Shown: positions 1-64,000 of the stretch, in pieces
How the letters are laid out: each line of letters starts with the position of its first letter
How positions within the stretch are numbered: position 1 is the first letter of the stretch
Source: Deroplatys truncata
Lineage: Eukaryota > Arthropoda > Insecta > Mantodea > Mantidae
NCBI GenBank assembly: GCA_030765065.1
Contig: CM060986.1
Coordinates: forward strand, 77,927,573-77,991,572
Direction of reading: 5' to 3'
DNA length: 64,000 bases
Made by a program: the position numbers and the translations under genes
The notes under the pieces: model-generated
The model's input: only the letters and a program-made list of their open reading frames with translations
Told to the model about the DNA's origin: nothing
Databases searched by the model: none

Positions 1-1978
1 ATCGAAGAAGTTCGCTTCTCCATAACTCCGTCATCAAGATATCGTTGCTTCGTGCTTCTGATGCCATCAAATTACTAAAACTACTTAGACTAATTACCTT
101 TGACTAAGCTTCCACTGTTTTTGGCCTCATATTATTGAGGGAGAGGAAGGGGCTACAGACTGTCCCTTCTCCCGGGAGGAGTATTCTCTCCTTGGTGGGC
201 GTCCTTGTTTATAAATCCTCTAATATAATTCGCAGCTCTGCTTACCCTTTTGCATCCCTTATATATTTCTCTCTCTCTCTTTCACTTTCTCTTTCTTTCT
301 ACTCTATTTCCCTCCATCTCCATATTTCACCTCTTTCGTCACTCTCTCCTTTCCCTTTTCTCTCACTGTCCAATCTCTCCCCCACTTTATTCCCACCATC
401 GCCCTCAAATTGTTATATTGAACAACAATGTTAAACCAATCTGACAAGGATCTCAAAATACCTCCGAAAATACACCTACAAGGAACCTGCACCTACCTGC
501 ATGCGATATTTTGCAAACCGGTAATAAAACTGTTTTATCTGGTGTCAATAAAAGTTAAAATGCAAGTAAAGATTTTAACAGTGGAAAATCTTTGGATTTT
601 CCTTATGCTTGCAAAGTGACAGGAAATTATACTGTTAACCATTATAATATATAATAATAATTAATAACAATAATTGGCATAACTTAATGAGTACCTATTA
701 ATATCCCAATCAAATTATGCAAAGCACATCATCTTATTAACATCAATTTCATGGCTTACAATGTATGTCCCCTTAGGGCTTTAGTGAATCTTTCAATTTG
801 CTTTTAAGTCTGCCTAAAATTTTATTTTTTCTTGATTCAAAATCTGAAAGCAAACGTGGCATGCATTTTAAGTATTCCATTCATCCACTCAGAAAACGTA
901 TATTAAAAACTTTTGTTACTTAAAGTAAAATTGCCTTCTAAATCCTTAAATCAAAGGGTTTAACATAGTCGTACACTTTGCAGAGAAATTGCAATAAACA
1001 TATATCGTTATAACTTCAGCTTATTAATTATTCTTACGTTGGCAATATTTGACACGAAAAGTGACTTGTTATTGGTTGTAATTAGGCACAGGAATTTCTA
1101 AGCATTAAAGCCAGGACGAAAGTAAAGTTGAACTATTATTGGACTTTAGTACAAGGACGTCGCAGGACCATCCCCCATCCCTCGTATAGTCGTCAGCGTT
1201 TGCAGACAGCACTCACCAGACCGGCTTTTACCTGCGGTCAATGACACTTGCACTGTTGTTTAAGTTATTTGTAGTGATAATGATTTGAGGGTAGACAATT
1301 TAAGAATTCCTGTGCTTGGTTACAATATAGTACAGAATTATTTTGTCGCTTTTGTGTTATTTCATTTCAATAACAAAAAATATAATGGAAGATGAACAGG
1401 ACTTATTTTCGCTTGTAAAATATTGCTCTCATAGGCAACCCGTATTACACATAATTTATAAGCCCTAAATCGTGTTAAATCTATAGAATTAACAATTTCA
1501 GGATGGACAGTCTTTTTGCCTTGACTCAAAGGTTCATTTTGCAAATTTGAAGAGAATCAGACCTGGGGTGTAGATTTGTATCCGGTATGATAGATTTTGA
1601 TAGAGGGTAGCCCAGTTAAAAGCATCAGCGTTAAATATTTTGATATACATAAATAATAATCACAAACTATATATCTTCAAAGGGTACATTGGATATTAAT
1701 TTTATAAATTAAATTATTTTCAGAAGTGAGAGTCAATTCAGCTTAGAAATAGCAACAAGCTACATTTGGTATTGCAAATTTTGAGTTAATTCTGTCGAAT
1801 GAGCTAATTGCTTTACTGACCTTAAGAGTAAATATAAAAATATTTACTCTAAAAACTTTGGTTAGAATTGTGCGTCAGTTATGTTATAGGAACACGCAGA
1901 AAGTTGTTCTGCAGCACATTATTAATACTGAAATATTGCACATGAAATGTGACATAAACGTAATGTGCAATAAAAAAT
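1..1978. other. intergenic or intronic DNA, no gene seen
   Basis: AT-rich sequence without a convincing reading frame. It holds a pyrimidine-rich tract of CT/TTTC repeats at about 262-372 and a short GC-richer island at about 1150-1250. Neither has a motif I can assign. The short open frames over the pyrimidine tract are low-complexity and not credible genes. Confidence 0.6.
262..372. repeat. CT-rich low-complexity tract
   Basis: Imperfect run of CT, TTTC and CCTT units on the plus strand, ending in C-rich clusters near 385. Simple sequence; it creates overlapping serine/leucine-rich open frames that should not be read as proteins. Confidence 0.75.
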
Positions 1979-2672
1979 TCTGATGTGATACATTCATATC
2001 TCTCTACCATATCTCGTTTATTACTGTGTATAAAAACTAGTCTTACCAAGGTTTATTTTTCCGTCTACTTTATTTTAACGCAAATAAACTTTTTAGAAAT
2101 AGACATATTTCGTTATAGATGCAATGGGAATAGCAATGGTCAAATTTTGAAGAACTGGACGCTATACTCCGGCCTTAAAATTGCATACTGTTTCCATGAC
2201 ATCGCGAGAAACAGCTAAATGCTCACAGGTCTTTAAAAGAAAGGTTAAGAATTGAACAATTCGAACCATTCATAACGGATATCTCGTAAATGGCTCATGC
2301 CAGAAAAATTCCTTCCGGATGAAGTGGACTTAAAAAGACTAATCCCAGGAAATTCAAGATATACATTTTGCCATCTAAATATCTTTAATACATTGTGTTT
2401 TAATCAAAATCGTTGAGCCATTTTTTTAAAAAATTAAGAATTTCAAAAAATGTTCCATGTAAAAGGTAGTTTGGGTGCTTGGATTTTCTTGGAATGTGTC
2501 GTATCTTTGGAAGATACTGAACCTAAATACCAAGTTTTGTGTTTATTCAACTTTTATTTTTGAGTTATGCTGTTCAGACACATGAACCTTTCTCTCTTTT
2601 TTGTATTCAGGAGACCTCAAAATATGTATTTCCAGTGAAATCTCTGTATCGAATTTTTGGGTGAAATGCAAT
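1979..2672 (-). mobile_element. Helentron-like non-autonomous element, subfamily B copy
   Basis: The minus-strand copy starts near 2672 and ends with TCTGATGTG read on the plus strand at 1979, the reverse complement of the family's CACATCAGA 3' end. It shares with other copies the blocks around 2455-2660 (AAGGTAGTTTGGG, the GATACTGAACCTAAATACCAAG block, and the CTCAAAATATGTATTTCC block). It is shorter than the full 0.8 kb, so part of the centre is missing, and its 5' terminal 12-mer is not recognisable. No coding capacity. Confidence 0.7.
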
Positions 2673-3115
2673 AAACACGTCTTCTAAAAAAGATAAAATA
2701 TAATACTGTATCTCTGCTATGCAATCACATTTTCAGCTTGTTCAAAGAGATGACTATTTACATGTCAACACCTTTGGGACCTTTCGTCACTGATCGACTC
2801 ACTTCTGTTAGAGTTTGTGGTGTTGTTACGGTATATATAGCGGTAATACGGTCTTTCATGTTGTCCAATTTTGAAATTTGCTGTTGCAGCATAATCTTCC
2901 AGCGTCCCCACAGAAAAAAAAACGTGACGTTATGAAATCACGAAGTTACTGAACACGACTACCTCGTCCTATTCACTGATTTGAAAATATTTTTTAGTAC
3001 ACATGCTACTAATACAAAGTATTCATCATGCTCTGATGACACATTATTTGACGCAGTTATTGGCCGAGCTTATTGCGTGAATGGCAGTGGCCTTCAGCGC
3101 CAACCGACTGGCTGT
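2673..3115. other. unassigned AT-rich stretch
   Basis: No gene or recognised repeat. It connects the Helentron-like copy to the heat-shock-type promoter downstream. Confidence 0.5.
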
Positions 3116-3119
3116 TTGG

Positions 3120-3295
3120 AGAGATAAGGAAAGATAAGGAGAAGTGCCCCTCACCCTCCACCGTAAATTCCAGAAGCACTCGCAACGCAACGAGATAATT
3201 CTGGAAGATACTTCCTTGCCACTCTGCCATAAAGTTTCCAGAAACTCTTGCAGCTGCATATAAACTAGCGTACTCGCGAGCCAGTTAGTAAGATT
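3120..3295 (+). promoter_or_regulatory. candidate heat-shock-type promoter (three HSEs plus TATA)
   Basis: Three copies of the heat-shock-factor palindrome TTCNNGAA lie at 3168-3175, 3199-3206 and 3236-3243. A further TTCC half-site follows at 3212-3215. A TATAAA box is at 3259-3264, 15 bases after the third site, and a CAGTTAG initiator-like sequence lies at about 3282, the normal TATA-to-start distance. Two GATAAGG motifs (about 3123-3139) lie just upstream. The order HSEs, TATA, initiator is that of insect Hsp promoters. No heat-shock coding sequence follows: the first ATG (3312) gives only five codons. It may drive a non-coding RNA, a spliced gene with distant exons, or be a displaced promoter. 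Confidence 0.45.
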
Positions 3296-4225
3296 GAGTC
3301 AACAAGTAGTAATGAGTCCGTGTTGTTAATTCATCAATCTAAATATATAAGTGTGTGCGTGTGTGTTTTTTTGTCTTCCTCGTAGACTTCTACACCGTTG
3401 CACCGATTTCGACCAAACTTGACGCCGCTAACCTTTATGGCAAGGTGAAAATTAATGTCCAGCTTTCAATTCGAAATTCCACCCCATTTCAGATGATTAG
3501 TTATTTAATTTTATGCGATGCCTTCAAAGCTCGCCAGAACATCTGTATCTTTCTCACAATAATCGCAATAGGTCGAACATTGTAAACATAGGAATAATAA
3601 TTACTTCGACATTCAAGGCCTCACAAAATAAGAAAGGAACTGCAAGTTCACATATTCGTTGATCTGCTCTCTGACATTGACCCCATAGTAATAATACAAT
3701 AAAATAAATAATTAAAACAGCTATACCACCTATGATAACAGCAACAACATTCAATCAGATAAAATATCACTTATCTTTATCTTCGCATTATTATTTATTA
3801 TGTAGATATAAAATAACCGAATCATTCAACAGAATCGCATGGACTGCAAAAGTTTATATGATGTTAAAACATAGCAACATAAGGGTAATAATAAGTCGAA
3901 GTTAATATTCATTCTGCGACCACACATCCGTTCGGATATTCACTTATTATAATTCGTTGTTTCTCATTTTTGTAAGCAGCGGGTTTCTTTATCTCGTGAC
4001 AAACTTGTGATGCATTTATAAGCATAAAAACAAAATCTTAGTGACATAAAAATGACAGTGGACATGGATAACAGCAGAATCAAATCAGTCGAAGTACGCA
4101 TCTTATTGGTGCTATTATTTTCTGTGTATATTAATTTTGACCTTCATTTTATTTTATTTTTGTGTGTTTTCTTAGCAGTTTTATGTATATTGGTTACTGA
4201 GAATGAACAAGGTTATGTTGATGTT
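3296..4225. other. unassigned stretch with short GT run
   Basis: Directly after the putative transcription start lies a short GT run (about 3349-3368), followed by a phrase resembling a common arthropod dispersed-repeat motif (CCGATTTCGACCAAACTTG at about 3402). No protein could be recognised. The remainder to 4225 is AT-rich and featureless. Confidence 0.45.
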
Positions 4226-4339
4226 ACTGTGCGTTTCTACCGCCCTCCCCTGCCGATGGACATATCGTCAGCTCATCAATACAAACATTCTCGAAAGATG
4301 TCATTTTCGACGAGCTGGTAGAACGTCATTATGGTCGTC

Positions 4340-4550
4340 CAGCGCTACTATTGGCTGGTTTTACCACGTCACTCATCACACCACCCTCCTGTACGTGAGT
4401 GGAACATGAAGCTCCCGGGCGGGACGAGAAGACAGTAACCAATGAGGGATCTGAGCGAGCGATCTGCAGGGCATTTAGCTCTGTTGGACTTCGGCGAGAT
4501 TTTGGCTTAAGGTTGCCAAGAATAATACTTCGGCTATTTATAAAAGTAGT
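4340..4550 (+). promoter_or_regulatory. weak promoter-like GC-rich segment
   Basis: This segment is GC-richer than its surroundings, with CpGs. It carries an inverted CCAAT motif (ATTGG near 4352), a forward CCAAT (4439-4443) and a TATAAAAG box at about 4539-4546. The arrangement could be a plus-strand promoter, but no downstream gene is visible. It could equally be part of an unrecognised transposon. Confidence 0.2.
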
Positions 4551-6149
4551 AGCATTGTTTTGGTAAGCATTCAAAATGTAACTTTCTACCCTTGGTTTTC
4601 AAAATTATACTTGCGGGAGAAGTGTTCATTTATCGTAATATATACTTATATTGTTTTTGCAACGTAAGAAAATTAATACTTATAATACTGTAAAGCAAAT
4701 TAAATGTCGTAATATATGGTTAATGAAGAATACTTGATTATTATACTTGAAAGATATTAACCTTCATATTTTAATGTGTAAATATATTTCAAACCTTCTT
4801 GAATTCTATTAGATTGTTAAAAACAAAGTTTTTCTATAATAAACCATTATTAAATTTTGTGTGAAATATTTTGAACTAGCCCCTATCATAACCCACCCTA
4901 ATCACGTTGTGTAACAAATCCAAATTATGCTCTAAATGGGTCAGCACGTTATATTATTTAAACTTCTAATATTACTTCCCTATAAATAAGCCCGAATGTG
5001 ACAACGTGAGTCACTCAGCTGCGTTCACGAGAAATCATTACAAACTGTGATATTTGCGGTTGTTTAGTAGTGATTTTGCATAGTACTTTCTTATTTTAAT
5101 ATTTCTGTTCTTTATAGAGTCCTGAAGGCTTTAATTAACTCTTTAAGTAACGTGTGTAATGTTTTTTAAATGTCTCCAAAGAAACACAAGGCTATTGGGT
5201 AAGTGCAACCTAAGGCTAAATTATGTAGGGATAAACCGTCGAACCACGGGCAACGCAAGGTATTTCTGCTAGTGTGATACAAAGTGCTGGTTACTCGTGT
5301 TCTACGAGTGAGGTTATAATGACATTTCCGACGTGCAGTGAGAACTGCTATTGCAAGTGAATAGATGTCCTTTTTTACGATTCTACAGTGAGTGTAGCGG
5401 AAGAAAGTGAATACGCGTGAGTCATTTCATTCCTAGGCACCAAGAAAAGAAAAGTGAAGTGAAGTGACAGTGAAACTGAACTAAATCACACTAGAAAAGT
5501 GAAATGTCATTGGAAAATTAACAGTGCCACAATATTCAGAAATAAGTCTTCCTGTAGTATAGGTGAGGTAGGCCTAAGAGCCGCCTGCACTCTCACTCTT
5601 AAGTGTGGCATCAATGAAATACGGACCAGTCATGTGATGTCCTGCAATACCACATCGTATATTGACGCTCCTCTGATATTGATGTTCTTCCTGACGTAGT
5701 CAACGCGAGTTTTCACTTGCTCATTAATGCATATCCTACAGGTTTACATTCCCATGATTTTTAAAAGTATCTTCATTGGTACAATGACGTAACCATGAAG
5801 TCATGGCCTTGCTGCAGAACCCAATGGCAGTATTATTTTTGAAAGTAATCGCCGTAAAAACCTTAGCGTAGCGGTATGTGGAATGGATAGTAATTATACC
5901 TGTGAAGAAGCGCAGTACACTTGTTCAACTGATTCCAATCTTTCCTTCCATTTCGTGAAAATTGTAATTGTGGTTTACTGAACAACTGCAACAGCAGCTA
6001 CTTCTGATGCTTCACTTGCCCCCCCCCCTCTTGCTTCGAATCCGCCTTCGTGGAAACAAACCTCCAGTCTCAAGAAGTTCATCTTAACTTCAAGATTGGA
6101 TCGTGCTGCCCATTCCGTCTTCAAAATGCTCAAGTTTATCTTCCCCACT
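4551..6149. other. unassigned stretch, possible degraded coding trace
   Basis: AT-rich DNA. At 5171 an ATG opens a very short basic peptide (MSPKKHKAIG, then a stop). The sequence beyond it (to about 5480) can be read as lysine-rich fragments only by changing frames. This could be the start of a decayed transposase, but I cannot name it. A C-rich run lies at about 6019-6028. Confidence 0.3.
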
Positions 6150-6251
6150 AGATATTTCTGCAAAGGTTTATTTGGATTAAAATGAAGTAGATAGAAAAAA
6201 TAAAGTTTAGTAAGAATAGTTAGTATATCCATGTGAATGTATCACATCAGA
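6150..6251 (+). mobile_element. Helentron-like element, 3' end fragment
   Basis: Matches only the last 100 bases of subfamily B, including the block ATTTCTGCAAAGG and the 3' hairpin ATGTG-AATGTAT-CACAT followed by CAGA. It is 5'-truncated. The hairpin loop differs from that of other copies while the stem is kept. Confidence 0.65.
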
Positions 6252-6752
6252 TATTTAATATTGTTTTCCAGTATTCTTCTAGATTATCAGTTAAATTATA
6301 AATGTATATCTCTTCTCTAATAGCTTAATTTATTATATGGTCATTTCTAGCGCATTCTTTTACCTTTCTTAAAAATTTATTTTCGCTGTTATATTGTCAT
6401 TTGTTTAATAATCCAGGATTCACTTGTATCAGCTATGAATAGTGCTGCTATTATCTTATAGAAGAACTTTATTTTCATTTCCTTACGAACTTCATTAATG
6501 TTCTGTTGATTGTAATACACGCTGCTTGGAATTTATTTCGAAAACTAAATAAATTCCAAGTTTTCCAACAATATCAGTGAAGGTAAGCGGGTTGGATGAT
6601 ATCTATTAGGGAAACATTCGGCAGCTACGCTAGTCAAGTTCCCTTTTGTTGACATTCTTCGCAATTTAATAAGACGTAAAGATTTAAAATGCCTAGTAAA
6701 TATTTAAAGAAATTAATTTCACGTTTAAAACAAATTACTGTGTACAGTACAT
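6252..6752. other. unassigned AT-rich stretch
   Basis: Nothing recognisable between the Helentron-like fragment and the hAT MITE. Confidence 0.5.
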
Positions 6753-6906
6753 CAGAGGTGACGAAAACGGGACTCACAAGTCATTTTGACTCGTAGGCGT
6801 AGTTCTCCCTCTCCCACTGTCCCTTTGTTTTTCACATGCTGCTGAGCGATATAGTGCGTGTTGCATATTTGGCAACTCACGGAAGAAAGGCATTTTTGCC
6901 ACTTTG
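6753..6906 (+). mobile_element. hAT-type MITE, diverged copy
   Basis: A 154-bp element starting CAGAGGTGACGAAAACG and ending with its approximate inverse (TTTTTGCCACTTTG). It shares internal blocks (CATTTTGACTCG, CACATGCTGCTGAGCGA, GTGTTGCATATTTGGC) with copies at 43781 and 50588. The CAGNGGTGGC-type terminus is the hAT signature. The flanking octamers (CAGTACAT, CAGTAGCC) match in their first five bases, which suggests an eroded 8-bp target duplication. No coding capacity. Confidence 0.75.
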
Positions 6907-7097
6907 CAGTAGCCATTAAGCCATTTAGCTTAACTTGCCTCTACATAGGCCTAGCTTCTACGCAGTGAACCGCTCTCCAACACTGTGCCCCTGTCTTATT
7001 GTCCGTTGTCCGATATAGAACTGAAAATTGCATTGCATAGATTACTATGGGTGTTTTCCACCTACAATTTTATGTCGGCATTATAAGCTATACATAA

Positions 7098-7588
7098 CGA
7101 GCGAGTTGTCTCCGCGGTAACGCGAGGGAGGACCTGTGTTCGATTCCCGTGGATCGCCCATTCTGACCTTGGATTCGTTGTCGAGAGGCAAATGTTGTGG
7201 TTTCTCATCTAGTGAGATTTCCTTTCCTCGTTTTCCTTTCATCCCCTTTCCTTCTTATATGTCAGGTGTGCTTCTACATTTCGGTGTGCGTAACGGTACT
7301 GCATAGATGAAGCAGATACTTTCACCAAGGAAAGATTGTTCTCCTTGGACGCTTAAGGGTTGTTTGGTTGAACGGTCATTTATCGCCTTCTCTGTGTAAC
7401 TACAGTAGTCGGATGGGTGTTCAAGCCAGAAACTGTAGGGACTACCGCGCGTCTCTGTGACCTGTCGGTCTCTGCCCTGTAGCTTAAGGGTGGTAGCCTT
7501 AACATATGTCCCGTAGTTCCAGTGCGCGAGGTGTCCCCCTCCTTTGTAAACCCTTTACCCGATAAGCTATTATAAGGAAGGGTACTTC
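7098..7588 (+). mobile_element. tRNA-headed SINE (family F, copy 1)
   Basis: The head resembles a tRNA, with an A-box-like stretch (GTTGTCTCCGCGGTAACGCG) and a B box GTGTTCGATTCCC at about 7136. The next phrase, GATCGCCCATTCTGAC, recurs in the minus-strand copy at 17935-18424. A long body follows, ending near a GATAAGCTATTATAAGGAAG stretch. At roughly 490 bp it is long for a SINE. It encodes no protein. Confidence 0.6.
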
Positions 7589-8784
7589 AGACTTATGTTT
7601 ATTCTTACCGATGATATTTGGTCAGAGAAGCAGTCGGTTATTATTACACAGAACTAACTCAAATTTTGCATGTTATTTAAAACAGAAGGTTGACTCTCTT
7701 ATCCTGAAATTTCTTTAATTTACAGAAGATACTAGGATGTATGAGACGCTCCGTAACACGCAATTGTCGTTTTGTGTATATCAAAATTATTTAATGCACT
7801 ATCAGAGCTTATATCTTCCTAAGTCTATTCGCTCTACGCCATTTTTCACTCTCACTTCTTGACATCACCCACGTATTTACATCTAGCATGATGCGCAGCC
7901 CCGGTATGAAGTAATTTATCCTGTTGCATCACATTCCTTTCATGTTTATTAAACATTATCTCAACATTCACCATAGTTTCTAACTCCACTACGTGCAGAC
8001 TTCATGATCTAATAAATCGCTTTGCTTCTCACCTACTTTGTATCCACTAAGATAAGGTGTTCGCCCTCAGGATCGAATGTGTGTACATTTATGCAATTGG
8101 ATGCACTTCACTACCTCACATTAGCTAACATCTCTTGTCAGTTAAGCTCAATAATTGGGTGTGCTATGGATGACTGAAGTGTATTAGCTATCGTGATTGT
8201 CACAGGATAGATCTACTAATTCATACAACTATAATATTAGCTTACAATAAATGCTTAATCTTGGGCTTGATAGTGAATAGTTGTTAGTTTTGCTTATATT
8301 TATTTACATTTTAACAAAATATACACTAAGGTTAAGTAGAAAAACAAGCCTTGATGTTAAAATCCACATGAATTTCACTACTCTTCTAAAACTATTTTTA
8401 CCGAATATTCTTCTTCTACCCCCCTCTTGTTAATTGACATAAACTTTCATTACACATTTACACTTTTGTTGTGGGTATAAGAAGTATACACTAAACTAAA
8501 GCATTAGTTAAATATTTTTAAAGTCGGTTGTCATGTAATTGCTCTGAAATTTTCTTCTCTTTGCATAAACACAAAAAGGAATAGCGATATGCAGCTGAGA
8601 AAAGTATAAACTATTTAGAAAATTCAAACCACTAACAAGGAATGTCTCGGAAATACTTAACGCCACAAAAACTTGGTTTGATAAAAACAATGTGCTTAAC
8701 AAGACCTACATTTTTGTTGTAAGATTTTGGCTTTTCTTATATGGTAAGCCTATGTTCCTGTCTTACGATGTAACAATTATAAAA
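7589..8784. other. unassigned AT-rich stretch
   Basis: No recognisable genes or repeats. Confidence 0.5.
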
Positions 8785-9085
8785 AAATTCATAATGAGGA
8801 CTTCACGGGCTATTCTCTGAGGATGTGTATTTTATTTGTACAGAGGGTAGTTAGTAGTGGTAAGATTTTCAGCCAATCATCAGGTCACATCTTTGAAAGA
8901 TACTGAACTTAGAATATAAGTTTGATATTTATCGAGCTTTTGTTTTTCATTATGCTTTTGTAGACACACACATCTGTGTCTGTCTGCAAAAGTTTCTAAA
9001 TTTGCTCCTTTTGGATTCAGAGCCTCAAATCTTGTATTTTCGGTGAAATCTCGACATCAAATTTTTGTTTGTAAACAATATTTCC
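8785..9085 (-). mobile_element. Helentron-like element, 5' part only
   Basis: Corresponds to the 5' third of the family in reverse orientation: CTTCACGGGCTATTC, then the GATACTGAAC block, a short CACACACA run at about 8963, and the CTCAAATCTTGTATTTTCGG block. It is old and truncated at both ends. Confidence 0.6.
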
Positions 9086-10024
9086 TGTGTTTGCTGAAAA
9101 TACATAATAGAGAAAATAAATATAAGGATATAGAACAAAATTATACTGTTACAAGCAAGACGCGCGAACCAACATATTGAAGATTATTTATTTTTAGAAA
9201 AGCAAAGAAAGGTAGTAATGAATGCTATAATCAGGAAGCTGGCCGATTCTGCGGTGAGAGTGAATTTCTGCAAAATCTGCATTCTAGATAAAGCCATTAG
9301 AACAACGTATCTTCTTGTTACACCTAGGAACTTTACAAATTCAATGCCAGCAGATGAGTGGTAAAATGGTCGCTGTGGTCAAAGATCCTAATTCTGACTA
9401 GTTATTTAAACCAAGATTTCTCGGTTGTTCACTTTAGTCTGGTACAGTTTTAAATGCCTCGTTAATGAAGTAAAACATTATTTAATTAATATGAAAAAGG
9501 TAGTCGAAAGAAATCTTATAGGAGACTAAATTCTCAAAAAAATAAATGTTTAGTTTTCTGTACAGCCTTATAAATTAGAATTTCCTGTTTAATTTTCATA
9601 TATACTCGTATTAGCATTGTAGGCACAATAATATATTTTGTAAATATTTTAAAACTGCATTGCATCTGCCATTTTGTACTGTGAATTCTGCACCAGTTAC
9701 AGCAAAAATCTTAACTCCTATACACTTTGGAGTAGAAAGGTAAACCTTAAGGGAAGTTTTGCTCTACAAATGGTTTTCTGCTATTAGGTAAGTCAGTTTC
9801 CGTGTGCGCAAGTATTGCGGTTTCTTTATCTGCAAATATAATATGCTAGTTCGTCTTCTTCATTTTTGTTTTGAATAGCCTCTTCTATTTTCTGAAATAA
9901 GTGACCTGTTTCTCAGAAACTATTCAATATAGCTAAATTGAATTTTAAGATGACAGGAAAAAACTCCAAATGCTGTTGTAGATCTTCTTTGGTGTTAATA
10001 AATTGTTAGTCATTTTTAAAAAGT
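9086..10024. other. unassigned AT-rich stretch
   Basis: No gene or repeat recognised. Confidence 0.5.
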
Positions 10025-10682
10025 TCTGATGTGATCTACTCACATGACTTTCTCTATTCTATCGTTTATTGGTGGGTATAAAACTATTCTTACTAAAGCT
10101 TATTTTTATATCTACACGTTATTCAACTAAATCTTTGCAGAAATAGCCACATTACACATTTCGTTATAAATACAAAGAGAACAGCGATAGTTAAACGTTT
10201 ACGAACTGGACGCTATATGCTGGCCTTAAAAATGCCATAGTGTTTCCATGCAATCGCAAGAAACAAGTGATAAACTCATCGAGCCATTAGTAAGCGATAT
10301 CTTTGAAATGGCTGATGCTACAAGAGAAGTTATTTGAAATAATTGTATGTTTTAAAGAGATCTACATTTTTTCTGTAGTACGTACATTTTCGTCTATCGC
10401 TTAATGTTTACTAGTTATACAAGATTCTACAAAATTCCTTCCGAATAAAGAGAACTTCACAAGCTATTCCCAGAAAATTCAATTTTATGTCATGTAAATA
10501 TCCTCAATATACGGCATTTTAATAAAAATCATTAGAATAATTTTTTAGAAAATAAAAAAGCTAAAAAATGTTTCATGCAAAGGGTAGTTTGGGGTCGGAA
10601 ATTTTCTTGAAAATCTTTGGAAGGAACTGAAAAAATTCCAAGTTTGATATACATTCGACTTTTCGTTTTTGAGCTATGTTGT

Positions 10683-10717
<35 letters not shown>

Positions 10718-10882
10718 TAGAGAGAGACACACACACATACCCAAACACACAAGGACGTTTTACTAAAACGGGTTATTTTAGATTCACGGTGCCTCAAAAC
10801 ATGTATTTCCGGTGAAATCTCAATCAGATTTTTTGGTGGAATGCAGTACGTTCTCTACCTACCATGTACGTGGTACAAAATT
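10025..10882 (-). mobile_element. Helentron-like element, near full-length subfamily B copy
   Basis: Read on the minus strand, it runs from near 10882 (degraded start containing CCACGTACATGG) to the 3' end at 10025. The inverted 12-mer near the 3' end is AATAGAGAAAGT. It is followed by the hairpin ATGTG-AGTAGAT-CACAT and the terminal CAGA. The central TG/CA stretch has expanded into a pure CA microsatellite. It carries B-type 3' blocks (CATTACACATTTCGTTATA, GGACGCTATATGCTGGCC) shared with 1979, 42490 and 54103. Confidence 0.8.
10684..10714. repeat. (CA)n microsatellite inside Helentron-like copy
   Basis: About 15 uninterrupted CA units, followed by further CACACA and GAGA runs to 10750. It sits where other copies have a shorter, interrupted TG/CA tract, so it expanded from a seed carried by the element. 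Confidence 0.9.
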
Positions 10883-12691
10883 AATAATAGCTTATAAGAT
10901 CTTCTCAAAAGATGGTATAATTAAGAAAATAATTCTAACTTCCTTGATATACAAACTTATTAGACAAAAGTAAGTCATTGACTTAGGAGCCATGGATATA
11001 GTTCGTGTAAAACTTCCAGTTTAATATCTTGAATGGCTTTTGAGATAATGGGTGATGAATTTGTCAGATTAACATAACGGGATAGAGGTTTCTATATCCA
11101 CCTTGAAGAGCATGAAACGGCCACTCATATTGTTCACTCGTACTTTAAAAGAAATGAACTATTTCGGTACAAAGTAATAGCATACAAAAGCAAGTGGTTG
11201 GAATATTTGCGATGTAAAAGCAAATGAAGTTATGAAGCAACAGTCTCCACTCTGCACCTTACTCCAAGGTCTCGGAGGGTAAGGACAGATATAGCGCCAT
11301 GGCTAATCAAGACAAACGGTCTACACTGGGAGTTCCTCTATTTTCTTTTATTTAAAATTGCCTTTTCTTCCCTCCCTTTGGACCTATTTTGATATGACAT
11401 AAATTCTACTTGTTTTGGGTGAACTGGGACGGTGTGATGACGCGATTATTCATCCACTTTATGGTACTGCTTCTTTATTGCCGAAATAAAATTCAGATAT
11501 TTGACATAATTCTACTTGATGCGCGTATTATACAGTTCATATGGAATTTAAACAGTTGGCCTTGGAGAAATGTGTTTCACAGCGAAGTAACATTTCTTCC
11601 ACTGTCTTATTATCGTAATGCACGGCGGAAGAAGTTATGAGTGCAGTGTAATTTAATTCTGGAGTTTCCTCAAGCAGCCAAAACAGGTGAGCAAGTTGTA
11701 CTGTGGGAGGTTGAAGCGAAAGAATAATAACTGTTCGCAAACAAAAGACCTACTCCTTTGTGTTGCTACCAGGATGTCACGGAACCATATACAGGGTGCT
11801 TCAAGAATATAGTGTCACCTTAACTATGTTTAATTCGAATTTGGTTTGGTTAATTAACCATTGAATGGTTACTTGGCTAACTTGATGCATAAACTGCAAA
11901 GTCTTGTACTTCTTTACTCGAAACTTTGAATTATTGTTTACCCTCAGCTACGTTAAATTTATAAAACTTGATTAAATTATGGGCACAATTTTAATGCAAT
12001 ACTTAAAACAACGTTTTGAGTTATGGGTTGTTAAACAAAATTAAGTTTTGTTTCGGATATTTTCACAAGAAATAAGTAAGGTTAAACTTCTCACGTACTA
12101 AATTACTTCATTCCTCCAAAACAGACAAAAATTGGTTGTTTATAAGCAATGAATAGCATTTTAAAATAGCCTGAAAAACTTAAATCTAAACAATGATGTA
12201 CTTAATTGTGTTGGATTTCTAATAGAAATTCATCTTTTGAACACAGAGTCGCAGTTCTAATTTTGACCTAGCACTGCGAAAGATTGTTGCGGCCTGTACA
12301 TTTTTTAGAACATGTGAAGGTCTAACAGATAAGTTTGCAGCCTTCATCCTCAAGCTCTTGCATCTCGGATTAATTATCTAAAAGCCCTAGATACAGAATT
12401 TAGTGTATATAGCGCTGTACGACTTTTAAGGAAAAGCAGCGCCCAGGATATGTTCAAATACAGTCATACCGCGATGCTTATGTACACGCCATTCAGTGTG
12501 TTCCCATACAAATGACCTTAGTTGCGTAGCAACCTTTTTCTGCTAAAAACCACGAACAATCTGCAAGATAACAAATGTACCTCGGAAACGCTAATGCTGT
12601 AAAAATTTTTTTACAGAAAACGTATTGTAACGATTTCTGATTATTTCTATATTATGGTTTTGCTTCTATTATGGCTTATTCGAAAATAATG
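10883..12691. other. unassigned stretch
   Basis: Mixed composition. Patches around 11250-11330 and 11620-11720 are less AT-rich but show no protein or repeat I recognise. Confidence 0.45.
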
Positions 12692-12890
12692 AAGGTTTCA
12701 CGGGCTGTTTACGGACCGCTCAGGATATATATTTTATTTATCAATCGAATTTTAGGGTTTAATACTTCTTTTGTGTTATCCTGTTCAGAGATGGACACAT
12801 AGACGCACACACGAATGGTCTTCTAAAGATATTTTTTTTATGTTTACAGGTCCCTAAATACCTGTTTCAGGGTGAAATATAACACTTGCT
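12692..12890 (-). mobile_element. Helentron-like element, short diverged fragment
   Basis: Minus-strand fragment of the 5' third: TTTCACGGGCTGTTT, a CACACACGAA remnant of the CA tract, then AGGTCCCTAAATACCTGTTTC, which matches the family's CTCAAAACATGTATTTCC block with many changes. Confidence 0.5.
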
Positions 12891-13472
12891 CTACTCAGAG
12901 GAGCTAAACATTGGAGAAAATACAAATTGCAATAAGCATTCAAGTGATTCATTGATTCATGCTTATTGCTTATAAATAGACAACGCCCAGGAGAAACCCT
13001 TATAGATTATTGCTATTAAAACTTGAAGGCCTTTCGATTCTTAACTTCCGTATTTAGGCCATATCACCAATCAGAATACAGCTTAACTTTTCAAGGACAT
13101 GTCAGCTGTTTCAGAATAGCGTTTGATTACTCAGAACATGCGACATGCACGATAACTAACCTCTCGTATTCTTATCAAAATGAGGTTTTGTCATATTTAA
13201 TGAAGGGTAAGGCTTTTCCGCTACCGTTTACATATTAGCAGATTTGCTTCTTTATTGTAACATAGCTGGATGTTGTGGCTTTTGGCATTATCATTAATAG
13301 TAGCATATTTATATCGTGGGGCAAAACCTTCATACCAAATCCTTTGTATGAAAATAGAGTAATATCAAAGGCAGACATTTGCTTCTAAGATAAAAAATTT
13401 GGAAAGCTGCTGCTTCTTATGAAACTTAACATGTTTTCAATAGTTATGTGGACCATTTAGGTTGGGACTGTA

Positions 13473-13766
13473 CAATATCTCCAAAACTAAGCGTTGTAGA
13501 AAGAAATGTCTTTAATAAAAGTTGCTTGATATTATGGAGGAAAGTAAATCCATTAGTCGTGTTTTATCTGGAGGACTTATGATAGTCATTTTAGGATCAA
13601 CTTAGTTTGACCCTAATTGTATGTTCCGATTTAAAAACTTAAATAGACCCTAAAATGACTATTATAAACTCCTCCAAACAAAACAGACTAACGACATTTA
13701 CTTTCCCCATACCAAGCAACTTTTATTAAAGACATTTCTTTCTACAACGTTTAGTCTTGGATATTC
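13473..13766. repeat. long hairpin / foldback (arms about 130 bp)
   Basis: The left arm (13473 to about 13607) is the inverse complement of the right arm (about 13635-13766). Shared blocks include CGTTGTAGAAAGAAATGTCT, TTTAATAAAAGTTGCTTG, GGAAAGTAAAT, and ATAGTCATTTTAGG near the tip. The arms differ by scattered substitutions and small indels, and the loop is only about 26 bases. I see no target duplication. It could be a foldback MITE or a host hairpin locus able to give long double-stranded RNA. Confidence 0.8.
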
Positions 13767-13954
13767 TCTCTTCTCCTTCTGCGTAGTGTCTGATCACTAA
13801 GTACGACAACTACTTAACATTAAGCGGAGGTGAAGTAATTGTTGCTAGGCCAAGAGGGGGTTGTAAACGAGTAACAGACCCCAACTAGCAACAGGTGTCA
13901 TTTCTGAAACTGTTTAATTGTTCATTACGAATCAAACTTTATTGGAACCTTTTT

Positions 13955-14758
13955 AGTTTCTCTACTACGTAATAGTAAGTAGGGGAAGCATTTCATCCAC
14001 ACAAAAATGTGATACCGAGATTTCAGCGGAAGTACGTGTTTTGAGGCTCTCTCAATCCAAATAAAGCATTTTTCGAAACATGTCCGTGTGTGCTTCTATG
14101 AATACGATAACTCAAAAACGAAAAATGTTGGATAAGTACCAAACTTGGCATTTAGGTTCAATGTCTTCCAAAACTTCAAGAAAATCGCCCATCCCAAACT
14201 ACCCTTTACATGGAACATTTTTAGAACATTTTGCTTTTCTCACAAATGGTCCAACGATTCTGATTAAAGTATCGTAAATTTAGATATTTTTGCAGCAAAT
14301 AAAATGCATATCTTGAATTTTTTTAGAATGTTCCCAAAAGTCCTCTTCATTCTGAAGGACTTTTGCATAATTGTTAAATCGTAAGAGGTAGACAAAGTGT
14401 TACTACACTAAAAATGTAGATATCGTTAAAACAGACAATGTATCATATACATTTCGTTGTCGAGTGAACCATTTCCGACATATCCCTTGTTATTTGTTTG
14501 AATTTTCCAAAACTTACACTTTCCCTCAAATGGAAATTCGTTCTTCTTTTTTTATGTTCTGGACATGCAACTAGAATTCAATGTTTCACATAGCAACCAG
14601 CTCTTAGAAGATTTGACTATCCCTTAAAGCCTGCCATATTCCCCTTGCACCTACAAGAAAATTAGCAATAAGATTAACATGAAATAGATGGAGAATAAGT
14701 ATTTGTAAAAATAGTTTGAACAAGAGTAGAGAATGTAATGTGAGTGTAACACATCAGA
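13955..14758 (+). mobile_element. Helentron-like element, full-length subfamily A copy
   Basis: Begins AGTTTCTCTACTACGTA after TTTT and ends CACATCAGA before TTTG. An inverted copy of the start (AGTAGAGAATGT) lies about 30 bases from the 3' end, followed by the hairpin ATGTG-AGTGTAA-CACAT. The internal TG tract is short here (CCGTGTGTGC). 804 bp, no coding capacity. Insertion lies between T residues on both sides. Confidence 0.85.
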
Positions 14759-15809
14759 TTTGTTGTTTTACTGTTCGTAATTTTCATCCTCAAAGTATCA
14801 TTTGAATCAAGCTCTAGTTCCTCTTGGTTATTACCTATATAATTATGAAATTGGACTAATCGTTTCATGATATTGTCCCTAATTTTTTTACGTTCTTGTT
14901 AGATTTCACGACATTCTCCTAATAATATCTATATTCATCTTAATCGCCATTATTTTGGTCAGCTAAGGGGAAAACAAAATAGGGTTGCGAAGAAAGAAAC
15001 CTTCACTTTGGGCAATTCTCTACCCTACTGTTACATACTTCAGTAGTTTATTAAATGCTAGCATGGCTTAAACTAAGCTATACAACAAAATGTTATTCAT
15101 CTTAGTTATATTTGTCTTTTCAGCTTAAATTTAAAAATAGATGTTCCACTATAAAGTGCTCCCAAAGTCCCTTCAACAGTTATGAGTGCCAATCATCTTT
15201 GATTTTCCTTGATCCTATCCCGTTTTTCACAAATCATTTGGCAGCACAGCAGCGGGATTCGAAAACAGCTAACTTCCAACATGTCAAATAATTTGCGTGC
15301 TAGTCCCTAAAAGATAACTTAAATGTCTCTAATTCCTACCACAAAACTCCACAAGAAATCACAATGCTGATACTGACAAAGGTTCAGTATGTTAAACCTA
15401 ATTACATGTACATGGATTAAAAGCTGAATTTTAATATTTTATACTTAAATGAACTGTATTACTGTTTTAACTTGCAAGAAGAGGTAATATGTGACAGATT
15501 CTGCGGATTTAATGTTTTTATATTCCAATAAAGCATTTCCAAATGCTTGTTTACGGATATCTTATTTTTATAATTTTGTGTTGATGCCATTTCTAGCATT
15601 GTTGCGTTCAATTCTCATAGCTGATGACTGGTACATGGTCTTTTCGTAATGTTTGTATTATGAAAGAAATTGGCATATTCCCAGGTAGAAAGTATCAAAT
15701 TTGTGGTCTAACAATGCATGAATTTGTTTATTACAACAGGTTGGAATCAAATAATCAAGTTGATACTGACTTTTATTTGTAGTAACGTATTAATCACTCT
15801 TTAATGTTT
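14759..15809. other. unassigned AT-rich stretch
   Basis: Separates two same-oriented Helentron-like copies. No gene or repeat recognised. Confidence 0.5.
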
Positions 15810-16655
15810 ACTTTCTCTACTACGTATGGTAAGTAGCGGAAGTATTGTATTCCACCCAAAAATTCGATACCGAGATTTCACCAAAAATACATGTTTTGAG
15901 ACCCCCTGAATCCAAAAAAAAAATTTCTGGAAACATGTCCGTGTGTGTGTCTGTGTGTGCATGTGTGTGTGACTGTGAACAGCATAACTCAGAAACGAAC
16001 AGTCGGATAAGCACCAAACTTGGTATTTAGGTTCAGTATCTTCCAGAGATGCGACACGAAGGTTTTCAAGAAAATCTCCCACCCCAGATCACCCTTTACA
16101 TGGAACATTTTTCGAAAATTTTAATTTCCTCACAAATGGCTTTAACGATCTTGATTAAAATATCATATGTTTAAGATATTTTCATGACAAATGAAATGCA
16201 TATCTCGAATTTTCTGGGAATGTCTCCAAAAGTATTCTTCATTGCGAACGACTTTTCCATAACTTTAAACCATAAGAGAGAGAGACAAAATTTTACTTCA
16301 CAAAAAATGTAGAGCGCGTTAAAATACACAATTTATGTCATATACATTTTTTTTGTTGAGTGAACCAAGGCTTGTTATTTCCTTAAATTTCTCAATACTT
16401 ATACTGTTTCTCAAATGGAAATTCGTTATTCATTTTTTTGTCCTGGTATAATGCAAAGAGAATGTAATACTCCACATAGCAACCAGCTCTTAAAATATTT
16501 GACTATCGCTTAAAGCCTACCAATTTCTCTTGCGTCTACAAGAAAATTAGCAATAAGATTAACATCTCGATTAACATGAAGCTTATGGAGAATAAGCGTT
16601 TCTAAAAATAGTTTGTACAAGAGTAGGGAAAGTCATGTGAGTATAACACTTCAGA
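15810..16655 (+). mobile_element. Helentron-like element, best full-length subfamily A copy
   Basis: 846 bp. It starts ACTTTCTCTACTACGTATGG after GTTT and ends CTTCAGA before TTTTG. The inverted 12-mer AGTAGGGAAAGT and hairpin ATGTG-AGTATAA-CACTT lie at the 3' end. The internal TG tract (about 15940-15972) is interrupted. It is nearly colinear with the copies at 13955 and 34309. Short open frames in it are shared across copies only because the DNA is shared; none looks like a conserved protein. Confidence 0.85.
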
Positions 16656-17101
16656 TTTTGTATTTACATCTCCTACCTATAAACAAGAATTTGGGAAATT
16701 CCTACCCAGGTCCCTACACTTACTAAAACAACATAAATGTTTCTATGTTTAACAGCATGTTCTTACAGTTGACAACATAGAAATTCCGGCTAACTATTCG
16801 TATAAAACACAGCAACTACTTTTAGAGGCAGAGGCAATTACAATATGTCATCAAATATAATGTTTGTAACTGAAAACGTTTATACGAGAATCGTTTAATT
16901 CCTAATGAATCTGTGTTATCACTGAATATATCAGTAGGACTACCTAAATGGAATGTGTACCAACTCTCGTGGGGAATTTCTCTGACAAGGACGTATGGTT
17001 ATGTTTATTTTAGAGGCTGGTGTTTATTTTAGAAGCTGACGATAAAAACACTGTTTTTAACTCTTTGTGTTTCGTTTAGCCTACTTGTTTTTTTTCTTTA
17101 G

Positions 17102-17188
17102 TGTTGCATCCATCAACATGTTTGACTTTGTGAAAGCGTGTCACAGGCAGCGGTATTCATCTCCGAAAAAAGTCACTTTAGAGCAAAA
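17102..17188 (+). CDS. candidate internal exon (unassigned protein)
   Basis: A strong acceptor-like tract (CTTGTTTTTTTTCTTTAG) ends at 17101, and a donor-like GTAAGC begins at 17189. The 87-base interval has a frame open throughout, reading VASINMFDFVKACHRQRYSSPKKVTLEQ. It is also consistent with an ATG start at 17118. I do not recognise the peptide. Splice-like borders plus an open frame in AT-rich DNA are suggestive only; the interval could be chance or part of an unrecognised transposon. Confidence 0.2.
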
Positions 17189-17934
17189 GTAAGCAGTATT
17201 GAAAGTTATGCTCTTATTGGAATTTCTGAAATTGATAAATGAGGGAGGTTAGCGAATAAGAGGAAAGAGTAACAGGGAGCGAGATATGGAAAGAGAGAAA
17301 TCTATAAAGGTGGAAGGGTAGGGGGAAATGTATGGGGAGTTGGAGTTGAAGGTTAGTTTTACGAGAGAACTTATGGAGGCTTTGTGAAAAATAAACAAAT
17401 CTATAAAATTTAGGCTTGCCCGTGTCGCTATTGCCATGCCAGATTTTTATGATCCAGATGTTCCCAAAACAAATGTGTCTGTTTTATGGCAAACCTCGGA
17501 GTGATTTAAAAATTAAAAACTGCGACTCGAGGCGAGAATTAGTATGAAAAGTTTTATTTTTTCCCCTCTCCAAATCTGTTATGTAATATTTTGTTAGGCT
17601 ATTCGCGCATTTTAACGGCGCTCTTTGGACAGCAAGGGTCGTTAGCTTCAGATATTTGTGTCGTTAACCGCAGTGGTATCTCAAACAACGGATCGCGACC
17701 CCCAAAAGCGTTGGTGTTGTCATTAAAGCAAGCAAATTCCAAACGAATGGACTGGGTCATATAAGTTTATAAGCCATAAGAAAGAAAATTGTGGCATGAA
17801 ATGCACATCTACAGGATGTCAAAATAAGGTAGGCCGAAGTTTGACATATTCCACACAAATAGAAGAAGAAAATGCTATACGGACATGGTCTGGAAAGCTT
17901 TACTTCGTGTTACAATTCATAGTACTTACATTGG
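17189..17934. other. unassigned stretch
   Basis: Contains purine-rich sequence at 17240-17350 (AGAGGAAAG, GGGAGCGAG) and a GC-richer patch at 17600-17720 with GATCGCGACCCCC. The latter vaguely resembles a hAT terminus, but no partner end was found. Confidence 0.4.
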
Positions 17935-18424
17935 ATTGAATTGTGAAGCGGAGAGGATTTGGCACCGATCCAGGAGACACCAGGAGTGACGGCACAGCAA
18001 TACCAGGGTCCTTACAGTTTCCAAATATAAATGCCCCGGCAGTCGAACAGGCAGACAGGGGACCCTGCACCACATGGAGTCCAACGTTCCCTTCTTATAC
18101 CCCGGCAACCAGTCCAGGCCAGCCGAGGGACGTAGAAACTTCACAGAGAGCATCCTTTTCCCCTGCCCCGCTGCACCGAAACACCATCGCCGACAATTTC
18201 AACCTTGAGATAGATCAAACGGGGTGAAGGATGAGTGAAATTGTTAATTGAGGGACGGGAAATTTGGGGGGGGGGTGAAAGAAACCACTCCAGCATTCGT
18301 CCTGATGATCCGGGAAAACCCCCAAGAATCCCATGTGTCAGAGTGGGCGATCACAGGGAATTGAACACGGGATCTTTTGAATACGGGCCACAGGTGTTAC
18401 CACTGAGCCATTCCGCTCGATCAT
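17935..18424 (-). mobile_element. tRNA-headed SINE (family F, copy 2)
   Basis: The minus-strand head starts near 18424 with an A box TGGCTCAGTGG and a B box GTGTTCAATTCCC, then GATCGCCCACTCTGAC. The last phrase matches the copy at 7098. A GC-rich body of about 400 bases follows, including a C-run at about 18265-18275 on the minus strand. Composition is strikingly GC-rich compared with the flanks, so this copy is probably younger than that at 7098. Open frames on both strands across it are not genes. Confidence 0.7.
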
Positions 18425-18692
18425 CGTACATTAATCTTGAGAAATGTGCAGAAAAAACATACCACCATACCACATGAAATTCTTACATGAAATGTTTAAA
18501 ATTCGCCTTTGATTACGTCCGGTTAAGTTCTAATTCTTAGGTTCAGCGCCAATGTTTTATATTCCATTTAAACGAAGGTAATGTTGACATGCAACTCACT
18601 TCATTGTCTTATTACATAGTATTCAGCTGTTTATTGTTCATCACAGACTTGGATTCTGGTACAGTACAATGGAATTGCACACAAATGCGGAG

Positions 18693-19361
18693 TTCGTCTT
18701 TCTCTACCCAGTAGATATATTCTTATGTTGTTTCTTCAAATTGTTCAAACCAAAGCTTATTTTTCTACCTAGTTCATGTTATTCGAAATAATCCTTTACA
18801 TAAATAGTTTCATTACATATTTGTTTTTAGGTTAAAGAGAGAGAAGGGAAATTGAATCCGTAATCAGGTATCTAAAAGGCGACTCGCTTTATGCCAGCCT
18901 AGAAATTCCACATTTCTCCATGACATCGATGAAAACAACTGAAAACCACAGTACTTAAGTGACAGCATATATAACGATTCAACCAGTAGTAACGGATATT
19001 TTGAAAAATGGCTGATGCTGAAAAATGTTTATTAGAAGTAAATTGTGTTTTGAAGAGATACACGTGTGAGCAGGTCTTTTAAACAAAATCGTTACGTCCA
19101 TTTTTGAGAAAACTAACGGTAGCTGGTGCCAGTTTCTTAAAAATCTTCGTGTTGCATCAATGGAGGATACATGAGTTTAAATGACAAGTTTGGTATTTCT
19201 CAGACCATTTGTGTTTTAAGATTTTCACACCCTCAGACCTTTTTCTAAACAAGTTTTTGTCTTTCGATTCAAGTTGCCTCAAAAATTTATTTCCGGTGAA
19301 TTTAATTCCGGCATCGAATTTTTCAACCACGTACCTATCCTACGTACGTGGCAGAGAAAGT
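18693..19361 (-). mobile_element. Helentron-like element, subfamily B copy
   Basis: The 5' end is well preserved on the minus strand at 19361: ACTTTCTCTGCCACGTACGTAGG after a T. Internal blocks (CCGGTGAATTTAATTCCGG, GGATACATGAGTTTAAATG) match diverged family sequence. The 3' end is cut within the inverted 12-mer (CTTTCTCTA near 18700), so the hairpin is missing. Confidence 0.7.
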
Positions 19362-19539
19362 AGTAATATCAAGTCGTTAACAACTGACGTATCAAGTTCC
19401 GGGCTCTGCCGGACGAAACATAACTTGAACGCTTAGTATAAGGGATGTAATGGTATATGTGTTTGTAGTGAATAGAGAAAGTCGTGTTAATGTTTCACAT
19501 TATGATTTGGTATTACACCACCATCGTTTTTTGTTTCAG

Positions 19540-19617
19540 AATCCATGGTAGTACCAGCAGAGAGGTCGTTAGGCATGGTGTTGCTCGTCCTGATGTGCTC
19601 CATCCTCGTGACGTCAT
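19540..19617 (+). CDS. candidate first coding exon with signal peptide (unassigned)
   Basis: An acceptor-like tract (CGTTTTTTGTTTCAG) ends at 19539, and five bases later an ATG in good context opens at 19545. The frame reads MVVPAERSLGMVLLVLMCSILVTS, a short polar N-terminus followed by a hydrophobic run typical of a secretory signal. It then meets a stop at 19623. A donor-like GTAGGT at 19618 would end the exon before that stop. The following 130 bases are GC-richer than the surroundings. No neighbouring exon could be linked. It may be the start of a secreted protein, or chance. Confidence 0.25.
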
Positions 19618-19625
19618 GTAGGTAG

Positions 19626-22179
19626 CGCGACATCTGCAGCAGCTGAACAAATGGACTTTCTTCAGTAATGCCTGCAGCATCACCACTTCGGTCCCTTCCT
19701 CCGATGAAGAACTAAAAGTTCAAATGCGATGAGGACTGGACTATAAAATGGATTAAAATGTATTACCAAGGTGTGGAAATTGTGAAAACCTTTCAACAAC
19801 ACTAACAAGATTGTAAATTAGGATACTAACATGCTGTTATCTGAGCAACTAGTCCAGTTGTAAACAGTTTATATCTGAAAGTAATGTATCAAAGCTCGGC
19901 CAATATTGCAAAGCAAAAATTTTCGTTCATATTTAACAAGGCTAAGGGTGGGCTGTTTTACTACTGAGAAACTAAAACTCCATCCACTAATGGTAGATTC
20001 TTCGTTAGAATTTTGGTAACAGTACTATGGATTTTGTTTTCATAAAACAGTCCTTCAAAAGCAAACAGTCACAAGACTGTATTCTTGAATAAGTAGAAGA
20101 TATGATTTTTATAAAAACAGGTTTTTTCGATTCACATTATTCCTGTCTTTTCAAATTAATACAGATTTCGTTTTTATGGCAATGGCACACGAAGATGTCA
20201 TGACATGAACAGAAACACTATTGTGTTTCTGCCAATTCTGCTAGGGGTTGTGTGGTTAAGAATTAACCACTCTACAGAACTATTTAAGTAATGCTTGCAA
20301 CACCAGGAAATATTTAAATCTTAAGACCATGATGGCCCTGGAATTCTAGATAAAAAAAATTTTAGTAGTATTGTGTTTGCTCGGATGGATTGTTTTTCGT
20401 TACAATTTGGTATTTACTCGCTGCTTTACATTGGATTTTGTGGAATATCTTGAGAGAAAATAGAGTAACAATACAGGTCTGTGACACAAAAGAAGAGGTT
20501 TATTTTCTTCTTACATACTCTTGTGACATATATATAATAAACATTTGCCGATTTTCTGCGTTCAAGACAGGTATACCCTTGAGGAAAATTATTCTATTAG
20601 TCATTAACAGGCCCTGGAAACTATTCTACCAACCTGTTGCTTCGATAATTATTAATTGTTAATCTATAGTCACTCAAGCAGAGCTCAGGTCTGGAACTGA
20701 TGCTAGCTGAACATCTCCTACATGATCTGCAAGACGCTGTCAGAGAAGACAAAATATGGCTATAAGTTCCTAAGAAACAGAAGGTGCGAAGTTTTTCTGA
20801 AGAATATCAAAGCCTTTAGAATGTTCACCGAGTATAAAAGGAGAGATCCTCACTTTGTCTCTTTCTACCCAAAAATGTTACTACACTATTGCAGTAATGA
20901 TAGTAATAACATTTTCCCTCAAGATGTTAAGAACAAAGAAATAACAAGCAATATATGCGGTATGACTATACAATTCGGTCTATATGGAAACCATAAATTT
21001 ATGATCTCTAAGAAATTTCTTGTCATATAATTCCTACATTTGTACGAGTCAGTTAACGATGTCCGTCTAGTATTTTCTGAAAGACTTGGACATGTATCGC
21101 CCTAATTCTCGAGGCTGTAGTACATAACGTAAGACTTCTTTTAGCAGGGATGAGCTGATCCAAATTTCGGCTATTCTTTCCTGTAAAGTATAGAGCTATA
21201 ATAATTACAACAATTACTGGTACTCATGTACTTATACAGTTATACTAAACCGAGTTTTATATCCCAGGTCTCCTGGTTTCTCGGAGACGTCATTCGTAGG
21301 AAGGACAGCTAATACTTCCTCTCGCTTTTGTGTGCAATCCTAGACGGATTACTTCATCACCAATTCTGTGACTCTGCTTGCGGGATCACACATTCATCTT
21401 AACTTAATTTGGCAAATCAGATTGATGTGGTACCAAACAATCTGACCGTTTGTACTCAACAAATTCCCTATCCAGTAAAAAACCAACAATGTAGCCATAA
21501 ATTATAATCTATATTGCACTAAGACAATCTGTATACTATGTACTTGAAATGTACTAAAGAACACGCCCCACTTCCGTTCCCAATTTACCTCAGTAACACT
21601 CTAGGAACCCGCAAAAGGTTCTGATGCTTATTATCAAAACGTGCATGCGGTAGAAAAATCTAAGATCAGTTTTGAATCCAACAAATTAGAAAACTATAAA
21701 TACCATAATTTTACAGGCCTGTGAAATTGTGACTTCAAGGTATTTCACACAATTACCTCATAAGCTTATAATCGAAGAATTTGCTGTAGGGAGTTATTGG
21801 CAAATCCATACCTGGGATGTTCTGGTAAAATAAGTTTGTATATATCTGATTTGTATTTTCAGTCTAAGACGATGTACATATTGGCTGAACTTTAACATGT
21901 GTATGTGAATGTAACAAAGGATGGAAGGTTGAGTAGATGAATTAAAATATAAGACTGAGAATGTAGCAGACATACGGTGCTTGGATATAGAAGTGCTTGT
22001 GACACTTTGGTGGTGGGTAAATTTTGTATTATTTGTGACGGTAAACAGCAGCTGAGAAAAATAAAATACGAGAGCTGGAACTTCAATAATAGCAACTATA
22101 TACTTTCATGTGGTACTTTAAATAATTAAAGTTTTTACAGTTCAACAGCGTTATCTGTAGCCCATTGCTAGAGATGTGG
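19626..22179. other. unassigned stretch with short open frames
   Basis: Mostly AT-rich. Two open frames of about 90 and 102 codons (20390-20662 and 20722-21030, plus strand) lie in series, but neither shows a recognisable motif and their codon composition follows the AT-rich background. I treat them as chance. A moderately GC-rich block at 21240-21420 is unassigned. Confidence 0.4.
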
Positions 22180-22560
22180 AAGTAACCTTGATGGTTCCAA
22201 TAGAGCAGTCTGCTGGCTTAGATGTCTACAACAGTTCTGAAGCGAATGCCGCGAAGTGGTTCCTTCCTCATAGGAATAAAGTTAAAATCACAGGGGGTAG
22301 TATGGTGGAGGGTAGAGTACTTCCCAGCCCCATCGATCGAATATAGCAGCCACAGCTTGCGATGTACGCGCCTGAACATTGTCGTGCAAAATTACTGAGA
22401 ATTCACTGCATCTTTCTTAAGGCTGGTCGCAAGTTGTCTTCCAAAAATGAATATAGTATTCTATAGTGGTGGAATAAGCGAGATATGGGAATATGGTGGT
22501 AACCCTGACTCCATGCATTTGAAGTGCTACAGTGGTGGACTGACTTCGGAGAAAACAGTA
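22180..22560 (-). pseudogene. mariner-superfamily transposase fragment (catalytic part)
   Basis: The minus-strand translation gives ILHDNVQARTSQAVAAIFDR, then WGWEVLYPPPY, and further on the stretch KEPLRGIRFRT. This is the signature around the second catalytic aspartate (HDN, about 22378-22386) and the following motif of mariner/SETMAR-type transposases. Upstream residues resembling YYIHFWKTTCDQP fit the segment just before HDN. The third catalytic motif, expected as HPPYSPDLSP, reads PPPYYPL, so its aspartate is lost. Several stops interrupt it. No TIRs were found, so it is a fragment rather than a whole element. Confidence 0.65.
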
Positions 22561-22604
22561 CAAAGATAAAACAAATAAATAAAAATCATTAACTTATATT
22601 CGTA

Positions 22605-23215
22605 GAGGATGTTGGAAAAGTCCCTCATTTTGCTGAAGGCAGAGATTCATGCAATAGACTTTATTGTTAAGGTGTCTTTTGTCTATTGATTTAATCAGAT
22701 CTATTGTTCCCGGATTATCTTTATACACTGTTGCTTTTGCAGCACGTCTAAAGGAATAATCAGAGTCTACCACTTCTTACAGTGTCATGAGCAGAACCAG
22801 TCTTACAAAATCCATTTATTAAATCGTAAAACCCATCCCAAAAAGGTAATCTGGAACTTGGGAATTGCTCTGTAAGTTTTTGTTTCAGCTTTTCTTTGTA
22901 TTTACCACCAAAGCACACGCTGTTCAGTCGAAAACTTTTTAAACTTAAATGAAAGCACACTTACACACTAGTAGAGACAGTTTGAAACTGCCATCATTCC
23001 CTTGTTGCAACAGTGATATTGCTTTGGGCACGGAATGTGACCGCTGTGTCCTTGACAGGTATTAAACAATAGCTTGCTACCAGGCAGAGGAGTTTTAGCA
23101 AGTAAACAGAGCAATCGCATTACCTCACGGAGTATAGGTGACGTCAGGTATTGTGACAGACACTCTCCTCCCCTACGTTCCGTTGCGACCGTTCCATTCA
23201 TTCGATGCATAAACC
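22605..23215 (-). pseudogene. internally deleted mariner-type element with DUF4817-like HTH
   Basis: The minus-strand frame (about 22970-22760) reads KLTEQFPSSRLPFWDGFYDL then NGFCKTGSAHDTVRSGRL, matching the helix-turn-helix N-terminus of insect DUF4817-type mariner transposases (consensus ending TGSV..APRSGRP). Shortly after come RAAKATVYKDNPGTI and NEGLFQHPLR, resembling the extreme C-terminus of the same proteins (ENGGHFQHLL). The whole DDE core is therefore missing. One end, GGGACTTTTCCAACATCC (minus strand) next to TA at 22603, looks like a terminal repeat. The other end was not located; GC-richer leader sequence reaches about 23215. Confidence 0.55.
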
Positions 23216-26200
23216 AGTGGAGAACTGTGGCAATACGTCTAAAGTAAAGAAGAGTTCATACATAAAAACATCAATATAAGCATCGTTTGTAGTGGAATTT
23301 GGCATAAGCTCAAAGTACGTTTAAAATATGTTAAAAATCTGTAATTCAGTAAAACACAAAAACATGTGACATTATTGGAAAGAAATAATGAAGAATGTGC
23401 ACTTTCAACCTCCTTAATTCCAAACTATGATTCAGAATTTTTCAAGGATATGTGTTGTACGCTAATTAGAGCAGTTATGGCTTTAAAAAATTTACAGCTT
23501 TCGATATAAAAGGAAAGACTGAGATATCAGTATATCAATTACTTAATTAAATCATGAGGTAACTTTATTACTTACTGTTAATAGCTAAGCATAACTTTTT
23601 CCCCTTCTAATACTCCTTAATTCTGGTCCACCTGCTATCGAATTAGGGTGTACTACTTTCAAAATGTACATCATATTTATTTACAGAGAACACTGCAAGG
23701 TCATAAGCGCTTCCAACTTCTCTCGACACTAACCCTTTACTTACTAAAACCCCTGTGCCTGCTTGCTACCAGCCATCTTGGAAGTGTACACAATGCTATT
23801 GCAACTGCGATACTGCGGAGACACTATAGGATCACATCGTAATTGGTGGTATATATAAAGAGTTCATCACTGTCGTACACGAGAATAACAATTAGTTTTC
23901 TCATTGATGGGGATCTAACAATCTTTCGATTTTCATGAGCACATGTAACGTGTTGCCTCGTAAAACCTAGCCCAACTGACAGCATTACGTAGGACGGCCA
24001 TGCTAACGCGATTCTCTGGTTTTCCTCACTTCGCAAGCGAAATTGAGAGAGGAATACCATGTGCTCATAGAGAAGGTAACTAACGTGTGGTACGTTACTG
24101 CAATACGGCGTTTTTACATCACTGTTGCCACCTATTCGGTTTCCAGCTCTCGTATTTGTTTTGCTGAAGTAGTGTATAATTTGATTATTGTCAGTTGATT
24201 TGCTCTGTATTGCAAATGTAGAAGTTGCTGATTGAAATTACACTGGAATGAAATACAAATTGATCAAAAGAATGTAAAATTAAGGTGTGCCAGGAGATAT
24301 CCAAACGAAAGCTATCACGTTTTACGTTTCAATTCCATTTCGAAAATGCTATATTGGCAGTGTATAGTATTTATCCTCTAAATCCAAATGATAGAGCTCT
24401 AAAGCTTTCCAGCTTGCATTTAGGAATATTTATATTATAGCTAATCTTGAAAATATAAAATTGCTATAAATGATTATAATCAATAATTTTTAAGTGAATG
24501 TTCCATTGGAATTTTGACAATATCTTTAAAACTCCTCACCTTTCCCTCATTTCATTACAAAAATATCTTACAAACACTGCATATTCAAAATCCGTTTTGT
24601 ATTTCATATATCCATTACTTATTTAAAATGTCTTTCAATGTGAGTTGATTGGGTAAGTTAACGAGGTATTCCCAATTGAATTCGATTTTCTAGAAAACTT
24701 TTTTCCAGCATTTTTCGTCATTGTAAGTTTTCCACATTATAGTTCTCATCCAAATACACTGAAATTCCAAAATACGAAAAATTTTCCGTATAAAATATAT
24801 TTGGCGGTTTAGACTCTACCTTTAAAAGGGCGTTTGTATTTCTTGTTCACAAGTGAAATCATATTTTAAGAATTTTTTTCATGCAAAGCTGTGACGACTA
24901 CGTAAAGAAGGTAGCCTTAAAATAATATTTAAAATTATTCAAGCTTTCTATTGCAAAGGGCCATTTCGAAAATATGTCAAATTGATTTTTAAAAACCAAT
25001 ATCTCGTAAATCTTAAAACGTTGAACTTTAAACACGTCTTATGCGTATATTATATAAATCTATGACAACTTTAGAAATTTGTGGAGTTTAGAATTATCAG
25101 TGGAGCATTCTCTTAAGAGAAATAAGGCGAAACAGCATATATATTCGAAAAAGTTAATATTATGACTAATTTAAGGATTAAGTGTACGCACTGAAATATT
25201 ATTGAACTGATATTAAAATTTCAGAAGTCTGTCCCCTATGGTTGCGGAAACCGATTTTCAGAGGAGGAAGCTAAAGTTGGTGTTTAGTTTAACTCTCGGC
25301 TGCATAAAAACCCTAAATATACATGTAACTTTAAAGAGTGAAACAAAACATTTAAAATTTTAAAAATTAAAAGGTATTACCCAGAAAAGTCCAAACAATA
25401 GATACATTTTTAATAAGCTCGCATTCTCAAGTTTTTGTTTCAGACGGTTCATTTAACATACTCATAGAATGGAGTAGTAAAACTGGAATTGTGTATACAC
25501 TGAGCACATAACATCCTTAAATTGACTGCTTATGGAGGGCTTTTAAAGGCTACAAACAAAGGAATTTAAATCCTAAGCTTCTGTAATTTTTAATCTCTTA
25601 ATGCATGAGCAGTAAAAAACCACTGGTACATTTTTTACTCGTTATTTTTGTCTAGAAGTAAAATTATTTGGTATTTGCTTAGAAAAATGTTCTAGAACTT
25701 TGAAAAGCAGCCGGCCAGCCTATTTTACTGATAGTCTCAATTTCACAGAGTTCAAAAGTGTTAAAAATGTCTTGTTTATGAAGTGAAAAGTGAAATAAGT
25801 GGTGAAAGCTTTCTTCTTATTAAAATGCCATAAACAAAACTTAACCTTTCAATAAAACTAACCACAAAAATGTTTTTGACGGGTATTCACAAAATCTTAG
25901 TTTAATACTTAATTCGTTTGGTAAACGTTTTCCTTGAGTACATATTTAGCACTCAAATGCAGATGGTAAATAAACACTCTCCATATTATAAGGGAAATGC
26001 GAAATTCAGCGTACCGAAACCTTTGTGGAACAAGGAGGCGACATGTAAAATACTGGCTGCCAATTTTAATTTTTATCTATAAAATTGTATAACGTCAAAA
26101 AATTAAAAAAATACGATGGACAACCCTGGCTGGAGTACAGAAAAGCTAACGAGTACTCTCAGACCCAACTTTGACTCCCATTTAGGCCTTGTAAAGAGTC

Positions 26201-27195
26201 AAAAGGTGATGTTGAACATGTTTTCTTATCACTTTTAGCTTTTGAATCATTTTAGTAATTTTATTTTAGTGCTTATTTTTATACGTGCTTTAAAATGTCA
26301 CAATTAAACCTTTTTTTTACATTAACTTCTTAAAAGCTATGCAAATATGTTATTCCTAAACTGGAATTTCTTTCATGAACATCTTATTTTATAACCCAGA
26401 ATTAGTAAGAATATAAGCTTGAAATAATAGCAAGTATTTATAGTTTTGTAAGAACTGATTTATCAAAACTTACTTCCATTTTTCAATAAAACGTGTGACA
26501 AAATACTTAAAAAATTATAATAGCTTTTGACGTAATATTGAACAAGTTATGAAGCTGCTAAATTTAACACTTGCGGATTAAAATATTTAAAGCTTAGACG
26601 CTGAGTTTGTCCATTTTTATTATTTAATGCAAGCATTCCTCAATCATACCACAGAACAATGCTTTATAAGCTGTAACAGAGGAAGCATTAAGAGGTTAAA
26701 AGTAAATATAGTACGATTTTTTCGACCTGACACTGCAGAAACGCAAACAAGGATAAAGTTGGAGAAAAGACCGGCAGTATACCCCTAGCGCGGTGCAACA
26801 GCAATGACTAAAGTACGCAGTCGTTCTCCTATAACTAGCTTAAAACCCCTCCAGGGAGATAATGGTCTCGTCCAACCACTGCCTAATCAGCTGAGTAACA
26901 CCAGGAAGAAAATCGTACTATACGTTTTCTAGTGTAAATAAAATAATACACTGAATGAATAGGGAAGATGTGGGTAAAATGGAAAGGAGTTTAAAATAAT
27001 TTCCTTGTAATGTATTTACATGCCTTTTATGGAGATTAATGCTTTATACAATAAGTAATTGAAGGATAGTAATTACACAAATAAAAGCAAAGTGTGATTT
27101 TCCTCATTGACCTCACTGTGGATGCAAAATGAAACGTTGGGAGAGGGCCAAGTTTAAATAGTACATACAGACCTCAGAGATGGAGGAAATTCTGC

Positions 27196-27197
<2 letters not shown>
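23216..27197. other. long featureless AT-rich stretch
   Basis: Nearly 4 kb of AT-rich DNA with no recognisable gene, tRNA-like head or terminal repeat. A GC-richer patch at 26700-26900 is unassigned. Confidence 0.55.

Positions 27198-27265
<68 letters not shown>
27198..27265. repeat. (AAT)n microsatellite
   Basis: About 22 uninterrupted ATA/TAA units. Confidence 0.95.
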
Positions 27266-27266
<1 letters not shown>

Positions 27267-27841
27267 TGCATATCAGTTTAAACACTACAATATGGCACAG
27301 AGTCGGAAGTATTAATATCAGCAAGAGATTCATATGCCCAGCATTTGCACTTACATTAATATAAGTGGCCTAGGTTGTTTTGGCACGAATTCCTCAACCC
27401 GAATCTAATCCCGCCAGGATGGTTCTCCCTGACAGCTTTTCCAGATTTTTCTCTGTTCTCATAACTATCAAATGCTGAGGATGTACCCCAAACTTACGCC
27501 TACAACATTTGCTTTCCTTGCCATTTCATTTCATCTATCACCATTTCCATCTCTGGTAGGTCTGTATGCTGTAGGAACGGGCGTTAAGTATACCGTTCAA
27601 CAATTACCTTACAACACATGATGAAGTCCCACTGGCAGTACCCAAACAGAAAGTAACATTAACGTTTTGGTTCTGCATATTAATGGCATCGTCTTTCTTG
27701 GACAGACCTTCTCTTTACAGCTCCCCTCCATCACGTTCGTTGTAGGATTTGGAACAACGTGATAAATCGATGTACACAGAAAAAGTATCTATACTATTTT
27801 TAAATTCCGGAAACACAAAAAAAATTAATACTGGAGTCATA
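27266..27841. other. unassigned stretch with weak inverted repeat
   Basis: A sequence at about 27168-27190 (CATACAGACCTCAGAGATGG) recurs inverted at about 27550-27572 (CCATCTCTGGTAGGTCTGTATG), flanking the microsatellite and about 350 bases of GC-richer DNA. They could be the ends of a small element, but the boundaries are not clear. Confidence 0.3.
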
Positions 27842-28561
27842 TAGGGTGGATATGAACTCTACCGAAAAACTTTCAGAGCTTGTTCAGGCATGTTTCCGGG
27901 AGTCTTGATATGGTTTTTAGATGAAAAATAATGAAACACTCATTACCTGCTGAGGCAGCAATCCTCAGGCTAAACATGCATTCCTATATTACTATTCCCT
28001 ACAGATTCTTTACAGCACTCGCTCATAGTTCACTGTCATAATCAGGACAAACTCTGCAGCAACATCTTATAGATCAGAATTGCCACTGTAGGGAACACAA
28101 CCCATCCCCCTGTTTTGTTCTTGGGTTTGCTTAACGTCTAGTAACACTGTGTTACAGTAAATTCAACAACCTCAAAACACGAGGATGGAGAAAGAAGGAA
28201 GGAGAATGTCACCGAGTGCCACAAAAAGTCATGACCCAATCACTTTAGCAACCAGGATTTTGGTGTATATCTTCAGCAGTTGCGTGGCCCTAGAAGAAAA
28301 ATTTGTTTGGTATATTTTCTGATAACTGAACTGTTCATAATCGATCCATCATTGCCCAAAATCAACTATAAAGTGGTCCTTAATACCGAATACAAGGTGT
28401 GCCAGTGCCCTGTCATGCTTAAATTATACACCCTGCCAATTATCATATTCCAGTAGCTGTTTCAGCGAAATTAATTACATCAAGAATTTGGTTACTGCAC
28501 ACCCCAGCCCTCCATGGACATCCCATAGGAACCTCTGAAAGTATTTTTCATATTCACCCTA
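27842..28561. mobile_element. 720-bp TIR element with TA duplication (Tc1/mariner-type, non-autonomous)
   Basis: The left end, TAGGGTGGATATGAA, and the inverse of the right end, TAGGGTGAATATGAA, match. The similarity continues to ACTTTCAGAG on both sides, giving TIRs of about 35 bases. TA dinucleotides flank it (27840-27841 and 28562-28563), although the right side lies in an AT run, so that duplication is less certain. The interior has no recognisable transposase. I infer a non-autonomous or decayed Tc1/mariner-superfamily element. Confidence 0.55.
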
Positions 28562-28563
28562 TA

Positions 28564-30244
28564 TATATATATACATACACACCGAAGAGTGGATTACTTA
28601 TCTTGAACAAGCAAATTAGAATGACACATCGATTTTATTCTATTTACAATTTTGTCATGTGCACTCAAATGCTCAATGTTAGAAGTATACTCTACTGCTT
28701 TCTGTTACTTTAAGGTCACAACATTTGTTCTACTGAGTTTCCGCTTCCACTTTGCCCATAGTTTCCCTATTTTTAGACATGAAATCCGTGTGCTCATTGC
28801 GTATCACAGTCTCAAAATTAAATGATGCTTCATATTTTCAGACTTGAGCTAGGATTTCAGATAGCTTAGGCCAACGCACAGGTCCCAAAATACGGATAGA
28901 AGTTTGGATGCCAAAAATGATAAATGTTTACCAACCTCAGCAGTCTATAATTTGTTTTGCTTCCAGTATTTATGTGAAAATTGCAGTGTGTCCCCATAAT
29001 ATAGTGTTATATGTTTCAATCACTTAGCTGTACAGAGTGGATATTTGTTTATGGGAATGCTAAATTCCAGAAAGTTTGAGGTGCTTTGTTATGTGGTAAA
29101 GTTTTGACCATAAACTTGTTTATTCAGTATCCACTTTACCAGCTCAAGCAAAGCCATGATGGAACTATAAGGGCGAGATAAATGTGCTTCGGTCCAGAGA
29201 ATGTTCACACGTCATCAATCATTTGTAACAACAAATAAGTCTAGGTTCGAGGATGGGAGTGTGTGTGTGTGAGTGAACACTAAAAGTGTTATATGTGTCT
29301 GCGGTTTCTTAAGGCTGTAAATCACTGCGTGTGGTCTAGATATAAATGTGGGGAAGAGCAAACAACTATCCATCTTATTACTGGCTCAACGACACTGTTC
29401 TTCAGAACCTTTCAAGGGAAGTATATGTGTAACGCTTTCAGTTTTAGTGTTGTTGTTAATCCTAAATAGAGTAATGTGCTGAACGGAGGAGGAAATGGTA
29501 CCTGCAGCAAAGTGGCTGCCCATTTTGTTGTAATGTGTGTGTTATATATTATACATGAACTTCCAAACCTTGAGCTTATAGCTGTAAATTCAACTGTTCT
29601 ACTTCAGTGTGTTAAATGTGTTTGTATGAACACGCGGGGTACTTGGTGCAACATCAAGCAAGACATTTTGCTTATGAAATAAATCTGCATTGGCTATGTT
29701 TTAAATTGTTTATTTTAGTTAAGAAGCTACTGATAATGCATCTGTGAAATTCGGAGAAACATCACAAAAAATTAAAACCCTTTTATTAATTATTTCAACC
29801 GTATGTAAATTTCAGTGCAGTTAATTAAATATTGTAATAGACACTGGAACTGTTGCATATTTTTTCTCAAAGATTTTTCTTTTTATCAAAATGTATAACT
29901 GTTTAAAATGCTGCATCTGTAACAGTTTTTTATCAATTAACTTGAAATTTCCAATAGTATTCTAGAAACGAGATCCTCGTGGGGTTGTTAAGAAAGAAAC
30001 GTCTTTATCTTTATTTTAAACAAAACATTAATCTTAAGTAAAACATTAAACACTTTAGCCTACACTTCGCATACATGAAAGAACAATTATCATTGATCGA
30101 TCTAATAGTGGTTAACTATGAAGCTCGGGGCTTAAAGAACTTAGAGATTGGAAATCGCTTTTGGAGTTATGTTATATGAAAAACGAATTTGGGAACGCCT
30201 TGGGAACGGATTACCGGGAAAATGCTAGTCAGTTGGGAAATTTG
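28564..30244. other. unassigned AT-rich stretch
   Basis: No gene or repeat recognised beyond an AT run at the left edge and a short GT run near 29260. Confidence 0.5.
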
Positions 30245-30375
30245 ATGTCGTACCGCATGTCAGTAGCTCAGTTGTTTAGGGCGACAGCACAGGAAGCGAA
30301 AGATCCTTGGTTCAAATTCGGGATACGGCATTGAATTTGTCAATCTGATTCTACCTTTCCAAAACTTTAAACACA
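30245..30375 (+). mobile_element. tRNA-headed SINE-like fragment
   Basis: tRNA-like A box (TCAGTAGCTCAGTTGTTTAG) and B box (GGTTCAAATTC) lie about 40 bases apart at 30262-30320. They are too diverged in stems to be a working tRNA, and an AT-rich tail follows. I infer a SINE head or tRNA pseudogene. Confidence 0.4.
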
Positions 30376-33300
30376 TTCCACACATCGCTGATTAGATAGA
30401 GATTCAAAGTTTTTAAAAGTAGACTTAGGACTTGTCACAATTTGGCAATTTCTGGTCGTTTGTAATAAAATGGTAAGCATAGGAAATAGTTTATGCAAAT
30501 TATTGAGATATGAGCATCATTACCGCTCGAAAGTGCTTTGCAAGAACGAGGCGCAAGTCGAGTTCTGTAATTACATGAGAGCGGTAATTATGTTCTTCCC
30601 AATAGTTGCATAGAATATTTTATCCGCGACCATATAAGAATGGCTGCTTGCCTTATCTTTATACGATCATTAATTTTAATAACAGTATCATCATTCAATG
30701 ATCATTGTGATAAACTGTGATTCAAAAGGACTATTATAAGGATACTGATTTGTTTACGATTACAATAGAATGGTGCAGAATATCTGGAATCAAGAAAAAT
30801 CGGCTTATTCATTCTGAATGAGATTCCCTCAATAAAGTATCCCTTTAGATACTGAAGTGACAGCTTTGATAGATGTTGCATCACTTTTACTGTGCAAATC
30901 CAGGGTAAAGTATGAAGTAGCATATGAGCGCTACGCTTCATAGTTAAGATAGTGCGTAATATCACACGTGATAAACTTTTACTTGCATATTTTGAGCTTT
31001 TATCACAGTCTTACAAACCTTCATCTTGGCATGCAGATTATTATATGCGTGTAAGTATATTAACTCATTACCGCAATGAGTGTGGTAATAAATGAATTAC
31101 CATGATAATATGACGATGGACAAGTCCATTATTAAATGGTCGCGAATAAAGTAAACCGGTTTACTGCAGTTTACTGCGAATCTATTGTTCACATGCAACA
31201 AGCAATGGATTCAACAAACGGCCACCTCGTTTATCCATAAAACTTTAAATCTTTCTCTATCCAATGATATTAAAAAGTGTGGCTTTCACGTTTTCTGTAT
31301 ATAAAAACATGAAATAATCTCATAATAATCTCAAATAATAATAACCATATATTTTATTAATTTAATCCAAAAACAGAAGAAGCACATAAAGGTCACTCGA
31401 TGTAAAAGGAGTCGTGATTCAGTAAAACTGGAATATATCTGAAGTGACATTTGTAGAATTAATCCGCACAGTAATTTAACTTATTTAATTCTAATCATAC
31501 CCATTATTTATTCAAATTTCTTGTATGTGTGTTGCATTAATTAAGTTTATTTTGATTATCCATCAAATTAGTCGAAGGTTTTCGTTTAATGACTGCGGTC
31601 CGACAATAATAAATTTCCATTTGTAGCAATTGGGCTTTAGTAAGGCTTCAAACGTTCTCTCATGAAGAAAAGTATTAAACATTTACTATTTTCGAAGATA
31701 TTTAATCTTTTATCATTAATTATGGATCATATAAGTATTTATAACATTAAATTCAAAGTAGAGTTTCCCTTATCTTGAGTTACGTGAACATTACTGTTTG
31801 AAATGGTTTTCTAATATAAATGAGGAATTTTAATTATGCTTGCACTACGTTTGTGTTCTTTTTTCTTTCTTGTAAACTGAACAGCATTCAACAATGCTTA
31901 ATCGAGCAGAATATTAGATTTATCCAATGATAATATTTACTTATAGATTGTGAGTTAATGAAAGGTATTTGACATTCAGTCATTATATATGAAAATTATA
32001 AGTTTCCTAATTTGAGATCTATTCCGCCCTCTAGTCAAATATAAATACCACAGTCAAAATCGGATTGGATTTCTATTGTTTTATATGCAGTTATTATGCA
32101 ATTTTTAATGTAATTTATCATACAGTGACCCATAGATTTGATCCTTTTATTAACGTACTTAATTGTTAAAAAACACGGTTCATGATTTTATTTATAATAG
32201 CATTTTGAACAAAAATAAAATGTTATGCAAATATATAAGAAACCTTTCACGAAGAGCATTTTAAATTAGCAATACATATGAGTAGCTAAAGAAAATGTCT
32301 TAACATTCTGGAAATTATATACTGTACATAAGTCATTATGATTTTGAACTATAACTTCATATTTCACACTGTGATCAAACTTTTATGCAAGTCAAATAAA
32401 AAGTGTGAATTTAAATGTTTTTCACAGGTGCATTGCTTATGATATTTGGAGGTTAAAACAAACATACGGAAGAGGCAGACTTGAACTGAGGCATAGGAAT
32501 AGGGTTAAGTGAGCTAAGGTGTAGTTAGGTACTTTATATACGAGTTTATAAATATATATGGTTTCCACGTGAGACACACTAGGCTGTTAATGAATTCCAG
32601 AAAAATATTCTGTTTAGAGCAATCTTAGGCACGTAATCTGATATTGGGAAGCTAGGGCAACAAAAATAAAATTTAAATTTTATGAGCCGTCAAAATAATT
32701 TTAATGTAATATTCACAAATTCCTACTAAGGTTAATTAGTGTTTGAATGCGTATTGTAATGTTTGGCGTCCCATCAATACCGAAAATAATCCTGGCTGAT
32801 AACAAAATATAAATATTTTCATAATTTATTTCTAAAACAAGCTGCAACATTCAGGATGTACGAATAAGATGATGTCACAGCATTAGTGTGCTGAATTCAG
32901 TTCTCAGAAACCATAAATTCGATATCAAATTCCACAGAGAATAGAGTTTTGAAGTCTACTGAACAAAAATATCAGCATTTTTAAACCAAAAAGGTTAGAG
33001 TCATTGTAAACAGTTGAAATTAGGATCACATATTTATCAGACATATTTGGATGTAAAATAAACATTTTCTGAAGCTTCTCCATTTAGAAAAATCTGTTAC
33101 ATATCGTATTCTTCGTTATATTTAGTTTTTAAAAATTGGCTGCAAAAGTTCTGATTACAATACCGCAGGTTTGAAATATTTATATGTTGAATAAAATGTA
33201 CGTCTTGAATACCTGTGGATAGTCTCTGAAGCTCTCTTCCATCTCGGTGAATTTTATATACCTGAGAGACCAAACTTCAGTAAAGCTGTTCAGTAAACAG

Positions 33301-34142
33301 CTAAAGAAAACGGCAGAATTTTTTGTCGAAAAGATTTTCTCGTAGCATTATTAGTTTTAGAAGTATAGTATATACTTAAACTTGGCCAGGTTTAACCATA
33401 TTTGTTGCGGATTGGTCAGATAAGAGCTTAGATATTATCCCACCTCTGTCAAGGTTTTTCAAGGGACTTCAAATTATATATTTGATACCTGAAAATTAAA
33501 TATTATATGGTGTGTTATAAGATTGCGTAACTACAGAAGTTGAAGACATCCTCTTTTGATCACGACTTATACGATTGCTAATTCATCACTTTTTACTTTA
33601 CTCGTTTGCCACAGGAGGGACGTTATACGGGAACAAAGGTACTTACTTCCCTGAATTTTATAACAGTATTTTATCTTTATGGGGAAGAAACGCGCACTGC
33701 TGCAACCGAAATTTCCCTGATCTAAATCCGCCCATTTTCCTTTTATATGCAGCGCCACTCTGTACTTCAGAGAGTTCCAAATCCAATGGTCCATCGGATT
33801 ATCTTCTGGCCATTGTCCAGTAACCATGAAATCCCCACTGTCTTCATTGTAAGTGATTGCAGATTCCCGCTAAAAATGCGAGGCATTTGCATGGAGCACA
33901 GTTCCAACTGCTGCTTTTGCTGCTAAAATACGAGAGTTGGGCAAATTTTACATTGCTTCATAGGAGCAGAAAATAATAATATAAAATAAAATGAGTGGTG
34001 TGAAATGGTAACTACGTTTTCAGAAACTAGGGCTCTAAAAATTTATAATTCGTGTACCCATATAATCTTATTTACTGTTTACTCTTCTCTGAAACAATGT
34101 ACAAAATAACTTATAACTAAACGCTCTCTAAAACAGTTGCTT
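30376..34142. other. long featureless AT-rich stretch
   Basis: No gene recognised. At about 33600-33830 a GC-richer patch is open on both strands (82-86 codons). The plus-strand peptide contains FPDLNPP, reminiscent of the PDLNP motif in Tc1/mariner transposases, but nothing else around it supports that. Confidence 0.45.
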
Positions 34143-34260
34143 GTCGGAGCTTTAGTGGCATAATAAAAAAATTAGATGGCAGTAACCAGCCATATCAACT
34201 TAAACATGGTTTTAAACAAAATACTTGATCACGCTAGGTTTTGCTGGTAGAAGCTCCGAC
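34143..34260. repeat. short element with perfect 10-bp inverted ends
   Basis: GTCGGAGCTT at 34143-34152 is exactly inverted as AAGCTCCGAC at 34251-34260, enclosing about 98 AT-rich bases. It could be a tiny MITE, but no target duplication is visible. It lies 49 bases upstream of a Helentron-like copy. Confidence 0.35.
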
Positions 34261-34308
34261 TCAATATTTCTGGTTCGGGTCGAAGCTTCCTCGAGATTTT
34301 CCGTTCTT

Positions 34309-35124
34309 ACTTTCTCTACTACGTATAGTAAGTAGGGGAAGTATTGTATTCCACTCAAAAATTCGATACAGAGATTTCACCGGAAATATATGTTTTGATA
34401 CACCATGAATCCAACAAAAAGGATTTTTGGAAACATCCGTGTGTTTGTGTGTCTGTAAACAGCATAACTCGGAAACGAACAGTCGGATAAACACCAAATT
34501 TGGTATTTAGGTTCAGTATCTTCCAGAGATGCGACACGAATGTTTTCAAGAAAATCCCCCACCCCAGATTACCCTTTACATGGAACATTTTTCGAAAATT
34601 TTAATTTTCTCAAAAATAGCTCTAACGATTTTGATTAGAATATCATATGTTTAAGATATTTAATGACAAATAAAATTTATATCTCGAATTTTCTGGGAAT
34701 GTCTCCAAAAGTATTCTTCATTGTGAACGACTTTTGCATAACTGGTAAACCATAAGAGATAGACAAACACAAAAATGTAGATCGCGTTAAAATACCCAAA
34801 TTTATGTGATATAAATTTTTTTGTTGAGTGAACAATTTTCGAGATATTGCTTGTTATTCCCTTAAATTTTTCAATACTTTTCTCAAATGGGAATTCGATA
34901 TTCATTTTTATGCCCTAGACATACAAAGAGAATGAAATGCGCCACATAGCAACCAGTTCTTAAAAGATTTGACAGTCGCTTAAATACTACCATATTCCCC
35001 TTGCACCTACAAAAAATTAGCAATAAGATTAACATCTCGATTAACAAGAAGCATACGGAGAATAAGCGTTGTAAAAATAGTTTGTACAAGAGTAGAGAAA
35101 GTCATGTGAGTGTAACACATCAGA
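34309..35124 (+). mobile_element. Helentron-like element, full-length subfamily A copy
   Basis: 816 bp. It starts ACTTTCTCTACTACGTATAG after CTT and ends CACATCAGA before GTTTTT. The inverted 12-mer AGTAGAGAAAGT is perfect near the 3' end, followed by the hairpin ATGTG-AGTGTAA-CACAT. The TG tract is short (GTGTGTTTGTGTGTCTG). Nearly colinear with 15810-16655. Confidence 0.85.
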
Positions 35125-35362
35125 GTTTTTGTTTAGAAACGAGATCAGAAGAAGCACTGTCATCTACATTCGTGTCTCGTATTATGTCAACGCTTTCTAA
35201 GAGGCGTTGGTACGGTTCACAGCGTAGGATTCAGACGGTTATGAGAATATGTCAACAAATGACTATGCCTTTTATATCCATTCAGCACATAATTATATTA
35301 CATTTAGTTTATTTAGTATACTTTAGAGAGCTTTTACTAAAAGCTATTGTATACACCAGATA

Positions 35363-35418
35363 GCTTTAGCGGACTATCCGGTATACTCATCCAGAAGTAC
35401 TTAATTATCCGCTAAAGC
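35363..35418. repeat. short inverted repeat (11-bp stem)
   Basis: GCTTTAGCGGA at 35363-35373 is exactly inverted as TCCGCTAAAGC at 35408-35418. Further weak complementarity outside suggests the remains of a small foldback element. Confidence 0.35.
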
Positions 35419-35457
35419 CTTATTTTGCATATCTGATAATAAAAAGCTATTATTTTA

Positions 35458-35580
35458 CCACCTGTGGTCGAATGGTCAACGTTCTGGATTTCAACAGAGA
35501 TCGTCAGTTCGTTCACGTCTGTGGCGGTGAAATTGGTATCTATCCCTAACCTTCCGCAAGTCTAGAAGAACAGATGTGAA
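35458..35580 (+). mobile_element. tRNA-like SINE head, low confidence
   Basis: An A-box-like TGTGGTCGAATGGTCAACG is followed about 35 bases later by a B-box-like CAGTTCGTTCACGTC. It is not a foldable tRNA, and the tail has no clear end. Confidence 0.3.
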
Positions 35581-35844
35581 AGTGGATCCAATTACTGCTT
35601 CATGTTTAACATAACTAAATCCCAATGTCTCTCATGTCAATGTCCCGATATGGCCATAGAAGTTAAAGGGAACTGTGTAAATTATACAATTGAAAACATA
35701 CTTTTCTGTGTATTCTGCCAAAATGAGCAGAGAATAAATGTCTTCTTCATTTACTTAATATTTACAATGAAGTTAATGTTTTGGGGAGATCAGGTTTTAG
35801 GATGTTCTATAGCGTAGATGTATTAGTTTTACTTTATGTACCAC

Positions 35845-36260
35845 CTGGTTATAATAGGTATAGGAAGTATTGCGTTTCACTAAAAATTAGCAATACTTCA
35901 CTATAAATATAAGTTTTAAGGACCGCTGAATAAAGGGAGGAAATAATAGAAAAAAAGGTCCGTATGAGAGCGAGAGAGAACAGCATAAACGAAAAGTGGG
36001 GAAAATTGCAAATTAACCTATCAGTCATTGTATAAGCATATCAGCCGAAGATTCATCCATCCCAAACTACCCTTTAGAAGCATAAATGTTAATTTCCATG
36101 TTCTTAAAAATATTCTTAACGATTTTAATTAAAGTGTAATATATCTGATATATTAATGTGACAAGTTAAATATGGGTATATCTTGTGAAGTCCTTTTCAT
36201 ATTGAGTGAATACTGTATAACTTGATATAAGTGTTAATTATAAGAGATAGACTATTTACA
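35845..36260 (+). mobile_element. Helentron-like element, old 5' half
   Basis: Begins near GTATAGGAAGTATTGCG and keeps diverged family blocks: TTTTAAGGACCGCTGAAT, CAGCATAAACGAAAAGTGG, CATCCCAAACTACCC and TAAGAGATAGAC. In place of the TG tract it has GAGAGCGAGAGAGA. The 3' half is missing. Confidence 0.6.
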
Positions 36261-36419
36261 CCATTAATGCAAATTTATCAGAAAAGAATGTCCTGTATTG
36301 AAAGTATCTTTTTTTACAATGTGATAATACAAAAATATTACTTTAGAAGGAGTAACACCATTTAGGGAAAAATACTTACCAAAGGGTGAAAACAAATTTG
36401 TGTTCTTTCTGTTTGCCCT

Positions 36420-36757
36420 CCCGGTTGTTAGGGCTTACACCTCCCAGGATTTACAAGAGGGTGCATGGGGTCAGACACCTATCGGGGAGCAAGACAGAGG
36501 GAACACCCAGGAGGGTGATCAGCCCGAAGCCTGGTATGAGAGTGAGGAAGATGATATGAAATGACGGTGAGATGAATGAAAGCAAAGGTAATGGTGGAGC
36601 AATTAGTGGAATGAATGGCGAGGGAAACCGGGAAACCCGGAGAAAACACGCCCAGACGTCGTTTTTTCCACCACAAATCCCACATGCGGTTCCTTGGGAT
36701 TGAACCCTAGCCGCCTTGGTGAGAGGCGAGCGGTCTAATCACTCTTCACGCATTGCC
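36420..36757 (-). mobile_element. tRNA-headed SINE (family A/B, copy 1)
   Basis: The minus-strand head near 36757 has an A-box remnant, then CCGCTCGCCTCTCACC and a B box GGTTCAATCCC. Body blocks GCATGTGGGATTTGTGGTGG, CGTCTGGGCG, TTTCTCCGGG, CGGGCTGATC and GTAAATCCTGGGAGGTGTAA are shared with the copy at 57479. About 338 bp, no coding capacity. Confidence 0.8.
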
Positions 36758-39574
36758 ACTTAAAAGAAATGTGTAAAAAAGTTAAATGTATTTCTTTTTC
36801 ACTCTAAAGCAATACTAGTTTAATTCAGTTAGTAAATTCTAAAGTGTTGCGGATATGCATTTCGAATTTTACAAAAAAAAATATGTGCGAACCAAATATT
36901 TCTTGCTCCAGAATTTTCAGTAAACAGCTATTTTTTCTGAACATATTTTCCGATAATGCGGTGTCAGTAAGTCATATCAGAATGTTTCTAGAAGTATTTA
37001 TGAGGAATATGTACACCATAGAATCTATTTGTTAGAAATAGCATCTATGACTTTCGCATGACCTCTATTTCATCTTCCACCTAGCTTTATGTCTTCTTAA
37101 CCATTCCTTCTGTTTCTTAAAGCTATCATAAGTTTTTTGAGTTAATTTTAAAATGGCGTGTCTGATTTCCAAATGTTGCGCTTTAACAAATGATATTAGA
37201 ATTAAACTTCCAAGGTACACTTACTCAAATTGTCTAGCTCAACATAACTAGAAAATGCGATCTCCCTAAAAATAGTTCATGCCCATACGGTCTCTATGCT
37301 ATAGAATTCCACTATCAGCATTTTTTCATACATACATACATACATACATACATTGAAGCCTAAATATATTCCAGAATTTCACTTGACTTAAACTATTGTA
37401 TATTTCACTCTCAAACACAAGTTCCGTTATCATTTTGTTAGAAATGGAATTGAAGTTACCACTAAAATGACTATGTGACTCTCCAAAGCCTCTGCTGAGA
37501 TATTCTAGAAAACTTCGCTTATTTTGTCACAATAAATTGCAAACTCTGAAGATATAGCCTCAAGTTCCGCATTTCGAGAACAGCGAGAGTAGAAGAAGAA
37601 TCTAATCGCGATAAAGAAGAAAATTTCCAGTTTGCTAGCAAAGTCACTTTCATCCCGGATGTGCGATAGCGTCCTGGTATCTCACGGAGGGAGAGAACGA
37701 AATTGCGTTTGTAATCTCCCAGTAAATAGGAGAGAGCGTGGTGAACCGCAAATAACAAGGAATGACCTCCCACGAGCTTCTCTTCGTTTTACAAAATCTT
37801 TCATCAAGTTTGTGAAGAGAAACAAATAAAGAATTAAATATTTATAGGAGAGTGAACCATCTATAAAACAGCAATTAAATGGTGGCCTTATAAATGCATG
37901 TAAAAGCCTTCAAAGTTCTATATTGTGGAATACGTAAAAGGAATAAATGCCATTCATTTAATAAAATGTTATATCAGGTCAGAAGAGAGGGAAAACGAAC
38001 GCGTTAAATTTTCTATCCTTATACTCTCCTTTCATATTACGAGTATCGGGACCACAAATATGCCTATGACTTTGTATCTTTGGCAATTAAGATACTGTAA
38101 ACCGCCCATTTCGACTTTTGGGCTCTAACGTCACAAAATGGTATAGCCATCTCTGTTAGATGACAGAGTGGGGAAGCTAGAAAGCGCACTTTCACACCTT
38201 GAGTACTAGTGCCCTTCCGTTATGTTATATGAATAGACGCTTAGAATGCAATAAATTTATAATATTAACTGTAACTTGTGGCTAAGTGCAAGTTGTAAGT
38301 TTCGGAATAACTTTGTTACATACGATCACCTTAAGATTGGAATTAGAACTTCGAAAATGTGAAAATAGTGGCATTAATTCTTATTACAGCATCTGCCATA
38401 GTTTAAAATAATTACTATAATAGGTGGACTATTATAGGTCATGAATCTAAAAACGAAAAATGTAACTGGACTGCTTGTACACTAACATGAAATGATGTTA
38501 GCTCTAATTTTACGAGTTACAGGAATGCATTCTCAGTATTAGGCCCGATATTAGTAAAGTGGAGAAACTTTTTTCTTCATCACCACCAGCTTCTTTGCTT
38601 CAGTCAACGGATTACGAGTTTCACATGTCGTATTTTTAATACCAGCTTCAATACTTAATTAGATACTGCATGGATCGTTCTTCTCTGTAGGTGTGCTAGA
38701 GGTGTGGAACTGTAGAAGACATTATAATTATTACAACACTTTAGAAACAGTTCAGTTTTAGAGGAATTAGGTATAATCAAGCTACTTTTGAAAAAGCCTT
38801 GTGTTACACTTCAAAATTTACAAAATAATACATAATTCACTTCGTTGTACTTCAAGCATTCCTTTCTGGAATAGAAATATAATACAAATCATTTTAAATT
38901 ATCTAGTCCCACATTAGGCAGTCTTTTAATGCCCCTTATTACGAGTAGTATCTGGGTAGGTTACTTTAAAATTTAAAGCTCCTTTTCTTGGATATAATTG
39001 TTTTAGAGTGTGCAACACAGAAAACGTTTCAGTTTCAACAAATAAGTTACAAACATAACGTTTGTTCATGTTCTTAAAATCGTAAGGATTATTATTAACT
39101 CTACTAAAAGAGTAACTCAGTTCATTTTCAAAATAGCTTTGAAAACGTAATTACCAAAAGAGTAGAAAAACAATTTAATAATTTATTAAACAGCGTTTAT
39201 ATTTTTCGATATCTTTCAATATTTTAAAACTTAGGATATTAAAAGTCTTTAGTAGTGATAGTAGTAGTGCAATAAAATCTGAATAAGTATATATAAAATT
39301 ATACGGGCTTAAACATTTGAAACAAGTGAATAACGGCAAAAGGAGATAGTTGCCAAATCTTGAGAGAAAGAAATGAAATGATACAGAGATTCCAACCTGT
39401 CTGCAAAAAAGCACTCTTCTGGCTATAATAGTTAATACTTATCCCCTCATTAAATACTTCTCTCTTAGGTTCATTCGCTGTTGTGAAGCACAATCGAGTG
39501 CACGGAAACCTGTAAATGTCTTTGGTTTCATATAGTGGTTTTCTTTATTTAATGGCAGAATTTCTTTCTAGTCG
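36758..39574. other. unassigned stretch
   Basis: AT-rich apart from a GC-richer patch at 37560-37800. That patch is open on both strands for 65-84 codons but shows no recognisable protein. Holds a CATA microsatellite. Confidence 0.45.
37327..37353. repeat. (CATA)n microsatellite
   Basis: Six to seven uninterrupted CATA units. Confidence 0.9.
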
Positions 39575-40030
39575 GTGTTCCACAGCTGCCTGGGTGAGCC
39601 AATCTCTTATTGGTTTGAATTCAAGTCCGACAAACATCCATTAGCCTACGAACAAAGGTCATACCTAGATGAGTAGTGAATGGGGAGGAGTACGAAACAT
39701 TTCACCTGAAAGGCTGAAAGACAGGCTTCTTAACAACGGTCCACACCAGGCTCTGGTTGAGTCCGTCTTGTATTGGTTTGATGTCACAGGTCTGGCAGGA
39801 CAGTTTCAGACTCAGGAGTGAAGGAAAAGGGATGAATAAGACAAACATTGAGTGGAGTGCAAGAACAAGATAAGGAGTGGGGACTAGGCGGAGTATGTAT
39901 AGTATAGTATTTCCTTACCAACATAAACTACTGCGCTATATATGGGCACAATTCCATCCCCCTGACTATACTTATCAGAGTAGCCCTGATAAGCTTGGCT
40001 GCCCTGTCATCCGAATACGTATGAAAAACC
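39575..40030 (+). repeat. family E repeat, copy 1 (dimer-like)
   Basis: Shared at length with the minus-strand copy at 46980-47405. Matching blocks in order are CTTATTGGTTTGAATTCAAG / CTTTATTGGTTTTTATATTC, CATTAGCCTACGAACAAAGG, CACCTGAAAGGCTG, TCCACACCAGGCTCTGG, GTCCGTCTTGTATTGG, TTTCAGACTCAGGAG and GGGCACAATTCCATCC. Within each copy a phrase of the type CNNTCTTGTATTGGTTTGATNTCA appears twice, about 170 bases apart. No tRNA-like boxes, RT or transposase were seen. Confidence 0.6.
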
Positions 40031-40167
40031 TCACGAAAAGTAGTCAGAACAATATTTTTATTTAGGCATTATGCACTTTAGAACTTCATAATTGCAATTT
40101 CACTATATTATTTTAGCGACTATTACATGTAAACATTAAAATGATTGAGTTTCTAACAATATAAAGG

Positions 40168-40370
40168 GCTGATCCCGTAGTTCAGTCAGTAAAGCGCCTG
40201 CCTGCTGTGCGAGGGGTCCCGGGTTCTATTCCCGGCTAGCTGGAGTGTTTCTTTTGCCAAGATTATTTCCTATCTTCCCCAGAGTCTGGAAATATGGATG
40301 AGAGTGAATGCGTGAGTGATCTAATGAACAAAACCCAAAGTAATCTCGAAATCTAACAATAGGTGCATAC
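40168..40370 (+). mobile_element. tRNA-headed SINE (family C, copy 1)
   Basis: An A-box-like CCGTAGTTCAGTCAGTAAAG and a B box GGGTTCTATTCCC sit in a perfect 5-bp T-stem (CCGGG...CCCGG). The acceptor stem does not pair, so this is not a working tRNA. The tail contains CCCCAGAGTCTGG, shared with the copy at 41590. Confidence 0.6.
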
Positions 40371-40799
40371 AAGTTAACGCTAATGCCGATATGGCCATTT
40401 CAGTTAATGACGAGTTATAAATGGAACACTAAAAGAGACAATACAAAGTAAAGCCTTATGCTACGTTTACACAACTTTATAGTCAAGGGGAATTCTGAAG
40501 TACCTATCCGAGCATATCTTATTGTTTCTCTAAAGCCTATTAACTAAAATATGAAGCTTCTCTCTAGACCGTTTGCACTAGGGTAAATGTTTACAGTTTA
40601 CACAAGCTGCCACCATGGTGCATTTAGAGAAAAAGGATCTTATTACTGCATTTATAGCCCAATCAGGACAAATGTATTGCAGCGGAGATTTCAGTTTTAC
40701 TAGACATAGTGCGAAATATGCAGTATTGACTCGTAATGAGCCCTAGTCATGTTTGGTTACAATGTCTCATGTGTTATGCCCTATTTAACTACCATTTTT
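40371..40799. other. unassigned stretch
   Basis: No gene or repeat recognised. Confidence 0.5.
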
Positions 40800-41463
40800 A
40801 CTATTTCTGCCACGTACATAGTAGGTAGAGAAGATACTGCATTCCATCCAAAAATTCGATATAGGGATTTTACCGGAAATACAGGTTTTAAGGCCCCTGA
40901 TTAAAAAACACAAATTTAGGAAAAGGTCCTGTGTGGCTGTAAACAGCATAACTTAAAAGTCGGATAAATACCAAACTTTAGATTCAATACTTTCCAAAGA
41001 TGCAACACAAAGAGGCAACACGAACTGGCCTTAAATAGAACATTTTTTTAATTTGTTTACGTTCTAAAAATTGCTGTAATGATTTAGATTAAAATACCAC
41101 ATATTGATGCTCCTTACATGACATAAAATGTATATCTTAAATGTTATGGGAATAATCTTTGTAGTCCTTTTGTGTCATCTTTTATAACTAGTTAACGTAA
41201 AGCGATGGACGAAAACGTACTACACAAAAACGTAGATCCCTTTCAAACACACAATTTATTTCAAATAACTTTTTATGGTATAACTCATTTCTGAGATATC
41301 CATTATTAATGAAAAAATTTGAATCCTTCATCACTTGGTCATTATTTTAAGTTCTTTCAACATTCAGTTGTTTCTCGCGATTGCATTGAAACAGTGTGGC
41401 ATTTTCAGGCCAGCGTATAGCGTTCGATTCTTTAACATTTGAGTATCGCTGTTTTCTTTGTAC
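40800..41463 (+). mobile_element. Helentron-like element, subfamily B, 3'-truncated
   Basis: Starts ACTATTTCTGCCACGTACAT after TTTTT. Blocks match the family (CCAAAAATTCGATA, ACCGGAAATACAGGTTTT, AACAGCATAACTTAAAAG, CCAAAGATGCAACAC). The later part carries the B-type GCATTTTCAGGCCAGCGTAT and GAGTATCGCTGTTTTCTTTG, after which similarity stops. The 3' hairpin is missing. Confidence 0.75.
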
Positions 41464-41589
41464 CAGGTGGCCCACACAAGCCGTCCTTAGTTGAAATTAG
41501 TTTATACCAAATAGCGCGGATGCCAAAAGCTTTGCCTGACAGAACTGCAAAGGGGACTCTACCCGACAGAGAGGAGATCGTTAAATAAA

Positions 41590-41800
41590 ATACCAATGCT
41601 TGGAAACGAACAGTTTAACTGCTATTACTGGTCCCAAAGCTCATTCTGTATAGAAATTGTCTGCTATATGAGGTGTTTGGGGTTCGATATCCGGCTGGGC
41701 TCCAGAAAGTTGTGTTTAAGCAAAAACATTTCATGGTATGCCCAGAGTCTGGTCTTTGAATGTGATGGTACCTATGTTTGTGTGTCTGTGTGTGGGGGGG
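41590..41800 (+). mobile_element. SINE family C, copy 2 (diverged)
   Basis: B box GGGTTCGATATCC, then CGGCTGGGCTCCAG and GCCCAGAGTCTGG, which parallel CGGCTAGCTGGAG and CCCCAGAGTCTGG in the copy at 40168. The A box is poorly preserved. It ends in a TGTGTTTGTGTGTCTGTGTG run followed by seven Gs. A plus-strand frame of about 80 codons across it is not credible as a gene. Confidence 0.5.
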
Positions 41801-42489
41801 AGTGTTATCGGTTATTTCATAAGCAATTTGCTCATTAATAAGAATTCAGGATTGCCGCTGGACGCAAACCTAAGCAAGCGTGTGAAGTCATTTAAATTCT
41901 ATGATAGTTAATCTATAATCAGTACAACTGTATGGCACCAACTGGTGCCGCAAGGTTAATAAGATTTTATTTATGTACTCTTTGCGTTAGAATTAAACTA
42001 TTTTCTATTATTGCATTGCTCATAAGAAGCATACACAAAAGCAGCCCGTTTTGGTAGATGAATTGATGTAAGGGCCTCTAAGGCCCACGTTCTACGCGGA
42101 ATTATTCATATTATTTCTGTACGTAAAAAAAATAGAAAACACGTGCGCATAAGACATGCCGCATCTGCAAATGTTCAGAACACACCCTTCGAGCCTCGGC
42201 TGCATTTTGGTGCATCTCCGCAGAGATTGTAACCATATCTGTGTGTTATTTATTGGTGAACGATACCTTTTTGTCTGAATGGCCTGGCTCGAACTGCCTT
42301 CAGGAGACCACGCGGCACTTATCAGTATAAAACCACCAAGGAAACACCTGCTGACAACCGCACTACCGCAATGGTCTTTCGCTTTGTGCATGCACTGCCC
42401 CTTTGAACATCAGTGATGCGGCAACTTCTTTTGCACCTATATATCTGGGAAACTTAAAAGTGCAAAGTAGGCTTGTTTTGCCCACCTGA
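41801..42489. other. unassigned stretch with a GC-richer block
   Basis: 42080-42420 is GC-richer, open for 99 codons on the minus strand (42391-42092). No motif is recognisable. It may be a fragment of an unknown repeat. Confidence 0.35.
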
Positions 42490-43440
42490 TATCTATAACA
42501 AAATGTATAATATAGATATTTCTACAATGGCTTATTTGGATTAAAATGTAGTAGATAGAAAAATAAGCTTTAGTAAGAATAGTTTGTATACCCACTAATA
42601 CAGATAGAGGATGGAGAATTTTTACCTATCACCTACCTGTACAAGAGAATAGAGGAAACCTAATCGATAACCAAATGTTTAACACCGAGTGAATTCTAGC
42701 TTCTAAATTTCATACTCTTTCCATGATATCGCAAGAAACAACCGAATGAGACAGCACTTTGAAAATGACAAAGTATGTGTGTTCTTTGTTTTAGTTTAAG
42801 TCCTTAAACTGGATGAAATGTTGTGCAAATGAGCTGGGAGTCCATATAGCTTGGAGTCAGCCTACGTTTTCATTTTGAGATAAAGGAAAATCCCGGAAAA
42901 GAACCTTATTGGGGTAACTCATCCTACACAAGATTCGAACTGGGAATCTGTTGAATGTGAAGTCAGACACGCAACTCCCACACCATGAAGGTGTGCTAGA
43001 AAATATTAAAAAGAATAAAAAAATAATAATGTATATCTTGAAAATGGCTGATGCCAAAATAAAAGTCATTTGAAATAAACTGTGTGTTTTAAAGAGGTCT
43101 CGTGTTTAGTACTGTACCTTCTGTCTATCTCTTTATGTTTAACAGTTATATAAAATTATCCAAAGTTACTTCCGAACTAACTTCACAAGTTATTCCCAGC
43201 AAACATAAATGAGTTTTATTTGTTTTCATAATGCTTAAATGTATATGGTATTGTATTCTAGTCTTTAGAGCTATTTTTGAGATAAAAAAATCTAAAAACG
43301 TTCCAAGTGAAGGGAGTTTACGTTTTTGAGTTTGATGTTCTCAGAAAGAGAAACGCACACGGGATCTTTTTCTAAAATTTGGTATTTACTCAGGGACCTC
43401 AAAGCATGTATCTTTTGATTAAAATATTATGCACTTCAAA
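42490..43440 (-). mobile_element. rearranged Helentron-like copy (B) with inverted end and nested SINE
   Basis: From about 42671 to 43440 the sequence matches subfamily B on the minus strand (CATACTCTTTCCATGATATC, TGGCTGATGCC, AACTTCACAAGTTATTCCCAG, GACCTCAAAGCATGTAT). The adjacent 42490-42660 matches the 3' terminal segment of the same subfamily but on the plus strand (ATAACAAAATGTATAAT, AGCTTTAGTAAGAATAG). One copy whose end segment was inverted explains both pieces. A SINE interrupts it at about 42785-43000. Confidence 0.6.
42785..43000 (-). mobile_element. tRNA-headed SINE nested in Helentron-like copy
   Basis: The minus-strand head near 43000 has GGTGTGGGAGTTGCGTGTCTG (A-box region) and a B box CAGTTCGAATCTT. 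The tail carries TTTTCCGGGATTTTCC. It splits the family B sequence between the block before GACAGCACTTTG and the block TATCTTGAAAATGGCTGATG, so it inserted later. Confidence 0.55.
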
Positions 43441-43780
43441 TACTTGTAATCTAATAAACTGTATAACTGCGAGATTATAGAATATATACAAAAAGTTACT
43501 ACAGGAAAAGTAGAGCTCATTAAAATGCAGAATTCGTGTCAAACAATTTTCTGAATTTTCCATGTTGCATGTTTACACATTCTCATCTGACGAATATGCC
43601 TGAAAGCTTGCGATACTGTTTTCTTCTTTCCACCCCAGGAACTCATTACTTCAGCTATTCATACAGCTACCTACTTGTTTCATGTAATTAAGTACGCATT
43701 GCTTTATTTGAAGTCATTCCTAGGCAAACGTATATAGTGAATAAGATGTATAGAACAGTCACCTTTGACCAATGCTACCA

Positions 43781-43919
43781 CAGGGAGGTTGCGAAGACGG
43801 GACTGCGATGCAGGCGTTGCTCCCTCTAAGGTTTGCTATTCTTGTTTTGCATATCCTGCTGGTGTAACACGTGTTGCATATTTGGTGACTCGCCGAGGAA
43901 GTCATTTTAGCCATCCCTG
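43781..43919 (+). mobile_element. hAT-type MITE, diverged copy
   Basis: 139 bp. It starts CAGGGAGGTTGCGAAGACGG and ends TTTTAGCCATCCCTG, roughly inverse to each other. It shares GTGTTGCATATTTGG and ACTCGCCGAGGAAGTC with the copy at 50588. Flanking octamers no longer match. Confidence 0.7.
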
Positions 43920-45764
43920 CTATAGTACGTGAATCAGATTTATTTTTTATTTAATACCAACGTTTAGTAAGGGTTAAAAAATACAGAGGTTTTTATTTTG
44001 GATATGTTTTAAAACTTTTAGTAATTACGTCATAGTTAATAAAATAAGACATGTATTATATAAAATAAATGTAAAGAATTAGGACAAATGTTTATTGTGT
44101 CGTTCACTATAAAGAGTATTTCTTGTTTAAACAAAATATATTATTTTATTTTCTGATAATGGCTTTTGTTGAATAAAGCATGCACACATACTAGGCTTGT
44201 GTTCGTGGACATCAATTGGTTTATTTTTCGATGGTACATTATTTTTCGAAGCAATTGTTTTTTTCAGATTTTCGATCAGGTCCTGCTTTTTTAATCAAGA
44301 ATCGCAAAAGTATTAGACTCGGCTGAATAATTTAGAATTTCCATAATTAGTTTTGGGAGAGAAACAGAAAGAGAGAGGGAGGGAGGAGAGAAATAATTCT
44401 CCCGTTGAAAAGTTTACATGACGAAAGTCCTACGCTCTATAAAGTATATAGAGTTTGGAATTTCCTTTAAGAATCGTTTATACAAAAACACTTGGCTATA
44501 ATTTCTAACTATTGTTGCATACTGGGGTGAGGGCCAAAAAGTTCCCAGCCAATTATTAAATTTTGATCACACCAACATGCACAAGGGGGAAGCGTAGCGT
44601 AGAACTACGAGAGAACCAGGACCTTGGTGTTTATATTTTGATGAATTCGTGAGGTTTTTTAACAAAATAAACAAATTTCACATCACACGCTTTACCTGTG
44701 ATTTATTGGTGAAGCTCTTGGAGGCCCTACATTACAATAAAGGATTGAGGGGAGATGCCACGCTGTCGAGGACTGGCCACCCATGACCTATTCCTTGTAC
44801 ACTTCCACTCAAAATGTCGCAAACATGCAAAAAAGTAACACTATCTACCTATCCCCCTCTCCCCAACCCTGGCTAGGCACGCTAGCCAGAGCTGGCGGTG
44901 TCATAGCAGACGGAACTTACAACAAAGCCTATTCTCTCTGGCGTGGTCGGCGCCATAGGAGAAGGCTCGTTCAGCCGAAAGAAACAATAGATCACGCCAA
45001 TAATACCGTCGACAAGAATGTGTCTAGTATGACAATACCTACTAATACGCAATGCTATAATATTGTATAATATTGTATAAATGTAATCTTAGCAGATAAT
45101 GGTTTGTTAGATGACACCTTTAAGCTCAAAACAGGTTGCCCAGGCAGTCTGCCTCTCCGTGTGCAGATGATACAACTTTGTGCGATGATAGAATCTTTTA
45201 TTGAGGGCTTCTAGTTTCTTATTTTGTTTCGTGAATGAAAAAAATGTAACAGAACAATATTACAAAAAATTCCTCCAGCAGCAGCTAAGGAAATTTTGAC
45301 TCCTAATAGCTTGCATATGCAGCTCTTCAGTGAATTGTGTTGGTTTAGATCTGACTATACTTATTTGCAGCAGAAGAGTGACTTTGTTTTGAATTTCTAT
45401 TGTCTCCTGTTTATAGAACTATTGTGTCAATAGGTGTTTCAAAACTACTTGTGTTATGCTAGAGTGGCAGAGCATACGCATTAAACAAGAGCTTGAACAC
45501 ACGGATGTAAGTGGAAGTTTCATTTCCAAATATAAAATATAACTATTGAGAATTAAATAGATTACGGATATATTTATGTTTCAAATCAAAAGTTTATCAT
45601 ACCTAGCCTTAAGTTGTGTTGATATTTGTAAACTTGTTAGATTGTGTATGTACTCAAATTTGAAGAGGCCTATTGTTAGCTAATAAAATTTTGAGAAAGT
45701 TTTGATTAGTGCTTTTATTTTCTACCCAAAGGGGGCTCATATTCAATAAAACATTAATGTATAG
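43920..45764. other. unassigned stretch
   Basis: AT-rich with a GA-rich tract near 44365-44390 and a GC-richer block at 44760-44980 that is open for 95 codons but not recognisable. A short direct repeat of ATAATATTGT lies at about 45057-45080. Confidence 0.4.
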
Positions 45765-45887
45765 TGTTCATGCATGGGCCATGACATAACCCGACAGACG
45801 TCAGATGTATACGAATTGGAGCAACGTAATGATAAGAAGGAAGGGCTAGTACAGAGGCCTTCCATACTTCCTGGATCAGATACAACT
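45765..45887 (+). CDS. candidate exon (unassigned protein)
   Basis: An open frame starting after an AG at 45763-45764 reads CSCMGHDITRQTSDVYELEQ, then about 20 further residues, up to a near-consensus donor GTAAGT at 45888-45893. The frame also stays open without splicing to 46001, for a 75-residue protein if ATG 45774 is used. Composition is more balanced than the flanks and the peptide is hydrophilic. The acceptor lacks a good pyrimidine tract. The peptide is not recognised. Confidence 0.2.
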
Positions 45888-46001
45888 GTAAGTGACGTCA
45901 CGAGCATGGGCAATATTCCGCAGCTTAACCGTGTAACAGACAGTAACAAAGCTGCTAATAAGTGCATAATATTTACTCTTTGGTCTCATAAGAGAGCATA
46001 A

Positions 46002-46979
46002 CACACACTAGCTGTTTAAAAGTTCAGTCAACTAATGGTGTTTTCAATGATAGTGGTTTTTTTTATTCCTTCCCCGTACATGCTGTCAGGTATAAAGTTG
46101 AATTTCCTGCATTCACTGCTGTAAATTTAATCTACCTGAATGATTTGTATATTTTACTGCACGTATGCGCATGCACTATATTAAATCCTCTAACTTCTGA
46201 TTCATTTAATATAGCAGGCGTTGAATATAATCATATTTGATAGACTTTTACCATTTAAATCTTACTTGGGGTTTCCTTCTTTATTTGTTGATATTTACTC
46301 GGGTTAATACAGCAGCTATGTATCAGCTATATTTAACTTATTACTTTTTTAAGGTCAACAACCAGACCTGAATAATCGATCGCCATTTCACCACCAAGGC
46401 TAATTTTGATGGCCTTGCTACTGAGAAAATGTTCAACGTCTATTAGTAATTAACTTTACTATTTCTATTATTTGCTATTGTGGAAAATATGCAATATGCA
46501 TGCGTTAAAACTTCACTGGAGAATCTAAGAAGCACAATCTCTACTTCATGTCGTATTTTTAAACTCTTGCTCATTCCCCAATGATCCAGTGTACTATTGG
46601 TGCATTTATATTTAAAAGCACTGAAGTACGCTAAACTCGTCTCATTTTGCTCCTTAATTATTTAAGTCTCGCGTAATAATCATTGTATAACCTAAATTAT
46701 TCGATGAACTTTTAACTGCATGCATATGTGTGTATCTGTCTACCTTAGATAATAATTCAGTTTTTATGAAAGATCAAAATAATTTGTTAGTCAAATGCAT
46801 CTATTCAGTACTTTAAATACCTAAAAGCAATTAACTGTAACGCTGGTCGTTAAACATATGGTTGTTACATTAAGTTGATTACATGTTCTAAAGAGGGACG
46901 GTTATTTATTGGTTCGCACCATTTGAATGCGGTGCTTATGAGCTATAATAATTGTTAACTTTCCCAACTTCATTTACTT
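46002..46979. other. unassigned AT-rich stretch
   Basis: No gene or repeat recognised. Confidence 0.5.
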
Positions 46980-47405
46980 TAAAAACCAAGTAACCGAATA
47001 CCTGAATCTAAACACTCGAGTGCATGGAATCGTGCCGATATAATGGGCAGCGGTATCTCTTTCCACTCCCAGTCCCCACCACTTGCCTGGTTCTGACATT
47101 CCACTTAAAGTTTGCTTTACTCCCATTTCTTTCGCTCCTGAGCCTGAAACAAACAATGTTTAGATTAATGTTTGTGCCAGATCTATGACATTAAGCCAAT
47201 ACGAGACGGATTTATCCAGGGTCTGATGTGGACTGTCGTTGCGTTCCAGCCACTCAGGTAAAATGTATCCGTACCCCTCCCCCTTCTTCAATCACCTAAC
47301 CCTATCCTTCGTTCATAGGCTAATGCATCTGTGTCGTGCTTGAATATAAAAACCAATAAAGGATTGCCTTACTCATGGCTAGTGTGATACACAGGTTTTG
47401 AGGAG
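46980..47405 (-). repeat. family E repeat, copy 2
   Basis: Reverse-oriented relative of 39575-40030. Minus-strand blocks in order are CCTTTATTGGTTTTTATATT, CATTAGCCTATGAACGAAGG, ACCTGAGTGGCTGG, GTCCACATCAGACCCTGG, TCCGTCTCGTATTGGC, TTTCAGGCTCAGGAGCG and CGGCACGATTCCATGCAC. The minus-strand frame at 46974-47156 is incidental. Confidence 0.6.
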
Positions 47406-48152
47406 TTTCTGCCAACATTAAATAAAGAAAAACACTAAAGGAAACTAGAAAGAGTTGTCCATTTAGAAAGGGGTATCAAAAATGCAAATGAATACGCTTT
47501 AAATGGACACTTATGTTTATCAAAAATTCTTCTATGGGTAAAGCACGCTTTCTTATCACTGCTATCAACCGTCCATGCCAGTGACGTCAGCAGCACACGT
47601 AGCCCCTGTATCTGGCCAGGTCAATTGAGATGGCCCTTACTAGCACCACGTGAGCACACACAGTTTCGGAACAAACAGCAATGTGCTTCTCCCTTAGTGG
47701 TTTGATGCATTCACAAGGTGCCCTGCAGCTACAGAAAGTATTCCGAGTGTTCTCTGAAGCACAAATTTGGAGGGGATGTTGGCAAGTATGTTTTTATAAG
47801 ATACAACACCACTTTTGCAAAGTGCGCTTAAAATGTAAGGAAAGGCACACAAGATAATACCTCTTGTCAACAGAGACTAAAATCAAAATCAGTTCCAAAA
47901 ATTACATGCATGTATATATGAAGTTCAAATGTTTAGTGGTGCTATCGCAGCAAATGTAATATTTTTACTAAAACCCCCTTTAATTCTTTCTTAAAACACC
48001 AGTTTATCACAATCATTTAAAATGTCTGTTAAACTAAAACTTTACATCCCACTCCTCGAAATTCTACATAACGATAGCCATAATTTTACCATTCAATAAA
48101 ATTTTTATCTTCAAATAATTGTGTTAATTTGATAAAACAAAAGATAGAAGTA
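47406..48152. other. unassigned stretch
   Basis: A GC-richer patch at 47560-47720 (GTGACGTCAGC, CACGTGAGC) is unassigned. The rest is AT-rich. Confidence 0.45.
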
Positions 48153-49446
48153 AAGAGTGTTTCAACAAGTGTGTCCTATATTTAACATGTGATAGCTGTC
48201 GTTGTTACTAAGTTACAGCAGTCATTTTTTTCATGTGGTTACAGTTGTTATTGACAAATAGCCATGGAACGTTACAGCATTCAGCAACGCGTAGAAATTG
48301 TGAAAATTTATTATCGAAATGGATCGTCTGTTCTCCAACCCTTCCGTGTATTGCATGAAGTTTACGGTGTGCATAATCGTTCCTACGAGAGAACGATTCG
48401 GCGTTTGATCGATAAATTTGAATGAAGTGATTCTGTCAAAAATCAAAGAACGCCTGTACGTAAATCGACATAAGCGCTCCAACGAATGTATAGGTGCCGT
48501 TCGTGAGAGTGTACACCAGAACGGAAACAAATCAATTGTTCGTCGAGCGTAAGAAGTGGGGTTTTCTCCGACCACAACTTGGTAAATTCTGCATCTGGAC
48601 TTGACGTTTCATGCTTACAAAATGGTGTTAACTCAAGAACTAAAGCCCAACGATCATAGTTTGCGCTGTGTATTCGCTGATTGGGCTATGGAGCAATTGG
48701 AAGCTGACCCGGAAAAATCATCTTCAGCGCCAAAGCCCACATTTGGATGGATGGTTGTGTTAACAAACAAAATTGCCGCTATTGGAGCAATCACAATCCA
48801 ATGCAGATTCAAGAACGACCACTTCATCCCCAAAAGGTAACTGTGTGGTGTGGATTTTGGTATGGTAGAATTATTGGTCCATATTTTTTTCCAAGATGAA
48901 GACGGAGAAGCTCTAGCTGTCAATGGAGAAAGATACCGGGCTCTTTTAAGGGACTATTTTTGGCCTCAATTGGATGGTATGGATCTCAGAAACATCTGGT
49001 TGCAGCACGATGGTGCCTTATGGCATACTGCTCTCGAAATAATCGATCTTTTGAAGGTGAAGTTCAAGAGGTTTCATCATTTCCCGTGGTGGTGATGTTA
49101 ACTGGCCACAAGGTCATGTGATTTAACGCCGTTGGGTTACTTCTTGTGGGGTTATGTTAAATCTCGAGTTTATCTGAACAAGCCAGAAACAGGAAATGAA
49201 TCTTATGAATAACATCACGCGTGTTATTCATGTAGTTGGACCTAATTTACGTTCTTCTGTCATGAAAAATCGAGTCAACCGTATACGCGCAACCCAACGA
49301 AGTCGCGGCGGTCACTTAACTGATGTTCTCTTCCACACATAACGACATTAATTATGTTACAAAATAATTAAGAAATAAACCTCTATCATTTATAGAACGT
49401 GTTTTATTTAAGTTCAAAGATAGGACACTCTTGTTGAAAGACCCTA
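48153..49446 (+). mobile_element. mariner-superfamily element, 1.29 kb, with TIRs and TA duplications
   Basis: The left end, AAGAGTGTTTCAACAAGTGT, and the inverse of the right end, TAGGGTCTTTCAACAAGAGT, match at most positions. Similarity continues through GTCCTAT. TA lies immediately outside both ends (48151-48152 and 49447-49448), the target duplication of this superfamily. Length is normal for a mariner, so it is essentially whole in outline, but its transposase is broken. Confidence 0.85.
48264..49342 (+). pseudogene. mariner-type transposase (DUF4817-like HTH plus DDE), broken
   Basis: The frame from ATG 48264 reads MERYSIQQRVEIVKIYYRNG and continues to RTIRRLIDKFE, the N-terminal helix-turn-helix of a known insect mariner-type group. 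It stops at 48423. Later segments LTQELKPNDHSL, FADWAMEQLE, WPQLDGMDLRNIWLQHDGAL, DVNW, CDLTPL.YFLWGYVKSRVY and the C-terminus RSRGGHLTDVLFHT (stop at 49340) are in changing frames. Of the catalytic triad, the first site expected as SDEAH reads SAKAH (Asp to Ala, codon 48729-48731). The second Asp (49009-49011) and third Asp (49120-49122) remain. At least three stops and two compensating shifts around 49070-49110 make it inactive. Confidence 0.8.
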
Positions 49447-49448
49447 TA

Positions 49449-50587
49449 TACATCGAGGATAGTGATTGTAAATGATTGTAAAGTATTACACCTTAATTCA
49501 TTGCACTTAGGCTTGTGCAGCTAGCTATGAGTAGAAATACACGTGGTTCGAAAACTTTCATTACAGACTCCTATTCACCGTTTACTGTAGAAACCACATT
49601 ACGCATAAACAATTCGTGCTTGTTGATTGGTGCGATTGTAACGAAGCGCCGATGACGCTTGAGAGGGGCATAATCTACCACTTTTACACGCTATCTCAAG
49701 CCAGATAGCTGTTAACCAACGATGTGCTTCAAATTAGATGAGAATCAAGTAATTGTGGGCTCAAGAAATAGCCACTCAACGAATAAACTACGTCATTAGA
49801 TGTAACATGTTGGGAAAATTCCAGTCTTTTTAATTTATCTCTACATAAACTGGTTACTATGATTTATTATTAACTTGTGGTTTATGAAATTATGTCATAG
49901 AAAGGTTACGTAAGTAGAATTATATATTTCTTGATATTATGGCGACGAGTCACAGCAAAACCTGTGATAGCCTAAGAGATATACAGAGTTCATGTTTTTC
50001 ATTGGTGATTTTTTAATGACATAGTTTCCTAAATTAATGCAATTTGAACACTGTTCGTAAATTTTCGCTAATTCCCACTTCCTTGTGTGGCCTGAATAAA
50101 TCTGATGTCCAACACTTCCCTTGGCTGCAGTTTTAGCTGAGTTTGCCTCGGTTGGCTCTGAGTTTTCCCGGCATAGCTATGTGGTTATTTTTTGTCTTTA
50201 AGCACTTATAAGCTGGTACGTGATTCAGCATCAGACTTATAGACGGCAAAATCTCATTTTCAGCGTATACGAGTAAACCATTAGATGACTCTGAATATTG
50301 CAAGACTGAAATCTATATGGATTATCTTAATAATGAATTGCAAGTAGATTGTAAACTACTAATGTTTATTAATCTCTAACCATCTGACTCTTTAGTGTCC
50401 ATTTGAACTACACCCTATAACGTTTAAAGTAGTTTAATTTCGGCCATAACTACAATATTGCCACGGCATATGTTGTGTTTCTAAAATAAATGTAGTTAGA
50501 TACCATAATCGTTAGATACGAATAATTAAAGGTGACCAAACAGTCATGAGAGCAATATGCTATCCTCATCAAATGAATAACATAGAG
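49449..50587. other. unassigned AT-rich stretch
   Basis: No gene or repeat recognised. Confidence 0.5.
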
Positions 50588-50743
50588 CAAGGGTGGCGAA
50601 AACGACTTCCTTCCGCGAGTCGCCAAATATGCAACACGCACTGCGTCGCTCAGCAGCACGTGAAAATCAAACGGACGGTTGCAGAGAGGGAACGTGCGCA
50701 TGCGAGTCAAAATGCCTCGCGAGTCACGTTTTCGCCACCTCTG
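50588..50743 (-). mobile_element. hAT-type MITE, well preserved, with perfect 8-bp TSD
   Basis: 156 bp. The plus-strand left end is CAAGGGTGGCGAAAACG, and the inverse of the right end is CAGAGGTGGCGAAAACG. The octamer ACATAGAG flanks both sides exactly (50580-50587 and 50744-50751). The CAGNGGTGGC terminus plus 8-bp duplication is diagnostic for the hAT superfamily. It is CpG-rich and shares its whole interior with the older copies at 6753 and 43781, so it is the youngest of the three. Short open frames in it are incidental. Confidence 0.9.
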
Positions 50744-50751
50744 ACATAGAG

Positions 50752-51417
50752 CATCCAAAATGGTGTGCGGCGGAGCCATAACAGGGATTATTAAAAATGG
50801 TTTAAACGATATCTGGCAAAGGGGTAATGAAAATGGATACAGTGCCGCGAAAGAATCAAAGACGACTACCTATGTGATATAAACAGGTAAGAAACAGAAA
50901 CGGAACGCACACGGAAATCATCATTGGCGCTATAAAATGAAATAAAAACTGGTTGGGCTAAGGAAACATATATTTTGGAATTTGGTATGAGACAGAGGGC
51001 GAATAGCGTAGCTAAGGTTGGGAGGGTTGCAAAGCTCGTAACATTTTTGACGCTGCTGAGAAGGATTTGTCTATTATGCGGGAACAGGAAGACTGGATCC
51101 ATATTTTGGCAGCATGCGTGCAAACGGATCTTGCCAAGTTTGGGCACATACTTAATGGAATACAAAATAAGATATTTGTGCAAATTTTGTTTAAACATAT
51201 GTGTTATTTTAACATTTATATGCGTGTGTATATGCATATGATTTAGAGTATTTTTCGTTTTATGTGCATGTTTACATGGTTGTGAATATAAAACAGGTGT
51301 TCAGGGTTCTGTAAGTTAAGTTTACCGCATGAGATATTTTTCCAGAGAGCATATACTGTCTTTTGATCCATGCAACTGTGTTTCGCAATTAATGTAATAC
51401 TAATTACATAATAACAT
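50752..51417. other. unassigned stretch with a long minus-strand open frame
   Basis: A 123-codon minus-strand frame (51237-50866) spans a moderately GC-rich patch at 50950-51140. An 88-codon plus-strand frame overlaps it. The predicted peptides show no motif and the segment might be a fragment of an unknown repeat. Confidence 0.35.
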
Positions 51418-51425
51418 TACTACTG

Positions 51426-51494
<69 letters not shown>
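51418..51494. repeat. (TAC)n microsatellite
   Basis: About 25 TAC units with one interruption (TGC) near the left edge. Confidence 0.95.
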
Positions 51495-51816
51495 AATTTC
51501 GGCTAGGGCTCAGACCGACTATGTAATACGACCACTCTATCCCCCTCTCTTTTTAACACATTAAAATATAAAGCATTGAATGTTATTTTCACATGTTGTA
51601 GCTAAGTGCGTATTGCTTAGTTTGAAATAAAAGTTAAGAAAACATTTATGTGCATACTATAAGTGGGTAGAAGAATTTTTTATATGAGTAATACACGTAC
51701 GGGATGTATATAAGTTTGAATTGGGTCGAGTGTGTGCTCAATATCCAAGACAGCTTTACTTAAACGCCAATATAAATATGTATATCTGAAGATCGATTTA
51801 TTATTATGTATATCAG

Positions 51817-51897
51817 AATGTGGAATTTCTAAAGTGGATTGGAACAGGTTTGCGAGTCTTAATCCCCTGAGACAACAACGTGGAGACGCACTTCCAA
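51817..51897 (+). CDS. candidate exon (unassigned protein)
   Basis: Preceded by the acceptor-like TTATTATGTATATCAG and followed by a consensus donor GTAAGT at 51898-51903. The 81-base interval is open in a frame reading CGISKVDWNRFASLNPLRQQ, then RGDALP. Both splice borders would be phase 1. The interval is GC-richer than its surroundings. The peptide is not recognised; it may be a host exon or chance. Confidence 0.25.
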
Positions 51898-52306
51898 GTA
51901 AGTTTTTGCCCTACTTAGCTTCAGCACAGACTTCCTGTGATATCTAGCTGACATTTTAAGTAATTTGATATTGTGACTGGATCGTTCGATAATACAATAT
52001 CGATAGTAGATATATTAGTAAGCCTCAGGTTGAAGCGCTGAATGTGTAAAATGTTCGATATTCGATGAAGCTTTCTCGCGACCGATTCTCACGATATAGA
52101 CGTCGGATTTAGGGTGTGTCGTGTTGAGGAAATTTGTTTTCTGCTTCTCTAATCCCAATAACTATGTGCAGTTTGAAGGGTTGTAGTCGCTACAAAGTGT
52201 AAAGCATTCGAACGCTAATTGCCAGTTCTCAGCGTCGTTTGTCTCAACAGAGTTTGTATTCAATAACAAAGATTCGCGTGTGTTCCAGAAACGCTGTCAT
52301 ATTTTA

Positions 52307-52308
52307 TG

Positions 52309-52350
<42 letters not shown>
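52307..52350. repeat. (ATT)n microsatellite
   Basis: About 14 ATT units. Confidence 0.95.
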
Positions 52351-54102
52351 GTGTTTATAATTGAACAATTAGAAGACGGCAGTAAATGCCAATAGGTTTC
52401 AAATATCATTTTATCTCATGAAGCGTTATGCCTAGTAGAGAAAGAAACTGCTCAAAGGCTTCAGAAACTACGAAAATGCATTCACAGAAATGCTAGTTAT
52501 AATAAAATGTCTATCAACCTAACTCTTTTAAGAAATCGGAACAATAGTTTATTTAATCACGTAATTATAAAGGTAGTTGGGGTTTTTAATTTAATTTGCC
52601 AATCTGTGACACTGTTATTCAGAAATATGAAATAAGTCGAGTTCTCCTGAATACCTCTAGACAACTGAAATGCACTTATCAAAGTAATATTTGCCATTTT
52701 TAATATACGCTATTGTTTATCATTTGTAGGACCCATATGGCTACTAAATTTCACAACGTTTATAAGGTATTACCTTATCAGTGTTACTAGATGAAATAGG
52801 AACGAGTTTTAAGAGAATGAGAATAATTGAAGCGCCGAATTGAAATTGTTTAGTTTCGTAGTTGGCTGTACATAGTTGTATAAGAACTTAACACACAAAA
52901 CCTGAATTAAAGACATTAATATCATAGAATTATAACAGAATATTAATTTACATGAAAAGAACGCACATAACATGTGCCAGTGACAACTGCCACAAGAATA
53001 ATGTATGATTATAGAAACATGGAATAAGAAAACTGGGAACTGAGGTGAAATTAGATTAATGTAATATTTTCTTGGAGCTATAACGGACCCTTTTGGCACG
53101 TACCTCAATGTAGATAAGGATGACTACGATGTTCTCTATAAATAGCATATTTATTTTAAAATTCATATTCAGGTTTGCTTTTGAATTAGTTACATCAGCA
53201 GTATCTAACAAAAACTAAGTTCCCTTGCAAAGGACAACAATTTAACAAGAGCTTGTAAATCCTGAAGATTCCTATATAGTACCATTCCTGAAAAAATTAA
53301 GTACTAGTGCTGGAAATAATAGTGGATTTTCATACTGATATAACATTACTATTATATTTCTTGGAGGCATTTTGCCTCATTTGACATTCTGAAAATAATA
53401 AATACGTTTCTTTCTACTATATAAGACTTCACTAATTCCAAACTTTGCACATCTTAGTTTAATGGATTCTATGGATTTAGGCGCGTATGTATTGTGGTTT
53501 TATACGCCTTTCTATGATGCTATTCCGTTTTTAGATATCCTATTTAAATACACAGCTACTTCTAGAATTCCACTAGCCGAGCACCTGAGTGTTCATTGAT
53601 TCTGAATAAGGTCGAAGATCTAAATTCTCAGCGTAATACTCGCGCTTTTATCTATGCGGGAATTTTGCGTTAGAGTTAGTAGCTGTTACATCAATTAATA
53701 TCCCTAAATATATTACAACGACCCTGGAAACACCGGGTGCTACTCACTCCTGATAGGAATAGGGCCGCAACACTGAGCGCATGACGTCACGATAGGAGGC
53801 CAACATCAAACTCAGCCCAGGTGCACTAATCACAGTACGTTATTTTCCATTCCTCGGAGCTCGTTAGTAAAGTTAGTTTTGGGGGATGGGGGGGAAGGTC
53901 AAATTCAAACAAAGAGAGAAGTTACCATGTCATTTAATTTGAACTACATTATTATTCGCAGCACAACACATAGGATGTTATTAAATGCTGGTTTGTTTTT
54001 GGGGCGTTAGTAAACATTAAATCACGCTATATAAACCGCGCCTGTTCCTTGGTTATTTTGCGATCGAAACCGTTAAAAACTTTCAATTTATAAACATAAA
54101 AA
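52351..54102. other. unassigned stretch with a GC-richer CRE-containing patch
   Basis: Mostly AT-rich. At 53740-53890 a GC-rich patch contains a palindromic CRE-type site (TGACGTCA at about 53784) and a run of Gs near 53881-53896. No promoter or exon could be confirmed. Confidence 0.4.
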
Positions 54103-54929
54103 TTTGATATGATACATTCACAGACTTTCTCACCCTCCATTAGTTATTAGTGAGTATACAAACTATTCTCATTGAAGCTAGTTTCTCTACAATTTCTAAT
54201 ATCATTTTAATCGAAATAAGCCTTTGCAGAAATAGCTGCATTACACATTTCGTTATAAAATAAATGGAACAGCGACAGTTAAATGTTTAAGATCTGGAAG
54301 CTATACGCTGGCCGTAAACGTGCATACTCTTTCCATGCAATCGACATTTCCATGAATATTGACAGGACTGTAAGAGAATGATCAAGCAGTCAGCAATTCG
54401 AACCATTAATAACGGGTAACGCAGAAATGGCGTATGCCACAAAAAATTATTTAAAATAAGTTGTGTGTATTAAAGACATCTACATTTTTTGTGTAGTACG
54501 TTTTCGTCTATCACTTCACGTTACCAATTATACAAGATTATACAAAATTCTTTCCGAATAAAGACTACTTCGTAGGCTATTCCCAGAAAATTCAAGATAT
54601 AAATGTTATTTGACATGTAAATATATTTAATATGTGCTATTTTAATCAAAATCGTTAAAGCCATTTTTATCAAATCCAACATTTCGAAAAATCTTCCATA
54701 TAAGAGGTAGTTTGGTGTGGAGATTTTCTTAAATATCTTCGTGTCGCATCTTTGGATGGTAGTGACCTAAATACTTAGTATTTATTTGATTTTTGGTTTT
54801 TTAGTTATACTGTTCATAGACACACGGACATTTAGTTAAAATTGTTTATTTTTCGATTCAGGGTACCTCAAAACATGTATTTCCGTTTAAATCTTGGTAT
54901 AGAATTTTTTGTTAAAATGCCTTCTATGT

Positions 54930-54933
<4 letters not shown>
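54103..54933 (-). mobile_element. Helentron-like element, subfamily B, ending in microsatellite
   Basis: Minus-strand copy. The 3' end on the plus strand is TTTGATATG (54103), a decayed form of TCTGATGTG, with inverted 12-mer remnant GACTTTCTCAC. Blocks CATTACACATTTCGTTATA, GGAAGCTATACGCTGGCC, TAGGCTATTCCCAGAAAATT and CTCAAAACATGTATTTCC match other copies. Near 54930, where the family has CTACTTAC and then CTACTACG on opposite strands, the sequence runs straight into a CTA microsatellite. Confidence 0.8.
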
Positions 54934-55021
<88 letters not shown>

Positions 55022-55028
55022 GCTACTC

Positions 55029-55072
<44 letters not shown>

Positions 55073-55075
55073 AAT
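54932..55075. repeat. (CTA)n-(CTG)n compound microsatellite
   Basis: About 29 CTA/TAC units (to 55021), a transition TGCTACTCC, then about 14 CTG/TGC units, ending AATAATAATG. It creates artificial polythreonine/polyalanine and polyvaline frames. Confidence 0.95.
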
Positions 55076-55078
55076 AAT

Positions 55079-56504
55079 AATGCATTAAATAAAGATTGAG
55101 TTAATAAATGAAAAAATTCTAAATCCAGGGCGATTAAATCAAAATGTTGCTTCATTTAATCGTCCTGGAGTAGCATCAGCTTTAACTCCAATTCTTAGAA
55201 CTGTTCATGAGTGAATTACATATGATGTAAATAAATTCGTTTTAACGTATTTATGGGTAATGCATTTGTACGTGCTGAAAGTAAAAAGACAATGAAATCG
55301 TCTGAAGTACACAAATACATAGTAATAAGCAGAATTCCATGTAATTTTCTAAGCATTATACTATGGAAAGATTTAAATAGCATTCATTGCATGTAAAACA
55401 AGTTCCAGTTTCACTATGGAAAATATTTTAACATAAATGATATATCGGTTTTTTTAGTGTGCCCACTTACAGCCTCACTTTGGGGAAACTGCTAAAATGC
55501 CACCGGCTTTTCACTATGTGAGGGAAAAGCATATTAGTGTAATTTTATAGAAACTGATACAGGAGACATTTTAACAAAAGAAATTTTGGTTTCAATTATT
55601 TATTTAAAATTAATCAGATAAGTCTTTGTTATAGTTTTTATTGCATGACAATCACCTTCACAGCAAAGGAATGCATAGGTTAGAAAAAGCACAACTTGGG
55701 CAACTATTGCAGCCAGAGATGAATGCCCAGTGAAGGGATGATAAGAGGAAAGGAATTGTTATTGAAGGTATAATTTAAAATTAGGCATATTTCAATAAGA
55801 CTGATAATTATATTTTATTGAAAAAAATTCAACAACTATCTGCATTTGTGGGCTGCCATGGTGGATGGGAATACTCCATAGAGATGAATTTGTTTCTAAA
55901 AAAGCTAAGAAATGTTGTGAACATATTAAAATCGTATGAGGAAGAAAACTCTGCACAGTAAGAAAAAGAGTTTCTTTTAGATTTTAGAAGAGAATGGCTG
56001 GACTTAAAGTTGTTATCTAAACGGTTGCAACTTACCAACCATTTATTTATTTATTTATTTATTTGGCTCATTAACGAGATACCTATTAACAGAATAAACA
56101 TAACTTAGTAATTTTAAACAAAAAAGATAAAAGTGATAGTTACAAAAATATTTTAGCATAAATTATACCAGTTACATACAAAATTAAGCTAGGATAAAAC
56201 ACTGTAACAATGATTACGAACAATGTGCAACAACAATAAAGGTCATAACAATAAAAGAACCATTTGTAACAATGTACTACTTTCTAAACTAGAATAGAGC
56301 TTACATGCCATTCAAACCACACACATGATTTCGAAAGACAGTTACAGAACATTTTATAATGTTTTGTATAATTGCATCTTGAACACTTTTATTAATTTTA
56401 TATATCCTCCTTCATTTCACAAATTTGTTTGTAATTGTTCCTCCAGATCCAAAAAAATAGGCCTACTACTGTTATTTTTTTGTTACTTCAGAAACTTGAT
56501 TTAC
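55079..56504. other. unassigned AT-rich stretch
   Basis: Contains an ATTT microsatellite at 56040-56064. No gene was recognised. Confidence 0.5.
56040..56064. repeat. (ATTT)n microsatellite
   Basis: Six ATTT units. Confidence 0.9.
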
Positions 56505-56833
56505 TGTTTGTTCAAAGTCTTTTGAGACAGTGAAAGGGGGAGACAACAAAGAGCCTCCACACGAAGCCGACTTGGGCACGACCGATTGGTATCCTACTCT
56601 CCCATCCATTGTCTCAAAAGACTCTGAACAATGAATAGAGAAGGTAGTAACTGGTTTTCTGACTCTCCCATCCACTGTCTCAAAAGACACTGAACAATGA
56701 ATAGAGAAGGTAGCAACTGGTTTTCTGACTCTCCCACCCATTGTCTCAAAAGACTCTGAACAATGAATAGAGAAGGTAGCAACTGGTTTTCTGACTCTCC
56801 CATCCACTGTCTCAAAAGACACTGAACAAAGAA
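56505..56833. mobile_element. foldback element with 66-bp tandem repeats
   Basis: The left end (about 56506-56543, TTTGTTCAAAGTCTTTTGAG and so on) is the inverse of the right end (about 56795-56833, ending CAAAAGACACTGAACAAAG), forming TIRs of about 35 bases. Between them a 66-bp unit starting ACTCTCCCA repeats at 56596, 56662, 56728 and 56794, three full units and one partial. Each unit contains a copy of the terminal sequence, so the tandem array is built from the TIR plus about 30 bases. The open minus-strand frames are repeat artefacts (66 is divisible by 3). Confidence 0.7.
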
Positions 56834-57478
56834 TACTTATAATAAATACAAACGATAAAAACCCCTAGCTGCTCTTAAGGTTTTTCAGTTAATGAATATA
56901 CAGAAATCGTCTATAGATTTCCAATCTATCCTTGTTTCTCATATGCTTATGAGACACTCATGCATAAAGTAGATGTACATGTCACTCATCCGCTACAATA
57001 TATGCAATATTAGATGCATTTCATGTTAACAAGATGTGCATTTTGACCACAGTAACATATACCGATGTTTCAAAATGCTTTGAAAATAATTCACTAGATG
57101 CTGCCTCATATACTAAAAATACCATTTTAAAAACTTGAAGTTATTGTCCTCGACATCTGTATTTAATACTAGAATATTTACTATTAAACAGGCTATTCCT
57201 TATGCCCTTCAGAATTTTTTAAAGAATTTAGTAATTTAACTTGTCTTTCGCCTTTAGAATCACTAAAATCAGTTTCTTACCATTCCACTTATAACTGGCA
57301 CTTTAAAGTACTTAATATTTAAAAACAAACATAACATAGGCGTCAAATTCTTCTGAATTTCTGGGCATAAGGACATTAAAGGTATTTAAATGTTAGATAA
57401 ATTTCCAAACTTAGGCAGAGAAAAGGAAAAAATTTTTGACTAATTGCCATATATTTTAAGTCATTGAGAAGTAATAGT
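56834..57478. other. unassigned AT-rich stretch
   Basis: No gene or repeat recognised. Confidence 0.5.
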
Positions 57479-57800
57479 AGGCGGCGCCGTGGCCGAGTGG
57501 TTAGACCGCTCGCCTTCCACCGAGGCGGCCCGGGTTCAATCCCAGGGACCTGCATGTGGGATTTGTGGTGGACGAAGCGGCGTCTGGGCGGGTTTTCTCC
57601 GGTTTCCCCCGCCATTCATTCCACCAACTGCTCCATCATCACCTTTCCTTTCATCCATTTCACCAACATTTCGTTTCATCTACTTCCTTCATCGCATACC
57701 AGGCATCGGGCTGATCCCCCATCCTGGCTGTTCTGTCTGATCCATGGGCCTCTGACCCCAGGCACCCGCCTGTAAGTCATGGGGGGTGTAATTAAAGATA
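57479..57800 (+). mobile_element. tRNA-headed SINE (family A/B, copy 2)
   Basis: The head GGCGCCGTGGCCGAGTGG (A box) and GGGTTCAATCCC (B box) resemble a leucine/serine-type tRNA. The body shares GCATGTGGGATTTGTGGTGG, GGGCGGGTTTTCTCC, CGGGCTGATCC and GGGTGTAATTAAAG with 36420-36757. It is GC-rich and well preserved. The stop-free frames across it are incidental. Confidence 0.85.
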
Positions 57801-57829
57801 ATTCCTTATTTGGTTGTGGGGAGCAGGAT

Positions 57830-59490
57830 TCAGAAGTTCATTTTCTTTTTGATTTTCCTTCCGTAAACTTACCTCTGTTCTGAGTTAATTACCAACAATT
57901 TTTATTCCGCAGTAAGTATGCAATAAATAATTTTGTACTTCTATATCTTTAAAACGTCTTCCTGCGACTATTTTTATTTCTCTTTTCCACTATAAACACC
58001 TTAATCCATTACTATCTAAAGTATTTCTTAGACTACTCGGTCAACCCTTAGTTAAACAGAATTCTTGAAATCTTGAGCATTGCTTAATTGGGCTGTCGTC
58101 ATTTAGGTTTAAAACCCTGTATCAATATTTTAAAACTTTTTCCATAATCAAATCTTTGCTTGTAACTTTTCCCATTTCAATTTCAGCAACTTCTTTTACA
58201 GCCGCTATTGGTAAGCGGAGAATTTCTTGGCAAAATAATTTATGTACAATATCCACAACTTCCCACAAATTTTCCATTCCCCAAATTTCAATACCTAAAG
58301 CACTAGTGCTTCGACCATTGTATTATATATTCCTTCTCGTCATTTAACTTACAACTGCGTTGTTTTAAAAAAACACGCTTTTATGATTAATATAGCTGTT
58401 TTCCCTTTTGCAACTACCAATCTATTTTGCTTTTCTTATTTTCCCCCATGCTTTTTATACCTAAATACATGCACTTAAGCTCCTTATTCCTTTTCTTCCA
58501 TTTCTCACATTTACTAAATTTTCCTCCTGTCTTACATATTACAATTTGTATATTGTCTTGGTTTATCTTTAGACCCCATTCTAAATAACAATTATAATTT
58601 TCTTCAAAATTTATTTTAGACCAATTACCGCAAAGGAACCAACCACCAGATCACCTGCAAATAATAGACCAGGGATCTCATATTGTTGATAACTCGCATA
58701 AATTCTTTTTTACTTTATATTTTGCAATATATCATCAATATATAAATTATACAGGCATGGACTTAACTTACTCCTTGCCTTAACCCCTTTTTCTTGTCAT
58801 ACTTCTCTAGTTAATTGAACCTTCCTCAAATCTTAAGGAAAAAAGTATTTTCCTTATATAGGACTTTTAAAATTTCTATCATGTGTCTACTGGCCCCTTT
58901 TCTGAAAACCTATATCACAGTGACTGCATTTCAATTCGATCAAAAGCTTCTTCCGAATCCACAAAAACCAAGTATAACTTCTGTCTCTTTTTATTTTTGA
59001 AATATTTATCTATTAGGGTTTTTGAAATGAATACGTTGTCAGTAGTGCTTCTTCCTTTTTAAAACCCCCATTTGGTATTCAGACAGCATGTTGCATTGTG
59101 CTATCCATTTTTGCAATCTACCTGCAAAAATACCACTAAACATTCTTCCTATATTAGATATAAAGCCACGTCGCTATAACTGTTAGGTTTATCTATACTA
59201 CCTTATCCTTTATACATTGGTTGTTTAATTGTTTTTCTTCAATTTTGAGGTACGTATCCTTTAGTTTTCTCTGCATTGAATACATGTGTAAGTACTTTCA
59301 CTCTATCCCCATTAGTTCACCATTCCTTTAAAAATTCTGTTAGTATACCAATTATTCCACCTGCTTTCTTTAATGTCAATGGTTAACTGTTCTATTGCTG
59401 CCTACTTTTTATTTCACTGTCCAAAATTTCTTCAAAATTATTACAAATTTCTATAATATTTCTATCCCTCATGCACCATGGTATTCATAA
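57830..59490 (-). pseudogene. non-LTR retrotransposon (LINE) reverse transcriptase, 5'-truncated and broken
   Basis: Minus-strand translation, in changing frames, gives reverse-transcriptase landmarks in the right order: KKAGGIIGILTEFLKEW (about 59380), a segment YKG...PNSYSDVAL (about 59190), QMGF.KGRSTTDNVFISKTL (about 59050), LVFVDSEEAFDRIE (motif A, about 58960), GVSLSPCLYNLYIDDI (about 58790), GLLFAGDLVVG (motif C), WGLKINQDN and EALVL-like, EIWGME and LPIAAVKEVAEIEMGKV near the C-terminus (about 58160). The motif C box, normally (F/Y)ADD, is FAGD (58650-58661), so a catalytic Asp is lost. Many stops and shifts; no endonuclease domain was seen. Clade not resolved. Confidence 0.75.
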
Positions 59491-60854
59491 AGTTTTTTAA
59501 AATAATCTAACTAACCCCCAAAATTGGGTACAATGGTATATTTGTTATATTTGACGTTCGAGATAATGTAACTACACAGGGTATTGTTAGCAAAGCATTA
59601 GTTTTTAAAACTTGTAACAATGGAGTGAGATGGAGTGTACCAGAGACCACAAAACTGTAGCTTCCCACAAATACCTTGCCGTGACTTGTGGCAGTTAAGC
59701 AAAGTAACTTACTCTTTCATAAATTAAATTTCTTCTTTTTTCTCTGCTAACTTAACAGACAAATTTGTTAAAGCATCGTCTGTTAATCCATACTAATGTC
59801 AATGGGCTTATTTTGACTGCTAGTTGAAATTCAACAAAAGTAAATAAATGATCTTCTTGAACAGTGTTACTCACTGTTGCTGGCAGCTTTGTTTTCCACC
59901 CGGTTCAATCTGGCATCACTTACAAAAGCTGACTAAACCAAGTTCTTGTAGAGTATAGCATATCTTGCAACTTTTGGCAATGAACTACCTCTCGCTAAAA
60001 TATATGCCAGTGTGGGTTTTTTTTCTAATAATCCACACATCATTTAGTTCACAGCAAACAATCTTCTCAATTAATTTCTCTAAAGTGTAAAAGTGGTTTT
60101 CTTTATATGTTGTTCTTCGGCATCCAAGCTCTCTGCAATTACAGACTTTATGGAGTCATTTTCCAAACGTTGCCTGCGCTCTTCAGGATCCTCTCTCGAA
60201 GTAAAGGGTTTTGACAAATACACAGCACCATCTGCTTCAAATGATTAATAATAATTATAATAAAATATATATTATTTTAACACGAATCCTGTTTACAGCT
60301 CATAGCAGGATACATAACTGCAAGCAATTAAGGACATTTAAGAAAAATTAACGCTGCACACGATAAAATCTGTAAAGGTTTCCTTCTATATTAACATTCA
60401 TTAACACCTCTTGGTCATTAATATCCCATTTTACTTAGGACATTAAAGGTCAGTAAACGTTTGCTAGGAGACTTTTTTTCAGGCTCGAGGTATTTTTAGT
60501 GTTTTAATGTATAATAAGGGATCCACTGGTTTACTTCGCTTCCAAATTATTCAAAGAAAACCGACTTTCTCAGAGGAACAGAATTATTTCAAGGGTAACC
60601 AACCATGTGTTTCAAACGTTTATATCCATATTAATTTATCTTATTAACAACATGATGCCCTGCTTGCTATTTTTGTCATTTTGATTCCATTGATACCCTT
60701 ACAAAACGTATTTATAGACTTTATACATATCCACTGATTTCTCATATAACTTGTGAACACAGAGAAAATGTCACTTCATCACTGTATACTTTCATCTCAA
60801 AATATTCTATATGTTAGCCGGAAATTATTATTTAACCTTATTTTTTCCGTGGGG
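59491..60854. other. unassigned AT-rich stretch
   Basis: May include further 5' remains of the LINE, but no motif is readable. No gene seen. Confidence 0.4.
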
Positions 60855-61190
60855 GGAAAAATGCATTGCTGCATTCAACCTCCAGCAATGGCGGGAGGTA
60901 TATGTGGGGCTCGCCGCTCAGTCGCGGAATACCCACTAAAAAACCCCACCACGTGTTAGTAGGTGATAGCTATTAGTGATTTCGTGCACTTTAGTCGGGT
61001 CCCACATAGCACTTCGGTTAGTCAATGAAAGGTGTGTAGCTGGCATGCATTGCATGCGAGCGCGTCAACAGTTAGTTACCCGGAATTACACATGACTGGG
61101 GGGCCCTGAGTAACCCCTGGTGATTAATCCTGCATTACACTATCAGTTAGTACTAGGTAATTATGATACTATGATAATTGGTTACAGTCT
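60855..61190. repeat. GC-richer block, probable unknown repeat
   Basis: Abruptly GC-richer than the flanks, with GTGGGGCTCGCCGC, CACCACGTG, GTCGGGTCCC and TGCATTGCATGCGAGCGCG. On the minus strand a frame reads HVVGFFSGYSATERRAPHIY, which may be the tail of a retrotransposon protein, but I cannot place it. It lies just upstream of the Tc1 insertion. Confidence 0.3.
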
Positions 61191-61255
61191 ATGGAATTAC
61201 TGAGGTTTACGTTCTTGCAGATTAGTGCAATCGTTATTATTGTATATCTAGGCTA

Positions 61256-62484
61256 CACCATTTGGTCAAAAGTATCCGAAAGCTCCCCACAAACATACGT
61301 TTTTCATCTTAGGTGCATTTTGCTGCCACCTACTGCCTGGTACTCATTATCCGCGACCTCAGTAGTCATTAGACATCGTGAAACAGCAGAATGGGACGCT
61401 CCGTGGAATTCACGGACTTCGGACGTGGACAGGTGATGGGTGTCATTTGTGTCAGAAGTCTTTACGCGAGATTTCCACACTCCTAAACATCCCTAGATCC
61501 ACTGTTTCTTATGTGATAGTGAAGTGCAAACGTGAAGGGACATGTACAGCACAAACGCGTACAGGCCGTCTGTTGACTGACAGAGACCGCCGACATTTGA
61601 AGAGGGTCGTAAAGAGTAATAGGCAGACATCTTACCAGACCATCACACAGGAATTCCAAACTGCATCAGGATCCACTCCAAGTACTATGACAGTTAGGCA
61701 TGAGGTGAAAAACCATGGATTCTATGGTCAAGCGGCTGCTCATAAGCTACGCATCACGCAGGAAAATGCCAAACGACGCCTCTCTTGGTGTAAGGAGTGT
61801 CATCATTACACGATTGAACAGTGGCAAAACGTTGTGTGGATAGACGAATCACGGTACACAATGTGGTGATCCGATGGCAGGGTGTGGGTATGGCGAATGC
61901 CCGGTGAACGTCATCTGCCAGCGTGAGTAGTGCCAACAGTGAAATTCGGAGATGGTGGTGTTATGGTGTGGTCGTGTTTTTCCTGGAGGGGGTTTGCACC
62001 CCTTGTTGTTTTGCGTGGCACGATCACAGCACAGACCTACATTGATATTTTAAGCACCTTCTTGCTTCCCACCTTTGAAGAGCAATTCGGAGATGGCGAT
62101 TGCATCTTTCAACACGTTCGAGCACCTGTTCACATTGCACGGGCTGTGTTGGAGTGGTTACACGACAATAATATTCCTGTAATGGACTGGCCTGCACAGA
62201 GTCCTGACTTGAATCCTATAGAACACCTTTGGGGTGTTTTGGAACGCCGACTTCGTGCCAGGCCTCACCGACCTACATCGATACCTCTCCTCAGTTCCGC
62301 ACTCGTGAAGAATGGGCTGCCATTTCCAAGAAACCTTCCAGCACCTGATTGAAAGTATGCCTGCGAGAGTGAACGCTGTCATCGAGGCTAAGGGTGGGCC
62401 AACACCATATTGACTTCCAGCATTACCAATGGAGGGCGCCACAAACTTGTACGTCAGTGTCCGGATACGTTTGATCACGTAGTG
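61256..62484 (+). mobile_element. Tc1-type (DD34E) transposon, 1.23 kb
   Basis: The left end, CACCATTTGGTCAAAAGTAT, and the inverse of the right end, CACTACGTGATCAAACGTAT, match at most of 23 positions (both continue CCG). TA flanks both sides (61254-61255, 62485-62486). The interior encodes a broken Tc1 transposase on the plus strand. Complete in outline but not active. Confidence 0.9.
61391..62413 (+). pseudogene. Tc1 transposase (DD34E), broken
   Basis: ATG 61391 starts MGRSVEFTDFGRGQVMGVI; a shift near 61450-61465 leads to the main frame SLREISTLLNIPRSTVSYVI (paired helix-turn-helix). The DDE domain follows: WIDESRY (first Asp 61843-61845), GGVMVWSCFSW, FQHVRAPVH, DWPAQSPDLNPIEHLWGVLE. 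The Glu is at 62221-62223. The second catalytic residue, normally Asp in FQHD, is Val (GTT at 62116-62118), 34 residues before the Glu. Stops at 61867 and 61924 interrupt the same frame. Another shift near 62300 precedes the C-terminus FQHLIESMPARVNAVIEAKG (stop 62411). Clearly inactive. Confidence 0.9.
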
Positions 62485-62499
62485 TATGCTAGAGCAAAA

Positions 62500-63105
62500 G
62501 GTTTATCGAAATACTCTTAGGCTATGAGGATAGCCAGTCGGCTTGAGTTCTTCTGAACTCCTTCCCTTCGGAAGAGCGTCAAAAATTTCAGCCAGGAGGA
62601 TATCCTGGGACGTCCGTATTGCAAGGTTGTCTTGCTCGTCTTCTCGTGGTCCTTAGTTGAAACCGTTCGTCGTTGTGCCCACACAAATAAGCAGCCAACC
62701 CATCTCGGCGCAGCTGCACGAGTGTGTCACGCGGGGAGGCCTTCTTCTCCCGGAGCCGCCTTGGCTGGGTAGCGCAAGCACTTGAAAGCTGCAACATGGA
62801 CTGGAACTCTGTAACAGTGAGAAGGTCGTGTAATGAGATTAATCTTGTTCTTGGTGATTTGGTGTTTTAGGGGTATCTTAGGAGGTTGTCTAGGAATTCC
62901 TGGATGTTAGGCTCTGTCGCGTTGTGGAATAGTGTTTGGTCGAAAATTGAGAGAGGACGCTTGTGTTTATTCCCTTCTGTCGTATATGTGCCTAGGTTGT
63001 GAATATGAGCGTTGTGATGTGCAGGAAGATTTTTGTATGTATCAAACGTAAGCTTTTTAACAAATTCCTCGATGGATTTAACCTTATAATTCATGGATGG
63101 CAAGT
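62500..63105 (-). pseudogene. jockey-like LINE, 3' fragment
   Basis: The minus-strand frame 63103-62867 reads YKVKSIEEFVKKLTFDTYKN, then LPAHHNAHIHNLGTYTTEG, KHKRPLSIFDQTLF and a stop. It matches the conserved end of jockey-type ORF2 (pattern IPTIxEYIxxLAxxFY...HPNPLI...LGNY...RP). The fragment is intact over 78 codons and 5'-truncated just before them. A GC-rich segment to about 62500 follows the stop and is probably the 3' untranslated tail (with a frame of 69 codons, not credible). It lies immediately downstream of the Tc1 element in the opposite orientation. Confidence 0.6.
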
Positions 63106-64000
63106 ATAGCCCACAGCAAACACAGTTAAGCTATTACTGTAGGTTAGGTTATGGTGTGTGACCAGTGTTATTATAATTGTAACACTACTATATTTATAAT
63201 TCTAGATTATGCGTATGAAACTTTTACCTTTCAATTTTCTTCCATCTAAGATACCTATTTTAAGTTATCATCGTGCAATTTTCCTTTAAAATATTCGATG
63301 TGCTGTAAAGTAGTAATGGACCTTGTGGTTTCTAGGTTTTGTTTGGATCCTGTACGTATATATGAATGAGTATTAATATAATTTGCTGTCTTAATTACTG
63401 CACTGAGGCTGCATTGTTCTATATGCTATGGTTGTGCATACCAATCTTTTTATCTTCTTCCTTGACAGTTAAACCAAACTTTGTGGTATTCTTTAATCTA
63501 GTATCTTAGATATAAAGCTTAATAATCCATTGCAGATTACACTGATAAATTAGACGTTTTGTATTATTATAGCAGTTCATATTTCAACATGTCCCTTAAT
63601 GGGAAAGGATAGTTATCTCTACCAGCTAATTAAAAGTGCTCTGGTTAATGGTGCGACTTATAAATTTACATGCTAGGTACCCATGTTTCTTTATGTATGG
63701 TATGATTGTATGATACTGTTGGATATGAGAAATATTGTATGCATGGTTACTTCATACCGGTTACTCAATTATTGCTTAGTAATAGTGTTTTTACTGAAAG
63801 GTACCTGGAGAATGATAAAAAATAAACTAACCTTTTATAGACGTGGACGAACTGGTGGGGCTGTAAGTTTTCCAGTCATAACTGTCGTATAATGGTATAC
63901 TTCTTTTTATATCATGGGTTTGAAAATGCTTTTCAGAAACCTATAAAAGCAAAATTCGTTTCAATAAATAAAGTTAGAAATAATTTAATATTCTACTATA
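63106..64000. other. unassigned AT-rich stretch
   Basis: No gene or repeat recognised to the window end. Confidence 0.5.

Follow-up and report, generated by a model that had tools for sequence, protein, structure and literature searches.

The window, that is the whole 64,000-bp stretch of DNA that was analysed, contains a family of short dispersed repeats with copies on both strands. A search with an nhmmer profile built from nine copies gave 23 family matches, 22 of which had E < 1e-4; in the controls, the best E was 0.075 for ten first-order Markov windows searched together (ten times the bases) and 0.51 for the reversed window. The 22 significant pieces amount to 8,895 of 64,000 bp (13.9% of the window) and, if collinear pieces on the same strand belong together as we infer, they correspond to about 15 insertions. 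The copies and fragments, which are named below by one of their coordinates, are the following.

13955 to 14758, plus strand: full-length copy, group I, 804 bp (profile match)
15810 to 16655, plus strand: full-length copy, group I, 846 bp (nhmmer model 1-842), flanked by GTTT on the 5' side and TTTTG on the 3' side
34309 to 35124, plus strand: full-length copy, group I, 816 bp, with the best-kept ends (subTIR 12/12; profile match)
10025 to 10880, minus strand: near-full copy (10880), group II, with a degraded 5' end and a 6-pair 3' hairpin
54104 to 54938, minus strand: near-full copy (54938), its 5' end running into a trinucleotide array at 54930-55072
1979 to 2686, minus strand: near-full copy (2686) with an internal deletion, in two profile pieces
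8353 to 9118, minus strand: old copy (9118) with an internal deletion and an eroded 3' hairpin, in two profile pieces
18694 to 19362, minus strand: old copy (19362) with an internal deletion, in two pieces; the tail 3' of the subTIR is unrecognisable
40800 to 42616, plus strand: copy split by about 1 kb of other sequence (40799-41464 and 42482-42616), presumably one insertion
42641 to 43411, minus strand: fragmentary copy in three pieces, presumably one insertion
35830 to 36254, plus strand: 5' half of an old copy (profile match)
6163 to 6251, plus strand: fragment of a 3' end whose hairpin has 6 pairs (profile match, folding)
32910 to 33273, plus strand: internal fragment (profile match)
43460 to 43556, plus strand: internal fragment (profile E 6.5e-6)
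12569 to 12878, minus strand: weak fragment in two pieces (E 1.4e-5 and 3.8e-5)

The initial annotation had counted about 13 copies, three of them full. Its listed positions all belong to members of the family, as judged by profile matches, and its three full copies were recovered on the plus strand; the repetition of the family is therefore as described, and the count becomes about 15 with the joining of pieces given above. What it had listed as parts at 1979, 10025, 18693 and 54103 are the 3' ends of minus-strand copies, and the part at 40800 is a 5' end, its copy lying on the plus strand.

The homology among the three full copies breaks off at the same two points, outside which the sequences are unrelated except for their T-rich flanks. 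The full copies begin A(C/G)TTTCTCTACTACGT and end CATCAGA or a close variant. These ends have the general form first annotated, with two departures: 13955 begins AGTTTC instead of ACTTTC, and 15810 ends CTTCAGA, leaving CATCAGA to the other two. Within the 15810 copy, the following parts were located (subTIR, subterminal inverted repeat; IR, inverted repeat beside it).

15810 to 15821, plus strand: 5' subTIR, ACTTTCTCTACT
15832 to 15843, minus strand: IR, an inverted copy of the 5' subTIR (10/12, reached by 16 of 5000 shuffles) that pairs with the subTIR when folded
15936 to 15977, plus strand: internal TG-rich tract
16622 to 16633, minus strand: 3' subTIR, an inverted copy (11/12)
16635 to 16651, plus strand: site of the terminal hairpin at the 3' end, which has decayed to 3 pairs (folding of the 15810 copy)

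An inverted copy of the first 12 bases had been reported about 30 bases from the 3' end, and we confirmed it in all three full copies: it matches at 12/12 positions in 34309, 11/12 in 15810 and 10/12 in 13955, scores that were reached by 1, 1 and 58 of 5000 shuffled 3' ends, respectively. This 3' subTIR occupies the bases 34 to 23 from the 3' end, and hence lies 22 bases inside it. Beyond the repeat, about 22 bases are conserved as a tail among the three full copies, and the 6163, 10880, 54938 and 2686 ends have this tail in a related form. The 3' arm matches at 10/12 in 19362 and is at chance in the worn copies 9118, 40800 and 10880 (reached by 426, 531 and 2000 of 2000 shuffles, respectively). 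By eye, about 15 extra bases of the TATACCCAC..AATAA type, absent in the three full copies, precede the 3' subTIR at 10025-10060, 54104-54160 and 1979-2040; the family may possess two kinds of 3' end.

The second inverted copy of the 12-mer, the IR, starts 10-11 bases past the 5' subTIR, so the 5' end can fold back. As in 15810, the IR of 34309 matches at 10/12 positions (25/5000 shuffles), whereas that of 13955 matches at 8/12 and is at chance (975/5000). It is also at chance in 19362, 10880, and 40800 (300, 770, and 966 of 2000 shuffles, respectively), and 74 of 2000 shuffles reach the score of 9118. Two 5' ends were folded. In 34309, subTIR and IR form 12 nested pairs and, beyond a bulge, a further two (7 of 200 shuffles fold as well); the 13 pairs formed in 15810 include mismatches (23 of 200 fold as well). 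Over eight copies, 84.6% of the 91 cells of this 5' stem are paired, compared to 46-58% when the stem is slid. Its innermost counted pair is C-G in four copies and U-A in the other four, and the neighbouring pair is C-G in seven and U-A in one, with none broken at either place. In controls of 500 shuffles, the covariation score was reached by 37 and the percentage paired by 60; 30 reached the number of cells with changes on both sides, 197 that of pairs so changed, and 476 that of pair types. These statistics rest on related copies and the controls are moderate, so that the covariation in the aligned sequences supports the 5' stem, short of proof.

At the other end, a hairpin comes after the 3' subTIR, and its palindrome ends 4 bases before the 3' end. 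Seven 3' ends were folded, giving six pairs in 6163 and 10880, six pairs broken by mismatch in 2686, five in 34309 and 13955, and three in 15810 and 54938. The number of shuffles folding as well, out of 200, was 2 for 6163, 5 for 10880, 30 for 13955, 68 for 2686, 69 for 54938, 91 for 34309, and 118 for 15810. When eight 3' ends are aligned, 84.4% of 45 cells are paired, compared to 4-55% when slid; no compensatory change was found over these eight ends, and all 500 shuffles pair equally well. The terminal hairpin of the initial annotation is thus present, if weakly: covariation is absent, and shuffles are clearly beaten in two of the seven folded ends (6163 and 10880). It appears to be conserved as sequence, the structure itself not being proven by these copies.

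About 130 bases into the element lies a TG-rich tract; of nine copies, 15810 and 10880 have a long version of it and the remaining seven a short or worn one. The TG/CA tract previously ascribed to the full copies was accordingly detected by regular expression in 2/9 copies (15810 and 10880), with shorter stretches in some others. No central tandem repeats were found in the full copies. Their coding content is also small: the longest stop-to-stop frames inside the three copies have 70, 93, and 84 codons, and the sole ATG/GTG/TTG frame of at least 100 aa that overlaps them, at 35001-35363, exits the 3' end of 34309; extended from stop to stop, it matches no Pfam family.

Insertion sites are rich in T. 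A T is found at position -1 in 7/7 scored 5' ends, and T accounts for 29 of the 42 bases before 5' ends and 40 of the 56 bases after 3' ends, neither value being attained in any of 10000 random draws. The counts are based on seven 5' and seven 3' ends and exclude the degraded 5' end of 10880, copies without the end concerned, and the 3' ends of 9118, 19362, and 42482, which show no CAGA-type end. The T-rich DNA that had been described after the 3' end is broadly there, 34309 having a G first and then a T run. The lack of a target duplication given in the initial annotation is seen at 34309, whose flanks share no base; 13955 and 15810 are flanked by TTT on both sides, where a short T duplication is possible. 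A search of the window with the joined 80-base flanks of nine copies turned up no empty site; their own places aside, it gave one 25-base match, from the 2686 query to 43014-43038, inside another copy. The 800-base flanks of 11 copies, searched separately in the window, revealed no uninterrupted site, and no flank matched that of a different copy among these 11. Such unrelated flanks indicate separate insertions.

We conclude that the copies are very probably decayed members of a HINE/DINE-1-like family of non-autonomous Helentrons, and that they fall into two or more groups differing in age. The initial annotation had read the family in the same way, and the order of the parts supports that reading, including the 5' IR that it did not name. 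Among the features used to recognise HINE/DINE-1 elements, we found subterminal inverted repeats in the 11-15 bp range (at 12/12, 11/12, and 10/12 in the full copies), an IR beside the 5' subTIR in 15810 and 34309, a palindrome near the 3' end, whose presence is weak, and a T-rich insertion site. Judged by its architecture, as far as this can be read from the sequence, the family qualifies as a HINE family. It adds one member to a well-described class known from flies, mites, and oysters, and is an ordinary example of it.

DINE-1 was once classed as a cut-and-paste MITE. That the present family consists of such MITEs, with TT or TTT duplicated at the target, appears quite improbable: TTT on either side of 13955 and 15810, the position of the 5' repeat at the very end, and the weakness of the 3' hairpin in several copies all speak for it, but the flanks of 34309 have no base in common, the 3' repeat is subterminal with the conserved tail of about 22 bases beyond it, so that the full copies do not have true terminal inverted repeats, and PMC2374699, in the available part, counts the 5' IR among the features of DINE-1. 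We give very little credence to a SINE or other retroposed element. The copies are indeed short, numerous, and devoid of a long ORF, but the three full ones have neither a poly-A nor a simple-repeat tail, there is no common flank longer than TTT, ARAGORN detected no tRNA in the window, and no Rfam family reached threshold. Spread through recombination or duplication instead of transposition, which two full copies about 1 kb apart in identical orientation might suggest, is just as hard to credit, since full-copy homology ends at the same two points, the flanks of different copies are unmatched, and copies lie on both strands.

The HINE/DINE-1 reading can be set against described families. According to the accessible portion of Yang and Barbash 2008 (PMC2374699), the common DINE-1 features include a partial inverted repeat next to the 5' subTIR, and DINE-1/INE-1 of Drosophila has a 13-bp repeat, a GTCY-rich tract, a central repeat region, and a hairpin stem of 7-11 pairs. 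In comparison to that description, the family studied here has a 12-bp repeat of another sequence, a TG-rich instead of a GTCY-rich tract, no central repeat region, and a hairpin stem of 5-6 pairs where it is kept; the likeness is one of architecture.

Thomas et al. 2014 (PMC4067079), in the sections available, call such elements HINEs and tie them to the endonuclease-encoding, rolling-circle Helentrons; for the HINEs of mite, Culex, and Drosophila treated there, autonomous Helentrons and empty sites are known. Those HINEs have subTIRs of 12-15 bp, a 3' palindrome, and T-rich targets in common with our family, in which, however, the 3' subTIR and the palindrome lie closer to the end. The distance from palindrome to end is 4 bases here and 8-35 bp in the mite HINEs of the same sections, a difference that counts against the likeness. 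In the part of PMC7492417 at hand, Cg_HINE of the Pacific oyster shows a subTIR of 11-12 bp, a complementary IR past a short gap, a microsatellite, a 3' subTIR, a palindrome, and T-rich sites, all of which recur here; its satellite-like tandem arrays mid-element were not seen in our family. A canonical Helitron, which as described in the available sections of PMC4067079 has 5' TC and 3' CTRR ends and inserts between A and T, was considered and rejected, as the ends of the full copies read A(C/G)TTTC (5') and TCAGA (3'), with T in the 5' flank and T or G in the 3' flank. Three 23-base element patterns had no exact match in viral (two patterns) or prokaryote (one pattern) DNA, which says little, and a literature search with two 12-base end sequences, covering titles and abstract openings, returned papers with titles on other topics.

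By analogy with published elements of this kind, an autonomous Helentron would have provided a RepHel-endonuclease protein acting on the ends of the element, rolling-circle copying would terminate at the 3' hairpin, and the new copy would be joined into a T-rich target. No autonomous Helentron partner was seen within the window. Pfam revealed no RepHel domain in 30 of its 91 stop-to-stop frames of at least 75 aa, including all 20 of at least 100 aa, although such a frame search could overlook a RepHel sequence that has decayed and accumulated many stops; among the 30 frames there was one below-cut-off match to DUF4389. A tblastn search of the window with Rep and helicase motif strings, run with no positive control, produced no match below E 1.5.

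Measured against a consensus to which they contributed, the nine copies show K2P distances of 0.15 to 0.35, and pairwise values range over 0.11-0.67. The closest pair is 15810 and 34309 (0.11), with 13955 at 0.22 from both. Outside this trio, 29 of the 33 pairs lie at 0.3-0.6 and the rest at 0.28, 0.29, 0.61, and 0.67. These distances suggest one group made of 13955, 15810, and 34309, a looser second group with 10880, 54938, 2686, and 40800, and 9118 and 19362 as the most worn copies. Because the copies are old, a living autonomous Helentron is not implied; the claim that the family implies an autonomous Helentron in the genome therefore holds for the past and not for the present. Having copies of different age within 64 kb reveals which parts of the ends persist.

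The three related arms also agree in part with one another. The inner base of the 5' arm agrees with that of the IR in 8/8 copies and, by eye, with that of the 3' arm in 5/6 copies that have both arms, 10880 being the one that disagrees. It is conceivable, though we consider it unlikely, that the 5' subTIR, the 5' IR, and the 3' subTIR are mutually held, an inner T going with A partners and a C with G partners. If true, the 5' hairpin and a 5'-to-3' panhandle would both be selected, and the transposase would read the same stem at both ends. Common descent of few, related copies could be the source of the agreement. A genome-wide set of copies could test for joint change of the three arms, which bears on Helentron end recognition.

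Several other features were observed in the window. The array at 54930-55072 consists of (CTA)n and (CTG)n trinucleotides and lies at roughly the place where the 54938 copy should have its 5' hairpin; it may have grown out of this hairpin, as its CTA/TAG unit resembles the CTACTA of the hairpin. Upstream of 13955, a long inverted repeat at 13477-13764, palindromic over about 288 bp at 79% and with 56-nt arms that are 93% complementary, is perhaps a foldback element. A broken Tc1-type transposase at 61366-62349 is spread over two frames and was recognised by the Pfam families HTH_Tnp_Tc3_2 (E 7e-16) and DDE_3 (E 4.8e-11); the first frame has three weaker, below-cut-off matches (HTH_SB, wHTH-PRTase_assc, and Sigma70_r4). 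Two frames at 48586-49092, in which Pfam found 0 families, resemble, in our reading, a worn mariner-type transposase.

Two repeats in opposite orientation, at 36435-36744 and 57495-57791, are 79.6% alike over 314 columns. The latter starts with what is presumably a tRNA-like head bearing motifs similar to the A and B boxes, and the pair is perhaps a tRNA-derived SINE. Together with the Tc1-type transposase, this tRNA-like repeat suggests that the DNA comes from an animal. At 56596-56835 there is a tandem array with a 66-bp unit (3.6 copies, 94% matches) that is open in two minus-strand frames. Further dispersed repeat pairs are found at 39525-39888 and 47068-47445 (69% alike), 6752-6902 and 50593-50744 (83%), and 43870-43924 and 50583-50638 (86%).
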